This document shows positions 1 through 64,000 of a DNA stretch of 64,000 nt, piece after piece. The DNA comes from a virus. How positions within the stretch are numbered: the first letter of the stretch is position 1; each line of letters starts with the position of its first letter. Under the pieces are notes generated by a model that did not search any database, was not told where the DNA came from, and worked only from the letters and a program-made list of their open reading frames with translations. The DNA lies in IMG/VR virus record IMGVR_UViG_3300006802_000077, positions 1-64,000 of that record. One strand, written 5' to 3'. A program made the position numbers and the translations under genes.

Positions 1-678
1 AAAAATCAATCAAAAACAAATTCATTAAATGAAATGTCATCAGCTAGAGCTTTTCAAGTTGTTCAACAAAACGATACATTGAAAAAAATATCTGAAGGTG
101 TTAATGCTGCTCAATTTGTTGGTTTTGATCCTATAACTGGTATAACAGCTAAAAAACAAATAAGTTTTGGAGATGTATTCAATTCGATGAAACATGGAAA
201 CGATACACCCAATTTTTCTTCTCTAGTTAATAGAGCTGGTGTAGATTTTCAACAAGCATTTGGTTCTAAAAAAGTTGTTGGTTCTTTTGAAGCTGCACAA
301 CAATTAAGTGAATACATCAAACAAAAAACTCCAGAAATTATTTCAAAATTAGACAATATGGAAAGTTATATCATTCAGAGAACTTCTATAATTAGTAATT
401 TAATGTCAAAAAGGTTGAAAATTGTTATGCCTGGAAATTTTCAACTTTCTTCAGGTTTTAATGTCAATGTTACCGCTCCATCATTTTCGAAAAAGGCTGT
501 TGGTGAGGATAACGAAGACCCTTCTTTGAGTGGTAAATATATAATTACATCATCTAGACAAATTATTGGTTACGACAAACACGAAACGATTATTGAAGTT
601 GCTACAACATCTACAAATAATCCTTTTGTACCTTCAAGTAACCCAACACAAACAAGAGAAATTTTAACATACGTTTAA
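1..678 (+). CDS. 27: Baseplate hub protein, gp27-like, 5'-partial
   Basis: The reading frame is open from base 1, so the gene probably begins upstream; the first ATG is at 34. In T4, gp27 forms the trimeric hub ring that carries the gp5 spike. The visible part contains a 'DPITG...SFGDVFNSMKHGN' segment, like the hub pattern 'DPLT..(F/Y)D.YF.....LN', and a C-terminal stretch 'PSLSGKYIITSSRQII' followed by 'ETIIEVATTS', typical of the final beta domain of myovirus hub proteins. It lies two bases before the gp5-like gene, the usual hub-spike pairing. Sequence similarity to T4 gp27 itself is too weak to see by eye, so the name rests on pattern and position. A different hub-associated protein is possible. 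Confidence 0.6.
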   Translation, partial: KNQSKTNSLNEMSSARAFQVVQQNDTLKKISEGVNAAQFVGFDPITGITAKKQISFGDVFNSMKHGNDTPNFSSLVNRAGVDFQQAFGSKKVVGSFEAAQQLSEYIKQKTPEIISKLDNMESYIIQRTSIISNLMSKRLKIVMPGNFQLSSGFNVNVTAPSFSKKAVGEDNEDPSLSGKYIITSSRQIIGYDKHETIIEVATTSTNNPFVPSSNPTQTREILTYV

Positions 679-679
679 T

Positions 680-1543
680 ATGAGTACAGAAAACCCAGCA
701 TTTACTTGGTGGACAGGCTTTGTAGAAAATAGACAAGACCCTTTAAAAATGGGTCGTTGTCAGGTTAGGTGCGTTGGTTGGCATTCCGAAAACAAATCAG
801 AATTACCAACAGTTAATTTGCCTTGGGCAACACCATTATTACCAATAAACAATCCAACACCTTATTCACCAAAAGAGGGTGATATGGTTTTTGGTTTCTT
901 TACTGATGGTGAAAATGCCCAACAACCAGTTATGATGGGAATATTTCCTAGAATTCCTTTGAAAGAAGGCAATCCTAACGAAGCATTCCAGGACCCAAGA
1001 ACATCTGGAGAATTGTCATCAGCCCCAGTCAAGCCAAACGAGTCTCCAACGAATTACCCAAGGCGTCTTGATGAACCGACTACATCACGCTTGGCAAGAA
1101 ACGAGGAGATTACGGATTCGATTGTTTCCTTAAAGAAAGAAAAGAAACTTGGTAAAGTAGAACCGGACCCTTATTATTCGGCACAATACCCATATAACAA
1201 TGTATATGAATCCGAATCTGGCCACGCTTTGGAGTTTGATGATACTCCAAATGCCGAAAGAATTCATTTATATCACAGGTCGGGTTCATACATTGAAATG
1301 GCCGCAAACGGTGACAGAACGGAAAGAATACAAAGAGATAAATTTGAAGTTGTTGTCGGTAACGAACAAGTATATGTTAAAGGTGATGTAACTGTTTATG
1401 TTGATGGAAATGTTAATATGGATATTGGAGGTAATGCTAGTATGAAAGTTGGAGGAAATTTTAATGCAAATATTGGAGGAACTTGTGATATTACTTCTGG
1501 TGGAAATATGAAACTTAAAGCTCCTAGGATAGATTTGAATTGA
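680..1543 (+). CDS. 5: Baseplate spike protein, gp5-like, without lysozyme domain
   Basis: This 287-residue protein forms the central tail spike. Residues about 8-100 look like the gp5/VgrG OB-fold ('WWTGFVENRQDPLKMGRCQVRC', 'GDMVFGFF'). A charged linker follows (about 100-165). The C-terminal third has short repeats of the type V-x-G-(N/D)-V-x-x-(D/V/M) ('VYVKGDVTVYVDGNVNMDIG'), the signature of the gp5 triple-stranded beta-helix needle. T4 gp5 is about twice as long because it carries a lysozyme domain; nothing resembling that domain is present, so cell-wall lysis must come from elsewhere. The PAAR tip gene follows after one base. The assignment of fold and role is strong; that it trimerises is inferred from the family. 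Confidence 0.85.
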   Translation: MSTENPAFTWWTGFVENRQDPLKMGRCQVRCVGWHSENKSELPTVNLPWATPLLPINNPTPYSPKEGDMVFGFFTDGENAQQPVMMGIFPRIPLKEGNPNEAFQDPRTSGELSSAPVKPNESPTNYPRRLDEPTTSRLARNEEITDSIVSLKKEKKLGKVEPDPYYSAQYPYNNVYESESGHALEFDDTPNAERIHLYHRSGSYIEMAANGDRTERIQRDKFEVVVGNEQVYVKGDVTVYVDGNVNMDIGGNASMKVGGNFNANIGGTCDITSGGNMKLKAPRIDLN

Positions 1544-1544
1544 T

Positions 1545-1841
1545 ATGCCAGCAGTCGTTAGAGTTGGTAGTGATACGCACATAGGCCACGCATCACCGAC
1601 ACCAAATCCTTTTCACAAAACAGCCTATGCATCAGGTTCTTCTGATGTTTTCACAAATAGTAAATCAACAGTAAGAGTTGGAGATGTAACTGGTTGTGGT
1701 GACCCAGCAACATCAGGTTCACCTACTGTTTATGTAAATGGTATACCCGTTCATAGAAAAGGCGATTCTACTGGAGGACATGGCTCTTGGCCAGGCAATG
1801 CTGCATCATCTGGCTCAGGAAATGTATTTGCAAATGGCTAA
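1545..1841 (+). CDS. PAAR-motif spike tip protein
   Basis: This 98-residue protein has the repeated PAAR pattern: 'VRVGSDTHIGHASPTPNPF', 'VRVGDVTGCGDPATSGSPTVYVNGIPVHRKGDSTGGHGSW' (split here as two motifs), ending in a 'GSGNVFANG' strand. In the family, this fold makes a metal-binding cone capping the gp5 or VgrG needle and sharpening it for membrane piercing. Histidines at the 'THIGH', 'PVHRKG' and 'GGHG' positions and a cysteine at 'GCGD' are candidate metal ligands. The gene begins one base after the gp5-like stop and its last 8 bases overlap the next start. Confident assignment. Confidence 0.9.
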   Translation: MPAVVRVGSDTHIGHASPTPNPFHKTAYASGSSDVFTNSKSTVRVGDVTGCGDPATSGSPTVYVNGIPVHRKGDSTGGHGSWPGNAASSGSGNVFANG

Positions 1842-2769
1842 ACCAGATTATTTTCAAATATCGACCCACTTAGAAGGTTTAAAAAATATAGTTTTACCTT
1901 CTTATTATGCGGGAAATGTTAATAGTGTTAATGGATGGTCAAATGTTACTACTTGGTCAAATACTTATGGTGAAATTCCTTATAATTTTATATATGTCCA
2001 AACCACTTATGGAGGAGTTAGAAACCACGGTACCGGTAGTGGCAGCCAAACCGACGCCGTTGCCTCGGAGCCAGGTTCAACCAGATATTTTAAATTTGGA
2101 GATAGTGGTCTTGATAGATATATTACTTTTAATGCTTATGATTATATTGATACAATCAAATATTATTTTATTGCTGGTGATAGTTCCAATGGCTTGGAAA
2201 AGCCTGACGCCGGTGAAAATATAGTTATTGAAGTGAGTGCTGATGGCGGTGTTAATTGGACTATAGCAAATACAATTTATGATACTACCTTGATGACATC
2301 CTGGACTGAAGTTACTGATGTTATATCTGTTAGTGTTACTCCAACAGTTGGAATGAATGTTAGGTTTAGACAAGTTAATTCAAGTGGCAACAACTTTGAC
2401 TGTTATGGTTTAGATAATGTTAGGTTCTATTCTAATGGAACTGAAATTATGATGCAGAATTTTGAACCAGAATTTGGTTGGACGAATGTTATTACTGGAT
2501 CGACGGAAATTTCTATTTCTGTAAATAATGAAATAAAAATTCAAGAAACAAACGATTATATAAATTCAAATTTAATATTGCTTTACACTTTTACTGAAGA
2601 ATTGACTGATGAAGAAAGAGGACTTTTTGATTATGTTTCTCCCGATTATGTTTCTGTTAATCCTGGCACAGGAACAGATATTTACATTTCCGATGAATAC
2701 TATCCTTTTGACAATACGGTTAAAGCAAATAGCTATGTTGGAGTATATTATGATGAGAGGACATTCTAA
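1834..2769 (+). CDS. Jelly-roll (reelin/MAM-like) tail protein
   Basis: I start the protein at 1834 ('MAKPDYFQ', 311 residues), which gives a short overlap with the PAAR gene; an in-frame ATG at 1738 would overlap it by over 100 bases. A 'WSNVTTWSN' stretch near residue 30 is followed by a glycine/serine turn ('GTGSGS') and a beta-rich domain of about 150 residues with 'VIEVSADGGVNWT', 'VRFRQVNSSGNN' and 'GLDNVRFY'. That order resembles reelin- or MAM-type jelly-rolls ('YSTDNGVTW...FRWRQ...WALDNV'). The same module occurs in the two large downstream proteins. Probable surface-exposed tail or baseplate protein; whether it binds a receptor or glycan is unknown. Bases 2028-2075 are markedly GC-richer than the flanks. 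Confidence 0.6.
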   Translation: MAKPDYFQISTHLEGLKNIVLPSYYAGNVNSVNGWSNVTTWSNTYGEIPYNFIYVQTTYGGVRNHGTGSGSQTDAVASEPGSTRYFKFGDSGLDRYITFNAYDYIDTIKYYFIAGDSSNGLEKPDAGENIVIEVSADGGVNWTIANTIYDTTLMTSWTEVTDVISVSVTPTVGMNVRFRQVNSSGNNFDCYGLDNVRFYSNGTEIMMQNFEPEFGWTNVITGSTEISISVNNEIKIQETNDYINSNLILLYTFTEELTDEERGLFDYVSPDYVSVNPGTGTDIYISDEYYPFDNTVKANSYVGVYYDERTF

Positions 2770-5106
2770 ATGACAATAACATTTAGAAAAGATAAAAAAT
2801 ATCCTTTAACTTATCCAGAAATGGATGAGAATTTTCGTGATTTATTGGAAGATACAGACCTACAAAGAGTTACTGAAAATGGTGCCGAGGCTAATATTGG
2901 ATTTTCAGCAAATAATGTTGTTGTAAGTAATACTGTTATTAGATATGGAGCAGATTATTATACAGACACATTTTCAATTTCGGAACTACGTTCTGATAAT
3001 GATATAATAGAACTTGTTGATGATAAGATAAGAGGTACACAACAAGGTCAAATTGCTGCAAACGGTTCTGTTATACAAACAGTTTACACCAATATTAATG
3101 ATATAACACAACAATTGAATTCTTCTGAAATTTTAATAGAATCTTTTAACACATCAATATCTCAAAAAAATTTTTTGAGCCGTTATAAAAGTAAAATAAA
3201 GGTTGAAATTGATTTAAAATATGAACCTTCTAATTTTGATTTAAGTTTTCCATATGTAATAATTGTTACCAGAAATGGAAAAGAGGTTTATCGTTCAACA
3301 CAAAAAATTATTCATACGACAAACATCAATAATTCTCCACCTATAGTTCCTTCAGTATATAATGAAAAAATATTATTTGATGATTTTATTAATCAGAGAA
3401 CTGAAAAATGTGATTATAAATTATATTTCAAATTTGAATTTGATGGCGCATCTGACACTATTTTTACTAACCAAGATTTGATTACGGACATTTCAGCATC
3501 CACTAGAATTTGGGATGATATAGAATATGGAGAAAATGTACATATTATAAGAGCTGGAAAACTTTATGGATGGGGTAATAATCATTATGGTCAATTGGGT
3601 ACAGACGATACTATTTACAGGTCTCTACCAACACAGATAGGGACGGATACAAATTGGGAAAAAATTGATACAAATGGAATGGCTTCTTTTGGACTTAAAA
3701 CTGATGGTACAATATGGGTTTGGGGAGCTACTGGTGTTGTTTCTGGAAATGTTTCTTCTCCTGTTCAAGTTGGAACAGAAACCGATTGGCACATTATAGA
3801 GATGACAAAAAGGCCTTACCAATTTGCAGATAATGAAAAAAACAGTTTCTTCTGTATTCGTGAGTCTGATGGAAAGCTTTTTAGTTTTGGATCCAATTTA
3901 AACGGAATATTAGGAACTAATGATACTGTCGATAGGTCATTACCCACACAAATTGGTCCCACTGGTTCATCGGATTGGTGTCGCCAGATTGAAGCTATAA
4001 ACGGCACCAACATTTTGGCCTGGAAACCAGCAGCTGCCGCAACAATTTGGAGTAGGAATATTAGTAATATTCCCAATGATTCAAATTCTGATCTATATTA
4101 CTCTGCTTGGAACGGTTCTTTTAGTCTCTTTGCTTGGGGAAATAATAAAAGTTCTAAATTTTATCCTTATGTTAGTTCAACTTGGCCAATCGATAGTTAT
4201 AAAAGTTCTCCGGTAAATGTGGGAAGTGGTTTTGTCGATACTTCTCTTTTTCAAATAGATTATGCTGTGAATGACCCAGACGGCAGCGGACCTCTTAGAC
4301 TTAGTAGACACAATAAATCTTTTTCTATTAGTGATAATTATTCTTTATTTTTAAGGAAAGCAAGAAGATTTGACCTTTATAATATACCTTATGGTTATTA
4401 TATGGAGCCCCATTTTCAAGGAGATAACTCTTTAGAACAAGTTGTTGCATATTCATCTCGGGAAATAAGCTACTGGGACGCAGATTTATTAGAAAATAAT
4501 GGCACGAATGGATATAGTTCTCCTGTAAATATTGGTTCACATTGGTTTATAACTGATTTTGATGATTATTTTGGTTATGATGCTGACATCGGTGAAGCAG
4601 TTCATAAAATAGAAGATGCTACTGTTGGGTTTTTAAGTGTACATTCTACACTTGCAAATTCTTTTGTACTTTCTGAAAACAATCATTTATATCCTTTAGG
4701 TACATCTGGTGGAATTCAATTTGGGTGTACCGGCCGAGGACTATCCGAAGAAAATTACTCATTATTTCAAAACACAAAAAAAGTTTCATTTGATGATTTT
4801 TTTATGAACGAAAAAATAGAAAAAGTTGAATGTAATTCACAACAAGTGGAAGTTTTGATACTAACAAATTTGGGAAATATATATGGTTTTGGTCACTTCA
4901 ATAAACACTTATGGAAAGACGTTTATGAACTTTCTTCAGGAAAAACTTGGCCACAAACTCTTAATGGTGAAATATTGGAAGATGAGGAGTATCCTAAGTT
5001 TAATAAACCTGAATTAATACTTAGTAGATTTACTTCTGTTAATGCTGATGAACCATCAATAACATTTAAACACAGTTCTATAACACTAATGGAAACAGTA
5101 TATTAA
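2770..5106 (+). CDS. RCC1-repeat tail protein with DENF anchor motif
   Basis: This is a 778-residue protein. Its N-terminus 'YPLTYPEMDENFRDLLEDTDLQRVTENG' (two overlapping pieces of one motif) is shared with the next two genes and probably docks the protein on the baseplate. From residue about 255 to the end it has RCC1-type repeats: 'LYGWGNNHYGQLGT', 'LKTDGTIWVWG', 'SDGKLFSFGSNLNGILGT', 'FSLFAWGNN', 'NNHLYPLG', 'LGNIYGFG'. Six to seven repeats would make one seven-bladed propeller. RCC1 propellers bind proteins, nucleic acid or lipid in cellular proteins; here a role in host contact is an inference. The start abuts the previous stop and no independent promoter is evident. Function unknown beyond a likely virion component. 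Confidence 0.65.
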   Translation: MTITFRKDKKYPLTYPEMDENFRDLLEDTDLQRVTENGAEANIGFSANNVVVSNTVIRYGADYYTDTFSISELRSDNDIIELVDDKIRGTQQGQIAANGSVIQTVYTNINDITQQLNSSEILIESFNTSISQKNFLSRYKSKIKVEIDLKYEPSNFDLSFPYVIIVTRNGKEVYRSTQKIIHTTNINNSPPIVPSVYNEKILFDDFINQRTEKCDYKLYFKFEFDGASDTIFTNQDLITDISASTRIWDDIEYGENVHIIRAGKLYGWGNNHYGQLGTDDTIYRSLPTQIGTDTNWEKIDTNGMASFGLKTDGTIWVWGATGVVSGNVSSPVQVGTETDWHIIEMTKRPYQFADNEKNSFFCIRESDGKLFSFGSNLNGILGTNDTVDRSLPTQIGPTGSSDWCRQIEAINGTNILAWKPAAAATIWSRNISNIPNDSNSDLYYSAWNGSFSLFAWGNNKSSKFYPYVSSTWPIDSYKSSPVNVGSGFVDTSLFQIDYAVNDPDGSGPLRLSRHNKSFSISDNYSLFLRKARRFDLYNIPYGYYMEPHFQGDNSLEQVVAYSSREISYWDADLLENNGTNGYSSPVNIGSHWFITDFDDYFGYDADIGEAVHKIEDATVGFLSVHSTLANSFVLSENNHLYPLGTSGGIQFGCTGRGLSEENYSLFQNTKKVSFDDFFMNEKIEKVECNSQQVEVLILTNLGNIYGFGHFNKHLWKDVYELSSGKTWPQTLNGEILEDEEYPKFNKPELILSRFTSVNADEPSITFKHSSITLMETVY

Positions 5107-5107
5107 T

Positions 5108-8100
5108 ATGTCTATTACATACAGAGGAAATAAATTTAAAGCTCTAACACATGAAGAGCTCGATGAAAATTTTCGAGATTTGAGATATGATACTGATTTG
5201 CATAGAGTTACAAATTCTGGAAACACAACAAATGTTTCTATAACAGTAGAATCTATTACTGCAAACACAATTACAACAACAAACACTATAATACAAGAAT
5301 TGTCTTTGTTGGCCACAGACGAATTGATTTTTGCTGACGTAGACCCAAATTATTTAAAAAAATCGATTGAGATTTCTGAAAATGTTAAAATAGTTGGCCA
5401 AGAAGGTTCAATCTATGCTCCGGGAAATATTATTCAAGTCAAACAGAAAATTTATGATAAACCTTCAAGATATTATTTTGACCCAACATCCACTTACTCC
5501 TCAGATTTTCTTGGTTGGGACAAATCTAAGAGCTATCCATATTCAGAGGTTTTTAATGACGGTGTATTAAGTTTCACTCCACATTCCACAGACTCAAATA
5601 ATACTGTACAAGTAAATCTTTGTTTAAGTTATTCATTGGATAGTAAAAAAACGTCGTATTCTGGAGAAATTGATATTGAATTATGGGATTATCCCGACTA
5701 TGTGTCTGGTACTTATAAATTTATTACACATTTAGCTACAATAAAATCTGGAACAATTTCTACCGATCCAAACAATGTTTGTGGAAATACTTTACAATCT
5801 TTAAATTTAGTATATCTCGATGAAAATATATCAAACACTAGAAATTATGTAATTAGATTTAAACCGCCCACGAGTTTTTCTCCTAATACCACCTTTCTCA
5901 ATATAAATCAAACCACTCAGATGTATTATGCTTCAAACACTTTTGTTGAAACATCAAATGTGGCGGTTACAACGAGAACATGGGAACCTTACGTTGAAAG
6001 TATAGTTGGTGATGAAGAACTTATTACCAATTTTAATGATGGTAATAACCAATTAGATGTTGCTAATACCGAATCAACCACTTGGGCTTTTGAACGTGGC
6101 ACAGCAAATACGCAAAGATTTGGGCCTAATTATTACACACCAGATTTTGGTGAATATGTAATTAATGGACATCCAGGAACAAAATTTGATGTGATAATGT
6201 ATGACGACTTCAACGAGCCTACAATTAACACCATAAAATGGAATAGTTCATCAACAATCAATTTGGTTTCCGCAAATACTGGTGTTAGTGCAACAGGAAA
6301 TACCGAAGGCTTAAGAGTTCCTGATATTAAAGCCACAAATGAAATTGTTTTATCTGTGAACGATTATTCAGATGGCCAAAATTTAATTTCACAAAGTTCT
6401 ACAGATTGGGATATAGCAAATTGTAATTCTGAAATTTTTGTTTGTGAATTGGATGACGTTAATTTAGCTTTTTCTAGAAAACTTTATCCTCCGATGCAGT
6501 TTTTACCTGGTTATACTGATACATCAATACCAGCTGGTTATAATCAAGAAGAAGAATGTTTGGCTTATGTTAATAATCGTTGGACTTTTCCAAAAAATCC
6601 TAAATCTTCAAACAACGCAATTGTTTTCCCCGGCGGCTGGGATAATAGACTTGATAGAAAAATAGAGTTATATTCTAAATTTTTAGATTTAACTAATTAT
6701 ACACATATTAGTTTTTATATGATAAGAGGAACTGCTGGAAATGGTTATTATAGGACTCGGTATTCTGGCGGTGTCACTCCATATATGCAATTAGATTTTC
6801 GAACTGCAAACAAATCTTCGTTAGGCTCGCCAGAACCTTTTACTGGAAGTACCGGCATTTATACAAGCCGTGACGAAAAATCATTGTCAATTTCCAGTAG
6901 CAATTATGGATTACAATACTTAAATCAAAATAATATGTTTGAATGGGAAAAATATCATTTGGAAATTCCAGCAGCAGCAAGAGTTAACAATATGAGAATA
7001 CATTTTGCATTTTATTACAATGATTTTTGGTTTGCTATACAAGATTTAACAGTATACAATGAAGCAAATTTAGATTCAAGCTCTTGTTACTATCTAAAAA
7101 CTGACGAAAATAATTATGGAACTTGTGTTTTGGAAAGTAATAATATAGATTTGTCAAACACATATGGTTTAACTTATTATTTTGCTTATGGAACCGATAC
7201 TAATGGTGGCCGAGAGTTGAATAATAGAGGTTGTAGTGTAATAAACTCAGAAACAATATATGATGATTTTGAAACAGGTACATTAAATTCTTCTTTGTGG
7301 GACACAGCTAATAGTGAAGGTTTTTTTGTAGCTTCTTCTGGTACAGGAACTGGAACAGGAGGGTTTATAAGTCCTTATGGAAATTATTATTTAAATACAA
7401 CTGTTTGTCCAACTGGCCGCAATTACAGACTTTTGATAAGTAAACCATTAGATTTAACAAGTTACACACATTTTGGTTACACATCTATTAAAGGAAACAA
7501 CACCAACGGCGGCACCACAACAACCTTTACGCATTATGCGACATTATTAGATGAGAGATTAGACGGCCATTATAGAGGTTCCGGCTATACATATTCAAAC
7601 TTTACTCAAGCCGGTGTTTGTACTACCGGCGAATCATCTAGTATAGACACATCTTATACGATTGATGACCATTTGTTCAGACAGCCTATTGGAGACGAAT
7701 CGGAATATGATGGTAACATATTAGAAGCCGACAAAACGGTCGTTTGGGGTAAATCTTTGTATTTGATTCCTGAAAGTTGGAGAAAAAGTAATGTTGTTTT
7801 AATTATAGAGGTATATGACGGTAATAACGACGACGGATATTATGCATTTGATAATATATTTTTCACCAATGATGTAACTCCATCAGCCAACATTCAAATA
7901 GAAATAGTGAATGATAATGAAACATGGAATTCAAGTAATATTAATTTATCAACTTGGTTGCCTTTTTATTCTCATTTTGAGAATGACCCTACATACGGAA
8001 CAAATCCGAACTATGTAATACCTAGATTGAGACAAACAACTTATAATTGGACACAGGAAAGACTTTACATACCTCCAAATTATCGAAAAGAAAACTCAAA

Positions 8101-9073
8101 ACTTAGAATAAAGGTCCATAACGCTACAGGCGACATAGGATTAAAAGATTTAAGATTTTATCAATTTGAAAAAAGCAATTCAAATTATTATTTACCTTTC
8201 TATAATCAGAATATTTTTTACGACCCTCAGCCGCCAAGCAGTGAGGGTTATGCAGCTTATGTTGTAGAAATACCTAAAATACTAACCAAATCTTTTTTCT
8301 CTCCAAACTTATCAAAAATCAAATTTGATGTTTTCACAGGAGGTGTTGGCGGCCGCCAATCGAACCAGATGGACAATTATTCATATATTATAAGGGCCAC
8401 GGACAACCAGCGTTCATCACGTTATATATATTCACAATGGAAAACAACACCCAATACTCCACCTATGGAAAATTGGTTTTCTTCTCGACATTCGAACTTT
8501 ATGTATGACTCAAAAATTAATTATTACAACGGTCTTTCACCGTCCGACACCTATCTAACTGGCACTTCATTTTATTTAAATGTCAAAATACATTATTCGA
8601 TGACTGGAAATGATGGGGATTGGTTTGTTCATGATATTGGTTCAAAAGAAATTGTAAGAGGTGACAACCCTCAATACGGGTATTATGCTAATTATAAAAG
8701 ATTGGCTACTTCTTTAGGACAACAAATAGAAATTGAAATTCCTGGTGATGCAGCACAATCTAATTATAAAAAACTCGAAATGTGGATTACTGCTAGTTAT
8801 GACTACTCATCATACGCCACATATGAAGGAAAACGAATAACAACATTATCTTACGAAGGTGACCCAGAAAGTCAAACTGACCCAGATATAGCTCATAAAT
8901 TTTTACCTAGAGCAACTGTTGCTATAACTAAAGTGGTTGGATTTGATGGTAACATAATGAATCAGCCAATTGATATTACGGAATATGTTGTTGAAGGATA
9001 TACAGTTTTTAATGATACGAATCAATCAAATCCACAATCATCTTTGACTGCATTTGAAATCGTTAAGGACTGA
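5108..9073 (+). CDS. Large multi-jelly-roll tail protein with DENF anchor motif
   Basis: The 1321-residue product starts with the same anchor motif ('LTHEELDENFRDLRYDTDL') as its neighbours. The rest is beta-rich and made of several jelly-roll-like modules. One is introduced by 'TLNSSLWDTANSEG' and 'SSGTGTGTGGF' at about residues 725-760 and ends in 'YAFDNIFFTND'. Others contain 'LDLTNYTHISFYMIRG', 'PLDLTSYTHFGYTSIKG' and 'LRIKVHNATGDIGLKDLRFY'. The recurring 'LDLT..TH..(F/Y)..I(K/R)G' phrase marks the repeated unit. RCC1 motifs are absent, unlike both flanking proteins. Bases 7500-7640 and 8340-8420 use many GGC and GCC codons unlike the AT-rich surroundings. A structural, probably host-contacting protein; the precise function is not recognised. 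Confidence 0.6.
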   Translation: MSITYRGNKFKALTHEELDENFRDLRYDTDLHRVTNSGNTTNVSITVESITANTITTTNTIIQELSLLATDELIFADVDPNYLKKSIEISENVKIVGQEGSIYAPGNIIQVKQKIYDKPSRYYFDPTSTYSSDFLGWDKSKSYPYSEVFNDGVLSFTPHSTDSNNTVQVNLCLSYSLDSKKTSYSGEIDIELWDYPDYVSGTYKFITHLATIKSGTISTDPNNVCGNTLQSLNLVYLDENISNTRNYVIRFKPPTSFSPNTTFLNINQTTQMYYASNTFVETSNVAVTTRTWEPYVESIVGDEELITNFNDGNNQLDVANTESTTWAFERGTANTQRFGPNYYTPDFGEYVINGHPGTKFDVIMYDDFNEPTINTIKWNSSSTINLVSANTGVSATGNTEGLRVPDIKATNEIVLSVNDYSDGQNLISQSSTDWDIANCNSEIFVCELDDVNLAFSRKLYPPMQFLPGYTDTSIPAGYNQEEECLAYVNNRWTFPKNPKSSNNAIVFPGGWDNRLDRKIELYSKFLDLTNYTHISFYMIRGTAGNGYYRTRYSGGVTPYMQLDFRTANKSSLGSPEPFTGSTGIYTSRDEKSLSISSSNYGLQYLNQNNMFEWEKYHLEIPAAARVNNMRIHFAFYYNDFWFAIQDLTVYNEANLDSSSCYYLKTDENNYGTCVLESNNIDLSNTYGLTYYFAYGTDTNGGRELNNRGCSVINSETIYDDFETGTLNSSLWDTANSEGFFVASSGTGTGTGGFISPYGNYYLNTTVCPTGRNYRLLISKPLDLTSYTHFGYTSIKGNNTNGGTTTTFTHYATLLDERLDGHYRGSGYTYSNFTQAGVCTTGESSSIDTSYTIDDHLFRQPIGDESEYDGNILEADKTVVWGKSLYLIPESWRKSNVVLIIEVYDGNNDDGYYAFDNIFFTNDVTPSANIQIEIVNDNETWNSSNINLSTWLPFYSHFENDPTYGTNPNYVIPRLRQTTYNWTQERLYIPPNYRKENSKLRIKVHNATGDIGLKDLRFYQFEKSNSNYYLPFYNQNIFYDPQPPSSEGYAAYVVEIPKILTKSFFSPNLSKIKFDVFTGGVGGRQSNQMDNYSYIIRATDNQRSSRYIYSQWKTTPNTPPMENWFSSRHSNFMYDSKINYYNGLSPSDTYLTGTSFYLNVKIHYSMTGNDGDWFVHDIGSKEIVRGDNPQYGYYANYKRLATSLGQQIEIEIPGDAAQSNYKKLEMWITASYDYSSYATYEGKRITTLSYEGDPESQTDPDIAHKFLPRATVAITKVVGFDGNIMNQPIDITEYVVEGYTVFNDTNQSNPQSSLTAFEIVKD

Positions 9074-9074
9074 C

Positions 9075-9082
9075 TATAAATA
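9075..9082 (+). promoter_or_regulatory. T4-type late promoter (TATAAATA)
   Basis: A perfect TATAAATA octamer, the T4 late-promoter core, lies in the 15-base gap before the giant gene. The family's start point falls about 6 bases after the octamer, which would place transcription start at or next to the ATG at 9089. The message would then be nearly leaderless. The octamer could be chance in AT-rich DNA, but it is intergenic and exact. Confidence 0.55.
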
Positions 9083-9088
9083 AATTTT

Positions 9089-12000
9089 ATGGTAACCAGA
9101 AGAAATACTAAAAATTCTCCACTAACTCACGAAGAACTCGATGAAAATTTTCGAGAGCTTAGGTATGACACATCTTTACAAAGAGTTTTAGAAAATGGAA
9201 ATACAACAAGTAATTCTATAGAATTGGAGAATCTTTCTGGTATAACAAATGCAGAATTATATACAACACAAACAAACACTTTTAACGCAATAATAATTTC
9301 CCAAAATACATACACTACTTTACCAACAACAAATGTAGATGAAGTGTTTGCTGGAACCGACCACTCCTATTTAATTGATGAGGTAGGAACTGTATATCAA
9401 TTTGGAGATTTTAGGAATCAAGCAATAACATATGAGGGATTTGTTAATCCACAAGAAATATATACTGAAACTATTACAACAGAAATTTCTGCTGGAACAA
9501 AAGATATTATTGAAACTATTACTGATGGAATCTTTTATTTTAGTAGTGGAACAGGAACAGGACCAAATGGAGGTTTTAAAACACAAGATAATTTGAAATA
9601 CTTATCTTTTACAGGTTCTTCTGATTCATTTGCTCCAGGAAATACTAGAGTTTTAACGTCAAAAACATTAGACTTAACAACTTCAACTTTTGTCACAATA
9701 AATGCTATAAAAGGAAGTTTAGATAACGGCGGCCATGGAAATTATTGGAATACTGTGCTTCCAGTTCTTATTGATGAACTTACTGATTTTCGTAACGAAT
9801 CTTTAGATAACTTTGAATTGTTTTTACAATTTAGTGATGATGATGGTTCATCTTGGACATATTCCGAAAAAATTAATGTAAACTTTGATTGGGATGACCA
9901 TACAGTTTTTATACCAGAAAGGTATAAAACATCTCAATCAAAAATTAGAATAATACAAGCTCATATACTAAATCAATATTATCAACATTCTTTTTATAGA
10001 GACGTTAGTTTTAATTCTTTATATTATTTTTCAGATGGTTATTACAAATACTTTCCGGAAAATGTTGGTAATCAATGGACAGAAGTTCCTTCTTTTGGTG
10101 TAAAATCAATTAAAATTTATGAAAATATTTCTAAGGGATATTTAACATTTAGTGATAATGTTTTTTCTTACAAAAAAACTAAGATTGGCAATGGCTTTAC
10201 TGTAGCTTTGAGAAGTGATGGTTTGGTGTTTTATTGGGGAGATTTGTATCCAGTAACTCTAAATTCAAACACCTTAGTTGAACCTACACAATTACCCATA
10301 AATGGTTCATATGATAAAAAATTCATAGACCTTGCTGTTGGCAACGAATCAATATATTTAATTGATGAAAATAAACATTTGTGGGTTTTAGGAAACAATG
10401 ATTTTGGTCAATTAGGTATTAATAATACGACACATCAATCCAATGAATTTATTGAACTCGATGGTATATGGGATAGTATCTATGCTTCAAGAAATTTTGT
10501 TTTTGGTATTAGAGATAAAGAATACACACTTTGGTCTTGGGGTCAAAATGATTGGGGGCAATTAGGAACAGGAAATAGATTGAATGTTTCTTCACCCGTT
10601 TTGATTAATGGTCCGAGAGAATGGGATAAAGTTTTTTTGGGATATGATTCTTCTTATGCTAAGGAAAAAAATGGAACATTGTGGTTCTTTGGAAATGACA
10701 CAAAAACTAAAAGTGGTATAACAACAGAATCTTTAAACGCTCAATATAGAATAAATGATGATAGGAAAAAAAATGAGGGATTAAAAAAAGTTGTAAGTAC
10801 AAATGATGAACACTCTTTTGGTATTTCAAATAATAATATTTTATATAGATTGACAACTAGAGATGCGAATACATCAGGTATAAGAAACAAATCAACAATA
10901 TTCACCACTAATAATTATGAAGATTATGACCAATTCCCTTGGCAAGTCTATGACAACAAACAATACATAGAACTTTTTGATGGGCACCAGCCTACTAGAA
11001 GGGAATGGATAGTTGACTATTACTTGAGTACTTTAGGTAATAGTGATTGTTATCCTGAGTATGTTAATTATGCGATTGATATTGATAAAAAACTTTATGC
11101 TATAGAATCACACTATTCAAATGCTAGAGCGGGAATAATAACATCTCCAATTGGTCTTAACTGGAATGAATATTTTTCAACACCAGTTCAAGTTACCTCT
11201 CCAGGAAGTGATTTGTGGAAAACAGGTACTGTTGGTAATTGGACTAATTTTGGTATTAAAGATGACGGAACTCTTTGGACATGGGGAAAGTCAGCAGCTT
11301 ATTATAACAATTTTGGTGACCCCGAACATATATGGAATGGTCCCGAACCAATAAGTTCCTTCAGTAATTATAGAGTTCGCTTTGCTTATATTTCTTCACC
11401 CGTTTTAATTGATTCGGGAAATTGGAAAAGTATTTTTACAGGACACCACAGATATAATAATGAAAATTTAGGATACAGTAGACATTTTTATGGAGCACAA
11501 ACAACTTTAGCTATTAAAGAAGATGATAAAACACTTTGGGGTTGGGGAAGAAATAGAATAAATGCTTTATTTCAATCAAATGACCCGATTATAATTAAAG
11601 ATATATCTCAGACCAACAAAATAATTGCCGTTGATTCTTGGGGTACGGCTGGGGCTGCAAACACCGGGATTAACGGGGGACCTTATAACAATACAGCTCC
11701 TTCACTTTGGTCTAGTTGGGACAGAGGAGGTTTTGTTATAGATTCCAAGAAAAAGTTGTTTGGTTGGGGTGCTGGTCATAAAATTACTCCTTCTGAACCG
11801 ATTGGAGCTCCAGGCGCATTATTTTTTGTTGTGGACCAACAGTACGCCAGACAAATTGAGGAATATGATTGGATTGATTTTATGGCTTCCGGTTCTGAAC
11901 AAATCAATACTTCATTTCCACAACAACAAGCAATTGCTACGAGTACAGGCACTTATTTAGGATATAAAGGTCAAGGTCTAAGATTAGGAATCACAGCTGA

Positions 12001-15000
12001 AGGTGAAATGTATGGTTGGGGTTACAATTTATATGGCGGAGCTGCAGGGTTCGGGGTCGGTAATTATCTGTCTAGAGCTGTTCGAGTAAGAGAATATGCA
12101 AATACCAGTATTTACGACATAAAATGGGCCAAGGTTAGTAATTCTAAAAGTAATTTTGAACATAATGCAGCAATTGACCAAAATGGTAGTTTGTATATTT
12201 GGGGCCGAGGAACAAATTATAAACTTGGAACAGGATCCACAGCTTCAATTAATTATGTAACAGCTAATAAACATGAAAGAGGAACAAATTGGTTCTGGGG
12301 ACAAGTCTCTTGTGGTAGAGAATGTACAGCTGCAATAAGAAATGATGGAACATTATGGTTCACTGGAGAAATTTCTGGTAGTTGGAAACCAAGCACTTTC
12401 ACTCAAGTTGGTACAGATAGTGATTGGATTTATGTTGTTTGTGGTTATAAGACAATTTTGGCTCAAAAATCCAATGGCCAAGTATACTCATTTGGTTGGG
12501 GTAATCAAGTAGCATCTGGATTAGTAGATTATAATACACATAGATTGAGGACATCTGAACCAAGTGGTGCTCAAGAAGGTGAATTGATAGGATACAAATT
12601 CTTAGAACCTTCTGGAACACAAACGACTTTAGACGATGTTGATTCTGGAACAATCAATTCTTCAGTTTGGGACACAACAGGTTCAAACACCACACTAACA
12701 CCAGTAACTTCAGGAACAGGAACAGGTTCAACTGGCGGTTTTGTTGCATCTTTTTCAGGAAATTACCATTACAAATTTACTGGAACTGGTGATAGAAAAA
12801 TGCAGAGTGTTCCTTTAGATTTGACAGGAAAAAAATCAATTTCATTTGATTATATTGTTGGTTTAAACACCAATGGAGCAGGAGAAACTTCACTACCTTC
12901 TCCATACGAGTACAGTAGTATAACTTCCAGTAACGGTATAAATGTATTATTCTCTACTGATTCTGGGGTTTCATGGCAAGATTCTACTGGTAGTTACCCA
13001 GGCCAATTAATAGGATATAAAATAAATTTATTTCACTCTTTCTCTAGTGCTTGGAGAACTATTGCTGTAGAAATTCCTGCTTCAGCTCAAACAAGTGGAG
13101 TTTTAGTTAAAATATATGATGGTAGAACTTATGGTGCAGGTGAAGAAGGCATAAACGAATATGGTATTGATAATTTTAAATTAAATACTGATTTTAATTA
13201 CACAACAATACCGTTTGTATTTAAAGACTTTTCAATTGATATAGGTTCAAATACAGCTTCAGGCATTTTAACTACTGATGATTTAGAATTTTATAATTCA
13301 TCAATCACAACAGCAAATACTAATGTAGCCACAATATGGGGTAGAATACACGACGAATATCTTTACAACACCTATAGAGGTTCTAACGTATATGTTCCTT
13401 CTAGAATACAGTTAAATGATGTGGAAAATTTTTCTGTTGCTAAAATACAATCTTTGTTTAGATTTGCAAATAATAAAACATATACTTTAGTAACAAATAC
13501 CGCAAGGCCATATGAAACCAATCCTTGGACAAATTACCACATCAATACGGAATTTAAAAAAATTGATGTTGAGCAAATTGATTATATTTCACAAATTTCA
13601 GAAGATAGATGGCAAAAAGCTGAATTTGTTCGTAATATGGTTATTGGATTGAAAGAAGATGGGACTCTTTGGTCTTGGGGATGGAATGATAATGGTAAAG
13701 CGGGTAATGGTTCTGCACCAGGATTAGGTCCTAGTCCAACTCCAAATCAAATGGTTCAGGTCAACAGTTTAGAAACACAAAATTTAAAATGGACCGATTT
13801 CACAAGTTCAGCAAATACTGTACACGGAATAACAGAAGATAACAGATTGTGGAATTGGGGAACAAATGGAAGTTTCGAAGAATTTGGAGATGGAAACACC
13901 AGTACAACTTTAACTCATCTTCAGCCAATACAAATTGGCGGTTATCAGTCAGAATATGATTGGTATAAAGTTTCTGGACACAATAATTCTAGAATAGCAC
14001 TAAAAAAGGATGGAAGTGCTTGGCATTGGGGCCGTGAAGATAATGTTGTTACTTCTGTTTCTTCTTCTCTTATAAGTGTCTACAACAATAATATAACCTC
14101 TTGGTCAAATACAGTTAATACTTATCCTTACTTTGGATTATATGACGAAGCTGTAACTTATACATATACTTCGGGCCCGCTTGGCTCAATATTAACTGTC
14201 GACAGTGTAGATGACCATTGGTACAATAATGCAAATGTTAATTTTTATCAAATACCCAGTTCAAACATATATGCTGTTAGTGCAAATTATGGTATTGAGC
14301 CTCCAGGAGGTACAGCACACGTTACGGATTATAAATGGAGAATTCATAGTTATGAACCTGGTCATACATTAAATTATTCTCCTGCTTCAAATAATACTGG
14401 CGCTTTAAATAATATGGGACCAATGAATCGTCCTGGTTCAAATTATCATTTGGTTTGTACTGGTAAACCAGAATACAAATATGCATCGAGTTATCCACAT
14501 ACTGGTGAAAATTACATTTTATTTGAACCCAAAGATAAACTATCGAGAATTTCTTTTAGTATGATTAAAGGAAATAATTATAATGGTTTGGGAGCTACCT
14601 TACAGCAAGGAGGAACTGGTACAAAATTTTTATCTTTAGAGGTTTTAGAAGGATATTCTCAATATAGTTCAAATGATTATGGCCAAGTTGGCAACGCATT
14701 TAGAATGGCAAATAATGACCCTTGGATTTGGCCTCGGGCAGCAAATAATATAAGCATACAAACAGTTCAATATGAATCATTAGAATTTCATAACTTGGAT
14801 GACCCAGAATGGTGGGAATTTGCAAATATACAAATGGATACTATCACCACTCCAGGCCAAAATGAAACTTGGCAAGATTATGGACCTTTTTTTGTTGGAA
14901 GTTATAATTCAGGCGGAATGCAAACTTGGATTAGAATGAGATACATTTCAACGGAAGATGATAGTAGTCAAGAAGAATATTATAGTTATAATAATTTTGC

Positions 15001-18000
15001 TATAGACAATGTAAATTTTACTTGGCTTAATGATTCGGTTTATCCTATCCAATTGGTAGACTATAACTTTGAACAATTTGAAGTTGTTACTTGGAACAAT
15101 GTAGCTTCTTGGAGTAATACTACTACTTCTTTTTACGGCCAGTCATCATCTCAAACAGAATCACCAATATTATTAGATTTTGGTTGGGAGTCTTTTGAAT
15201 TTCCTACTTTGGTGGATAATGCAGGCGTACCTTATTTTAAATTCAATGAAATAACTCCTTCAGAAGGCAATATTTACACTAGAGATAGTTTTGGTGCAAA
15301 CGTATCCGCTACTAATAATGGTCTTATGGTTTTTGAAGATGATACTAATAGAATTTATCGTTATAGTTTGAGTCCATTTTATTATCACGGTTATGTGAGT
15401 TTAGGTAGTACAACCGCCGAATTTGGAAGAATTGATTCCGCAGGTTCTATTTCTGCTGTTAGAAGTTCATTAGGTAATGTGCAACTTTATAATAATGAAA
15501 CCGGACAACTTTACACTACTTTAAATTATTTGGAGTTTGGCAATTCATCATATAATACTTTTGGAAAAGATGTTGCCGTTTATGATCAATATGTAGCTAT
15601 TATTGATACTAGATATGTTTATGTTTATCATGTTGGTAGTTTACAAAAGGTTTGTCAATATTATTTTGCATCAACAGTTAATAAAGTTGATATTCATGGT
15701 GAACATTTAGTTGTCGGTGTAGGAAGTAATGTTTATGTTTTTAAATTTTTAAATTATTTAAATGAACAAGGTCAAATTAACCCTGGATTTCAGTACTCTT
15801 ATAATTTATCAATACCATCTACTTCCCAAACAATAAGAATTAATGATAATTATATTGCAATTTCTTATAATACTTTTTATGGTCCAACAATAAGAGTTTA
15901 TCCGATAATTACTAATTCTCCTTTTGTTATTGGTAATTATTTTGAATTTCCTTGGAATGATTATTATGAATCAGGTTATAGTCCTATTTCAAACCGTAGT
16001 TTCGGTCTTGCTATGGAATTATCGGACAAAAATATATTAGTAACTTCTGAACCTAGAGCTGTAAATTATTCAAATACTGCTGTAGGTGTTGTTTTAGTAT
16101 ATGATTTAGACATAAGAAAGTTTTCTTATGCTATAGAAAATCCAAATCCTCCGGAAGGATTTAATGTCCCTCAATCGGACGTATTTGGTTCATCAGCAGA
16201 TTTTTTTGGAAAATCTTTATCAATTAATCCAGAAGGAACACAATTAATAATTGGCGCACCGGTCGATAATTATTATTCCGTTAATAAGGTTGGTAAAGTT
16301 TATGTTTATAGATTAGGCTCTCAATATAATGATAAAAACTGGATTGACATTTCTTCCGGTATGAGCAACGGATTAGCTGTTAAAAATGATGGAACATTAT
16401 GGGGTTGGGGAGAAAATAAAGACGTAAGAATTCTTTTAGACGAATTCGAATTAAATGATGCATCTACACCTGTTCAATTGTCTTCTTCTGGAGCTACTGA
16501 TATAGCAATTGGAGATAAACATTTAGGTTATTTAAAGGGATCATTATATGTCTGGGGTGAAAATGATTGGGGACAATTAGGAACAGGAACTACATATTCA
16601 ACTTCCACTCCAACAAGCATAGGTGTCGGTTTTGAAAAAATATTTTTTGGCCAAGATAGGTCTTTTGGAGTTAAAACTGATGGAACACTATGGGCTTGGG
16701 GTAGAAATACATATAGAGAATTGGGAATAGGTTCCGGAACTTTACCAGTTTCTAGTCCTGTTCAAGCTGGTTCAACAATTGGATGGAAATACGTTGATGC
16801 TAAAGCTCCAAGATTAACTGTAGGTGTTGATTCGAACAATCAAGTCCGTAAATGGGGCCAGTATATAAGTGGGCCGCCTCCATATACGACACCAATTACT
16901 AGCGCTCCAACTTTAGATAGTGATTTTGGTACAAATATAGAAAAAGTTGCGGTTGTACCAAAACCTCAGGCTAATACAATAATATTTGCTTTAGACACTT
17001 CGGGAAATTTATTTGCTAAAGGAACAAATAGCGAAAGATATTTTGGTTTTTGGGAAAAAAATTATGACATAGCTCAAATAAATTCTGGAAACCATCTTTT
17101 TTACGGACATTCTACTGATTTTTTTATTGATTCATCTGGAAATTTATTTGCTTGGGGTAGTAATGATTCTCACGGATTAGCAATTGGTTCCAGTGATGAG
17201 ACTTTATATTACAGTACACCCGTTCAAGTTGGTTCAGGTTTTAAAACCGTAGCTTCAGCTCCAAGCACAACTCATCTTTATTCGTCATATGACAATTCAA
17301 CATTTTGTCCTTGGAATTCTGCAAATAGAAACAAAGACGGAAAAAATATAATAAATCCCACTACAGGAGTTAAATTTTTACCTGGTTCTCAAACATTTTA
17401 CGGTATATCTAATGTCGGAAATTTAATGGTCTGGGGTAGTTGTAAAGGATTTAATACTCAGGGAACCAACATTTATAGTAACGTATATTCTTCTCCTACA
17501 ATATTAGACAACACACATAATTGGACTCAAGCGAGTTTAGGAACAAATCTTTTTGCCGCTATTGATTCAAACGGTTATTTGTTTTTAAGAGGTGACAATT
17601 ATTGGTATGATGTTCCTGGCTGGTGGGGTTATTACATGAGAGATACTATTGGTAGACCTTGGCCACCTTTAAAAGATTTGAAACAACATTACAGAGACCA
17701 TTATGGATTAAGTTCTAGTACGGTTGTACATTTAAACGATTTATTATTCCACCATACACCTGAAGATACCCTTCCTGTAAATGTTTATTGGGGTTATAAT
17801 TTTAACAAATCTTCTTTCACACAGATAGGGACAGATACGTGGCAAAAATGTTTTGTTTCTTATAACTACCCTAGAATTCCATTAAATTATAATCTTACAG
17901 GTAGTTTTTTTGGTATATTCGCCAACGGTGGAGATGATTATGTTGACGAAAATACTTTTGTTCCTTCTGATGATATTTTTAATACATTTGGTGGAAAATT

Positions 18001-21000
18001 ATATTTTAATAATCTTTTTGCAATAAAGAGTGACGGTACTCTATGGGTTGCAGGACCAAATTGTTATGGTGAATTGGGTGTGGGTGACATTCAACCCAGG
18101 TCAGTATTAACTCAAGTTGGAAGTTCAACATGGAGTCATATAACTTCAGTACAAGGAACTACATTAGGAATTCGTTCTGATGGTACTTTATGGTCTTGGG
18201 GTAGAAATACTTTTGGTTGTTTAGGTTTAGGCCAAGAAGAAACTGTTTTACCTTTTGTTTCATCTCCAACCCAAGTCGGCACATCAAATGCTTGGAAAGA
18301 CGTAAAAATCTTCACTCACTCGGAATCTTTGCCTGAAGCACAAGCATCAGATGGTTATCTTATTGATTATGATGATGATTATTTTACTGATTATTGGTTA
18401 CCATATCATCCTTGGCCAGTTGATATAGTAGTGTATGCTGTCAAAACCGAAGATGATGGTAATGATAAAATTTATGGTTGGGGATATAATAGATATGTGA
18501 CTACTGATACAACTGATTTTTCATATACAGGCAGTACACTATTTGGTAAAACGTATATTACTACAAATTCTTATAATTTAGATGGTTCTGGTGTTGCTAA
18601 TGTGACTTCTCCAGATTCAATGGATGTAAGATATGGAGAATGGCCCGAACAATGTGAAGTTATACAGTTAGGAGATAAAACAGCTTTACTTAGAGATAAA
18701 TTTTCAAATCAAAATACTAGAATTTATTGGGGAACATCAACGTGGGGTTTACAATCGGTAAACTCTACTCAAACTTCTGTTGGACAACCAGGGTCTTTTT
18801 TAGGAGATTTTGAGGATTATGTTACAACTCAAGAATTTAAAGAATCTTGGCCAATTATTTTTAGAACGGATGAAGATTCAGTTATTCAAATTGCTCCACA
18901 AAAAACTTGGTTGGATATAGAATCTGGAAATAATGAAATTTACGCTGTTGAAAGTGGAACAGGAGATATCTATAGATTTGGATATATGAGAGGTCCATTA
19001 ATAAAAGGTTCTGGAGGGTTTAGTAATGTAATACCTACTTATTTTACTTCCGGTTACGGCATCGATCAATCATATTTTGGTTTAAAAACTGGTTCTTTAG
19101 ACTACGATGTTTATGCGTGGGGCTCGCCAAGGGCCGGTAAATTAGGAAACGGAGAACATAGTGCAATTACTGTAAGTGATGCTTCTCCTTTTGTTTGGAC
19201 AACAGAAGTTTCTAAAATATTAAGCACAGATACGAACACATTATATTTAACGAGCTCAGGTCAAGTTTATACTTTAGGTGTAGCTGATTCTATTGGTTAT
19301 CTCGGTAATGGTAAAGTGAAGTATTCTTTAGAACATTATGGTGAAATATATTCTTATCCCGTTCAAATTGGTGATGATACAAATTGGTCAAATGTGAAAA
19401 CAGGAAATTATCATGCAGCTGCTTTGAAAGAAGACGGTACTTTGTGGACTTGGGGACTTGGAGCAAATTATAAGTTGGGATTATTTGGTAGTTCGAATAG
19501 GTCTAGCCCAACACAAGTTACCGAAGGACCGACAACAGGAAGTAATTATTGGAGTACTATTGAAGATTTAGATTCTTCCAAAACACTAACAAAAAGAGCT
19601 GACGATTCTCTGTGGATTTCTGGAACAGATGATTTAACTTTATATTATGATTCCCTCTATTATTTTGATTTGATTGGAAATTATGGAGGACTAAGAAATG
19701 TTAGACAATTACCAGAAAGATTTGGTAAATTTAAGAAAATAGTTTCTCTAAGAAATCTTGTTGTTGCTATATCTAAAGATGATGGCTCACTTTGGTATTG
19801 GGGTAAAAGTATTAAAAAGGTGCCTGGAATAGATGATAACTCCACTTGGAGTGAACCTAGTAGATTTACATTCAGCTCAAATTTTGATAAGAAAAGACCT
19901 AAACCACCTTCTATAGGATGGACAGATGTGCATATTGCACAAGTTTATGGAACTGATTATGATGGTAGTTTATCCACTAACGATGCAACGTGTTACTTTA
20001 ATATGGTAGCACTACATGAAACAGAAGGTGCTTGGATTTGGTCTAAAAACTGGACTGGAGAATATGGGTACAACGATACGACATCAATGGAAGAATGGGT
20101 TACAGAACCTATAAACCAAACAAAACTTTTACCAGGCGATTCTGGAGCTAATTTTTATGATATTTCAAAATTACCGGACCCATGGTCTAACGATGCAAAT
20201 ACTACTTTGGGTAAAGGTATTGTAGAAACGCAAAATTGGAAAACTGGAAATTATTGGAAAAAAGTTCAAGTGGGTATTAAATCTGCTGAACATTTAAACT
20301 CTAATTGGTATGCTCCTAATTTCACCAATTTTTATATGGACAGCGGTGAAGAATGGCACGATTTTACTAGAAGAGCAGGATACGTTTATGCTTTGGACCG
20401 AGACAACAATCTTTGGGTCTGGGGAGGAAACTACAAACACGCTTTAGGTAAGTACTGGATAAATGACCATTTTGGTACTGTTGACAGCTATTTACTTTAT
20501 AATGAAAGTAGCATAAAATTTATAAGTCTATCAACTAGAGCCTTACCGCCTGCTTTTTTCGGTCTCTCTCCGCAAAACCATTTTTATCATGGCGCAGATT
20601 ATTATAATCATAGTTCGACACCAGTTTTGGTTGGTTATGGCTATAGTGAAACTTCCGGGAGTAATTGGACGTATAACATCGATGAGAAAAATAGTTTTGA
20701 TTTAGGTGTAAAAGATTTTTGTTTAAGTTATACATTGGATAATATAATTTTAACATTAGACAATAAACTTTGGACACCAAACACCAATTCTGGTCTTACT
20801 AATTCTGGCCATACAGAACAATGGATTTATAGAGATTATTTTTTACCTAGATTGTTGATTTCTGAAAATGTTGAAAAAATATTTTCTGGTGTTGATAACT
20901 TTGCTATGATAAAAGAAGATGGGACTCTTTGGATGTGGGGTTATGGAACTTATGGTAAATTAGGAACAAATAGTACAACATATCAATCAACACCAACTTT

Positions 21001-22804
21001 AGTTTATACTCCAATTAATAATTGGAAAACAATTTATTGTGGAGAAAATCATACAATTGGTGTGACTGAAGATAATTATGTTTATGGTTGGGGTAAAAAC
21101 GAAAATGGAACTTTAGCTCAAGGTGATATTGGTGATAATGAAGTTTATTACTCCACACCAGTATTAATTAATTATAGAAATTATTTCTCGGAACAACAAT
21201 CAACATATACTACTTCAAAAAATTATATTAGTGTTGAAAAAATTAAATCGAATACTACAGGAACAATTTCGATCGATTCAACCACACAATTATATGGTAA
21301 AGATGTTGGTTCTATTGATGTTCCTGGATTTTTAACGCAAACTGTTATAACAACAAAAGAAGAAGAAACTTGGATTAGAACACAAAATGTTGAAGGTACA
21401 ATTTATTACGGAAATACATGGACGCATTTGGATGGTTTAGACACTACAATAACTCCTGCAAAATCAAATAGTAATGTAATAATACAACTTTCATTACAAT
21501 ATGATTATCCAATAACTGGAGATGGTTATAGTAATGCTTGGTCTAATGTGGTGACTTGGGATAATAGTAAAATAAATTGGTCAAACACTATTTTACAATG
21601 GAGTAATACATCAATATGGCAAAACACTATTGATTCTTGGACAAACACAGTTGCAACTTGGGACAATGTATCTACTGGTAGTACAACAGATGTAGGCTGG
21701 GCAAATTCTAGTTGGTTGAATGTGATAGTTAGTGCCAACGGGCCCGGTACCGGCACCGGCGGAGCAGCAGGTTCTTCTGTTAATTCGTTTTATCATTTAG
21801 AATATGAAGGCGCTGCCGGTTCAGTCCGAGAGTATGGTTTTTATGACATGGGATTGTCTGTTGCTCCAACAAAAGTCAAATTTAAAATTATAAAAGGTAA
21901 TGGAACAAACGGTCTGGAAACTCCAGACGCAAATGAATATTTACTGGTACAAGTCAGAAGTTATGACGCCACCTTAGGTACATTTGGCAATTGGGTAACA
22001 GTTTATACTGACGAGACTGATTTTACTAGAAGTTCACTTTTTTCTTGGGGTGAAGAAACCGTATCTTTAATACATTCACCAACGCAAGAGAACAACAACG
22101 CCCAGCATATAAGATTTCTTCAATTAAATCATAGTGGTCTTACTTATGACAATTATGCTATAGATGATATTACATTTATTTTTGACACCGAGGTAGCCGC
22201 TTTTGGTTCTGGTGGACAAGAAATACTCGTATCAGATTTTGAAAACAATAGTTTACAAACAAATGTTAATATTGTAATTCAGAATATAGTTTGGACTAAT
22301 ACTCCTCTAACTTGGGATAATACCATTGACTCCTGGACAAATACTCAAATATGGAATAATGTTCAGACAGCTTGGTCAAATGTTTGGTTAGGAGGTTGGA
22401 ATAATGTTTCAACCACAAACTCCACATTTTTATATGAAACCAATAAAAATTATGGGGAAATTAAGATTCGTTTGAAGAAACAAGGTAAATTACTAACTAA
22501 TGCTTTAGGTGTAACTACAGTAAATTCATATGATGATACAGGGTCGTTCGGTATTTCTGAAACAAGGTCTAATTATCAGCAATCCTCTTGGTTGTCTGTT
22601 TATCACTCAAATACAGAAGCTACCTATGCGGTTTCTGGAACATTAACCGGAATGTTCATTGACAATCTTTCACCAGAAGACTTTTTATATGATTATGGTA
22701 CTGTTTCATACACACTAGAGGTTGGTGGCACAGATTCAGGAAATTTCTTTAGAATTCTTCCAAACAGTACTTTAAAAGTCATTGAAGTCCCGGCAAAAGA
22801 CTAA
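9089..22804 (+). CDS. Giant RCC1 / FG-GAP propeller and jelly-roll tail protein (4571 aa)
   Basis: The gene has no internal stop over 13.7 kb. Approximate map by residue: 1-60 anchor motif ('LTHEELDENFRELRYDTSL'); 90-330 jelly-roll; 360-1150 RCC1 repeats; 1175-1375 jelly-roll; 1400-1650 RCC1; 1665-1990 jelly-roll; 2066-2410 seven-bladed FG-GAP-like propeller; 2415-4060 the longest RCC1 array; 4150-4195 tryptophan ladder; 4200-4385 jelly-roll; 4400-4440 second ladder; 4445-4571 C-terminal beta domain. I count by eye roughly 35-40 RCC1 signatures of the type 'DGTLWxWGxNxxGQLG', enough for about five propellers. No catalytic motif is visible. It is probably a very long fibre or baseplate appendage made of linked propellers, placed between hub and wedge genes and preceded by its own late promoter. 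Host attachment is the likeliest role but is inferred. Repeats share short near-identical DNA, so in vivo length variation is possible. Confidence 0.7.
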   Translation: MVTRRNTKNSPLTHEELDENFRELRYDTSLQRVLENGNTTSNSIELENLSGITNAELYTTQTNTFNAIIISQNTYTTLPTTNVDEVFAGTDHSYLIDEVGTVYQFGDFRNQAITYEGFVNPQEIYTETITTEISAGTKDIIETITDGIFYFSSGTGTGPNGGFKTQDNLKYLSFTGSSDSFAPGNTRVLTSKTLDLTTSTFVTINAIKGSLDNGGHGNYWNTVLPVLIDELTDFRNESLDNFELFLQFSDDDGSSWTYSEKINVNFDWDDHTVFIPERYKTSQSKIRIIQAHILNQYYQHSFYRDVSFNSLYYFSDGYYKYFPENVGNQWTEVPSFGVKSIKIYENISKGYLTFSDNVFSYKKTKIGNGFTVALRSDGLVFYWGDLYPVTLNSNTLVEPTQLPINGSYDKKFIDLAVGNESIYLIDENKHLWVLGNNDFGQLGINNTTHQSNEFIELDGIWDSIYASRNFVFGIRDKEYTLWSWGQNDWGQLGTGNRLNVSSPVLINGPREWDKVFLGYDSSYAKEKNGTLWFFGNDTKTKSGITTESLNAQYRINDDRKKNEGLKKVVSTNDEHSFGISNNNILYRLTTRDANTSGIRNKSTIFTTNNYEDYDQFPWQVYDNKQYIELFDGHQPTRREWIVDYYLSTLGNSDCYPEYVNYAIDIDKKLYAIESHYSNARAGIITSPIGLNWNEYFSTPVQVTSPGSDLWKTGTVGNWTNFGIKDDGTLWTWGKSAAYYNNFGDPEHIWNGPEPISSFSNYRVRFAYISSPVLIDSGNWKSIFTGHHRYNNENLGYSRHFYGAQTTLAIKEDDKTLWGWGRNRINALFQSNDPIIIKDISQTNKIIAVDSWGTAGAANTGINGGPYNNTAPSLWSSWDRGGFVIDSKKKLFGWGAGHKITPSEPIGAPGALFFVVDQQYARQIEEYDWIDFMASGSEQINTSFPQQQAIATSTGTYLGYKGQGLRLGITAEGEMYGWGYNLYGGAAGFGVGNYLSRAVRVREYANTSIYDIKWAKVSNSKSNFEHNAAIDQNGSLYIWGRGTNYKLGTGSTASINYVTANKHERGTNWFWGQVSCGRECTAAIRNDGTLWFTGEISGSWKPSTFTQVGTDSDWIYVVCGYKTILAQKSNGQVYSFGWGNQVASGLVDYNTHRLRTSEPSGAQEGELIGYKFLEPSGTQTTLDDVDSGTINSSVWDTTGSNTTLTPVTSGTGTGSTGGFVASFSGNYHYKFTGTGDRKMQSVPLDLTGKKSISFDYIVGLNTNGAGETSLPSPYEYSSITSSNGINVLFSTDSGVSWQDSTGSYPGQLIGYKINLFHSFSSAWRTIAVEIPASAQTSGVLVKIYDGRTYGAGEEGINEYGIDNFKLNTDFNYTTIPFVFKDFSIDIGSNTASGILTTDDLEFYNSSITTANTNVATIWGRIHDEYLYNTYRGSNVYVPSRIQLNDVENFSVAKIQSLFRFANNKTYTLVTNTARPYETNPWTNYHINTEFKKIDVEQIDYISQISEDRWQKAEFVRNMVIGLKEDGTLWSWGWNDNGKAGNGSAPGLGPSPTPNQMVQVNSLETQNLKWTDFTSSANTVHGITEDNRLWNWGTNGSFEEFGDGNTSTTLTHLQPIQIGGYQSEYDWYKVSGHNNSRIALKKDGSAWHWGREDNVVTSVSSSLISVYNNNITSWSNTVNTYPYFGLYDEAVTYTYTSGPLGSILTVDSVDDHWYNNANVNFYQIPSSNIYAVSANYGIEPPGGTAHVTDYKWRIHSYEPGHTLNYSPASNNTGALNNMGPMNRPGSNYHLVCTGKPEYKYASSYPHTGENYILFEPKDKLSRISFSMIKGNNYNGLGATLQQGGTGTKFLSLEVLEGYSQYSSNDYGQVGNAFRMANNDPWIWPRAANNISIQTVQYESLEFHNLDDPEWWEFANIQMDTITTPGQNETWQDYGPFFVGSYNSGGMQTWIRMRYISTEDDSSQEEYYSYNNFAIDNVNFTWLNDSVYPIQLVDYNFEQFEVVTWNNVASWSNTTTSFYGQSSSQTESPILLDFGWESFEFPTLVDNAGVPYFKFNEITPSEGNIYTRDSFGANVSATNNGLMVFEDDTNRIYRYSLSPFYYHGYVSLGSTTAEFGRIDSAGSISAVRSSLGNVQLYNNETGQLYTTLNYLEFGNSSYNTFGKDVAVYDQYVAIIDTRYVYVYHVGSLQKVCQYYFASTVNKVDIHGEHLVVGVGSNVYVFKFLNYLNEQGQINPGFQYSYNLSIPSTSQTIRINDNYIAISYNTFYGPTIRVYPIITNSPFVIGNYFEFPWNDYYESGYSPISNRSFGLAMELSDKNILVTSEPRAVNYSNTAVGVVLVYDLDIRKFSYAIENPNPPEGFNVPQSDVFGSSADFFGKSLSINPEGTQLIIGAPVDNYYSVNKVGKVYVYRLGSQYNDKNWIDISSGMSNGLAVKNDGTLWGWGENKDVRILLDEFELNDASTPVQLSSSGATDIAIGDKHLGYLKGSLYVWGENDWGQLGTGTTYSTSTPTSIGVGFEKIFFGQDRSFGVKTDGTLWAWGRNTYRELGIGSGTLPVSSPVQAGSTIGWKYVDAKAPRLTVGVDSNNQVRKWGQYISGPPPYTTPITSAPTLDSDFGTNIEKVAVVPKPQANTIIFALDTSGNLFAKGTNSERYFGFWEKNYDIAQINSGNHLFYGHSTDFFIDSSGNLFAWGSNDSHGLAIGSSDETLYYSTPVQVGSGFKTVASAPSTTHLYSSYDNSTFCPWNSANRNKDGKNIINPTTGVKFLPGSQTFYGISNVGNLMVWGSCKGFNTQGTNIYSNVYSSPTILDNTHNWTQASLGTNLFAAIDSNGYLFLRGDNYWYDVPGWWGYYMRDTIGRPWPPLKDLKQHYRDHYGLSSSTVVHLNDLLFHHTPEDTLPVNVYWGYNFNKSSFTQIGTDTWQKCFVSYNYPRIPLNYNLTGSFFGIFANGGDDYVDENTFVPSDDIFNTFGGKLYFNNLFAIKSDGTLWVAGPNCYGELGVGDIQPRSVLTQVGSSTWSHITSVQGTTLGIRSDGTLWSWGRNTFGCLGLGQEETVLPFVSSPTQVGTSNAWKDVKIFTHSESLPEAQASDGYLIDYDDDYFTDYWLPYHPWPVDIVVYAVKTEDDGNDKIYGWGYNRYVTTDTTDFSYTGSTLFGKTYITTNSYNLDGSGVANVTSPDSMDVRYGEWPEQCEVIQLGDKTALLRDKFSNQNTRIYWGTSTWGLQSVNSTQTSVGQPGSFLGDFEDYVTTQEFKESWPIIFRTDEDSVIQIAPQKTWLDIESGNNEIYAVESGTGDIYRFGYMRGPLIKGSGGFSNVIPTYFTSGYGIDQSYFGLKTGSLDYDVYAWGSPRAGKLGNGEHSAITVSDASPFVWTTEVSKILSTDTNTLYLTSSGQVYTLGVADSIGYLGNGKVKYSLEHYGEIYSYPVQIGDDTNWSNVKTGNYHAAALKEDGTLWTWGLGANYKLGLFGSSNRSSPTQVTEGPTTGSNYWSTIEDLDSSKTLTKRADDSLWISGTDDLTLYYDSLYYFDLIGNYGGLRNVRQLPERFGKFKKIVSLRNLVVAISKDDGSLWYWGKSIKKVPGIDDNSTWSEPSRFTFSSNFDKKRPKPPSIGWTDVHIAQVYGTDYDGSLSTNDATCYFNMVALHETEGAWIWSKNWTGEYGYNDTTSMEEWVTEPINQTKLLPGDSGANFYDISKLPDPWSNDANTTLGKGIVETQNWKTGNYWKKVQVGIKSAEHLNSNWYAPNFTNFYMDSGEEWHDFTRRAGYVYALDRDNNLWVWGGNYKHALGKYWINDHFGTVDSYLLYNESSIKFISLSTRALPPAFFGLSPQNHFYHGADYYNHSSTPVLVGYGYSETSGSNWTYNIDEKNSFDLGVKDFCLSYTLDNIILTLDNKLWTPNTNSGLTNSGHTEQWIYRDYFLPRLLISENVEKIFSGVDNFAMIKEDGTLWMWGYGTYGKLGTNSTTYQSTPTLVYTPINNWKTIYCGENHTIGVTEDNYVYGWGKNENGTLAQGDIGDNEVYYSTPVLINYRNYFSEQQSTYTTSKNYISVEKIKSNTTGTISIDSTTQLYGKDVGSIDVPGFLTQTVITTKEEETWIRTQNVEGTIYYGNTWTHLDGLDTTITPAKSNSNVIIQLSLQYDYPITGDGYSNAWSNVVTWDNSKINWSNTILQWSNTSIWQNTIDSWTNTVATWDNVSTGSTTDVGWANSSWLNVIVSANGPGTGTGGAAGSSVNSFYHLEYEGAAGSVREYGFYDMGLSVAPTKVKFKIIKGNGTNGLETPDANEYLLVQVRSYDATLGTFGNWVTVYTDETDFTRSSLFSWGEETVSLIHSPTQENNNAQHIRFLQLNHSGLTYDNYAIDDITFIFDTEVAAFGSGGQEILVSDFENNSLQTNVNIVIQNIVWTNTPLTWDNTIDSWTNTQIWNNVQTAWSNVWLGGWNNVSTTNSTFLYETNKNYGEIKIRLKKQGKLLTNALGVTTVNSYDDTGSFGISETRSNYQQSSWLSVYHSNTEATYAVSGTLTGMFIDNLSPEDFLYDYGTVSYTLEVGGTDSGNFFRILPNSTLKVIEVPAKD
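15287..16318 (+). repeat. Seven-blade FG-GAP (integrin-like) propeller inside the giant gene
   Basis: This segment has seven consecutive units that each end in a V-Y-V-Y or equivalent strand: 'RIYRYS', 'NVQLYN', 'YVYVYH', 'NVYVFK', 'TIRVYP', 'VVLVYD', 'KVYVYR'. Several begin with F-G ('FGANVS', 'FGRIDS', 'FGKDVA', 'FGLAME', 'FGKSLS'). The last unit has the textbook FG-GAP phrase 'FGKSLSINPEG' then 'LIIGAP'. Its repeat type differs from the RCC1 repeats on both sides. Confidence 0.65.
21539..21670 (+). repeat. Tryptophan ladder 1 (W-x-N repeats, period 6-7 residues)
   Basis: Seven tryptophans recur every 6 or 7 residues, each followed two residues later by asparagine: 'AWSNVVTWDN', 'INWSNTILQWSN', 'IWQNTIDSWTN', 'ATWDN'. 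It sits between the last RCC1 array and the last jelly-roll of the giant protein. Confidence 0.75.
22292..22408 (+). repeat. Tryptophan ladder 2 (W-x-N repeats)
   Basis: This is a second ladder with the same unit: 'WTNTPLTWDNTIDSWTN', 'IWNNVQTAWSN', ending 'GGWNN'. The spacings are 7, 7, 6 and 7 residues and then shorten. It shares the phrase 'NTIDSWTNT' with ladder 1 and lies just after the last jelly-roll of the giant protein. Confidence 0.75.
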
Positions 22805-22828
22805 ATACTAAATTAAATGGAATAAATA
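22801..22828 (+). promoter_or_regulatory. Tandem late-promoter-like heptamers before gp25
   Basis: CTAAATA (22801-22807, overlapping the giant gene's stop) and ATAAATA (22822-22828) lie 27 and 6 bases before the gp25 ATG. CTAAATA is the late-promoter form reported for marine T4-like phages. The first leaves room for a leader; the second would give a leaderless start, so the first is the better candidate. Confidence 0.45.
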
Positions 22829-22833
22829 CCAAA

Positions 22834-23244
22834 ATGACCACACTCTCAACAGAAAAAACATATTCTAAAGGATTCAGAGACTTAGACCTATCCTTTCAGA
22901 TACATCCTGTCAGGAAAGATATCAATGTACATAAAGATGAATATGCGGTCATAAATTCAGTAAAAAATTTGATTTTAACTAATCATTATGAGAAGTTTTT
23001 TCATCCAGAAATTGGAAGTAACATTAGACGGTTATTGTTTGAAAATATAGATACAGTTATTGCTTCTCAAATAGAGAAAGAAATTGAAGAAACTATATTA
23101 AATTTTGAACCTAGAGTTCAAATCTCAAATGTAGTGGCTCTACCTTCACCTGATGATAATCGATATAATATTGAAATGGAATTTTTTATTATCAATGTTG
23201 CAAGTCCAATAAAAATTAATTTCTTTTTAGAACGGATAAGATAA
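22834..23244 (+). CDS. 25: Baseplate wedge protein gp25
   Basis: At 136 residues it matches the family length (T4 gp25 is 132). The core 'KDEYAVINSVKNLILTNHYEKFFHPEIGSNIRRLLFENID' (one motif, residues about 29-70) is the conserved gpW/gp25 signature. It contains the 'EKFFHPEIGSNIRRLLFE' helix-loop and is followed by 'IEETILNFEPRVQISNV'. In T4, gp25 joins gp6 and gp53 at the inner wedge and helps trigger sheath contraction. The gp6 gene follows after one base, as in relatives. High confidence. Confidence 0.93.
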   Translation: MTTLSTEKTYSKGFRDLDLSFQIHPVRKDINVHKDEYAVINSVKNLILTNHYEKFFHPEIGSNIRRLLFENIDTVIASQIEKEIEETILNFEPRVQISNVVALPSPDDNRYNIEMEFFIINVASPIKINFFLERIR

Positions 23245-23245
23245 G

Positions 23246-25300
23246 ATGGCAGACCGTTTAAGAGTTACCGAACTTGATTTCGATTCAATCAAGACAAATT
23301 TAAAAACTTTTCTGAATCAACAGTCTCAATTTACTGACTATGATTTTGAAGGTTCTGGTTTAAATGTTTTAATTGACATTTTGGCATATAATACCCACTA
23401 CAATGCTTACTATTTAAATATGGTGGCTAATGAAGCATTTTTAGATACAGCATTACTTCGTGATTCTGTTGTGTCTCATGCTAAGAGTTTGGGTTACACT
23501 CCATATTCAAAATCTGCAGCTAAGGCCTCGATAAGTTTTTCCACTGGAACAGGTTCTCATAAATTAACAATACCAAGAGGTTTTTCTTTTTTATCAAATC
23601 AAATTGATGGAAAATCATACAATTTTGTTGTTATAGAAGATATTACAAGTACTGCAGCTTCCGTTGGCGGGTCATTGGGAGGATATACTTTTCCCGAAAT
23701 TTTTATTTATGAAGGACAATTTGTAACTTATAGTTATACACAAAATGACAGTACAAATCCAAAATCTATTTTTACAATAGAAGATTCCAATGTCGATATT
23801 TCTACGATTAAAGTTTATGTAAAAGAATCTTCAGTTAGCACAGAATCTGTTTTATATAATTTATCTACTGATGTTTTAAGTGATTCTAATTCATCCAATG
23901 TTTATTATATACAGGAAGGAAAAGCTGGAAAATATCAAATATATTTTGGTAACGGAATAGTTGGTAAAAAAGTTCCTGACGGCGGCGTTGTAACAATAAC
24001 GTATCTGGTAACAAATGGTTCAGAAGCTAATGGCGCCGATTCATTTAAAGCTACGGACACTTTGACCGATAGTAATAGTATTCTATTCACAAATTTTACA
24101 ATTACAACAAATTATGCTGCAGCCGGTGGTTCTGATAGAGAAACTGTTGATTCGATAAAATTGTTAGCTCCAGCACAATATGCTTCTCAAAACAGATTAG
24201 TTACAAAAACAGATTATGGTTCATATTTAAAAAGAAATTATTCTGCGGCTGATTCTGTTTCAGTTTGGGGTGGTGAAGACCAAGTTCCAAAAGTTTATGG
24301 TAAAATTTATCTTTCCATAAAACCTAAACAAGATTTATTCATATCAGAAACAGAAAAAACTAGATTGATTGAAGAAGTTTTAAAACCAAAAACAATTATT
24401 GGTACAGATATAGAAATAGTGGACCCGGATTATGTTTTTATTAAAGCTGTTACAAATATTTTGTATGATAAAAATAAAACAAGTAAAACTGAAACTGCTT
24501 TGAAAGCTTTAATTGAAAATACAATTTTATTATATAAAAATGAAAATATAGATAAATTTGAATCCACTTTTGTAACTTCAAAATTGCAAAGATATATTGA
24601 TTCAACTGACAGTTCTTTTGTTGGTTCTGAAACTTTAATTAGATTAGAAAAAAGAATTACACCTCAATTGAATAAAAATTATTCGTATAATTTTAATTAT
24701 GGCATTCCTTTATATCGTGGGACAATATTAGATGGATTAAAAACAAACGAATTTAATTATCTTGATGGAACAATCCAAAGGGTTTGTCAAATAGAAGAAG
24801 TTCCACAATCATTTACTGGAGTGGAAAAAATACAAATTACAAATTCTGGTTATGGTTATTCAACGACACCAACGGTAACAATAACAGGAGATGGTAGTGG
24901 TGCTACAGCTCAAGCGGTTATAGTTAATGGAAAAATCGATTCAATTATAGTCACGAATAAAGGTTCAAATTATACTAAAGCTCTAGTTACTATTTCTGGA
25001 GGAAATGGTTTTGAAGGAGAAGCAACTGCTGTAATTTCAAACGAAGTAGGAACACTTAGACTCTTTTATTATGATACAAATTCAGAAAAGAAAATTATTA
25101 ATTCAAATATAGGAACTGTAAATTATAACACAGGCGAAGTTTTTATCAATGATTTAAAGATACAATCAATTATTTCTGGTAATTATTTGAAAGTTGATAT
25201 TCAACCAAAGAGTTCTATAATTGAATCTCAGAGAAATACAATCATAACAATAGATGAAGAAGATTCTTCTTCAATAATAACAAATTTTGAAATTCTATAA
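23246..25300 (+). CDS. 6: Baseplate wedge protein gp6
   Basis: This is 684 residues long (T4 gp6 is 660). The N-terminus 'LRVTELDFDSIKTNLKTFL' and 'GSGLNVLIDILAYNTHYNAY' is the diagnostic start of gp6/J-type wedge proteins. 'TKTDYGSYLKRNYSAADSVSVWGGED' (one motif in the middle) is the conserved wedge core. gp6 dimers make the continuous baseplate ring around the hub. Residues about 525-595 hold two copies of a 'NSGYGYSTTPTVTITGDG' type module that T4 gp6 lacks to my knowledge and that recurs in gp8 and in the protein at 33880. The stop overlaps the next ATG by one base. High confidence. Confidence 0.92.
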   Translation: MADRLRVTELDFDSIKTNLKTFLNQQSQFTDYDFEGSGLNVLIDILAYNTHYNAYYLNMVANEAFLDTALLRDSVVSHAKSLGYTPYSKSAAKASISFSTGTGSHKLTIPRGFSFLSNQIDGKSYNFVVIEDITSTAASVGGSLGGYTFPEIFIYEGQFVTYSYTQNDSTNPKSIFTIEDSNVDISTIKVYVKESSVSTESVLYNLSTDVLSDSNSSNVYYIQEGKAGKYQIYFGNGIVGKKVPDGGVVTITYLVTNGSEANGADSFKATDTLTDSNSILFTNFTITTNYAAAGGSDRETVDSIKLLAPAQYASQNRLVTKTDYGSYLKRNYSAADSVSVWGGEDQVPKVYGKIYLSIKPKQDLFISETEKTRLIEEVLKPKTIIGTDIEIVDPDYVFIKAVTNILYDKNKTSKTETALKALIENTILLYKNENIDKFESTFVTSKLQRYIDSTDSSFVGSETLIRLEKRITPQLNKNYSYNFNYGIPLYRGTILDGLKTNEFNYLDGTIQRVCQIEEVPQSFTGVEKIQITNSGYGYSTTPTVTITGDGSGATAQAVIVNGKIDSIIVTNKGSNYTKALVTISGGNGFEGEATAVISNEVGTLRLFYYDTNSEKKIINSNIGTVNYNTGEVFINDLKIQSIISGNYLKVDIQPKSSIIESQRNTIITIDEEDSSSIITNFEIL

Positions 25301-27021
25301 TGTCTACAGATTTAAAAACTTCAGTACACATAAATTATCAACTTCCTGAGTTTATACGAGAAGAATATCCTCTGTTTAAATCTTTTATGGAGGCATATTA
25401 TGAATTTTTGGAAAATAAACAAAATGGAATTGATAATGATTTAATTACTAGGGGAAAAAATTTAAAAAACATTTCCGATATTGATTTATCTTTAGATGAG
25501 TTTGAACAACAATTTATGCAAACTTATGTAAATCTTTTTCCTCAAAATACTGAAGTCACAAAAGATTTTTTGATTAAAAATTCTTTAGCTTTATACAAAG
25601 CAAAAGGTACAGAAAGTTCATTTAAATTTTTATTTCGTTTATTATTTAACGAAGAACTTGAATATGAAAGACCTTCAGACAATATATTAAAAACATCTGA
25701 TGGTCTATGGAAAGTAGAAAATGCATTTAGGGTTCATCTATCGGGCAACGAAATTTCTCAAACTATTATAGCTGATGGTGAAACTTTGTACTTTGATATG
25801 TTATATTCGTTAATAGATGACCATTGGACATATCGGACATTATTTATTGATGGTGTGGATTATGGTGGCCTTTCCCTCGGCGATTCTGTAACACCTGGGT
25901 TTTTATATTTTTCCATTCCTGACCAACAAAAGCTTTTTCTCATGCAATGGCGTGTAGGTACCCCGATTAACACGCCAGTACCAGAAGGAACAGAACTAAA
26001 AATATACTATAACGATTTTCAAAATTTTAATCCAAAAATATTTAATAATAAAAAACTTACAGGAGTATATTCTGGAGCTTCTTTTGTTATTGAAGATGCG
26101 GTTATAGAAAATTATTTAGAAAACAAAACTATAAAATTTACATTGGACAGTAAAAGTTTAAATGGAAATTTTATTAGAAATGAACCAGTAGAAATATCTA
26201 CATATAATGATTTTAACAAACCCGTCACGGTTAGATTGAATCATTTTTCGGGTATAAAAAATATTAGTATAGATTCTTCTGGACCATATTCAAATTCATA
26301 TAATGTTGGTGACCAATTGTCTTTTAATACTGGTGAAGATTTGTGGGTAGATTGGCAACTTGTACAGATTGGATTAGAAAATTATCTTTATAAAAAAACA
26401 AAACCAAGTGCGGTTGTTCAGTCTGTTGATTCGTCTGGAAAAATACAAAGTGTATTACTAACACGTTCTGGCCGTAATATAAATGAAGTTTTTTCTGTAA
26501 GTTCTCCTGATTACGGAGATTCAAATGCAAGTTTTACTGCTTCTTTGACGGACGTTATTGAATCTTTACCAGGAAATTATCATTCAGAAAAAGGTTTGTT
26601 ATCTTCACCGTACAATAAAATACAATCTCAGACATATTATCACAATTATTCTTATATTACAACATCTAAAATTGAATTTAGTAAATATAAAAATATATTT
26701 AAAAGTATTTTACATCCAGCTGGATTTCAACAGTATGGTGATTGGTATAAATTATCAACTTTGGATGAAAAATCAATTCAAACTGTAGGTGTAACAACAA
26801 ACACTTTTTCTGGATTGGTTTCGGTTCAAAATAATAGTCCTTATATTACAGGAATAGGAACAGATTTTACTGCTTCAGTTATTTACTTGCCCGGAACAAA
26901 TATATCGGTTAACGATGAAGAAAAAACTGTTGTAAGTGTAATTGATTCTTCCAATATAGAGGTCGATTCAGTATTCACAGCAAATGCATCTAATCAAGAA
27001 CTTATGTTACATATTACCTAA
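25300..27021 (+). CDS. Baseplate wedge-type structural protein, unnamed
   Basis: The N-terminal region of this 573-residue protein, 'LPEFIREEYPLFKSFMEAYYEFLE', and the later 'LYKAKGTESSFKFLFRLLF' are familiar from conserved structural proteins located after gp6 in marine T4-like phages. Position in the gp25-gp6-X-gp8 block suggests a wedge component that may stand in for T4 gp7, but I see no direct similarity to gp7 (about twice the size). The last 70 residues ('SPYITGIGTDFTASV...VSVIDSSNIEVDS') are a small beta module also found in gp13 and the 1785-residue protein. It begins in a TAATG overlap with gp6. Confidence 0.65.
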   Translation: MSTDLKTSVHINYQLPEFIREEYPLFKSFMEAYYEFLENKQNGIDNDLITRGKNLKNISDIDLSLDEFEQQFMQTYVNLFPQNTEVTKDFLIKNSLALYKAKGTESSFKFLFRLLFNEELEYERPSDNILKTSDGLWKVENAFRVHLSGNEISQTIIADGETLYFDMLYSLIDDHWTYRTLFIDGVDYGGLSLGDSVTPGFLYFSIPDQQKLFLMQWRVGTPINTPVPEGTELKIYYNDFQNFNPKIFNNKKLTGVYSGASFVIEDAVIENYLENKTIKFTLDSKSLNGNFIRNEPVEISTYNDFNKPVTVRLNHFSGIKNISIDSSGPYSNSYNVGDQLSFNTGEDLWVDWQLVQIGLENYLYKKTKPSAVVQSVDSSGKIQSVLLTRSGRNINEVFSVSSPDYGDSNASFTASLTDVIESLPGNYHSEKGLLSSPYNKIQSQTYYHNYSYITTSKIEFSKYKNIFKSILHPAGFQQYGDWYKLSTLDEKSIQTVGVTTNTFSGLVSVQNNSPYITGIGTDFTASVIYLPGTNISVNDEEKTVVSVIDSSNIEVDSVFTANASNQELMLHIT

Positions 27022-27028
27022 TAACGAG

Positions 27029-27036
27029 AATAAATA
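27029..27036 (+). promoter_or_regulatory. Late-promoter-like AATAAATA before gp8
   Basis: AATAAATA lies in the 21-base gap between the wedge-type gene and gp8 and ends 6 bases before the ATG at 27043. It departs from TATAAATA only in its first base. Start-site spacing would make a very short leader. Confidence 0.35.
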
Positions 27037-27042
27037 GAAATT

Positions 27043-28608
27043 ATGACATCGAAAACATTTCAATCTTTCAGCTTCAATACAGCTGAGCAATTCAAAGAAA
27101 GCTTTTTTGAGGCTGCGCCAACAATTACTTATGTTTTTGTGGGTAACCACGTTCCTTGGCCGGACGAAAATAATCCTCCTGTCGTTTTAGGTTCTCTTAA
27201 TTATGAGAAAGATGCCTGGGATAATATGTTTGCTGCAAAGAAAATCACAGGAAATGACGTTGAATTGGTTGTGCCTTGGGCCGAATGGTTTTCCGGAAAT
27301 ACTTATAAACAGTACGACAATACTTTAGAAACACAAGAACTGTTGAGTGCAAATACGGATGCAGGTATAGATCAGATGTATGTTATTACTGATGAAAGAA
27401 ATGTTTATAAATGTCTTAGTAATAATCAAGGTATAGCATCAACAACAAAACCATCAGGTGATTATACCTCATCTAACGGCACAATAACTATGGCCGATGG
27501 ATACATTTGGAAATATATGTTCAATGTTCCAATTTCAAATCGTTTTTTTGCAAATACTGAATGGTTTCCAGCACCTACAAGTTCAAGTCGGCAAGGTTTT
27601 AATGTAGACAGTACTGGTGTTGTTGATGGACAAATAACTACTATAGTTGTTGAAAATGAAGGATCAGGTTACAGAAAAGTAAATTCAAATTCAAATCTTT
27701 ATATTGCTGGTCAAACATCTTTAGGGTTTGCAAATACAAATTATATTACTGAAAATATGGCTGTTTCTGGTATTGGTATTCCTGGTGGAACTTACATTAC
27801 CTCTGTTGATTCTTTAACGAAAACAGTTAATCTTTCAATGGCAACATATTCTGCTGGCGGTGGCAGCACATCTGGAAATACAATATTCATTACACCAAGA
27901 TTTTTCATTGAAGGTGATGGCACAGGTTGTGAAATAGAACCAATATCTAATACCTTAAACTTTTCATCTACAATAGCTTCTATAAATGTAATAAGTTTTG
28001 GTACTGGTTATACGAGAGCAAATGTTGTTACTTCTGGCGCCGGCACAAATTTTTCTGCCAGAGTTATAACTGGTCCTAAATTTGGTCATGCATATAATCC
28101 TGCAAAAGAATTAAATGCAAATAATGTTATGGTCAGAGTTAGAGTAGGAGAATTAGATTCTACTGAAGGTGGATTAATTAGAGATGATACTTCTTTTAGA
28201 CAAATAGGAATGGTAAGGAATCCATATAAATATGGACAAACAGTTACAACAAATAATGAAAATTCTAATACGGTAATTTCTCAAACAACTGATTTGACTG
28301 TAGTTTCTGGTTCCGTTTATACACAAAATGAAATTGTTTATCAAGGAACAGATTTGGCCAATGCTACATTTTCTGGTTTCTTACAATCGGAAGAAAGTAA
28401 TGTTTTAAAAATTACTAGAGTAAAAGGAACTCCAGCAATAGGAACAGCTGTTGTTGGAGAAACATCAGGTACTTCCAGGTCTTTACTTTCTATTAAAAAT
28501 CCAGAGTTTGAACCTTATTCTGGTGCTGTGATATATATGGAAAATAATGAGAAAGTGGAAAGAACAGAAGGTCAATCAGAAATAATAAAATTTGTCGTTA
28601 GATTTTAG
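27043..28608 (+). CDS. 8: Baseplate wedge protein gp8, enlarged
   Basis: gp8 is recognisable from 'FFEAAPTITYVFVGNHVPWPDE', 'DNMFAAKKITGNDVELVVPW', 'YKCLSNNQGIASTTKPSG' and 'GYIWKYMFNVP' within the first 180 residues. Similar strands return near the C-terminus ('FRQIGMVRNPYKYG'). T4 gp8 is 334 residues; this one is 521. The extra length is mainly small beta modules at about 195-345 (a 'GSGY/GTGY' module with an inserted 'GIGIPGGTYITSVDS' unit) and 425-490 (a 'YQGTDLANAT' module). The second is shared at DNA level with gp14. Wedge role is well supported by the flanking genes. Confidence 0.85.
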   Translation: MTSKTFQSFSFNTAEQFKESFFEAAPTITYVFVGNHVPWPDENNPPVVLGSLNYEKDAWDNMFAAKKITGNDVELVVPWAEWFSGNTYKQYDNTLETQELLSANTDAGIDQMYVITDERNVYKCLSNNQGIASTTKPSGDYTSSNGTITMADGYIWKYMFNVPISNRFFANTEWFPAPTSSSRQGFNVDSTGVVDGQITTIVVENEGSGYRKVNSNSNLYIAGQTSLGFANTNYITENMAVSGIGIPGGTYITSVDSLTKTVNLSMATYSAGGGSTSGNTIFITPRFFIEGDGTGCEIEPISNTLNFSSTIASINVISFGTGYTRANVVTSGAGTNFSARVITGPKFGHAYNPAKELNANNVMVRVRVGELDSTEGGLIRDDTSFRQIGMVRNPYKYGQTVTTNNENSNTVISQTTDLTVVSGSVYTQNEIVYQGTDLANATFSGFLQSEESNVLKITRVKGTPAIGTAVVGETSGTSRSLLSIKNPEFEPYSGAVIYMENNEKVERTEGQSEIIKFVVRF

Positions 28609-28616
28609 GAAAAAAT

Positions 28617-31600
28617 ATGGCACTTGTACAAAACTTTAATGTAAATCCTTATTACGATGATTATGACGAAGATAAAAAATTTCTTCGTATGTTGTTTCGT
28701 CCAGGTTATTCTGTTCAAGCAAGAGAACTAACTCAATTACAAACTATTTTACAAAAACAAGTAGAAAGATTTGGTAATCACATTTTCACAAGCGGTTCAA
28801 CAGTTTCAGGCGCAGAAATTCAAATTTCAACCAGTCGTGTTTATCATAAATTAGAAACAACAACCAGTGCCGGGAATGCTATTGATGTCAATAACTTTCT
28901 AGGTAAAACAATAGGAAATGCTCATGCTTTGGCTTCTGGTGGAGGTTTAGGTAAAGTAATTGCTGTTTTTGAAGCAGAAGGCTCCGACCCTCCCACAATT
29001 ATTGTTTCCTACACTACAGGTTTAGAATTGGTTGATGGTGAAACATTCTTCACAATCGATGATGATTTATTTGAAGCACGTTTAGTTTCTTCAAGCTCTT
29101 CTGGTAAATGTTCTGTCTGTCAAGTTGGTGAAGGAATTCTTTACATTGAAGGTTTTTTTGTTAAAATTAATCCTCAAACATTAGTACTAGACAAATATAC
29201 TAATGATAGTACATATCGTGTTGGTATTCAATATGATGAGTACATAGTTGATTCTGCTTCAGACACATCACTTTTAGACCCGGCTCTAAACGCTTCAAAT
29301 TATCAAGCTCCTGGTGCAAACAGATATAAAGTTGAATTAACTTTAGCAAAAAGATTAATTAATTCTACAGATGATACGAAGTTTTTTGAGTTTAAAAGAA
29401 TTATAAATGGTGAAACTACCAAAACAAGAGATAGTACAATTTATTCAGACCTATTGAATTATATGGCTGAAAGAACTTATGATGAATCTGGTAATTATAC
29501 AGTAAATCCATTTAAAATTTATTTAAAAGACCATGTTCCTGCAATTGGAGGAACTTCTGATGAAACCAAATTTACAGCAAAATTGAGTGAAGGTCATGCA
29601 TACGTTAGAGGATATTCTGTTGGTAAAAAATCTTCAACAAATTTGACTATAGATAAAGCAAGAGATGTTCAATCTGTACAGAATTATAATATTAATACAC
29701 CTTATGGAAATTATTTAACTGTTGCTAATACAAAAGGTTTATTTGATATTAGTGAAATGGCTACATATGATTTACATATTGTTCAGCCTCAACAACTAGA
29801 ATTAGCAAATACGAGAACTTATGAAAATTCAAAAATTGGAACAACTCGTATTAGAGAAATTGAATATGATTCTGCTGTTGATACTACTAATGGTGAAACA
29901 CACAAACACCGCCTATATCTATTTGACACGAGATTTATTCCATTTACAGGAAATCCAGTTGCAGCAACAACAAATTCAATAACACTACCGCTAAATGGTT
30001 ATTCTTCTGCTGTTACTAATGCATATGTTGGTGCTACAATAAGAATTTCTGCCGGTACCGGTGCTGATAATGTAAAACACACCATTACTTCATATGCACC
30101 AGTAACAAGAATAGCAACAATTGAAGATAACTTTTCAACAACACCAACTTCAGGTTCAACATTTGTTATTGATTATAATATTAAAGATATTGAATCAGTA
30201 GCTAAAATAAATGCTGCTGTTAAAATTATTAGTTCTGCTAATGTTGCTAATGCTAATAAAGTTGATTCTTTAGCTTCTGGAGATACTTTTTATTCTGAAA
30301 CGGATGGTAAAGGTTTGGTCTTTAGAGTTCCTCAAAGTTTTGTTGAATTTGGAATGACAGATAAACAGTTCAGAGGAAAATATGTTTGGAAAAACGTACA
30401 AGTTACTTCTGGTCTTGCCTCAATATCAACAGGTTCAATATCAGCAACAAATTTGACAAACAGAGCTTTTGTTGGTACCGGTGGTTTATCGGATTCTGTA
30501 AAAAGAGAACATTTTATTGTGACCGCAAATACAATGGGTGCAGCTACAGCATTTACAAATGGTGAATTGATTCCAATGGATAGTTCACTAACAAGAAATA
30601 TTAGTGTTAGTCCGTCAACAACTGCATCATTTAATTTTAACACCTCTCAAAACTTTACTGTTGATATTGTAGCTACTGTTGATTTTAACTCGGCAGAACA
30701 GAAAACAAAAACACTTGTTACTGCCAATACAACAGTTGTTGGACCAGGAACTTCTTATTCTGTAGGAGGTTCAACTGTTTATCCTGACGATGGACAAATA
30801 GCAATACCCACACCAAATAAAATTCCAGGAAGTTCAGACAGTTTGTATACATCTGATATTTTTAAATTGGAAGGAAAATTTCAAGAAGAATATGGATATT
30901 TTTCCACAATTACAGGCGGAATTACAAAACGCAGTTCATTTAGAGTTATCGATTCTTTAAATATATCTAATCCAGTTTCAAATGCAGATTTGTCTGACAC
31001 TTCTAAAGACATTACAGATAGATATATTTTAAATGATGGTCAAAGAGATGAATATTATGACCACGGTTCAATTACATTGAGACCTGGTTTTCCTCCACCA
31101 ACAGGACAAATATTGGTATTATTTAATTATTTTGACCACGGTAGTGGTACAACAGGTTATTTTAATTTAGATTCCTATAATCAAAACACTTCTTTAGATT
31201 CAGTAGAATCAGTAAGATACGCTAAGATTCCTTTGTTTAGAAGTCCAACTTCAGGAAAAACATACAAGTTAAGAGATTGTATTGATTTTAGACCTAGAAG
31301 AACAGATAGAGACACAAGTATACCTAATTTCGAATTGACTGGTATATCTATACCCAAGTCTGGTGAATCTTTGGATTGTGATTATTCTTATTATTTACCT
31401 AGAATAGACAGAATCGTTATTCGAGATGATTTGAAATTTGATGTTATTAGAGGAATACCTGCTATAACTCCTCAAACACCAAACGAGCCACCAAACGCAA
31501 TGACATTGTATACGTTGAGTGTTTTTCCATTTACATTTTTTCCAACAGTTGATACTCAAGTTAAATATGTCGAAAATAAACGATATACGATGCGTGACAT

Positions 31601-33878
31601 TGGTAAGTTAGAAAAGCGTATTAGTAATTTGGAATATTATACATCTTTAAATACTTTAGAAAAATCTACTCAAGACTTAACGGTTTTGGATAGTAACGGA
31701 TTAGAAAGATTTAAAAATGGTATTTTAGTTGATGCTTTTAGAGGACACCAAGTTGGTGACGTTACTAATTTAGATTACAAATGTTCAATTAATGCTAAAG
31801 GTGGAGAATTAAGGCCTTCGTTTACACAAAAAGGTTATAATTTTCAAGTCAATACTTCAATAAGTACTGTAACGACACATTCTGGTGTTATTTCTTCACC
31901 AGCTTACACAATTCAACCTTTAATAGAACAGAATATAGCCTCAAAGAGTTTATCTGTTAATCCTTTCACACTCAATAATTATATTGGCACAATTAAATTT
32001 TGGCCTGCTGGAGATTTTTGGATTGATACAGAGACTAGGCCAGATGTTTTAATTAATTTAGATGGCGAAAATGATGCTTGGGAAGCAATTGGTGCTGCAT
32101 TTGAAGATTTACGGCCAGCTGGTTTTGAACAGAATTGGGATCCTTGGAGTGCAAATTTTGCTGGTAAATATCAAGAAGACACCGTAACTACAACACAAGA
32201 TTATTCAGAAGGTTATTTAGATTATCAAGACACAATTGAAACTACTTATGGTATTCAATATTATTCTAGAGAAAGAACTGGTACACAAAACACTATTGTT
32301 CCCGAAAGAGTATATGCTGATATTGGTAGAAGGCAAGTAGATTTGAGTGTCATACCTTATATTAGAGAACAATACATTTACGCTAAAGTTACTGGATTAA
32401 AACCTAACATTTATCATTACATTTATGGTGAACAAGGTGATGATGATGACACAAAATATTTTGAACATCCTTCGGTTGCTTGGTTATATGATGTTAATGG
32501 TATTTTTAATGATAAGTATGGAATTTTTGAAGAAGTGACATCCAGTAGTGGAGGAACGGCAAGGGTCATGAAAGCTTCAACAAGAAGTTGGTCATTGGAA
32601 AGTCCATTCATATATCTTTCTGATGTTAGGGGTGATTGGAATCTAAATGACACAATTACTGGTTCTGTTAGTGGAAGTACTGCAAAAATTGATGTTATGT
32701 TTTGGAATAATGGTAACGTCATTTCTTCTGGTGCTAACACATTAGAGATGGGTTCAGGTGCTCCATACGATGACCTTTATGTTGATGTTCCAGCCGAATA
32801 TGCAGGATTAACATTCAATTCTGGTTCCAAAACTTTAGAAGATGCAAAAACCGTTAATGAATTTTATAACGTAAGAATTATTTCGGGTACAGGTATTGGT
32901 CAACAAAGAACAATTACTGCATATAATGGAACAACAAAAGTTGCGACATTAGATTCCAATTGGGATGTTCAACCTGATAGCACTTCTAGATGGTCGGTCG
33001 GTAGATTGCAATCGGATGACCACGGTGAATGCCACGGCAGATGGTTTTTACCAAATTATTCACCCACAACATATGATAACGGTAGACGATATTTAACAGG
33101 AACTAGATTAATCAGATTCACAGATTCTTATTTAAATAATCCTTTAGCTTGTTCATCTATGGCAGAAGAAAATTGGATTGCTCAAGGTGTTTTGAATACT
33201 GTTGAAAATGTAACAGTTTCTGTTCGTGTACCAACAATTGTACCTGTGCAAATTTATGACCTGGAAGAAAATTATACATACGAATCTTCGGTTGTTGATA
33301 CTGAAGTTGTGGGTACAGTTTTAGTTAAAGATCGTACTCCGCCGCCTCCATCAGCAGGTAGTGGATGTAAAATTATCTGTGCTCAAATGTCCGATTTAGG
33401 ATTTTTCTCGCCTGAAATCAATGATGCGGACCAAAGATTTGGCAGAAGATTACAAAGAAGATTTCCAAGAATTTATAATGGATACGTTTATTGGGCAAAA
33501 ACTATTGTTGATTGGAACAAAGGAAAAGGTCCAAATCTGTATCTTTGGGACATGAAAGATAATGGTGAAATGCAAAAAAATATTTCTTTGTATATGACAC
33601 AGGAGTTAGCAAGACCTTGGTCGCAAGAAATGGCCAAATTGGAAGGAGTTAAAACAAACACCTCGATTACAGGTAAATTTATATTCTGGTTTGGTTTCTT
33701 AATCTCTGCTCTTGTCGGTTTATTTAAGCCTGATATAACAAAATCGGATTCTAAACTAAAAGGTTATACAATTTTGACCATTATGTTGACAATGTTTACC
33801 GCAATTAAATTTGTCAAGTTAATCGGTAAACCATTTGGTTTTTTAAAAAATTTAAAACAAAAATTAATTAGGAATTAA
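28617..33878 (+). CDS. Large structural protein, DUF4815-type N-terminus, C-terminal membrane helices
   Basis: The 1753-residue product starts with 'FNVNPYYDDYDEDKKFLRML' and 'FRPGYSVQARELTQLQTILQ', which I recognise as the DUF4815-type N-terminus of marine T4-like virion proteins. The middle contains repeated small beta modules ('HTITSYAPVTRIATIED', 'RTITAYNGTTKVATLDS', 'TGSVSGSTAKI'). After a proline linker ('RTPPPPSAGSGCK', residues about 1570-1585) a distinct domain follows. It ends in two hydrophobic segments at about 1684-1703 ('FIFWFGFLISALVGLF') and 1717-1735 ('YTILTIMLTMFTAIKFV') and a basic tail. Membrane helices are unexpected in a baseplate or tail protein. Probably a fibre or baseplate protein whose C-terminus contacts or enters a membrane. 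A good RBS (AGGA) precedes the ATG. Confidence 0.65.
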   Translation: MALVQNFNVNPYYDDYDEDKKFLRMLFRPGYSVQARELTQLQTILQKQVERFGNHIFTSGSTVSGAEIQISTSRVYHKLETTTSAGNAIDVNNFLGKTIGNAHALASGGGLGKVIAVFEAEGSDPPTIIVSYTTGLELVDGETFFTIDDDLFEARLVSSSSSGKCSVCQVGEGILYIEGFFVKINPQTLVLDKYTNDSTYRVGIQYDEYIVDSASDTSLLDPALNASNYQAPGANRYKVELTLAKRLINSTDDTKFFEFKRIINGETTKTRDSTIYSDLLNYMAERTYDESGNYTVNPFKIYLKDHVPAIGGTSDETKFTAKLSEGHAYVRGYSVGKKSSTNLTIDKARDVQSVQNYNINTPYGNYLTVANTKGLFDISEMATYDLHIVQPQQLELANTRTYENSKIGTTRIREIEYDSAVDTTNGETHKHRLYLFDTRFIPFTGNPVAATTNSITLPLNGYSSAVTNAYVGATIRISAGTGADNVKHTITSYAPVTRIATIEDNFSTTPTSGSTFVIDYNIKDIESVAKINAAVKIISSANVANANKVDSLASGDTFYSETDGKGLVFRVPQSFVEFGMTDKQFRGKYVWKNVQVTSGLASISTGSISATNLTNRAFVGTGGLSDSVKREHFIVTANTMGAATAFTNGELIPMDSSLTRNISVSPSTTASFNFNTSQNFTVDIVATVDFNSAEQKTKTLVTANTTVVGPGTSYSVGGSTVYPDDGQIAIPTPNKIPGSSDSLYTSDIFKLEGKFQEEYGYFSTITGGITKRSSFRVIDSLNISNPVSNADLSDTSKDITDRYILNDGQRDEYYDHGSITLRPGFPPPTGQILVLFNYFDHGSGTTGYFNLDSYNQNTSLDSVESVRYAKIPLFRSPTSGKTYKLRDCIDFRPRRTDRDTSIPNFELTGISIPKSGESLDCDYSYYLPRIDRIVIRDDLKFDVIRGIPAITPQTPNEPPNAMTLYTLSVFPFTFFPTVDTQVKYVENKRYTMRDIGKLEKRISNLEYYTSLNTLEKSTQDLTVLDSNGLERFKNGILVDAFRGHQVGDVTNLDYKCSINAKGGELRPSFTQKGYNFQVNTSISTVTTHSGVISSPAYTIQPLIEQNIASKSLSVNPFTLNNYIGTIKFWPAGDFWIDTETRPDVLINLDGENDAWEAIGAAFEDLRPAGFEQNWDPWSANFAGKYQEDTVTTTQDYSEGYLDYQDTIETTYGIQYYSRERTGTQNTIVPERVYADIGRRQVDLSVIPYIREQYIYAKVTGLKPNIYHYIYGEQGDDDDTKYFEHPSVAWLYDVNGIFNDKYGIFEEVTSSSGGTARVMKASTRSWSLESPFIYLSDVRGDWNLNDTITGSVSGSTAKIDVMFWNNGNVISSGANTLEMGSGAPYDDLYVDVPAEYAGLTFNSGSKTLEDAKTVNEFYNVRIISGTGIGQQRTITAYNGTTKVATLDSNWDVQPDSTSRWSVGRLQSDDHGECHGRWFLPNYSPTTYDNGRRYLTGTRLIRFTDSYLNNPLACSSMAEENWIAQGVLNTVENVTVSVRVPTIVPVQIYDLEENYTYESSVVDTEVVGTVLVKDRTPPPPSAGSGCKIICAQMSDLGFFSPEINDADQRFGRRLQRRFPRIYNGYVYWAKTIVDWNKGKGPNLYLWDMKDNGEMQKNISLYMTQELARPWSQEMAKLEGVKTNTSITGKFIFWFGFLISALVGLFKPDITKSDSKLKGYTILTIMLTMFTAIKFVKLIGKPFGFLKNLKQKLIRN

Positions 33879-33879
33879 T

Positions 33880-35415
33880 ATGGCCGGATTTATTGACCCA
33901 GTAGCGCAAACATTTTTTGTTGATGCAGGACTTCATCGTAAAGGTGTTTATGTGCATAGTGTTGATTTGGTGTTTTATAGAAAAGACACCACAACTTATC
34001 AACCTTTTAAACTACAATTAAGACCTACAGTTAATGGTTATCCACATTCTTCTATGATACACAGTAGTGCTTCTTTAGGTGAAGTTTCTTTGTTGCCTGA
34101 AGATATTAATATCGTAGATTTGGAGACTACAGTTCCCGATTTGAATAATTCGAATCATTATACTAGATTTGTATTTGGAGCTCCTGTACACTTATTACCT
34201 GGTGAACACGCTATAGTGATGTATACAAATTCAGATAATTATTCGGTGTATGTTTCCGAAATTGGAGATGTTAGATTAGGCGATACAACAGGAAGAAGAA
34301 TTGATAAACAGCCTTATGTTGGTTCTTTTTTCAAATCCCAAAACGGTTCAACGTATACAGCTTCACAAGAAATTGACTTAATGTTTAGAGTTAATTTTTG
34401 TCAATTTTCAAATGTTCAAAAAGTTCTTTATGCTGACAATGTTTTTCCAGAAGCTAATTTAGAATATGATATTGTAAAATTAACTTCACGAGATTTAAGT
34501 TTTCAAAATACCAGTATAAGTTATTCTTATTTGGGTACATCAAATACAACTTTGACATTAGGTTCCACTTACGATGATATCATTTTAGAAAAAGATGATT
34601 ATTTAAATGAACGTAATATAGTATTAAATGACAAGCTTTCATTTCGAATTAAAGCTTTAATGAGTACAGAAGACCCAGATGTTGCTCCAATTGTTGATGT
34701 TGAAGGATTAGGACTCATTTCAACAAAATATCATATCAATGATTGTGGATTGCAAGCGTCTAATTTTTCCATTACAAATCCTGGTTCTGGTTATTCAGCT
34801 AATGTTAATTTAACTATTACAGGTTTAAATGGCCAAGGTTCTGGAGCTGTTGCTAAAGGTGTATACAATTCCGTAACAGGAAAAATTGATAGTGTTGAAG
34901 TAACCAATCCTGGAAGTGGATATGTTGATGGTATAACAGTAACTCCGGCATCAGGTTCTGCTACGTTTTATATTGAATCAGAATTAGATAATAAAGGTGG
35001 CCCAGCTTTGGCTAGATACATTACAAGAAATGTAACTTTAAATGATGGTTTTGATGCTAATTATATTAGAGTTATATTAGATGGTTATCAACCTCAAGAC
35101 TCTACAATAGAAGTGTATTATAGAGTTTTAGCTGATGAGGATCCAACATTTTTTACAGATAGACCTTATGTTAGAATGAGAAATGTTCAACAAGGCAATG
35201 AAAATTTATTAAATTCTACAAGAGCTTCTATTCCAGGACAATTTATAGAATATCTGTTTATACCTGAAACCGATGACACTTCTTATATTAGTAATCAAAA
35301 TGGTATTTTATATAATACATTCAAAACATTTTCTATTAAAATTGTTATGAGAACTGCAAATCCTGCTCGAACTCCTATAATTAAAAACTTGAGAGTATTG
35401 GCATTAGCACCATGA
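33880..35415 (+). CDS. Virion structural protein following the DUF4815-type gene
   Basis: The 511-residue protein begins 'MAGFIDPVAQTFFVDAGLHR', a start shared by conserved virion proteins of marine T4-like phages next to the DUF4815-type gene. The N-terminal 180 residues look like a beta-sandwich ('GVYVHSVDLVFYRKD', 'PGEHAIVMYTNSDNYSVYVSE'). Residues about 295-365 carry two 'NPGSGY' modules like those in gp6 and gp8. Operon position suggests a baseplate-periphery protein, possibly a functional counterpart of T4 gp10 or gp11, but I have no sequence evidence for either. It overlaps the next gene by four bases (ATGA). Confidence 0.55.
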   Translation: MAGFIDPVAQTFFVDAGLHRKGVYVHSVDLVFYRKDTTTYQPFKLQLRPTVNGYPHSSMIHSSASLGEVSLLPEDINIVDLETTVPDLNNSNHYTRFVFGAPVHLLPGEHAIVMYTNSDNYSVYVSEIGDVRLGDTTGRRIDKQPYVGSFFKSQNGSTYTASQEIDLMFRVNFCQFSNVQKVLYADNVFPEANLEYDIVKLTSRDLSFQNTSISYSYLGTSNTTLTLGSTYDDIILEKDDYLNERNIVLNDKLSFRIKALMSTEDPDVAPIVDVEGLGLISTKYHINDCGLQASNFSITNPGSGYSANVNLTITGLNGQGSGAVAKGVYNSVTGKIDSVEVTNPGSGYVDGITVTPASGSATFYIESELDNKGGPALARYITRNVTLNDGFDANYIRVILDGYQPQDSTIEVYYRVLADEDPTFFTDRPYVRMRNVQQGNENLLNSTRASIPGQFIEYLFIPETDDTSYISNQNGILYNTFKTFSIKIVMRTANPARTPIIKNLRVLALAP

Positions 35416-35654
35416 GTACCGTAGATAATACAATTGTTGTACAAACAGAAGATAAAAATCTTTTAAGAGATACTAACTCTAAAGGATTGTTGTTTAATAA
35501 TAAAGCAGAATTGCAAAAATATCAATCTAGAAAAAACTTTATGGCCAGTATTAAACAAGAGAAAATGCAAGAGAATTCTAGAATACAAAAATTAGAAAAT
35601 GAAATGAGTGAAATTAAAAACTTACTTCTTCAACTAATAGAAAAAGAGAAATAA
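35412..35654 (+). CDS. Small coiled-coil structural protein
   Basis: The 80-residue product starts in an ATGA overlap with its upstream neighbour. Residues about 38-80 ('KQEKMQENSRIQKLENEM' onward) have heptad-like leucine and isoleucine spacing with many charged residues, consistent with a short coiled coil. There is no signal peptide or catalytic motif. The tight coupling suggests a partner or connector of the preceding structural protein. Function unknown. Confidence 0.5.
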   Translation: MSTVDNTIVVQTEDKNLLRDTNSKGLLFNNKAELQKYQSRKNFMASIKQEKMQENSRIQKLENEMSEIKNLLLQLIEKEK

Positions 35655-35984
35655 ATGGCCGGATATTCAGAACTTACGATAGAACAAGGAGCCACGTTTT
35701 CTACTGATATCACAATAAGTGAACCATCAGGAGACCCTATAAATTTGTCTGATTACACAGCTTCTTCTCAAATGAGAAAATCTTATTATTCAAATACTGC
35801 GGTTTCTTTAAACGCAACAGTTTCAAACCCCACTTCTGGAATAGTTACAATTGGATTAACTGCGGCTCAATCGGCAAATGTTAATCCAGGAAGATATGTT
35901 TATGATGTAATTATTACTCGAAATTCTAATGTTACCAGAGTGGTTGAGGGTATTATAACGGTGTTGCCATCAGTAACGAGGTAA
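35655..35984 (+). CDS. Small beta-sandwich structural protein (BppU-like)
   Basis: This 109-residue protein ('MAGYSELTIEQGATFSTDIT', 'PINLSDYTASSQMRKSY', 'IVTIGLTAAQSANVNPGRYVYDVII') has the strand order of the BppU-type N-terminal domain and of small Ig-like accessory proteins next to phage fibre genes. 'L-x-x-Y-x-(A/V)-x-x-Q-(M/I)-R' is the strongest match. It begins immediately after the preceding stop. Likely a fibre-attachment or baseplate decoration protein; the homology is judged by eye. Confidence 0.5.
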   Translation: MAGYSELTIEQGATFSTDITISEPSGDPINLSDYTASSQMRKSYYSNTAVSLNATVSNPTSGIVTIGLTAAQSANVNPGRYVYDVIITRNSNVTRVVEGIITVLPSVTR

Positions 35985-35987
35985 AAA

Positions 35988-36239
35988 ATGCCTATAAATG
36001 TTACAATAAACACGACATCGAACCAACAAGTTCAATTAAAACCGCCTCCGAAGACTCAGGTTACTGTTTCGAACGCTAGACAACAATATGAACTGAACGA
36101 TTTAGTTGACGTTGATACGAGTGGTTCCGACAACGGAGAAGTCTTACAGTTCGATTCGGCAAATAATAAATACATCATAGCGGAACCAACAAATTTAAAC
36201 TCAAATAACATTACCAACGTAAATGGCGGTCTTTTTTAA
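35988..36239 (+). CDS. Small fibre-associated protein
   Basis: This 83-residue protein contains 'LNDLVDVDTSGSDNGEVLQF' then 'NNKYIIAEP', the common tail-fibre phrase L-x-D-V-D...(G)-x-V-L-x-(F/Y)-x-x-x-x-x-x-(W/Y). Here it is free-standing instead of inside a larger fibre. A short basic, proline-rich segment ('LKPPPKTQVTV') precedes it. It sits directly before a fibre gene, so it may be a fibre adaptor or a split fibre module. Function is inferred. Confidence 0.5.
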   Translation: MPINVTINTTSNQQVQLKPPPKTQVTVSNARQQYELNDLVDVDTSGSDNGEVLQFDSANNKYIIAEPTNLNSNNITNVNGGLF

Positions 36240-36251
36240 TAGGAAATAAAA

Positions 36252-37883
36252 ATGGCAAACACAGTAATTCAGTTAAAATGGTCGGAGGTAACAAACACTC
36301 CAACAACACTAAATGTCGCTGAACCTGCTTATTCAAATATTTCCAATAAACTGTTTATTGGATTATCAGATTCTAGTGTAATTGCCATTGGTGGTAAACA
36401 TTATACAGACATTATTGATGCGGCTACTGCACAAGACACAGGAGATACCTTAGTTTTAAGGGATGCAGATGGTTCTTTTAGTGCAAATATAATTACTGCT
36501 AATGGTATTACCGCTAATATAACCGGTTCAGCAGATTCTCTAACAACACCTAGATGGTTTAATATCAATGGTGATGTTGACGATTCAAATACAAGTTTTA
36601 ATGGCACGGCTAATGTTGACATAACCTTAGAATTAAAGAATACTGGTGTTACTGCTGGTGATTATGGTGGATCTTCAAACATTCCTGTTTTTAATGTCGA
36701 TGAAGACGGTCGAATTGTTTCTGCTGCCAATGTTAGTATCACAACATCTTTAGGTATTGCGGCTAATACTGGAACCGATAGTATTGCTCTTGCTACCGAT
36801 ACACTCACCTTTGAAGGTTTAGATGGTGTTGTTACTGAAATTGATGCTACTGCAAATAAAGTTAAGTTCAACGTTGACAGTACAGTTATCAGAACATCTG
36901 GCGGACAAACAATTGGTGGTGATTTAGCAATTACAGGTAATCTTGTAATTAGTGGTGAAACAATCACACAAGATGTATCAACAATAAGAACAGAAGATGC
37001 TTTGATAGAAATGGCAGCAAACAATGCTGCTGATGCTGTTGATATTGGTTTCTTTGGTCAATACAATGATGGTGTTGACAAATATACAGCTTTCTATCGA
37101 GATGCTTCCGATTCTGGCAATTACAAATTATTGGTTAATGGCACAGAAAAACCACTTGCGGCTAATACTGTAAATGCTACTGCTTTCGCAGTAGGAACTT
37201 TGGTTGCAAATATAACTGGAGGAACAGTTTCAGGTTTAACTTCTGACATTTCAGTTTCCGATGGTGGTACTGGCGCAAGTTCATTTACTGCTGGTCAAAT
37301 GCTTGTTGGTGATGGAACAAATGCTCTACAGTCATTAGCTAATACAGGCACCGCAGGAACATATGCTAATGCATCACACGTTCCTGTAATTACAACAGAC
37401 GATTATGGTCGTGTTTCTGGTGTGACGCCCACAGCAATTTCTATTGATGCAGCTGCAATTTCTAGTGGCACATTACCGATCAGCCGTGGTGGTACAAACC
37501 AAACATCATTTACTTCTGACCAATTAGTAACCTTTGATGGTACATCTTTAGCATCTAGAGCAAATGTATCTCAAACAGCTACGGGTTTGTTGGGTGAAGC
37601 AAATACAATTACTTCTCTTTCTTTCGATGGTATAACTGGTGGTATTACCGCTTATACTTCAGACTTAATATCAATTGGTGCCGCTCAAGTTACTTCAGGT
37701 ACTTTAATTGTTGAAAGAGGAGGTACAGGAGCATCTTCGTTTACTGCTAATGGTGTTGTTATTTCTGGAACTACTTCAACCAGTGCTCTTAGCACTTTAA
37801 CTTCATCAACGGAAGGTCATGTTTTACAAATAAATGCGTCAGGATTACCAACATTTGCACATTTGCAAGGTGGAACATTCTAA
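36252..37883 (+). CDS. Tail fibre protein with GGTGA repeats
   Basis: The product is 543 residues. The N-terminus 'MANTVIQLKWSEVTNTPTTL' is paralogous to that of the gene at 38407 and probably forms the attachment module. A stalk of repeats follows ('TLEGLDGVV', 'IGGDLAITGNLVISGETI', 'EDALIEMA'). The distal half has the classic trimeric fibre repeats 'SDGGTGASSFTAGQMLVG', 'ISRGGTNQTSFTSDQLV' and 'ERGGTGASSFTANGVVI'. RBS AGGAAA precedes the ATG. No intramolecular chaperone domain is evident. Receptor-recognition role is inferred from fold type. Confidence 0.75.
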   Translation: MANTVIQLKWSEVTNTPTTLNVAEPAYSNISNKLFIGLSDSSVIAIGGKHYTDIIDAATAQDTGDTLVLRDADGSFSANIITANGITANITGSADSLTTPRWFNINGDVDDSNTSFNGTANVDITLELKNTGVTAGDYGGSSNIPVFNVDEDGRIVSAANVSITTSLGIAANTGTDSIALATDTLTFEGLDGVVTEIDATANKVKFNVDSTVIRTSGGQTIGGDLAITGNLVISGETITQDVSTIRTEDALIEMAANNAADAVDIGFFGQYNDGVDKYTAFYRDASDSGNYKLLVNGTEKPLAANTVNATAFAVGTLVANITGGTVSGLTSDISVSDGGTGASSFTAGQMLVGDGTNALQSLANTGTAGTYANASHVPVITTDDYGRVSGVTPTAISIDAAAISSGTLPISRGGTNQTSFTSDQLVTFDGTSLASRANVSQTATGLLGEANTITSLSFDGITGGITAYTSDLISIGAAQVTSGTLIVERGGTGASSFTANGVVISGTTSTSALSTLTSSTEGHVLQINASGLPTFAHLQGGTF

Positions 37884-37906
37884 ATTTAAAATGAAAAGGA
37901 AATATT

Positions 37907-38407
37907 ATGAGTGCAGAGTTTTCAAACAAATACCAGGAGATTTTATTTGACAATTTTATATCGATTGTTAAACAAAATTTAATGTTTCAAACTCAAATAC
38001 AGTTAACGGAAATTGCTGTAAAAGAGCGTGATGAATTGAAAGAAAAATATGATAAAACTTTAAAAGATTTTAATGAAGCAAAAAATGAAATTGCTCATTT
38101 AAAACCTTTTAAAAATAAAGTAGTTGACAATAATACAAATTTAGAAGACACTAAAAGAATTCAAGGCGCTTTAAACGATTCAATGAAAAAAATTAATGTC
38201 TTAAAAGAACAATTTGAAGAATTGAAAAAGTATACTACTGTTTTAGAATCTTTAATTCCTCCAACAAAATTGAAAAAAATAAAACCTGTAGTTGAAAAAC
38301 AAAAAAGTGAAGTTGTGATAGATACAATTAAAACTCAATCTCAACAACCTCAAGAAGTTTTGGTAGAAACACAAGAACCAAAACTTGATAATATAAGTAC
38401 ATTTTAA
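37907..38407 (+). CDS. Coiled-coil protein between fibre genes
   Basis: This 166-residue protein is largely helical: residues about 45-115 ('ERDELKEKYDKTLKDF', 'KKINVLKEQFEELKKYTTVL') are highly charged with heptad leucines. The C-terminus is proline/glutamine-rich and probably disordered. RBS AAGGAA lies 6 bases before the ATG. It overlaps the next fibre gene by one base (TAATG). It could be a fibre assembly factor (compare small helical chaperones such as T4 gp57A in role only) or a virion spacer. I do not recognise a family. Confidence 0.5.
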   Translation: MSAEFSNKYQEILFDNFISIVKQNLMFQTQIQLTEIAVKERDELKEKYDKTLKDFNEAKNEIAHLKPFKNKVVDNNTNLEDTKRIQGALNDSMKKINVLKEQFEELKKYTTVLESLIPPTKLKKIKPVVEKQKSEVVIDTIKTQSQQPQEVLVETQEPKLDNISTF

Positions 38408-39090
38408 TGTCTAATACAATAATTCAGTTAAAATACTCTACAGAAACAGGAAATGTTCCTGTTGATTTGGCTAATGGTGAATTAGCTATAAATCATGCTG
38501 ATGGTAAATTATTTTTCTTAGGTCAAGGCGGTGTTACCTATACAGATATATATTCTGGTCCAGGTGGATTAGATACTGAAATCCAATTTAATGATTCGGG
38601 TATATTAAATGGTAATTCGGGTTTAACATTTGATAAAACAACAGCAACATTAACTGTTGGAACTACAAATGTAACTGGAAGAATAGAAGCTTCTTATACT
38701 CATGCAAATGGAGCTTTTGATAAAGCAAATGATGTTGGTACATTTTCTCAATCTGCTTATGATGCGGCCAATGCAGCACTAGGTGCAACATCAACACCTT
38801 TCACAGCAAATAGTTACTATTACAATGGGACAGGTTCGACAAGCGTTTTCTATTCACCTTTAGATGAAATTTTATCGGCAAATAATACAATGGTCACACT
38901 AGACGGATTGATACAAGTTCCGGGTTTACATTATGTAACATCTGCTAATGCAGTATCTTTTTACTCCACACCAACACTAAATACTGTTATCGAAATCAGA
39001 ACACTACAAAATTTAGCTTCTGGTGTTGAAGACCAAGTCGGTGCTTCTCAATCAGAATCTATTGCTTATGCAATAGCTCTTGGGGGTTAA
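38407..39090 (+). CDS. Short tail fibre protein, paralogue of the 36252 N-terminus
   Basis: The 227-residue product begins 'MSNTIIQLKYSTETGNVPVDL', clearly related to the start of the 36252 protein, and continues 'LANGELAINHADGKLFFLG', a fibre-shaft phrase. The 'ASYTHANGAFDKANDVGTFSQSAYDAANAAL' stretch (two pieces of one repeat) resembles the 'A-x-x-(H/Q)-A-N-A-A-F-x-x-A-N' repeats of cyanophage fibres. The C-terminal 80 residues form a small beta domain ('TMVTLDGLIQVPGLHYVTS'). A short fibre or fibre base. Confidence 0.65.
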   Translation: MSNTIIQLKYSTETGNVPVDLANGELAINHADGKLFFLGQGGVTYTDIYSGPGGLDTEIQFNDSGILNGNSGLTFDKTTATLTVGTTNVTGRIEASYTHANGAFDKANDVGTFSQSAYDAANAALGATSTPFTANSYYYNGTGSTSVFYSPLDEILSANNTMVTLDGLIQVPGLHYVTSANAVSFYSTPTLNTVIEIRTLQNLASGVEDQVGASQSESIAYAIALGG

Positions 39091-39098
39091 TAGGAAAA

Positions 39099-42000
39099 AT
39101 GGCAAAACAACTAATACATGATTATACATTTACACCTTCTGCAAATACGGTTGTAATTAATTCCGTAGTAAAAGAAGAACGATTATTATTGATTACCAAT
39201 GTAAATAGTGGCATACCAATTTATTTGTTTAGTGACCCCGCAAAAAAATACAATTCAGTTACCCATGATTATGAAGCTGAAACGACAACGGTTGTTTTAG
39301 AATACAACTGTACTGCAATGACGGATAGTGACCCATTGCAAATCTTTATCGAATCGGATGCAGCAACAATGGAAATGTCTGATACATTTCTTGATGCTGT
39401 TTCTAAAATCCGTGTTTCTACTCCAGAAAACTTAATTGATACCGACTTTGAATACGGATTGCAATCAACAAAATGGGAAACATTAGAACGTGTCAAAAAT
39501 ATTCCAACATTTTTCAGTAGAACTGGAGATGATAGTTTAGTTATAACGGGAATGACCACTATTTCTGGTAGTGATGTTGTCACAGTATCTACTGAAGTTG
39601 AACATAATTTTGCTAAAGGTTATCCAGTACTTGTTGTAGGTTCAAAAAATATTACTTGTGATGGTGGATTTGTAGTTACTAATATTTTGAATTTAAATTC
39701 TTTTCAATACAAAGCAAAAGGTATACAAAATTTCACAGGTTCCATTCTAGATACCTATACGCAAGTTTTTCCAGCAAACAAATACCAAGGCACAGAATTT
39801 AAATTAGATAATATTAATTCTATTGTAACTGATGAAGCTGCTGGCGGTTCAAAATTAACAGTTACAACTGCTTTTCCTACAGCTTTTGCAAATAACACAA
39901 GTTTCTTTTTAACAAATAGTGTCAGTACATTAGAAGAAAGAATTGATGCGGCCAATGCTGTTGTTTTTGATAATTTTGATTCATTAAGTATTTCGTCATA
40001 TACATCAAATGTTTCAGGTTCAGTTGTTGGAAGCGCTAAAGGTTTAATAGACGTTGATGATTATATTGCAAGAGAAGCATTCTATTTTGATATGGCTGAT
40101 GTTACTTTTAGTGGTTCTCCAAACTATACCTTAACTTTTCCTTACAAACATGGATTTGCTGATAAAACTTATGTTGTTTGGAATCCTGGCGCTGGTGAAA
40201 CTTTATATGGAACCGATTCAGGATATTGGAACACAAATTTTGGCGGTGGCCAGATGTGGGCTGGATATGGTTATGTTCTTAGGAGAGTTGATGATTATAC
40301 GTTTTGGTTGGAAAGAGGATGGAATAACACAAATCGAATAGCAGTAACACAACCTACAATACCTTCATATAACAATAGTACAACTAGAAGTTGTTTTATG
40401 AGAGGTTATTGGTTGGAGTATCACGGTTACTTTTACAGTAATTATAGTATTTTTAATGGATATTACGAATGGCAAGTCTCCGGCCAAGCAAGTAAAGATC
40501 CAGCCTTGACTGTAGGAGGTTCAAACGCTACTCCTTGTGCTTTTTATAACATAAATCCTTATTTTACTCACCAATACACTTGGTCTGGAATGAATATTAG
40601 TGGTATGGGCACAACCAATGGTTATATTTCCGGTCAATATCTCTATAACCTCCGAGACCCCTATGATAATTACTATCGGTATTCTCCTTTTATCTATTAT
40701 CCTTATGGATATATCCGTCAAGGATCCTATCTTCAAAATGGATTTTATCAATATCGATACTATTATACTTGGTCGGCTGCATCCGGATCCAGTCCAGTAA
40801 CTTTTGGTGCTGGGAGTCCTTATTTTATTATGGTTCCATTAGTATTAAATACAAACAGAAATACTTTTTATTTGGAAAACCATGGTTTGTCAACAGATGA
40901 CCAGGTTAAAATGTCATATAGTGTTTCTGGATTAAGTCCAATTCAAAATAGAGTTAGTATCGTAACAAACAATACTGAATATCCAATAGAATATGTTGAC
41001 ACAAATAGATTTAGATTAAAAAGTGATACAGGTACAATACTTCAACTTCAATCTCCAGGTTCAAACGGAACATTTACTTTTACATCTAATGTTGCAAATA
41101 CATTATCTGACACAATTTATATACAAAATAGTTTATTAAGTGATAATACAGCTGTTATCTATAATGCAAATGGAAATTCTGATTTAGGAGGACTGTCAAA
41201 CAATTCAACTTACTATGTTTTCCAAAAACAAAACAATAGATTTAGATTGACTTCTACAGAAGGTGGTTTGGTTGGAAGTCCCTTAACAGTTTATCACAGC
41301 AGTTCAAATTATTCATTTGATTATATTTACACAGGTACTCATGGAAAAACTTCTGCAAATAATGGAGATTTAGCAATATATACAGCTACAACTCCAATTG
41401 GCGGTTTAAAAAATGGAAATTATTATTATGTAAGATACTATGATACAACTAGATTTACGTTGCACAGGTCTTATGCTGGTGCTGTAAACAATACAGACAA
41501 AATTAACTTAGCATATCCTTTTACTGGTACTGGTCAATTACAATTTACATCAGTTGTTGATTTTTCTGCCGCAGGTACAGGAGAACATTTATTAACTGCA
41601 ACAGAATTTGGTGCTGCAGATGGTGTTTATAAAATAACAAATGATGTTTCTTCAAATACATTTGAGTTATTAACAAATTCCACAATTAAATCTAGAGATT
41701 ATCAATTAGCAATTAGTACACTTGGTATGATTCCAGAGTTTAATGCAATTCGAGTTCCAGGCCATGGTTTCACACAAAAAACTCTTATTACATATGAAAC
41801 AACAGGAACAGCAATAAATGGTTTAAACAATGCAGCTTCCTATTATACATACGTTTTAGGTCCAGATTGGTTCTCACTTGCAAATACTGTTTCTGATATT
41901 GATACTGGTAATATAGTTCAATTTGATACTTCTGGTGCTAGTGGAACACATAGAATTTATACGAATTCTGTTTCTGGTGAAAAAGCTGGAAAAGGAACCA

Positions 42001-44456
42001 TAACTGTATCAGCAACAGAAAAAGTGATTACTGGAACAAACACAAACTTCACTTCAGTATTTACTTCAGGTGATGATTTTGTAATTTATTATCCACCAGA
42101 TACAACAACAATTTCCGTAACAGCAAACAATTTAAATGAAACATTTACATATAGTGGTTCACACGGATATAGTGATGGTGATATAGTTAAGATTAGTTGG
42201 ACTGGTACTGCAATTACAGGAATAAATCCTGATGTTTTCTATTATCTAAATCAATCATCAACCACTTTGCCGTTGCAAGAATTCACATTACACCCAACAT
42301 ATAGTGATGCTATATCAGGAACAAATGTTATTACTTTTTCTTCAAACGGGTCCGGAGTTCAAAGTACCAAATATTCCGATGTTGGTACAAGATATGTTGA
42401 TAAAATTGATTTTGTTAATGGCCAAACGCAAGTGTCATTGGAAAATGAAATTGTTGATTCTGCAACAGATGTAGAATATGCGATTCCTTCTGGTTTATTA
42501 ATTCGTGCAGATGGATTTGCATTACATAGACCATATGATGGCGGTGTTGAATTGATTCCGTCATCTAATCCTGACGGAAATATGGTAAGACAAACAAGAA
42601 AATATTTCCGTTATCAATCTGGTAAAGGCATACAAGTTAGTTTAGCTGTTAATTTTAGTCCGACTACTCCAATTGATACTTTAACTAGAAGTGGAACAAC
42701 AGCAACGATTACAACAAGATACCCACATCGACTTACTGCTGGTTTAAATGTTGTCGTTTCTGGTGCAACTACTGCTAGTGCAAATAATTATTGGAATGGT
42801 GAATTTACAATTGACACAACTACAGATTATGATTTTACGTTTACTTTACCTGGAACTCCTGATGAAACTACTGCTGGAGGTTTAATTGAATTTTATGTAA
42901 AATCTTGGCAAAATAGTTTGTTGCGTTGTGGTTTATTTGATGACCAAAATGGATTGTTCTATGAGTATGATGGACAAGCTTTGTATGCGGTAAGACGAAG
43001 TTCAACAACACAAATTAGTGGAACTTCTTCTGTAACATATAAGAGTTCTTTAATTGTAGGAACAAATACAAAATATTCTTCACAACTATCAGCAGGTGAA
43101 AGAATCGTAATTAAAGGACAAACATATTTAATTACACAAATTGATAGTGATACTCAAATGTATGTTTTACCAAGTTATACTGGTTCAACATTAGGTGGTG
43201 CAATCATCACAAAGATTATTGACACTAGAGTACCACAGTCACAATGGAATATTGACAAGGCTGATGGAACAGGACCAACAGGATTCTCATTAGATATACA
43301 TAAGATTCAAATGGCTTATATTGATTATTCTTGGTACGGTGCAGGTAAAGTCAGATTTGGATTTAAAGACCAAGACGGTATAGCAAGATATTTCCATCAG
43401 TTTGTACACGGAAATAAACAAACTGAAGCTTATATGCGTTCAGGTAATTTACCTTCCAGGTATGAGTTATTGAATATTGGAGAACCAACATATGTTCCGG
43501 CTTTAGCCCATTGGGGAACATCTGTTATTATGGATGGTAGATTCGATGACGATAAGGCATACGTTTTTACCGCTTCGAGTACTCCGTTTAACTTATCTGG
43601 TTCTGTCACACTTGATTTAACTGCAAGAGTAGAAACAACAAGTTATTATTATAATATATCCGGTAATCAATTAAAAACTATTGGATACGCATTAGATACA
43701 ACATCAAACACTTTGTTCAATGGTATTTCTGATGGCTTGGTAATAAGTGGTACTGGATTACAAGCTGGAACAAAGACTAGCAATCCATATAATTCAACTA
43801 TCACTCCATATCAGCCGTATTTGGGGGCAATTTATTCTTCAATAGGTTATAGTTCCAGAACCACCAGAAACTTAATTGTTTTGGATAGACAACCTACCGG
43901 CACGGCAGCTAATGGCACATATACAATAACATATCCGACAACACAAACCGTTACGGGTGTTATACCATTGATTTCAATTCGATTGGCTCCTAGTGTTGAT
44001 ACCGGTTCACCAGGATTATTAGGTGAAAGAGAAATTATTAACCGGATGCAATTGATTTTATCGAGTGTTGGTATTCTCTCAACACACACAGTTGAAGTTC
44101 AATTGGTATTGAATGGAACTTTAAGTACTAATACTTGGCAACGAGTTAACAGTCCAAGTTTGAGTCAGTTGTTGTATCATAGTAATAAAGATACAATTTA
44201 TGGTGGTGCTATTGCATATTCATTCCGAGCGCAAGGTGGTACAGGAACAACAGGTCGTACACCTTCGTTAACGCAACAAGACCTCGGTGAAGTTGCAACA
44301 TTAGGTAATTCAATACTTGGTGGTAACGGTACTTTCCCAGATGGTCCAGACGTTTTGACTGTAACTGCTAGATTGATTGAAGATGCCTCGACAGTTTCCA
44401 GTACAAATCCATTTGAAATTACCGGCCGTATTTCTTGGTCAGAGAGTCAGGCATAA
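39099..44456 (+). CDS. Large tail structural protein with HG-repeat modules (1785 aa)
   Basis: The middle part (residues about 570-1130) has repeated 80-100-residue beta modules of the form '(N/H)HG(L/F)...D...V-x-Y...G-x-(I)-x-G-L-x-N-x-x-x-Y-Y-V...R-F-x-L'. Examples are 'LENHGLSTDDQVKMSYS', 'IGGLKNGNYYYVRYYDTTRFTL' and 'VPGHGFTQKTLITYE'. Residues about 420-560 are unusually rich in tyrosine, tryptophan and glycine. 'ISGTSSVTYKSSLIVGTNTK' and 'VITGTNTNFTSVFTSGDD' are the small 'GTxTxFTS' module also seen in gp13. The C-terminal third ('SWYGAGKVRFGFKDQDG', 'GNLPSRYELLN') is a conserved-looking globular domain. Probably a long tail fibre or baseplate appendage; the specific role is unknown. 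Confidence 0.6.
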   Translation: MAKQLIHDYTFTPSANTVVINSVVKEERLLLITNVNSGIPIYLFSDPAKKYNSVTHDYEAETTTVVLEYNCTAMTDSDPLQIFIESDAATMEMSDTFLDAVSKIRVSTPENLIDTDFEYGLQSTKWETLERVKNIPTFFSRTGDDSLVITGMTTISGSDVVTVSTEVEHNFAKGYPVLVVGSKNITCDGGFVVTNILNLNSFQYKAKGIQNFTGSILDTYTQVFPANKYQGTEFKLDNINSIVTDEAAGGSKLTVTTAFPTAFANNTSFFLTNSVSTLEERIDAANAVVFDNFDSLSISSYTSNVSGSVVGSAKGLIDVDDYIAREAFYFDMADVTFSGSPNYTLTFPYKHGFADKTYVVWNPGAGETLYGTDSGYWNTNFGGGQMWAGYGYVLRRVDDYTFWLERGWNNTNRIAVTQPTIPSYNNSTTRSCFMRGYWLEYHGYFYSNYSIFNGYYEWQVSGQASKDPALTVGGSNATPCAFYNINPYFTHQYTWSGMNISGMGTTNGYISGQYLYNLRDPYDNYYRYSPFIYYPYGYIRQGSYLQNGFYQYRYYYTWSAASGSSPVTFGAGSPYFIMVPLVLNTNRNTFYLENHGLSTDDQVKMSYSVSGLSPIQNRVSIVTNNTEYPIEYVDTNRFRLKSDTGTILQLQSPGSNGTFTFTSNVANTLSDTIYIQNSLLSDNTAVIYNANGNSDLGGLSNNSTYYVFQKQNNRFRLTSTEGGLVGSPLTVYHSSSNYSFDYIYTGTHGKTSANNGDLAIYTATTPIGGLKNGNYYYVRYYDTTRFTLHRSYAGAVNNTDKINLAYPFTGTGQLQFTSVVDFSAAGTGEHLLTATEFGAADGVYKITNDVSSNTFELLTNSTIKSRDYQLAISTLGMIPEFNAIRVPGHGFTQKTLITYETTGTAINGLNNAASYYTYVLGPDWFSLANTVSDIDTGNIVQFDTSGASGTHRIYTNSVSGEKAGKGTITVSATEKVITGTNTNFTSVFTSGDDFVIYYPPDTTTISVTANNLNETFTYSGSHGYSDGDIVKISWTGTAITGINPDVFYYLNQSSTTLPLQEFTLHPTYSDAISGTNVITFSSNGSGVQSTKYSDVGTRYVDKIDFVNGQTQVSLENEIVDSATDVEYAIPSGLLIRADGFALHRPYDGGVELIPSSNPDGNMVRQTRKYFRYQSGKGIQVSLAVNFSPTTPIDTLTRSGTTATITTRYPHRLTAGLNVVVSGATTASANNYWNGEFTIDTTTDYDFTFTLPGTPDETTAGGLIEFYVKSWQNSLLRCGLFDDQNGLFYEYDGQALYAVRRSSTTQISGTSSVTYKSSLIVGTNTKYSSQLSAGERIVIKGQTYLITQIDSDTQMYVLPSYTGSTLGGAIITKIIDTRVPQSQWNIDKADGTGPTGFSLDIHKIQMAYIDYSWYGAGKVRFGFKDQDGIARYFHQFVHGNKQTEAYMRSGNLPSRYELLNIGEPTYVPALAHWGTSVIMDGRFDDDKAYVFTASSTPFNLSGSVTLDLTARVETTSYYYNISGNQLKTIGYALDTTSNTLFNGISDGLVISGTGLQAGTKTSNPYNSTITPYQPYLGAIYSSIGYSSRTTRNLIVLDRQPTGTAANGTYTITYPTTQTVTGVIPLISIRLAPSVDTGSPGLLGEREIINRMQLILSSVGILSTHTVEVQLVLNGTLSTNTWQRVNSPSLSQLLYHSNKDTIYGGAIAYSFRAQGGTGTTGRTPSLTQQDLGEVATLGNSILGGNGTFPDGPDVLTVTARLIEDASTVSSTNPFEITGRISWSESQA

Positions 44457-46198
44457 TGGCATATCAAAAAGTTTCACCCGAATATATCGAAACACAAGGC
44501 TCTTTAGCTGGAGATATATTAACTTCGAACGGTTCGAATACATATTGGACAACACCTGATTATGTTTCGTCTTCAGCTGGAGGATGGATTTTAGGTGATA
44601 TATTCATCAATAGTGGAACAGATTCGAATTCAAATAGTACAGGAGCTTTAAAAGTTGCTGGTGGTATTGGTGTTAGTGGAAATGTATTTGCCAATTCAGT
44701 TGAAGTTTTAGAACAAATTGATTTAACACCCAACGACCATAGAGATTATAAAGAAGGTCGTTTATTTTATGACTCGGAACATAAGACATTAAATTATTAT
44801 AATGATGTTAATGCTGGATTTCCTATTGAACTTGGTGAAAATGTTTTAATACGAATTTTTAATTCAACAAATGCTCAAATAAACATAGGCGCTCCTGTAA
44901 CACTTTCAGGACTCACTACAGAAGGTGTACCAAAAGGAGTTTTAGCTGATGCTTCCACACCAACACTATATAACTTTTCTGGATTAGCTGGTCATAATAT
45001 CGCTAACGGAACATACGGATATGTTGTTGCAGCCGGTATTGTTAGAGGCATGGACACTTCATCCTTAACTGAAGGTGGTCGAGCATTCGTTGGCTTTGCA
45101 ACACCAGGTACTATTGTACAACCATCACCAAGTTATCCAAATTATCCTATGTGTATTGGTTATGTTGCAAAATCTGATGCAGTAAATGGTATATTTGTTG
45201 TTGAGCAACAGAATCACTCCGTAAATTCTTTTAGAGTTTTAAATGACGCTAGAGTTGATGGCACACTAACAGCTGCAAATTTAGAAATTTTAGGAACACA
45301 AACTACTGTTGCTGTCAATAATCTTGAAGTTGTAGATACTTTTATTTATTTGGGCGGTGGTGATTCAATCACATCACCTAATGTTACTGGTGTTAATGGT
45401 TTAAATGACTTATCTTTTAAAGGACATTACGAAGGTTCTGGTACAATACAATTTTATGTTGAAATAGATGGAACATCACCCGATACATTTAAATGGTCTT
45501 ATAATGATTTTGTTACTACAGAAGCATCAGCACAAACAATAACAGGTCTTACTCAAACACTATCAAACGGCATTTCAGTTTTGTTTGAAGCAACTTCAGG
45601 ACATACGTTGGGTGATAAATGGTGGGGTGAAGGTTCTCCAATCAACACAGATATTGGTACAGTAGGCAATAGAAACGATAGTGCTATTGGAGGTCCTGGT
45701 TATACTCACATTGGTTGGTTCTTTGATGTAACAGATAATAAATTTAAATTTTTTGATAGATATGATGACGAACCAGAAGGCACAATTGACCCAACATCAG
45801 GCACAGCAAATTGGCATTTAGCTAATTTGGAATTTGGAACAACAAATACAATAACTTCAAATACTACAACATCCAATAGTCGAGTTTTAAACACAGGAAC
45901 ATTAACAGCAACAGATACAAGTTATTTCACATCTGGTGCCAATTCAACATCAAATATTACAGGTGCAGTTGTTGTAACTGGAGGATTAGGTGTATCAGGA
46001 AATGTCTATTGTGCAGGAGAATTGGTTATAGAAGGTTCGGCAAATGGTGATATATCCGGAGTAGATAATATATATGCTAACAATGCTTATTTTAGTCTTG
46101 CTAACACAACAACCTTAGCATTTTCTGATGGTTCACAACAAACTTCTGCTGGACTTAGCAAAGGCTTTTCAGTAGCATTTACTTTTTTAATATTTTAA
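44456..46198 (+). CDS. Tail fibre shaft protein
   Basis: I start at 44456 ('MAYQKVSPEYIETQGSLAGD', 580 residues), which shares one base with the previous stop (TAATG); an in-frame ATG seven codons upstream would overlap more. Fibre-shaft phrases recur: 'NSTGALKVAGGIGVSGNVFA', 'NITGAVVVTGGLGVSGNVYC' and 'TTVAVNNLEVVDTFIYLGGG'. The C-terminus has 'LAFSDGSQQTSAGL', the usual 'F-x-D-G-(S/T)-x-Q-(T)' end of fibre shafts, then a short hydrophobic tail. No S74 autoprotease is visible. Likely a trimeric fibre segment linked to the adhesins that follow. Confidence 0.7.
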   Translation: MAYQKVSPEYIETQGSLAGDILTSNGSNTYWTTPDYVSSSAGGWILGDIFINSGTDSNSNSTGALKVAGGIGVSGNVFANSVEVLEQIDLTPNDHRDYKEGRLFYDSEHKTLNYYNDVNAGFPIELGENVLIRIFNSTNAQINIGAPVTLSGLTTEGVPKGVLADASTPTLYNFSGLAGHNIANGTYGYVVAAGIVRGMDTSSLTEGGRAFVGFATPGTIVQPSPSYPNYPMCIGYVAKSDAVNGIFVVEQQNHSVNSFRVLNDARVDGTLTAANLEILGTQTTVAVNNLEVVDTFIYLGGGDSITSPNVTGVNGLNDLSFKGHYEGSGTIQFYVEIDGTSPDTFKWSYNDFVTTEASAQTITGLTQTLSNGISVLFEATSGHTLGDKWWGEGSPINTDIGTVGNRNDSAIGGPGYTHIGWFFDVTDNKFKFFDRYDDEPEGTIDPTSGTANWHLANLEFGTTNTITSNTTTSNSRVLNTGTLTATDTSYFTSGANSTSNITGAVVVTGGLGVSGNVYCAGELVIEGSANGDISGVDNIYANNAYFSLANTTTLAFSDGSQQTSAGLSKGFSVAFTFLIF

Positions 46199-46219
46199 AT
46201 TATAGATTAAGAGAAAAAT

Positions 46220-46579
46220 ATGGCAAATCCAAATTTACTTAACATGACTGGAATGTACGGTGAAACTGCCGTAGCACAACTTACAACAGGCACAACAAGT
46301 TTGGTGACAAATGCTTCAGCATCTGGTACATTGGTTAAGATAAACAGTTTAATTGTTTCCAATGTGGATGGAACAAATGCAGCAGACGTAAACGCATGGA
46401 TATTAAGAAGTGCTGTTGCTTACAATATTGCTTCAACAATTTCTGTTCCGGCCGATGCAACTCTTGTTTTAATTTCAAAAGACACTTCAATTTATTTACA
46501 AGAAAACGACACTTTGCAATTGTCTGCTGGTACGTCTGGTGACTTAGAAGTTGTTTGTAGTTATGAAGTTATATCATAA
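46220..46579 (+). CDS. Small virion structural protein
   Basis: This is a 119-residue beta-rich protein ('GTTSLVTNASASGTLVKINS', 'ISVPADATLVLISKDTSIYL', 'DTLQLSAGTSGDLEVVCSYE'). Proteins of this size and pattern occur in fibre clusters of marine T4-like phages; I know no function. It has a plausible fibre-tip or decoration fold resembling a small jelly-roll. It sits between a fibre shaft gene and glycine-rich adhesins. A weak AGAG-type RBS precedes the start. Confidence 0.55.
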   Translation: MANPNLLNMTGMYGETAVAQLTTGTTSLVTNASASGTLVKINSLIVSNVDGTNAADVNAWILRSAVAYNIASTISVPADATLVLISKDTSIYLQENDTLQLSAGTSGDLEVVCSYEVIS

Positions 46580-46590
46580 GGTAATTAACC

Positions 46591-47730
46591 ATGGCAGGTT
46601 ATTATACCTATAATGGAGGCCTAATAGGTACAGGTCAAATATCAGAAGTTGCAGGTGTTCATGATTTAAGAAGAAATTTACTTACACCACCAGGTGCTTT
46701 TTATACATTTTCTACCCACACATTTACTACTGCTGGAAATGATACGAGTAGAAATGGACCAACTTTAAGTGAGGTACAAACATCTTATAGTAGTGAAATA
46801 TGGACTTCAGATAGTAGTTTTTTGAATGTGTATTCAGGAGTACAACTTTGGAAAGTACCCGCAACAGCAAATTACGACATAACAGCAGCTGGAGCACGGG
46901 GTGGTAGTGGTATAAATGGTACTTCCTATACTTCTGCTGGTAGTGGTAGAATAGTTAGTGGCAGAGTTTCTTTAATAGCAGGCGATGTTATAGCAATTAT
47001 CGTTGGAGCTATTGGTAATGAAAGAGGTGGCGGCGGCGGAAGTTTTGTTTGGTATTGGGGAAATCCCATAAGTTCTGGTCCAGGTACTCAAAATTTAATT
47101 ATAGCTGCTGGCGGCGGAGGAGGAGGAGGCGCTTGGCCATCATCAGGAAATTGGGCTGATGCTCCGCAATCAGAATCAGCAGTATCTTGGTTTGCATTAA
47201 CTCCGACAACTTATGTAACATATAACTCACCTCCAACTAATGGCGGTTCTGGTGAACAAAGAGACAATACTGTTAATTATTGGGATGGCTGTCCTGGCGC
47301 AGGATGGAACGAAGACGGAGTAGTACAGACAACTGCGCCAACAGCGTATTATACTACATGGGGAGAAACAGCTGATACTTCTAATAGTACTATTATGGGA
47401 GCGCTATCACCAAAATCACCAGTTTCGCCTGGAAGAGGTGGAATAGCTTGGTTTAATAGTGCTGGAGGAAACCCCGATGGAAGTGGCGCAGGTGGATTTG
47501 GTGGAGGAGGAACTATGGGAGGAGACAATGCATCCGCCTCTGGAGTTGGCGGCGGTGGCGGAGGTTATAGTGGCGGATGTCAAGGCGGCAACAATGGCGC
47601 CAGCAGCGCCGGCGGCCGTGCTCAAGGAGGCGGCGCCGGCAGTTACTTAAATTCATCTCCTTACCTAACTAATAAAACTTGGGGGTCTACTAATAGTGGT
47701 GCGGGTTACGTTACAATTACAAAAGTCTGA
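46591..47730 (+). CDS. Glycine-rich adhesin 1
   Basis: The N-terminal 40 residues of this 379-residue protein ('GGLIGTGQISEVAGVHDLRR') look like a virion attachment segment. The remainder is a glycine-rich domain starting around residue 85 ('GVQLWKVPATANYDITAAGARGG'), with oligoglycine blocks at about 147-152, 173-180 and 300-365. The order '(W)-x-V-P-x-x-x-x-Y-x-I-x-A-x-G-A-x-G-G' followed by polyglycine resembles glycine-rich receptor-binding domains of phage adhesins (T-even gp38-like in style, not sequence). The polyglycine DNA is markedly GC-rich (GGCGGCGG runs). Probably a receptor-binding tip; inferred. Confidence 0.6.
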   Translation: MAGYYTYNGGLIGTGQISEVAGVHDLRRNLLTPPGAFYTFSTHTFTTAGNDTSRNGPTLSEVQTSYSSEIWTSDSSFLNVYSGVQLWKVPATANYDITAAGARGGSGINGTSYTSAGSGRIVSGRVSLIAGDVIAIIVGAIGNERGGGGGSFVWYWGNPISSGPGTQNLIIAAGGGGGGGAWPSSGNWADAPQSESAVSWFALTPTTYVTYNSPPTNGGSGEQRDNTVNYWDGCPGAGWNEDGVVQTTAPTAYYTTWGETADTSNSTIMGALSPKSPVSPGRGGIAWFNSAGGNPDGSGAGGFGGGGTMGGDNASASGVGGGGGGYSGGCQGGNNGASSAGGRAQGGGAGSYLNSSPYLTNKTWGSTNSGAGYVTITKV

Positions 47731-47738
47731 TAATTAAA

Positions 47739-49781
47739 ATGAAAAGAAATAGTAATTTTATAACTTCACAAAAATTAGATGTTACTAAAACATTTTATTC
47801 TGGTATACACGACACATTTGATAATTATAATTTTAGAAAAGATGATTCATGGCCAGAACCTAGAAAAATAACAAGTGTAAATAATGCTACAGATAGTTAT
47901 TCTTCAGCTGGAAATTATACCAGTAGTAGCAATTATGGTTTTCAAGGCCGAACTTTTCGATGGCAAGTTTATTTTACTGGTTTTATTCCAGGAGATTATA
48001 TATGGTTAGTAACAAATGACGCACAGAATTCTTTTACCGCCTCTGATTTTACAGACAATTCACTCACATCAAAGATTCAATTAAGTTCTACAGATATAAC
48101 AAATGGCTATGTGTATTTTTATAAAACTTTAAGTTCAACTACTGTAGATGGTGTACAAGAAGGTTTTCGTGTATATTGGTATTATGGTGATGTGTCTACT
48201 TATTTTGGAGATTTCTTGTGGTATAGTGGTATTTTTTACATTCGAACTCCATCGGCCACTTTTGATACAAGCACTTATAGTTTAAATGAAGGTAGTACTG
48301 TAACACCTACAATATACACTAACTATGTAGCAGATAACTTGGTATTGTATTGGCGAGTTTTATATGGTTCTGGATTAACAGCAGAAGATTTTACAACTCA
48401 ACCTTCGTTAACACAGTTGCAACTTGGTAGCAGCGGTTCTTATGGATTTAATCAATCTTGGTACACTCTTGACGTATCTCCTGGTTACTATACACCTAAT
48501 CAAACATGGACAGCAAATTCTGACTTTTTAACAGAAGGGACAGAAACAATAACTATGTATTTGAGATGGTTAACTTCATCCGGATCAATATTACACACAG
48601 CAACTATTAACGTAAATGACACCTCTCAAAATGTACTTGCAACGATTTCTGAAAGTACAACTTCAATAGATGAAGGTAGTAATGTTGTATTTACAATAGA
48701 TACTTCTTCTTCAGCAACAACAGTTCCAGACGGAACAGTTTTAAATTGGGATTTAGAAAACATATCAACTACGACTGGATATTGGAACAACACCGATATT
48801 ATAGAAGGATTTGCAAATACAGTTTCTATTGTAAGTAACACAGCAACAGTAACAATAACAGCAAATACTGATGCATTTACAGAAGGTTCGGAATCTTTTA
48901 GACTTAGATTAAAAGATACTTACGGAACATACATAGCAAACAGTAATACTGTCACAATCAATGACACATCGACTGGAACAGCAGAAACACTACAAGTTGT
49001 TGCTGGCCAAGCTGAATATACAACTCCTGGATCATATTCTTGGACAGCACCAAACGGTGTAACAAATGTTTCCGTAGTATGCATAGGTGCTGGGGCTGCT
49101 GGGGTCAACTCTGCTGGTGGCGCTCGAGGCGGCGGTGGCGGCGGGCTGGGTTGGAAAAATAATATACCAGTCGTACCCGGTAATTCTTATACCGTTGAAG
49201 TAGGCGCAGGCACTAGCTCAACCGCTGCAGCGACTACTGCTGGGAGTAGTTATTTTATAAGCCTTGCAACTGTTGCTGGTTATGGTGGAACAAGTACATC
49301 AGGTGCAGCAGCTACTTATGTTGGTGATGGCGGTGGTAATGGTGGTATAGGTGGAGTAGGAGCTTCTGGCTATGAGTCTGGCGGTGGTGGTGCTGGTGGA
49401 TATAGCGGCGCTGGCGGCAATGGCGGTTGGTACCCATCGCCGGCGGCCACGGACGGTTCAGGTGGCGGTGGCGGCGGCGGAGGATATGGTAATCTTACAG
49501 GCGGCGGCGGTGGAGGAACAGGAATATACGGCGAAGGAACGAATGGCTCAGCAGGCGCTAGCACAACAGGCTCTTATGGTACCGGCGGCGGCGGAGGTTC
49601 AGGTGGTGTAGATGGTAACACCGGTGCTAGCCCTGTTTACGGAGGGAATTATGGTGGTGGGTCGTATGGTAGATTTGGTAACGGCGGTACGTCAGTTGGA
49701 GCGGGAGGAGCTGTTCGTATCATATGGGGTGACGGACTTATTAGTAGGTCCTTTCCTTCAACCAATACTGGAGACGTTTAA
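47739..49781 (+). CDS. Calx-beta and glycine-rich adhesin 2
   Basis: The protein has 680 residues. Residues 1-165 form a beta domain of unknown type. At least two Calx-beta-like repeats follow: about 165-290 ('TYSLNEGSTVTPTIYTN', 'TEGTETITMYLRW', 'INVNDTS') and about 295-410 ('TSIDEGSNVVFTIDTS', 'TEGSESFRLRLKD', 'VTINDTS'). These extracellular modules bind calcium in their family through acidic residues; the D-E-G and E-G-(T/S)-E motifs are present. After 'YTTPGSYSWTAPNGVTNVSV' a 220-residue glycine-rich domain ends the protein. It is paralogous in style to the previous gene. Likely a receptor-binding tip protein with calcium-stiffened stalk; inferred. Confidence 0.65.
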   Translation: MKRNSNFITSQKLDVTKTFYSGIHDTFDNYNFRKDDSWPEPRKITSVNNATDSYSSAGNYTSSSNYGFQGRTFRWQVYFTGFIPGDYIWLVTNDAQNSFTASDFTDNSLTSKIQLSSTDITNGYVYFYKTLSSTTVDGVQEGFRVYWYYGDVSTYFGDFLWYSGIFYIRTPSATFDTSTYSLNEGSTVTPTIYTNYVADNLVLYWRVLYGSGLTAEDFTTQPSLTQLQLGSSGSYGFNQSWYTLDVSPGYYTPNQTWTANSDFLTEGTETITMYLRWLTSSGSILHTATINVNDTSQNVLATISESTTSIDEGSNVVFTIDTSSSATTVPDGTVLNWDLENISTTTGYWNNTDIIEGFANTVSIVSNTATVTITANTDAFTEGSESFRLRLKDTYGTYIANSNTVTINDTSTGTAETLQVVAGQAEYTTPGSYSWTAPNGVTNVSVVCIGAGAAGVNSAGGARGGGGGGLGWKNNIPVVPGNSYTVEVGAGTSSTAAATTAGSSYFISLATVAGYGGTSTSGAAATYVGDGGGNGGIGGVGASGYESGGGGAGGYSGAGGNGGWYPSPAATDGSGGGGGGGGYGNLTGGGGGGTGIYGEGTNGSAGASTTGSYGTGGGGGSGGVDGNTGASPVYGGNYGGGSYGRFGNGGTSVGAGGAVRIIWGDGLISRSFPSTNTGDV

Positions 49782-49810
49782 TATATAATATATAAACATT
49801 TGGAGTTATT

Positions 49811-51580
49811 ATGCACGACCTTGATTTGATGTTACAATACCAATTTGTTGGTAAAAATAAAGAAGCCCGTGAAATATCGGACAGAATGGAAGAATTAGGA
49901 CCGAAAAGAGTTACTGATTCTTTTGGTAATAATACAAGTGATATTTGGTTGAGACACAAATATAATAGAGGATGGTTTTTATTACAAGAAGGTAATTACC
50001 AAGAAGGTTCACAATGTTTAGACGCAGGAAGATTTTTGGGTGTTTATGGTTCATCTCCACTACCAACGAAATCTCCAATTTTTAATCCTAAAGAAAACAA
50101 TTTAAAAGATAAAAAAATTGTCATCAATCTTGAAGGTGGTTTTGGTGATGAAATTATACACGTTAGATTTGCAAAATCGTACAAGGATGCTGGCGCAAGT
50201 CAAGTGATTGTTGTTTGTTCTTCAGGTTTAAAAGATGTATTTTCAAGAATTGATGGTGTAGACCAAGTTGTTTCTAGAAAAGAATTTGATGATACGATTG
50301 AACATGATTATTGGATTCCAGGTTTCAGTTCGGGTTGGGTAGCTGGTCACACTTTTGAAAATTTTCCAAATCAACAATACATTTATCCACTTGATGAATA
50401 TGTGAATAAATGGGAAAATAAAATGCCCAAAAATGAAAAGGTGAAAATTGGAATAAGATGGGCAGGTAATCCTAAATTTGAACATCAACAATTCAGAAAG
50501 TTTCCAGTTGATTTTATAACCAATTTAAAAAAATATAATGAACTAGAACTCTATAGTTTTCAAAAAGACCACAATACAATTGATTTATCGGATTCAATTG
50601 TAGATTTACAACATGAACTTGAAACTTGGGATGATACAATTGGTGCATTAAAACAATTAGATTTATTAATTACATCTTGTACATCTTTGGCACATTTAGC
50701 TGGTGCATTGGGTATAAAAACTTGGGTTGTTGTCCCTATTTTACCTTATCATCCTTGGGCATGGAAATCACCCGAATCAACAAAATCTCCTTATTATCAA
50801 ACAGTAAAAATTTTTAGACAAGAAGAATATAGGAAATGGAACACAACTTGGCAAAAATTATATTCTGAACTAGAAGAAGAATACAGTTTAAAAAATGTAG
50901 ATTTACCCAATTGTGATAAAGAATACAAAAAAATAAATCTTGGATGTGGTTTAGAGCAATATCAGGATTGTATCAATGTTGATAAAGAAGAAATTCTACA
51001 ACCAGATGTTGTATTTGATTTAAATGAAAAAAAATGGCCTTGGAAAGACGATGAGTTTTCTTTTATTTCGGCAAAAAATATTTTACAGTATTTAAATAAT
51101 CCAGAAGATACTATAAAAGAAATGTATAGAATAAGTGAAAATGGAGCTTTATGGGAAATTAAAGTGCCTGATCCAGCTGCTTATACTTCAGATAGTGAAA
51201 TCAATTCCACAAGAAAATTTGGTTTAGAATATTTTGAAAATTTTGACCAAAGAAAGTTAATGGATAATAAAATAGTAAAAGGTTATATAGATAATCTATT
51301 TGCATATAAAGAAAAAATTGATTTCGAAATTGTTGATGTTTCTTTTGAATATCATCCAGAAATTATAAGAAAAATGAATTCTGGAGTTATTCAGTTGGAA
51401 CACGTTATGGAAATGCAAAGAACTTTGAGAAATATTAATTTATATACAACAATTTTAATACAAGTAAATAAGATACCTAGATATAAAGATGAAGAATTTG
51501 AAAATAAACTTAAAGATATAATTCAAAAAAAAGGTAAAAATCTTCAGTTTGGTATTGGAGTTAATAAAATTTTAAATTAA
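49811..51580 (+). CDS. TPR / glycosyltransferase / methyltransferase fusion
   Basis: The protein has 589 residues and three parts. Residues 1-95 are helical with a TPR-like phrase ('NRGWFLLQEGNYQEGSQCLD'). Residues about 100-355 resemble GT-B transferases of the heptosyltransferase/TPR-linked kind: 'KIVINLEGGFGDEIIHVRFA', 'KIGIRWAGNPKFEHQQFRKF' and 'LLITSCTSLAHLAGALGIKT'. Residues about 370-560 look like a class I SAM methyltransferase: motif I 'KINLGCGLEQY' (375-380), then 'INVDKEE', 'VVFDLNEKKWPWKDDEF' and 'EMYRISENGALWEIKVPD'. It lies just after the adhesin genes and before a second transferase, so it may glycosylate and methylate tail proteins or alter host surface sugar. Substrates are unknown. 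RBS GGAG precedes the start. Confidence 0.7.
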   Translation: MHDLDLMLQYQFVGKNKEAREISDRMEELGPKRVTDSFGNNTSDIWLRHKYNRGWFLLQEGNYQEGSQCLDAGRFLGVYGSSPLPTKSPIFNPKENNLKDKKIVINLEGGFGDEIIHVRFAKSYKDAGASQVIVVCSSGLKDVFSRIDGVDQVVSRKEFDDTIEHDYWIPGFSSGWVAGHTFENFPNQQYIYPLDEYVNKWENKMPKNEKVKIGIRWAGNPKFEHQQFRKFPVDFITNLKKYNELELYSFQKDHNTIDLSDSIVDLQHELETWDDTIGALKQLDLLITSCTSLAHLAGALGIKTWVVVPILPYHPWAWKSPESTKSPYYQTVKIFRQEEYRKWNTTWQKLYSELEEEYSLKNVDLPNCDKEYKKINLGCGLEQYQDCINVDKEEILQPDVVFDLNEKKWPWKDDEFSFISAKNILQYLNNPEDTIKEMYRISENGALWEIKVPDPAAYTSDSEINSTRKFGLEYFENFDQRKLMDNKIVKGYIDNLFAYKEKIDFEIVDVSFEYHPEIIRKMNSGVIQLEHVMEMQRTLRNINLYTTILIQVNKIPRYKDEEFENKLKDIIQKKGKNLQFGIGVNKILN

Positions 51581-51582
51581 TT

Positions 51583-52284
51583 ATGGAAACATTATTTTAT
51601 TCTTACGATAGAGAAATTGAAAACTCTTATATTATAACCTTAAAAGGTAACGAAAATTCAGAAAGATTATCGAAACAATGTCAAGAATCTTGTGATAAAG
51701 TTGGCCAAAGATATAAAATATGGGAAGCATATAATGGAATAGAAAACAAAATTGTTGTTCCAGAACATATGAAAAATAGTGATTTTATGAAACTATTAAA
51801 AGTTTCTGACCACTATCTTACACGGGGTGAAGTTGCTTGTGCATTGAGTCATATTAGTCTTTGGGTTCATTGTGTTAAACTTGATAGGCCAATTGTAATA
51901 TTTGAACACGATGCTGTTTTATTAAAAGCTTTTGAACACCACAATTTTTATAATTCTATTGTGTTTTTAGGTAGTGCAGAGTGGGTAGAAAAAAACTGGC
52001 CAGTGACTCCTATTCCACCACACGGTACTGATGGCCATAATAAACATTTTATTTGTAGAGCTCATGCATATTCCATTGACCCACCAATTGCAAAAAATTT
52101 ATTATCTCATGTTTTAAAAATGGGTATTTGTGACCCACTAGATATAATGATGAGGGCAGATTTGTTTAATATAAGTCACGAAGGAGTTTATGCTTATGAC
52201 AAATCTGAACCAAAAAATACAACGATTATGTCTAGACCTAGTGAAGGTAGAACGACCAAAAGAAATGACCGCCTGATGTATTGA
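51583..52284 (+). CDS. Glycosyltransferase family 25-like protein
   Basis: The 233-residue product starts two bases after the fusion gene's stop. It matches GT25 (LPS-type beta-galactosyltransferase fold): 'SYIITLKGNENSERLSKQC' at the start, 'LTRGEVACALSHISLWVHC' (79-97) and 'PIVIFEHDAVLL' (103-114), where E-H-D stands at the usual acidic metal-binding E-D-D/D-x-D site, then 'CRAHAYSIDPPIAKNLL'. Donor and acceptor cannot be read from sequence. Operon context with the TPR-GT-methyltransferase suggests joint sugar modification of virion fibres or of the host envelope. The middle residue of the metal-site triplet is histidine, which is slightly unusual. Confidence 0.7.
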   Translation: METLFYSYDREIENSYIITLKGNENSERLSKQCQESCDKVGQRYKIWEAYNGIENKIVVPEHMKNSDFMKLLKVSDHYLTRGEVACALSHISLWVHCVKLDRPIVIFEHDAVLLKAFEHHNFYNSIVFLGSAEWVEKNWPVTPIPPHGTDGHNKHFICRAHAYSIDPPIAKNLLSHVLKMGICDPLDIMMRADLFNISHEGVYAYDKSEPKNTTIMSRPSEGRTTKRNDRLMY

Positions 52285-52298
52285 CGTTTTTGGTAAAG

Positions 52299-52306
52299 CA
52301 TAAATA
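52299..52306 (+). promoter_or_regulatory. Late-promoter-like CATAAATA before gp13
   Basis: CATAAATA lies in the 48-base gap between the GT25-like gene and gp13, 26 bases before the ATG at 52333. A GGGAG ribosome-binding site at 52321-52325 stands downstream. Spacing leaves room for a normal short leader, so this is one of the better late-promoter candidates, and it would separate the neck/packaging unit from the glycosylation genes. Confidence 0.55.
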
Positions 52307-52332
52307 CTCAGATAACCATAGGGAGTTTATTC

Positions 52333-53286
52333 ATGGCCATTAGCACTAGGTCTCAATTTAAAGACTATTGTTTAAGAAGATTAGGCCATCCGGTCATACA
52401 AATCAATGTAGATGATGACCAGGTGGAAGACCGTATTGATGATGCACTTCAATTTTTTCACGATTACCATTTTGATGGATGTGAAAAAATCTACATGAAA
52501 CACCAATTTACACAAGAAGATATTGATAGAAGATGGATTTATTGTCCTGATGCTGTTCTTTTTGTTACTGGTGTTATGCCTTTTGACGATTCAAATTCTT
52601 CTATCAATATGTTCGATTTAAGATATCAGCTTAGATTACATGACCTCTATGACTTCACATCGGTTTCTTATGTTTCTTATGAGATTACCATGCAACACAT
52701 TCGCACTTTGAATTTGTTGTTTTCTGGTACACCACAATTTAGATTTAATCGTCACCAAAATAAAGTATTTTTAGACATTGATTGGGAAAGAGATGCTCAA
52801 TTAGGTAAATATGTTGTTATTGAGTGTTATAGAAAATTAGAACCAACATCAATAACTTTAACAGGCACCATTACTGGCACAGTTTCTTCTAATACATTAA
52901 CCGGCACATCAACAGTTTTTGACCAAGAAATTATTGAGAACGACTTTATTACATTATCTGACGGTCAACAAGTTCAAGTTCGTAAAATCAATTCACCTAC
53001 TGAAATAGAAATATCAAATGCTTTAAGTTCTGATGTAACTGCAAATACTATGGTTAAAGCAGGCGTGTCTGATGTTTGGGAAGATAGATTTTTAAAGAGA
53101 TATGCAACAGCTCTAATCAAATATCAATGGGGTACCAATCTATCTAAGTTTGCTGGTATTCAAATGCCAGGTGGTGTGACTTTAGATGGTCCGAGAATTA
53201 TGGAAGAAGCAAGAACAGAAATTGATAAAGTCGAAGAAGAAATGCAATCATACAATGTTTTACCCAACGACTTCATAATGGGATAA
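52333..53286 (+). CDS. 13: Neck protein gp13
   Basis: At 317 residues it is close to T4 gp13 (309). The start 'MAISTRSQFKDYCLRRLGHPVIQINVDDDQVEDRIDDALQFFHDYH' (one conserved block) is the gp13 signature. gp13 and gp14 close the filled head and form the collar platform for the tail. Residues about 175-235 ('TGTSTVFDQEIIENDFITLS') form a small beta module shared with the 25300 and 39099 proteins. A good GGGAG RBS precedes the ATG. gp14 follows after three bases. Confidence 0.92.
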   Translation: MAISTRSQFKDYCLRRLGHPVIQINVDDDQVEDRIDDALQFFHDYHFDGCEKIYMKHQFTQEDIDRRWIYCPDAVLFVTGVMPFDDSNSSINMFDLRYQLRLHDLYDFTSVSYVSYEITMQHIRTLNLLFSGTPQFRFNRHQNKVFLDIDWERDAQLGKYVVIECYRKLEPTSITLTGTITGTVSSNTLTGTSTVFDQEIIENDFITLSDGQQVQVRKINSPTEIEISNALSSDVTANTMVKAGVSDVWEDRFLKRYATALIKYQWGTNLSKFAGIQMPGGVTLDGPRIMEEARTEIDKVEEEMQSYNVLPNDFIMG

Positions 53287-53289
53287 ACA

Positions 53290-54192
53290 ATGCCTACTAA
53301 TTTCTATTTCAATAATTTTCCAGCCAACCATGTAACGCAAGAACAACTTCTTGTCGAAGATTTGGTCATTGAATCCATGCAAATTCATGGAATGGATGTG
53401 TTTTATCTTCCTAGAACAACAAGAGACCAAGTAGATTATCTTTATGGAGAAGATACACTCAAACAATATGTATCCGCATATCCTATTGAAATGTATTTGG
53501 AAAATGTTACTGGTATGGATGGAGAAGGAGATTTTGTTTCTAAATTTGGTTTAGAAATTAGAGATGAAGTTTCTTTATTAGTTTCTCGCCGTAGATTTGC
53601 ATATCAAGTTGGTCAAAACATAATTAGACCTAGAGAAGGTGATTTGATTTATATACCATTAGTAGAAAACTTTTTTGAAATTACTTTTGTTGAACACGAA
53701 AACGACCAGGCTATGTTTTATACATTGGGTCGTGGCCGTGGTGGTAATGTTTATGTTTATTCACTAAAAATGAAACAGTTTGTGTTCTCAAATGAATTGA
53801 TATCAACAGGAATAAGTGAGATTGATGAACAAATTCGTGACAATTATTCTAGAACAAGATTAACTGTGGATACTGGTGGTAGTGGAAACTATAAACAAGA
53901 TGAAATTATTTACCAAGGAACAGATTTGGCCAATGCTACAGCAACAGCTGTTGTACATACTTGGGATTACCATACTAAAGCATTAGACATTTATCGGGTG
54001 ATTGGTACTTTTGCTGGGTCATCGTCAATCATTGGCGACGAAAGTGGCGCAATTTGGACACAAACAGGTGCAGCTGACGATACTGTATTTGATAATAATG
54101 TGTTTGAGGACATTGTTGACAATACCAGAATTGAAACGGAAGCGGATTCAATAATCGACTTTTCAGAAATTAACCCATTTGGTGAACCATAA
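53290..54192 (+). CDS. 14: Neck protein gp14
   Basis: The 300-residue product (T4 gp14 is 256) opens 'MPTNFYFNNFPANHVTQEQL' and continues 'IHGMDVFYLPRT', 'DYLYGEDTLKQYVSAYPIEM' and 'FGLEIRDEVSLLVSRRRF', which are conserved gp14 features. With gp13 it makes the neck. Residues about 203-265 ('IIYQGTDLANATATAVVHTW', 'RVIGTFAGSSSIIGDESGAI') are a small module also present in gp8, including a 27-base identical DNA stretch. The stop overlaps the gp15 start by one base. Confidence 0.92.
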   Translation: MPTNFYFNNFPANHVTQEQLLVEDLVIESMQIHGMDVFYLPRTTRDQVDYLYGEDTLKQYVSAYPIEMYLENVTGMDGEGDFVSKFGLEIRDEVSLLVSRRRFAYQVGQNIIRPREGDLIYIPLVENFFEITFVEHENDQAMFYTLGRGRGGNVYVYSLKMKQFVFSNELISTGISEIDEQIRDNYSRTRLTVDTGGSGNYKQDEIIYQGTDLANATATAVVHTWDYHTKALDIYRVIGTFAGSSSIIGDESGAIWTQTGAADDTVFDNNVFEDIVDNTRIETEADSIIDFSEINPFGEP

Positions 54193-55235
54193 TGTTAGGC
54201 AAAAACCATTTTTATAACCGAACAATAAGAAAAGTCGTTGTGGCTTTTGGTACTATTTTCAATGATATCTATTTGCAAAGATATTCGAAAGATGGTAATA
54301 CTGCATACGAAAAATTTAAAGTACCTCTTTCTTATGGGTCCAAAGAAAAATATATCACACGAATTACATCAGACCCGAATTTAACAAAATCTGTCAATAC
54401 ATTGGTGCCTAGAATTTCTTTTGAGTTGACAGGTTTTAATTATGATAGTTCCAGAAAACAAATAAGTTCATTAAGAAATTTTGCAAAAGATTCTACCACA
54501 GGAGCTTTGGCAACACAATATGTACCTGTTCCTTATGATTTTACATTTTCGTTATCCATTTATGTACGAAACACAGAAGATGGTACACAAATTATAGAAC
54601 AAATTTTGCCTTTTTTTACACCAGATTTTAGTGTAACGGTTGATTTTATACCTGATATGAATCAGAAATATGACATACCTATCATACTGAATTCAGTATC
54701 AACATCAACCGATTATGAAGGCGACATGATGACAACTCGCTTAATAACATGGGATTTGGAATTTACGGTCAAAGGTTATATCTGGCCAGCAGTAATTAAT
54801 CCTTCTGGTTTAATTGGCGATTCTTATGCCAATACAAGTGCTCCTGGTGGAGTTTCTTATGGCAGAGTTATTACCAATCTATATGAAGAAACTCAAAACA
54901 AATCAGCACAAAAAGTTGTTGTTGATTATGCAAATGGAAACAATTACTTTTCAACTTCAGAAACAATTAGAGTTGAAAGTAAAGGAATAACTGGAAAAAT
55001 AATTTATTTTAGTAATAGTAGTAGTGGCATATTAATTGCTGGTGAGTTGAATCAGCTTTTGGAAGTTGGTGATATAGTGCGTGGCGATTATACTGGTGCT
55101 AAATATACCATAACATCACTGGATAGTTCTCCAGTAAAATCAGTATCAATAATCACAACGACAGTACCTGAAGATTCTGATCCAGATGATGAATTTGGAT
55201 TTGCAGAAACTATTAATGAATGGCCAAATGCATGA
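54192..55235 (+). CDS. 15: Tail sheath stabiliser / completion protein gp15
   Basis: The first 200 residues are typical of gp15: 'NRTIRKVVVAFGTIFNDIYL', 'VPLSYGSKEKYITRIT', 'LVPRISFELTGFNYDSSRKQ', 'VPVPYDFTFSLSIYVRN' and 'WDLEFTVKGYIWPAV'. In T4, gp15 caps the tail and joins it to the neck. At 347 residues it is longer than T4 gp15 (272). The extra C-terminal part (about 235-330) includes a module 'TSETIRVESKGITGKIIY...VGDIVRGDYTGAKYTI', possibly related to the gp8/gp14 insertion. Confidence 0.9.
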   Translation: MLGKNHFYNRTIRKVVVAFGTIFNDIYLQRYSKDGNTAYEKFKVPLSYGSKEKYITRITSDPNLTKSVNTLVPRISFELTGFNYDSSRKQISSLRNFAKDSTTGALATQYVPVPYDFTFSLSIYVRNTEDGTQIIEQILPFFTPDFSVTVDFIPDMNQKYDIPIILNSVSTSTDYEGDMMTTRLITWDLEFTVKGYIWPAVINPSGLIGDSYANTSAPGGVSYGRVITNLYEETQNKSAQKVVVDYANGNNYFSTSETIRVESKGITGKIIYFSNSSSGILIAGELNQLLEVGDIVRGDYTGAKYTITSLDSSPVKSVSIITTTVPEDSDPDDEFGFAETINEWPNA

Positions 55236-55639
55236 TGGAAAAATTAAACAAAAACTTATCCGAAGCTTTAGAATTGGAACCAATCAAGTTTGGTTCTGAC
55301 GAAAACTTACCTGTTTATTCAAATAAACAAGAACCTATACAAGACGATTCCGAATTCGCCAGACACAACATTCGTGAATTGATTGAAAAAGGTAATGTTG
55401 CGATTGATAATCTCCTACACGTTGCTAAAGAATCTGAACACCCTAGAGCTTATGAAGTCGCAGCAGGTTTAATTAAAAATTTATCTGACTTAAACAAAGA
55501 TTTGTTAGAGGTACAGAAAAGAAAACAAGATTTAACTGGTGAAAAACAAAGTAAAAATATGAATATTGATAAAGCTGTGTTTGTTGGTTCCACTTCAGAA
55601 TTGGTAAAATTTTTAAAAAACAATAAAGGACAAGAATAA
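55232..55639 (+). CDS. 16: Small terminase subunit gp16
   Basis: I take ATG 55232 (ATGA overlap with the gp15 stop), giving about 135 residues ('MMEKLNKNLSEALELEP'). Starts at 55220 or 55235 are equally open. The protein is mostly helical: 'FARHNIRELIEKGNVAIDNLLHVAKESEHPRAYEVAAGLIKNLSDLNKDLLEVQKRKQDL' (one central region of roughly 60 residues) is the conserved gp16 coiled-coil region of marine T4-like phages. gp16 binds the packaging start DNA and regulates gp17. It is coupled to the Dps-like gene by a TAATG overlap. Confidence 0.85.
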   Translation: MMEKLNKNLSEALELEPIKFGSDENLPVYSNKQEPIQDDSEFARHNIRELIEKGNVAIDNLLHVAKESEHPRAYEVAAGLIKNLSDLNKDLLEVQKRKQDLTGEKQSKNMNIDKAVFVGSTSELVKFLKNNKGQE

Positions 55640-56073
55640 TGGAACGATTGATTCAACAGTTAAAGGTTATATTGGGTACAAATTTTAGTTTGTATTTTAA
55701 ATCACACAGCTTCCATTGGAATGTGGAAGGTGCTGATTTTGTACAGTACCACACTTATCTTGGTGATTTTTACGAAAAAGTTTTTGATAACACCGATATT
55801 CTTGCTGAAAAAATTCGAATGTTGGATTCATATGCACCAACAGGACTCTCTCGTATGATTGAATTATCAGCAATAGAAGAAACAGAATCGATTCCTGACG
55901 CATTAGGTATGTTTAATGAATTAAAGTCTGATAATGATAAGATGATTGTACAAATTAAAGCTGGTATAGTTTTGGCAGACCAAGAAAACGAATCTGCGGT
56001 TTCAAATTACTTACAAGAACTTTTAGACCAACACCAGAAACACGCATGGTTTTTCCGTAGTATAACGAAATGA
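55639..56073 (+). CDS. Dps-like ferritin-family protein
   Basis: The 144-residue protein is helical and has the Dps signature 'HSFHWNVEGADFVQYH' then 'DNTDILAEKIRML'. Aligned by spacing with E. coli Dps, H26, H38, D53 and E57 stand at ferroxidase positions H51, H63, D78 and E82. The D67 position is glycine (G42) with an aspartate next to it (D43). The lysine-rich N-terminal tail used by E. coli Dps to bind DNA is missing. The family forms 12-mers that oxidise and store iron and protect DNA from hydroxyl radicals. It is locked between the terminase genes by overlaps on both sides (TAATG, ATGA), so it must be made with the packaging proteins. Its role is unknown: it could protect DNA during packaging, sequester iron, or have been recruited as a structural 12-mer. 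Confidence 0.8.
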   Translation: MERLIQQLKVILGTNFSLYFKSHSFHWNVEGADFVQYHTYLGDFYEKVFDNTDILAEKIRMLDSYAPTGLSRMIELSAIEETESIPDALGMFNELKSDNDKMIVQIKAGIVLADQENESAVSNYLQELLDQHQKHAWFFRSITK

Positions 56074-57695
56074 CAGAAGGCGGTTATCTTGGTAATGACC
56101 GACTAAAAAAAGTTGGTGTTGAAATATCATATACCGAAGAACAAGTCAAAGAAATTATAAAATGTTCTGAAGACCCGGTATATTTTATTAAAAACTATGT
56201 TCAGATCGTACACGTTGATAGAGGTTTAATACCTTTTGATATGTGGCCGTTTCAAGAAGAAATGGTCAAAGATTTCCATGAAAATCGTTTTTCAATTTGT
56301 AAGATGCCTCGGCAGGTTGGTAAAACGACTACGACAGTTGGTTATATGTTGTGGTGTGTTTTATTCCAAGATGAATACACGATTGCAATTTTGGCCAACA
56401 AAGGCGCCTTAGCTCAAGAAATACTTTCACGTTTACAGAAAGCTTATGAATATTTACCACTTTGGTTACAACAAGGTATCATTACTTGGAACAAAAGAAG
56501 TGTTGAACTGGAAAACGGTTCAAAAATTTATGCTTATGCAACATCCGCAGCTGGTGTTCGTGGTGGCACATACAACTTAATATTTTTAGACGAATTTGCT
56601 TTCGTGCCTAAGAATATGGCAGACGATTTCTTTACGTCTACTTACCCTGTTATTTCTTCTGGTCAAACGACAAAAGTTATCATTGTTTCAACCCCTTATG
56701 GTCTAAACCACTTTTATAAGATGTGGGTCGATGCGTCTGAAAGTCGTTCTCTTTACAAGCCAATTGAAGTTCATTGGTCGCAAGTTCCTGGCCGTGATGC
56801 TAAATGGCGTGAAGAAACCATAAGAAATACCAGTGAAGAACAGTTTCGCCAAGAATTTGAGACTGAGTTCATTGGTTCATCGGCAACTTTAATATCTGGT
56901 GCTAAATTAAGAAGTCTGGCATTTTTTAATCCTTTATCTTCCGATGATAATTTAGACATTTATGAACAACCCAAACCCGGACATTTGTATATCTGTACGG
57001 TGGATTGTTCAGAAGGTGTTGAACAGGATTATTCAACTATAAATGTTCTTGATGTTTCCCAAACTCCATATAAACAAGTTGCTAAATACCGAAACAATAA
57101 ATTACCATTATTGTTTTTTCCAACAATCATTTACTCGATTGCAAATAGATTCAATGAAGCGTTTGTTTTAATTGAGACAAATAATGTTGGCCAACAAGTT
57201 GTAGATATATTACACTATGACTTAGAATACGAAAATGTTTATAAAATTGACCATCATCACATAAAAGGACAAACAATATCGGGTGGATTCAAACGAGCGG
57301 CCAGTTTTGGTATTAAAACCACCAAATCAGTTAAAAAAATTGGTTGTGCAAACCTCAAAACTCTAATAGAAACTGACAAATTAATCATTAATGATTTTGA
57401 CACTATTGCAGAACTGAACACATTTACAAGAATCCGAGATACATACCAAGCAGAAGAAGGTAATAACGATGACTTAGTAATGGGTTTAGTACTGTTTGCA
57501 TGGCTAACCGCACAGTCATACTTCAGAGATTCTACGAATATTGACATCCGTAGAGTACTTATAGAAGAATATAATATGGCCGAAGAAGAAAATATCACTC
57601 CTGTAGGTTTTATCGAAGATGGACGAAAAGAAGAAATTATAAATGATGGATATGACATTTGGACTGAAAGAGGTTATCCATCTTCAATTTTATAA
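56070..57695 (+). CDS. 17: Large terminase subunit gp17
   Basis: This 541-residue packaging motor (T4 gp17 is 610) has an ATPase domain with Walker A 'MPRQVGKTTT' (79-88, K85) and Walker B 'LIFLDEFAF' (D174, E175), and motif III-type 'VIIVSTPYG'. The nuclease domain has 'TVDCSEGVEQDYS' (D312), 'VLIETNNVG' (E369) and 'NNDDLVMGL' (D467/D468), the expected acidic triad of the RNase H-like fold. It drives DNA into the prohead at the gp20 portal and cuts headful ends. The start overlaps the Dps-like stop (ATGA). High confidence. Confidence 0.96.
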   Translation: MTEGGYLGNDRLKKVGVEISYTEEQVKEIIKCSEDPVYFIKNYVQIVHVDRGLIPFDMWPFQEEMVKDFHENRFSICKMPRQVGKTTTTVGYMLWCVLFQDEYTIAILANKGALAQEILSRLQKAYEYLPLWLQQGIITWNKRSVELENGSKIYAYATSAAGVRGGTYNLIFLDEFAFVPKNMADDFFTSTYPVISSGQTTKVIIVSTPYGLNHFYKMWVDASESRSLYKPIEVHWSQVPGRDAKWREETIRNTSEEQFRQEFETEFIGSSATLISGAKLRSLAFFNPLSSDDNLDIYEQPKPGHLYICTVDCSEGVEQDYSTINVLDVSQTPYKQVAKYRNNKLPLLFFPTIIYSIANRFNEAFVLIETNNVGQQVVDILHYDLEYENVYKIDHHHIKGQTISGGFKRAASFGIKTTKSVKKIGCANLKTLIETDKLIINDFDTIAELNTFTRIRDTYQAEEGNNDDLVMGLVLFAWLTAQSYFRDSTNIDIRRVLIEEYNMAEEENITPVGFIEDGRKEEIINDGYDIWTERGYPSSIL

Positions 57696-57699
57696 AACA

Positions 57700-57706
57700 C
57701 TAAATA
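57700..57706 (+). promoter_or_regulatory. Late-promoter-like CTAAATA before gp18
   Basis: CTAAATA lies 5 bases after the gp17 stop and 50 bases before the gp18 ATG at 57757. It is followed by a strong ribosome-binding site AAGGAG (57745-57750) at ideal spacing. gp18 is one of the most abundant tail proteins, so a dedicated late promoter and strong RBS fit. Confidence 0.6.
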
Positions 57707-57756
57707 GTATATCAAGAAATCTTAAATTGACCCTGTAAAAACATAAGGAGAAATCC

Positions 57757-59442
57757 ATGGCATTCCAATTATCACCTGGGGTAAACGTATCTGAGATTGA
57801 CCTCACTACGGTTGTCCCCGCAGTCGCCACTTCAACTGGCGCAATTGCTGGAAATTTTGCATGGGGTCCAGTCAATGAAATAGTTACCATTTCTGACGAG
57901 GTTCGCCTAGCAGACACATTTGGTAAACCTAATGAAGATAATTATGAACACTGGTTCTCAGCATCAAACTTCCTATCATATTCTAATAATTTAAAAGTTG
58001 TTCGAGCTGCCGGCTCCGGAGCATTAAATGCTGGTTCCAATTCAACCGGAGTACTTGTCGGTAATGATGATGAATATTCAAGTGCTACACTCACTCTAGT
58101 CACCCACGGCGAATGGATTGCAAGATTTCCTGGTGAACTAGGCAATTCACTTAGTGTTGAGATGGTAGACAGCAACACAATTACCACCTTGGCCAATAGT
58201 GGTCTGGACAAATTTGTTCCTTCTGCTGCACCTGGAACATCTACTTGGGTAAATGCACAAGGAGGTTCGGATGATGAACTGCACGTTATTGTAATTGATG
58301 CTCAAGGCAAATTTACTGGTGTGGCAGGACAAGTTTTAGAAACATTCCTTTATGTCTCTAAAGCTTCTGATGCTAAAGATGATTATGGTAATACAAATTA
58401 TTACGCTCAAGTCATAAACAATAGGTCGAAATATATCCGTTGGGCTGCCCACACAGATTTGACGACGGCCGCCGAAAGTTGGGGAAATACAGCTGCCAAT
58501 GTAACATTTGCTAACCTGACTTCAAATGTTACATCAATATTAAATGGTGGTGCTGATGGTACTTACAGTTCTGGAAATACTGTAACAGGTTTAGGTTTGT
58601 TTGCATCGGCTGAAGCTGTTGACGTTTCGTTGTTAATTGGTGGTCCTGCCGATTCGACTGTTGTTAGTGAACTACACGATATTGTCGAATCCAGAAAAGA
58701 TTGTCTTGCTTTCATTTCACCAGAAAAAGCTGATGTTGTAAACAATGCTGGTTCTGAAGCAACAGACGCTATTGCATATCGTGATGGCTTAACATCATCT
58801 TCTTTTTTGGTGATGGATTCAAATTGGAAATATCAATACGACAAGTACAACGACAAGTATCGTTGGATTCCTTGTAACGCTGATGTTGCTGGTGCTTGTG
58901 CAAGAACAGACCAGCAACGTGACCCATGGTACTCGCCAGGTGGTTTAAATCGAGGTATACTTAAAAATGTTATTAAGTTGGCATGGAATCCAAATCAAGC
59001 CGACCGTGATAACCTCTACCAAAAAGGTATCAACCCAATAGTTTCTTTTGCTGGTGAAGGTACAGTTCTGTTTGGTGACAAAACAATGTTGTCTAAGCCT
59101 TCTGCATTTGACCGCATTAATGTTCGCCGGCTGTTTATTGTACTTGAGAAAGCAATTTCCCGTGCTGCACGGTACTCAATGTTTGAATTTAATGACCAAT
59201 TCACAAGAGCACAGTTTGTAAATTTGGTCGAACCATTCTTGCGTGATGTACAAGGCCGCCGTGGTATTACCGACTTCCGTGTTGTTTGTGACGAATCCAA
59301 TAATACTGGACAAGTTATTGACCGTAACGAATTTGTTGGTGATATCTACATTAAGCCCGCACGTTCTATTAACTTTATCCAACTCAACTTTGTTGCGGTT
59401 CGCACAGGCGTATCGTTTAATGAAGTTGTAGGACAGTTCTAA
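57757..59442 (+). CDS. 18: Tail sheath protein gp18
   Basis: The 561-residue sheath protein starts 'MAFQLSPGVNVSEIDLTTVV', the standard myovirus sheath opening. The C-terminal conserved domain includes 'DPWYSPGGLNRGILKNVIKL', 'LYQKGINPIVSFAGEGTVLF', 'DRINVRRLFIVLEKAISRAA' and 'FVGDIYIKPARSINFIQLNF'. The contractile sheath drives the tube through the host envelope. Base composition and the strong AAGGAG RBS differ from the weak RBSs of the fibre genes, in keeping with high expression. It is slightly shorter than T4 gp18 (659). Confidence 0.96.
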   Translation: MAFQLSPGVNVSEIDLTTVVPAVATSTGAIAGNFAWGPVNEIVTISDEVRLADTFGKPNEDNYEHWFSASNFLSYSNNLKVVRAAGSGALNAGSNSTGVLVGNDDEYSSATLTLVTHGEWIARFPGELGNSLSVEMVDSNTITTLANSGLDKFVPSAAPGTSTWVNAQGGSDDELHVIVIDAQGKFTGVAGQVLETFLYVSKASDAKDDYGNTNYYAQVINNRSKYIRWAAHTDLTTAAESWGNTAANVTFANLTSNVTSILNGGADGTYSSGNTVTGLGLFASAEAVDVSLLIGGPADSTVVSELHDIVESRKDCLAFISPEKADVVNNAGSEATDAIAYRDGLTSSSFLVMDSNWKYQYDKYNDKYRWIPCNADVAGACARTDQQRDPWYSPGGLNRGILKNVIKLAWNPNQADRDNLYQKGINPIVSFAGEGTVLFGDKTMLSKPSAFDRINVRRLFIVLEKAISRAARYSMFEFNDQFTRAQFVNLVEPFLRDVQGRRGITDFRVVCDESNNTGQVIDRNEFVGDIYIKPARSINFIQLNFVAVRTGVSFNEVVGQF

Positions 59443-59445
59443 ATA
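59439..59445 (+). promoter_or_regulatory. Late-promoter-like CTAAATA before gp19
   Basis: CTAAATA overlaps the gp18 stop codon and ends 22 bases before the gp19 ATG (59468). A CAGGAG ribosome-binding site follows at 59455-59460. This gives the tube gene its own potential late start in addition to read-through from gp18. Confidence 0.55.
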
Positions 59446-59467
59446 TAAGAGAAACAGGAGAAAATAA

Positions 59468-60013
59468 ATGGCATTAAATATTAACGAATTTAGAAGCCAA
59501 ATGACTGGTGACGGTGCCCGTCCCAATCTATTTGAAGTTTCTATGCCGTTTCCTGGGTTCTCAGCACCAGGAACAGCACAATCAAAATTAACTTTCCAAT
59601 GTAAGACGGCTCAATTGCCTGGCGCCACAATTGGTGTGGTGCCTGTACAGTATTTTGGACGTGAGTTAAAGTTTGCAGGTAACAGAACATTCGCTGACTG
59701 GACAATCACAGTTATTAATGATGAAGATTTTGTCATTCGTAACGCCTTTGAGCGTTGGATGAATGGAATCAATTCACACAATTTGAATGTTCGTAACCCA
59801 GCTGCTTTATCTCCGTTAGGATATACTGTTGATGGAGAAGTCACACAATTTGGTAAACAAGGCGACACCTTGAAAAAATACAAATTTGTTGGTTTATTTC
59901 CAACAGATTTGACACCGATTGATGTTGACTGGGGTTCAAATGATACAATTGAGGAGTTTTCTGTAACTCTGACGTATCAATGGTGGGAATCCGTAGCCGA
60001 TAATGTGGTTTAA
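59468..60013 (+). CDS. 19: Tail tube protein gp19
   Basis: At 181 residues it is close to T4 gp19 (163). 'NEFRSQMTGDGARPNLFEVS', 'FQCKTAQLPGATIGVVPVQYFGRELKFAG' (one block), 'FADWTITVINDEDFVIRNAFERWMNGINS' and 'FSVTLTYQWWES' are conserved tube features. It polymerises on the hub into the inner tube through which DNA passes. A strong AGGAG RBS and a hairpin terminator directly after the stop frame it as the last gene of its transcript. Confidence 0.95.
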   Translation: MALNINEFRSQMTGDGARPNLFEVSMPFPGFSAPGTAQSKLTFQCKTAQLPGATIGVVPVQYFGRELKFAGNRTFADWTITVINDEDFVIRNAFERWMNGINSHNLNVRNPAALSPLGYTVDGEVTQFGKQGDTLKKYKFVGLFPTDLTPIDVDWGSNDTIEEFSVTLTYQWWESVADNVV

Positions 60014-60044
60014 ATATTGGGGGGATTTTTCCCCAATATTATTT
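60013..60044 (+). terminator. Hairpin terminator after gp19
   Basis: A perfect 10-bp inverted repeat, AATATTGGGG (60013-60022) and CCCCAATATT (60031-60040), has an 8-base loop and is followed by ATTTT. The U-tract is short, but the stem is the only obvious strong hairpin between genes in the window. The TAA stop of gp19 runs into it, and gp20 starts 16 bases later. Confidence 0.8.
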
Positions 60045-60059
60045 TAGGATGATAAACAT

Positions 60060-61700
60060 ATGGCAATAAAACTTTTTGGTTTTACTTTAGGACAAAAGGA
60101 CGTTGTTCAGCAACAACCGGCTGAGCAACCTTCTTTTGCGCTTCCTAATGAGGCTTTAGATGATGGCGCAGTAACCGTAACACAAAATGCTTATTACGGT
60201 ACATATGTAGATTTAGAAGGTTCCATTCGAAATGAATTGGAACTTATTACTCGTTACAGAGAAATGGCTAATCATCCAGAATTGGAACAAGCCATTGATG
60301 ATATTGTAAATGAAGCTATTACACACGATGAATCCGGTAGAACGGTAGATATTGTATTAGATAAATTAAAACAACCAGAATCAATTAAGAAAAAAATTAC
60401 AGAAGAATTTGAAAATGTTCTTCGTATGTTAAATTTTGGTAATCTTTCTGATGATTTGTTTAAGCGTTGGTATATTGATGGTAGAATTTATTTCCATGCT
60501 GTGGTAGATGAATCTAAACCAAAAGAAGGTATTAAAGAACTTCGTTACATTGACCCACGGAAAATTCGCAAGGTTCGTGAAATCAAAAAAGACCGAGATC
60601 CAAAAACCGGCGCAAACATAATCAAATCAATTGCTGAATATTATGTTTATTCCGACAAAGGAACAACAACACAAAATTATTCTGCACAAGTAAACTCAGG
60701 TTTAAGAATTGCAACCGATTCGGTTATTAATATTAACTCTGGTTTGATGGATGCAAAGAATACTTTTGTAATTTCTTATCTACACAAAGCAATTAAGCCC
60801 CTCAATCAATTGCGTATGATTGAGGACGCAGTAGTTATTTACCGAATATCAAGAGCACCAGAACGCCGTATTTTTTACATTGACGTTGGTAACTTACCAA
60901 AAGGTAAAGCAGAACAATACTTGCGTGATGTAATGGTCAAGTATCGTAACAAGATGGTTTATGATGCTTCTACTGGTGAACTCAGAGATGACCGCAAGCA
61001 TATGTCAATGCTTGAAGATTTCTGGTTACCACGCCGTGAAGGTGGTAAAGGTACAGAGATTACAACTCTACCAGCTGGTCAAAACCTTGGTGAGTTAGAA
61101 GATGTTAAGTATTTTCAAAAGAAACTTCTTCAATCTTTGAATGTACCTATTTCACGTTTAGAACCACAACAAGGCGGCATGATTGGCCTTGGACGTGTTT
61201 CTGAAGTTACAAGAGATGAAGTTAAGTTTGCAAAGTTTATCCAAAGATTACGCAATAAATTCTCTCAAATTTTTGACGACGCATTGGGCACTCAATTAGT
61301 ATTAAAAGGTATTTGTACTAAAGAGGAGTGGGAAGAATTTAAAGAAAAAATTTATTATGATTATAAAAAGGATAATAATTTTACCGAAATGCGTGAAGCT
61401 GAATTGCTTCGTGAAAGATTGAATCTATTAGGTACAGTTGACCCGTATATTGGTCGTTATTATTCTGCCAGCTGGGTCAAAAAGAATGTTTTACAAATGA
61501 CAGATGACGATATTAAACGTCTGAAAAAAGAAATTGATGAAGAAGAAAAAGAAGGAACAGGTGGTCCTACTTTACAACAAGGACAAGAACCGCCGGCTTC
61601 ACCTGAAGAATATCCACCAGCAGACAATACTGGAGAAGTTGAATCACCAACTCCTCAATTGGATGCTGAGACAGAACGGTATTCTACCAGGTTAAACTAA
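60060..61700 (+). CDS. 20: Portal protein gp20
   Basis: The 546-residue portal (T4 gp20 is 524) is clear from 'LITRYREMANHPELEQAIDDIVNEAI' (one helix region), 'LRYIDPRKIRKVREI', 'ISYLHKAIKPLNQLRMIEDAVVIYRISRAPERRIFYIDVGNLPKGKAEQYL' (the diagnostic portal core), 'MLEDFWLPRREGGKGTEITT' and 'VPISRLEPQQGGMIGLGRVSEVTRDEVKFAKFI' (portal wing). The dodecamer nucleates the prohead, docks gp17 and later joins the neck. The acidic C-terminal tail ('IDEEEKEGTGG' onward) is probably disordered. Because it follows a terminator and has no obvious late heptamer, it may rely on read-through or an unseen promoter. Confidence 0.96.
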   Translation: MAIKLFGFTLGQKDVVQQQPAEQPSFALPNEALDDGAVTVTQNAYYGTYVDLEGSIRNELELITRYREMANHPELEQAIDDIVNEAITHDESGRTVDIVLDKLKQPESIKKKITEEFENVLRMLNFGNLSDDLFKRWYIDGRIYFHAVVDESKPKEGIKELRYIDPRKIRKVREIKKDRDPKTGANIIKSIAEYYVYSDKGTTTQNYSAQVNSGLRIATDSVININSGLMDAKNTFVISYLHKAIKPLNQLRMIEDAVVIYRISRAPERRIFYIDVGNLPKGKAEQYLRDVMVKYRNKMVYDASTGELRDDRKHMSMLEDFWLPRREGGKGTEITTLPAGQNLGELEDVKYFQKKLLQSLNVPISRLEPQQGGMIGLGRVSEVTRDEVKFAKFIQRLRNKFSQIFDDALGTQLVLKGICTKEEWEEFKEKIYYDYKKDNNFTEMREAELLRERLNLLGTVDPYIGRYYSASWVKKNVLQMTDDDIKRLKKEIDEEEKEGTGGPTLQQGQEPPASPEEYPPADNTGEVESPTPQLDAETERYSTRLN

Positions 61701-61703
61701 ATA
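61697..61703 (+). promoter_or_regulatory. Late-promoter-like CTAAATA before prohead core genes
   Basis: CTAAATA overlaps the gp20 stop and ends 17 bases before the ATG at 61721, with AGGA at 61711-61714 as ribosome-binding site. It could start the gp67-like to gp21 unit. Confidence 0.5.
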
Positions 61704-61720
61704 ATTAACGAGGAAAAATT

Positions 61721-61939
61721 ATGGACACACAAAAATTCATACAAAATGTTGCTGACGGCGAATCAACAAAAGCTAAAGAGACATTAGAGAATCTTTTAGC
61801 TTCTAAAGCTTTTGATTCTTTAGATGCAAGAAAACAACAGATTGCTAAAACAATTTATAACGGTGGGCAAACAGAAGTCGAGTCTGAAATTGAAGTTCAA
61901 GACACAGAAGATACTCCTTTAGAAACAGAAGAAGAATGA
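61721..61939 (+). CDS. 67: Prohead core protein, gp67-like
   Basis: The product is 72 residues; T4 gp67 is 80. A helical N-terminus ('FIQNVADGESTKAKETLENL') is followed by a very acidic C-terminus ('EVQDTEDTPLETEEE'). Size, acidity and position between portal and core/protease genes match gp67, an internal scaffold protein cleaved by gp21 during head maturation. Cleavage-like I/L-x-E sites are present in the acidic part. The assignment rests mainly on position. It overlaps the next gene by four bases (ATGA). Confidence 0.65.
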   Translation: MDTQKFIQNVADGESTKAKETLENLLASKAFDSLDARKQQIAKTIYNGGQTEVESEIEVQDTEDTPLETEEE

Positions 61940-62670
61940 AATCATTAGAAGATTTTAAAAATACTTTAGAAGAAGAAAAATCAGACTACTCTAAGTTTGA
62001 TGTGTTAGTTCGTGCTGGGCTTGCTAACAAAGCTCAGCTTGCTCGTATACACCGTGTTTTGGATAAAATGACGGAAGACCGGCCACAATTTAATAATGCC
62101 GATAAAATGATTGTGCAGAATTTGTTCAATAAGATGGTCGACTTACTATCCAATAATAAACAAATTTTTCAAAAAACTAGACAAGCAGTTAGAGAAGAAT
62201 CCGAAGAAGAATTTGAAAATGCAATTCAAATTTCTGAAGAAACCCCAGACTTACCTAAGGACCCACCTTTCGTTTTGGTGTTAAAAAGAAAAGCTATAAG
62301 ACTTTTTCCAAACAAAGTTAAAATGGCTTTGTATTACAACCAAAAATTAGACAAGTATTTTTCAATACCTTACGGACCAAATGTTTCTGCTGGCCCGTTG
62401 CAAGCAGAAGAAGCCGAAGAAGAACAAGTTACGATTGTAGAAGCGGTAATGGACCAATTACATAAGATTGTAGGCAAGAAGCAAGCGAATACAGTTAAGT
62501 TTGCCAACGGCCAAACTAGGAAGGTGGACCACTTCACTGCTTCTGCAATCACTCAAGTACACAATGCCCTCAATGATGAAAACAAAAAGAAGTTTGCAGA
62601 TATGGTTCATAAATCACCTGCACACTTAGCTAAAGCATCAGACTTTGCTTTTAGTAGGGCTAAAAAATGA
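61936..62670 (+). CDS. Prohead-associated protein of unknown function
   Basis: This 244-residue, charged, mostly helical protein lies between the gp67-like and basic core genes, with ATGA overlaps on both sides. The N-terminal 70 residues ('LVRAGLANKAQLARIHRVLD') and the C-terminal 70 ('VDHFTASAITQVHNALNDEN', 'SPAHLAKASDFAFSRAKK') look like separate helical domains joined by an acidic linker ('EAEEEQVTIVEA'). T4 has no gene of this size at this position, to my knowledge. A scaffold or internal core component is likely from context. I do not recognise a named family. Confidence 0.55.
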   Translation: MKSLEDFKNTLEEEKSDYSKFDVLVRAGLANKAQLARIHRVLDKMTEDRPQFNNADKMIVQNLFNKMVDLLSNNKQIFQKTRQAVREESEEEFENAIQISEETPDLPKDPPFVLVLKRKAIRLFPNKVKMALYYNQKLDKYFSIPYGPNVSAGPLQAEEAEEEQVTIVEAVMDQLHKIVGKKQANTVKFANGQTRKVDHFTASAITQVHNALNDENKKKFADMVHKSPAHLAKASDFAFSRAKK

Positions 62671-63104
62671 CATTCTTAGATTGTATTTTAGAGAACAAAC
62701 TAAGTGAGGCAAAAGATAAAATTATCGAGCGTCTAAATAATATTGCGGCAAAAAAATTAGAAGAAGCAAAAAAATATATTGCTTCTGATATGTATGAAGA
62801 AGTTGAGATAGATGAGGCTGCAAACCGCAACATTATTAAGATGGGTAGAATCAGTAAGATTCGCCGTAGGATTCGAAGAAATGCAAAAGGTCGTATTGTT
62901 GTTCAAAAGAATCGCAGACGGTCAGGTATTAAAGGATATAGAATTTCAGGTAATACAGTAAAACGTATTCCTGCCACAGAAAGATTAAGAAAGGCACGTT
63001 TATTAAAACGGTCATGGAAAACAACTAGAAGAGCTAAATTGCGCCGGTCATTGTTAAAAAGGAAGATGTCAATGCGTAGGCGCTCATCAATGGGACTAAG
63101 ATAA
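62667..63104 (+). CDS. 68: Basic prohead core protein, gp68-like
   Basis: The 145-residue product (T4 gp68 is 141) has a helical acidic first half ('FLDCILENKLSEAKDKIIER', 'MYEEVEIDEAA') and an extremely basic second half rich in arginine and lysine ('ISKIRRRIRRNAKGRIVV', 'RRAKLRRSLLKRKMSMRRRS'). Length, charge pattern and position before gp21 agree with T4 gp68, a prohead core component. The basic half might bind DNA or the acidic core proteins; this is inference. The boundary between acidic and basic halves (around residue 50, 'EIDEA-A') could be a gp21 cleavage site. Confidence 0.6.
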   Translation: MTFLDCILENKLSEAKDKIIERLNNIAAKKLEEAKKYIASDMYEEVEIDEAANRNIIKMGRISKIRRRIRRNAKGRIVVQKNRRRSGIKGYRISGNTVKRIPATERLRKARLLKRSWKTTRRAKLRRSLLKRKMSMRRRSSMGLR

Positions 63105-63105
63105 A

Positions 63106-63471
63106 ATGGCATATGAAATTATAAACAACAAAAGAAGTAAATCGGTAATTCGAGTTACTGGTACTGGCGATACTGCAATAAATTTATTAATGTTAGCCGC
63201 TGATAATACAGAAACCATTCAATCAGCCTCAATTACAAGTGTACTGAGTTCTTCAAACGGAATTTGGTCTGTTTATCGTGGTGATGATAATACTGGTGTT
63301 TTAATTTTAGAATTGCCAGATGCTGTTGATTGGCCATTAACAACTCATGATATATCATTGGGTAATACATCAACAGCAAATGTTTTCATTAATAATAGTG
63401 GCGCAAACGGAACTTTAATTTTAACTGTGAGTAAACAAGCTACTTACAACCCGCCGCAGACAGGAATGTAA
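63106..63471 (+). CDS. Small beta-rich head-region protein, unknown
   Basis: The 121-residue protein begins 'MAYEIINNKRSKSVIRVTGT' and has strands throughout ('SITSVLSSSNGIWSVYRGDD', 'TANVFINNSGANGTLILTVS'). Its fold resembles small virion decoration proteins. In T4 no gene lies between 68 and 21, so this is an accessory insertion typical of marine relatives. It starts one base after the previous stop and ends one base before gp21. A head decoration or structural role is inferred from context. Confidence 0.5.
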   Translation: MAYEIINNKRSKSVIRVTGTGDTAINLLMLAADNTETIQSASITSVLSSSNGIWSVYRGDDNTGVLILELPDAVDWPLTTHDISLGNTSTANVFINNSGANGTLILTVSKQATYNPPQTGM

Positions 63472-63472
63472 A

Positions 63473-64000
63473 ATGAAACTCATTAGAGAAACAGTAGAAG
63501 AAGTAAAGTACCTAACAGAAACCACCGAAAAAGGTGGTAAAAAGCTTTATATTGAAGGTACTTTTCTTGTTGGTGATACAGTCAACAAAAACAATCGAAT
63601 GTATAAAATGAATACTCTCAGAACTGAGGTTGAGAGATATCAAGATGAATTCATTAAGACAAATCGTGCTCTTGGTGAATTAGGTCATCCGGATACACCC
63701 ACAATCAACCTTGAAAGAGTTTCACACAAGATTGTTTCATTGAGTGAGGATGGCAATACTTTTTATGGTAAAGCTTTAATTCTTGATACACCTTATGGCA
63801 ATATCGTCAAAAACTTTATTGACAATGATGTTAATTTAGGTGTTTCTTCAAGAGCTCTTGGCTCTTTGCAACAAACTAAAGAAGGTTATAACTTGGTTCA
63901 AGATGACCTTCGCCTTGCTACAGCAGCTGATATTGTTGCTGACCCCTCTGCCCCAGGCGCTTTCGTTAATGGTATCATGGAGAATAAAGAGTGGATGTTC
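63473..64000 (+). CDS. 21: Prohead core protease gp21, 3'-partial
   Basis: The frame opens at 63473 ('MKLIRETVEEVKYL') and runs 176 codons to the window edge without a stop; T4 gp21 is 212 residues. 'FLVGDTVNKNNRMYKMNTLR', 'GELGHPDTPTINLERVSHKI' and 'NLGVSSRALGSL' are the conserved S80/U35-type maturation protease motifs. H72 and S125 or S126 are the likely catalytic His and Ser, and the third residue may be in 'ADIVADPSAPGAF'. It trims the scaffold and head proteins before DNA entry. The next expected genes are scaffold gp22 and major capsid gp23. Confidence 0.93.
   Translation, partial: MKLIRETVEEVKYLTETTEKGGKKLYIEGTFLVGDTVNKNNRMYKMNTLRTEVERYQDEFIKTNRALGELGHPDTPTINLERVSHKIVSLSEDGNTFYGKALILDTPYGNIVKNFIDNDVNLGVSSRALGSLQQTKEGYNLVQDDLRLATAADIVADPSAPGAFVNGIMENKEWMF

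Follow-up and report, generated by a model that had tools for sequence, protein, structure and literature searches.

What a single frame of 4571 codons is doing between the spike and the wedge genes of a phage baseplate is the question raised by the locus analysed here, which lies in a 64-kb window (the whole stretch of 64,000 nucleotides that was analysed) forming part of a 91,775-bp virus record. By gene content this is a T4-like virus: PHROG or Pfam matches were obtained for portal, large terminase, sheath and gp25-, gp6- and gp8-type wedge proteins, and likewise for hub/lysozyme, major head protein, scaffold, tube, DNA helicase, SbcCD-like proteins and DNA polymerase. The region had no DNA match in the phage collection. 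The initial annotation had placed the gene between hub/spike and wedge genes, in agreement with the order found:

680-1543, + strand: gp5-like hub/lysozyme (PHROG 430, 8e-76), upstream border
1545-1841, + strand: PAAR tip (PHROG 281, 4e-19), upstream border
1738-2769, + strand: cassette protein of 343 residues, start overlapping the PAAR gene, PF21471 at 30.1 bits
2770-5106, + strand: cassette protein of 778 residues with docking module, jelly-roll-like part and RCC1 units
5108-9073, + strand: cassette protein of 1321 residues with docking module, jelly-roll-like part and, by HMM, Reelin-like stretches
9089-22804, + strand: the giant, 4571 residues, 511.8 kDa, predicted pI 4.8
22834-23244, + strand: gp25-like wedge gene (PHROG 261, 2.5e-45), downstream border
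23246-25300, + strand: gp6-like wedge gene (PHROG 219, 1e-168) with the gp6 domains PF21379 and PF21871

PAAR is followed by four proteins of 343, 778, 1321 and 4571 residues and then by gp25, the distance being 21,291 bp from gp5 to gp25 and 20,993 bp from PAAR to gp25. The reading favoured here is that the giant is probably an oversized tail adhesin, docked on the baseplate, whose displayed propellers and jelly-rolls would bind the host and which would have been enlarged by nested insertion and repeat growth.

The giant frame starts at an ATG and runs for 4571 codons without internal stop. Another IMG/VR contig (IMGVR_UViG_3300025889_000073; 171,728 bp), identical to the first record at 99.92% over 32.8 kb, carries a giant frame of equal length differing by 10 nucleotides and 7 residues, and since the frame is intact there as well, an assembly artefact or a pseudogene was rejected and the uninterrupted 13.7 kb frame described at first was borne out. 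The gene psbA, sought as a clue to the host, was found in neither of the two records. The parts of the giant recognised in the course of the analysis are as follows:

9089-9223, + strand: N-terminal docking module, residues 1-45 (LTHEELDENFRELRYDT...), common to the ORFs at 2770-5106 and 5108-9073
9332-12568, + strand: RCC1 array 1, residues 82-125 and 361-1160, 13 units at E up to 1, split by a Reelin-like jelly-roll
9494-10111, + strand: Reelin-type jelly-roll 1, residues 136-341, between RCC1 units 1 and 2 (PF21471 and HMM)
12644-13204, + strand: Reelin-type jelly-roll 2, residues 1186-1372 (PF21471 and HMM)
13610-14065, + strand: RCC1 array 2, residues 1508-1659, three recognised units
15281-16339, + strand: FG-GAP-like region, residues 2065-2417, of which only the last unit (16187-16309) passes Pfam
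16328-17572, + strand: first propeller of array 3, residues 2414-2828, UVR8-like and seven-bladed by AlphaFold2
16337-21172, + strand: RCC1 array 3, residues 2417-4028, 20 units at E up to 1 (17 at <0.01)
21539-21670, + strand: W-x-N-T/V repeats upstream of jelly-roll 3, residues 4151-4194
21707-22288, + strand: Reelin-type jelly-roll 3, residues 4207-4400 (blastp and HMM)
22292-22408, + strand: W-x-N-T/V repeats downstream of jelly-roll 3, residues 4402-4440

That the giant contains RCC1 repeats of about 50 residues is certain at the level of profile matches, which lie above the curated cut-offs: PF25390 (WD40_RLD) was found in 11 stretches at E=3.7e-161 and 537 bits (cut-off 150), PF00415 at 1.9e-67 and 224 bits (cut-off 21.7) and PF13540 at 6.4e-58. 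At E<=0.001, PF00415 matched 13 times in the giant frame and twice in the 778-residue neighbour; in the 1321-residue protein no RCC1 was found. An HMM iterated on the giant recognised 32 units at i-E<0.01, rising to 36 when E up to 1 was allowed, a count which is circular because the HMM was trained on the giant itself; the same HMM gave a mean of 0.06 and a maximum of 2 units at <0.01 in 50 shuffles, and with the settings used for other RCC1 loci the giant scored 29 units. The 35-40 signatures in three arrays that had been noted by eye are thus about right, and 36 units would be enough for about five propellers of seven blades each, which is compatible with the number proposed; array 3 would have space for about three of them.

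The structure models answered for parts of the chain. For residues 2030-2860, AlphaFold2 (35 alignment rows, mean pLDDT 63.1, pTM 0.50) gave a first propeller of array 3 with blades 1-4 mostly at pLDDT 88-97 and later blades at 35-91 with low-confidence loops. When residues 2414-2828 were compared by VIA with UVR8 (8gqe_B), a Z of 29.9 and an rmsd of 4.0 were obtained with 327 residues aligned, consistent with one seven-bladed RCC1 propeller as predicted by the model for this segment and this segment only. Like the RCC1-like domains of UVR8 and HERC2 (Z up to 29.9; phmmer 2e-24 for one giant segment against UVR8), this part would be a seven-bladed propeller; these are eukaryotic signalling proteins and no common function is claimed for the giant. 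The model of residues 1-710 (38 rows, mean pLDDT 52.9) reached confidence only in four blades at 361-540; two short helices of the docking module were moderate, and the rest, including jelly-roll 1 and residues 541-688, was poor.

Three Reelin-type jelly-rolls are supported by profile and alignment evidence, two by Pfam and one by blastp and HMM, which agrees with the several jelly-rolls described initially. PF21471 (Reelin_subrepeat-B, cut-off 27) was found at residues 179-292 with 30.0 bits and at residues 1226-1363 with 38.9 bits; jelly-roll 3 had no match of its own in the Pfam scan and aligned by blastp at 1.6e-11 with the ORF at 1738-2769, itself PF21471-positive. Residues 1658-2058 look like another jelly-roll by eye, with no family matched in the Pfam scan and a weak Reelin HMM score that 11 of 300 shuffles equalled. 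The giant also has 17 W-x-N-T/V sites, against a mean of 2.0 and a maximum of 8 in 500 shuffles.

The seven-unit FG-GAP propeller of the initial annotation did not fare as well, FG-GAP being supported by profile for one unit only. When the region was scanned alone, PF14312 matched residues 2367-2407 at 32.8 bits (cut-off 23, 8.1e-8); with the whole giant scanned at E<=1 it gave no match. In a leave-one-out comparison of the seven hand-cut units, the score of unit 3 was equalled by 1 of 500 shuffles and that of unit 1 by 12, and those of the other five by 60-140, the internal repeats being weak. A search for relatives of the region returned only the twin contig. Of the checks that had been suggested, Pfam returned RCC1 at 224 bits and one PF14312 unit but not the remaining six, and structure prediction returned the propeller at 2414-2828 and the four blades at 361-540 but left the FG-GAP-like region mostly below pLDDT 50, except for about residues 2119-2222.

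The evidence on how such a protein may be carried comes from its N-terminus. The docking module of the giant is 63% identical over 46 residues to that of the 1321-residue protein and 60% over 52 residues to a 258-residue protein of a smaller cassette, L175, and it recurs in 58 distinct complete relatives, the twin contig excluded, which fall into 47 clusters at 90% identity. These relatives were obtained by searching IMG/VR with an alignment of the module, the best 80 of 104 confirmed stretches giving 77 loci; 76 of these, partly non-independent, were counted without the twin contig and with L175 included, and 74 have a motif ORF. That ORF sits between PAAR and gp25 in 47 of the 48 loci holding all three, the exception being L224, where PAAR lies downstream of gp25; of the 24 loci with one marker, all 20 with PAAR have it upstream of the ORF and all 4 with gp25 have it downstream; two further loci have neither. 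From PAAR to gp25 these loci measure 714-4830 bp, versus 20,993 here, and the complete members measure 127-958 residues (median 313).

Their consensus reads MTITKRxTKGxALTYxEMDENxRDLxEDTTLDRVLxNGNT, with M1, I3, R6, K9, L13, T14, E17, D19 and N21 invariant in 58 of 58, although the conservation of columns 13-21 is built in, since the search pattern largely fixed the residues there. The mean frequency of the majority residue is 0.72 in columns 1-45, 0.67 once columns 13-21 are left out and 0.30 in columns 46-258. By this alignment the family has a conserved N-terminus and a variable remainder, and in the giant the N-terminus would serve as an anchor on the baseplate.

What follows the module in the 58 members was also informative. 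Pfam matched collagen in six, bactofilin in four, tail collar in four, the S74 chaperone in three and a depolymerase C-domain in two, while RCC1 (three RCC1 models), a Gp53-like tail-fibre C-domain, head fibre and the T4 gp9/10 N-domain were matched in one member each. PAAR and gp25 flank each of the six with collagen-type repeats (L192, L193, L216 and L220-L222). In over half of the members no Pfam match names a tail fibre, which was counted against the adhesin reading. So was the absence of both PAAR and gp25 from the retrieved stretches of L177-L180, loci whose four near-identical 548-residue proteins probably account for the four collar matches. Among the 25 PHROGs listed of the 136 matched by docking members, ten are named tail fibre, five tail or minor tail and one virion structural, and nine are nameless; most of the 25 owe their match to six members, which are probably those with collagen. 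Among cultured phages, weak matches to the motif fell on proteins annotated as tail fibre or as tail spike (Flavobacterium phage immuto), the best match being 1e-4 for the L177 version and 0.04 for the version of the 1321-residue ORF, and the 60-residue N-termini reached at best an E of 0.07 against PHROGs. S74, collar and collagen were not found by Pfam in the giant itself; a classic C-terminus of this kind is not universal among tail adhesins. No description of the docking family was found in the literature within the terms searched.

Two marks of a tail adhesin were found here, a conserved N-terminus with a variable C-terminus and a gene within the tail/baseplate cluster. The adhesin reading is drawn from the docking module common to three adjacent proteins and 58 relatives, from the conserved N-terminus with a variable rest that bears tail-fibre or collagen domains in some relatives, and from the position of the motif ORF between PAAR and gp25. 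The very long host-binding appendage suggested in the initial annotation is therefore the best reading, given the shared N-terminal module and relatives at the same place that partly end in tail-fibre domains. A host surface molecule would be the likely ligand. Since the partners of RCC1 propellers are of many kinds, the ligand cannot be read from the fold alone, a point that was counted against this reading.

A structural or decoy element of the tail (a whisker, or a decoration of sheath or collar) that binds no receptor is an unlikely alternative: long repetitive phage appendages can be structural, and in the accessible part of the phAPEC6 report the role of its hairy filaments is left undecided. 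Against it stands the variable C-terminus after a conserved N-terminus, treated as the usual mark of recognition proteins among tail fibres in the accessible part of a study of marine metaviromic islands (PMC3909814).

The place next to PAAR also brings in the idea that the giant is cargo that the spike delivers onto or into the host, in the manner of PAAR-linked effectors. Its gene does lie downstream of PAAR and the small PAAR-adjacent protein does belong to the cassette, but no catalytic or toxin domain passed the Pfam cut-off in the giant, the docking family bears collagen-type tails at the same place elsewhere, and 511 kDa of folded domains would make a poor load for the tail tube; delivery of this kind is considered highly unlikely.

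A search for gp6 relatives, of which the best 80 of 379 confirmed stretches gave 79 other loci (50-60% identity in the best segment), returned 60 loci with both gp5 and gp25. The gap between the two genes in those 60 is 8-1155 bp with a median of 16, with no docking motif near an ORF start and no RCC1 in the retrieved stretch; these loci, with at most 1155 bp at this site and the docking motif absent, were counted against the adhesin reading.

Returning to the adhesin reading, its growth can be followed in L175 (IMGVR_UViG_3300017766_005478), a 17.5-kb contig in which gp53, gp5 and PAAR are followed by proteins of 93, 258 and 928 residues, the last with six recognised RCC1 units. The order is equal to the one found here, namely gp5, PAAR, a small protein, a docking protein and a docking protein with RCC1, and this smaller RCC1 cassette in the same baseplate order was counted in favour of an adhesin. 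It differs in size, with 928 residues and six RCC1 units against 4571 residues and with partners of 93 and 258 residues against 343, 778 and 1321. The 258-residue protein matches a PHROG named tail fibre (7.8e-9, residues 77-237) and, weakly, the C-terminal part of a docking member in L186 (24% over 143 residues, E 0.003), and this member in turn matches tail-fibre genes of P-SSP7 (5e-10) and S-SSM7 (0.008).

Nested insertion can be read from alignments at two points. The 93-residue protein matches the C-terminal part of the 343-residue ORF (58% over 72 residues) and, weakly, a stretch near its N-terminus (32% over 25 residues), and the roughly 215 residues between the two matching ends hold the Reelin-type domain; as aligned, the 343-residue ORF is a small protein next to PAAR into which a Reelin-type jelly-roll has been inserted. 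The 928-residue protein aligns with the 1321-residue ORF in two blocks, 2-118 with 3-125 (34%, 2e-12) and 504-618 with 155-291 (33%, 3e-5), from which it follows that the RCC1 propeller of the 928-residue protein (about 127-487) is spliced into a part that runs almost unbroken in the 1321-residue protein.

A course of events can be proposed from these observations. The giant would derive from an ordinary member, of 130-950 residues, of the conserved baseplate-locus family, and would have grown in two ways: its RCC1 units multiplied, and domains were inserted into one another, an RCC1 propeller into a different domain and Reelin jelly-rolls both between the blades of RCC1 and into the small neighbouring protein. 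The first 45 or so residues would fasten the giant to the baseplate close to the gp5/PAAR-gp25 region. The remainder, RCC1 propellers strung together with jelly-rolls and a probable FG-GAP-like propeller, would be displayed outside, and the surfaces of these domains would bind structures of the host cell.

The view that RCC1 itself is unusual for a phage protein was not sustained. PHROGs hold three phage RCC1 families (7220, 4219 and 16766), a pattern search of viral contigs gave at least 585 confirmed stretches, and mass spectrometry has found RCC1 proteins in virions, so that RCC1 as an exceptional find in phages was rejected. In 82 loci examined there were 182 RCC1 ORFs with the giant's own copies included, of which 45 were listed, own-contig copies again included; from 59 non-redundant segments, 32 entered one alignment and 25 another. 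A single-propeller probe matched 29 of 50,697 records of annotated phages at E<=1e-3.

These proteins carry in PHROGs the label 'regulator of chromosome condensation' and the category DNA metabolism. According to the accessible parts of the reports concerned, three RCC1 proteins of Escherichia phage W70 (W70_237-239; PMC11370258) and GAP_001 of GAP32 (PMC5259590) were detected in virions by mass spectrometry, and phAPEC6 encodes eleven RCC1 proteins (PMC7247149), its 'DNA condensation proteins' being tabulated beside mass and coverage values. The phAPEC6 authors suggest, on the ground that eukaryotic RCC1 binds nucleosomes, that RCC1 orders the DNA in the head, and those of W70 repeat this suspicion; the suggestion thus comes from the authors of two papers, in the text of each that was accessible (PMC7247149, PMC11370258). 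Transferred to the giant, it would make it a head-internal protein whose propellers condense or spool the packaged genome. The gene, however, lies in the baseplate cluster with PAAR/gp5-type and gp25/gp6-type genes as direct neighbours and not head or packaging genes, and its N-terminal family includes members with tail-fibre domains. The predicted pI of 4.8 is moreover acidic, which is unusual for a DNA-condensing protein.

Cultured phages point in the same direction. In the related Pseudomonas phages Ppr_SeaP3 (SeaP3_12) and PollyC (Gp12), which have equal N-termini, RCC1 (PF25390, 1e-55 and 5e-33) stands behind a T7-type tail-fibre domain (PF03906 at 7e-5, with 23.0 and 23.1 bits just under the cut-off of 25.2), and the genes lie directly downstream of one annotated lytic transglycosylase or internal virion protein. 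In S-SRM01 a wedge gene is followed by a long-tail-fibre gene, and directly after the latter comes an RCC1 gene; in BUCT-ZZ01 the RCC1 gene comes two genes after a tail-fibre gene; and in Clostridioides phage LIBA6276 a 1627-residue RCC1 protein adjoins a gene annotated tail fibre, with a second RCC1 protein two genes further. Among the BFVD structure matches are tail-fibre-annotated proteins of Littlefix (with poor superposition) and PollyC. RCC1 behind a tail-fibre N-terminus in SeaP3 and PollyC, and RCC1 genes near tail genes in the other three, were counted in favour of an adhesin, and the former also speaks against a place in the head, which is considered most improbable for the giant. 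No paper treating RCC1 as a tail adhesin was found within the literature and terms searched.

Compared with known systems, the giant shares RCC1 propeller repeats with the proteins of W70, GAP32 and phAPEC6 and with the three PHROG families, and differs from those of the three phages by its three arrays, its Reelin- and FG-GAP-type domains and its baseplate locus; the W70 proteins, as far as the accessible text goes, are of 40-43 kDa, the size of one propeller, and annotated as DNA condensation, versus 511 kDa here. SeaP3_12 and PollyC Gp12 likewise have RCC1 units on a protein of tail-fibre type but carry the T7-type N-terminus just under the Pfam cut-off and measure 865-867 residues, PollyC being an autographivirus. 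The giant most likely represents a known general kind, the tail adhesin, in a new extreme form marked by its very large size, by an unusual combination of domains and by a docking family for which no description was found. Phage RCC1 proteins are not new; here they look like host-binding parts rather than DNA-condensing ones, and the RCC1 evidence points to the tail over the head.

A wider proposal is put forward tentatively, as a possibility only: the docking module between PAAR and gp25 may be a general baseplate socket of uncultured T4-like phages for exchangeable payloads, from collagen rods, S74 tips and jelly-rolls up to, as the extreme case, a chain of some five to seven propellers weighing half a megadalton, and phage 'regulator of chromosome condensation' proteins at large may be host-binding propellers wrongly filed under DNA metabolism. 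The adhesin reading would link these PHROG proteins to the host-recognition apparatus of the tail, the docking module provides an N-terminal tag for finding such adhesins in uncultured phages, and the locus would illustrate the growth of a phage adhesin via nested insertion of whole domains.

Large size occurs in the docking family elsewhere. Giants with the same N-terminal motif were met in a separate lineage (G008, G010 and G015) as open frames of 3583-3659 codons; unlike ours they are proteins in which RCC1 was not found, and 2693 scanned residues of L178 gave no Pfam domain. That the giant might be the largest phage RCC1 protein was rejected, since IMG/VR holds open RCC1 frames of 5127 (G011) and 5133 codons (G007); no terminase was found by phrog_2 or PF03237 in either, so that their viral status is that assigned by IMG/VR alone. 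In G013, which carries an RCC1 protein of 2141 residues, a terminase is present.

W-x-N-T/V repeats, most of them spaced 6-8 residues apart, were observed around Reelin-type jelly-rolls in both the giant RCC1/jelly-roll protein (9089..22804, + strand) and the 343-aa cassette protein, at the following positions:

21539-21670 and 22292-22408 of the window: repeats of the giant, on either side of its third Reelin-type jelly-roll
Residues 67, 73 and 248 of ORF 1738-2769: sites flanking the Reelin-type jelly-roll of the cassette protein

A total of 17 such sites were counted in the giant, compared to a mean of 2.0 and a maximum of 8 in 500 shuffles. The repeats may perhaps represent linker strands belonging to an inserted module. 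The ORF of the cassette protein starts within the PAAR gene (window 1545-1841), in a different frame.

Two other very large structural-type genes are present in the window:

28617-33878: 1753 aa, DUF4815, PHROG 358
39099-44456: 1785 aa, PHROG 5838 virion structural protein

RCC1 open frames larger than that of the giant were found in the IMG/VR contigs G007 (locus L167, 5133 codons with 135 PF00415 matches) and G011 (locus L115, 5127 codons with at least 150 matches), and no terminase was found on either contig with the two models used (phrog_2 and PF03237). Docking-family giants, which share the N-terminal motif of the RCC1 giant, occupy open frames of 3583-3659 codons in L176, L178 and L179 (contigs G008, G010 and G015 respectively); a 548-aa docking protein is encoded immediately upstream of the giant frame in L178 and L179, and scanning 2693 residues of L178 against Pfam turned up no domain.

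In Synechococcus phage S-SRM01 (L012) and Marine virus AG-345-E08 (L261), RCC1 genes of one-propeller size are scattered among other genes, annotated in the former as 2OG-Fe(II) oxygenase, TPR protein and sulfotransferase; in the latter, three RCC1 ORFs lie between ORFs that have no annotation.
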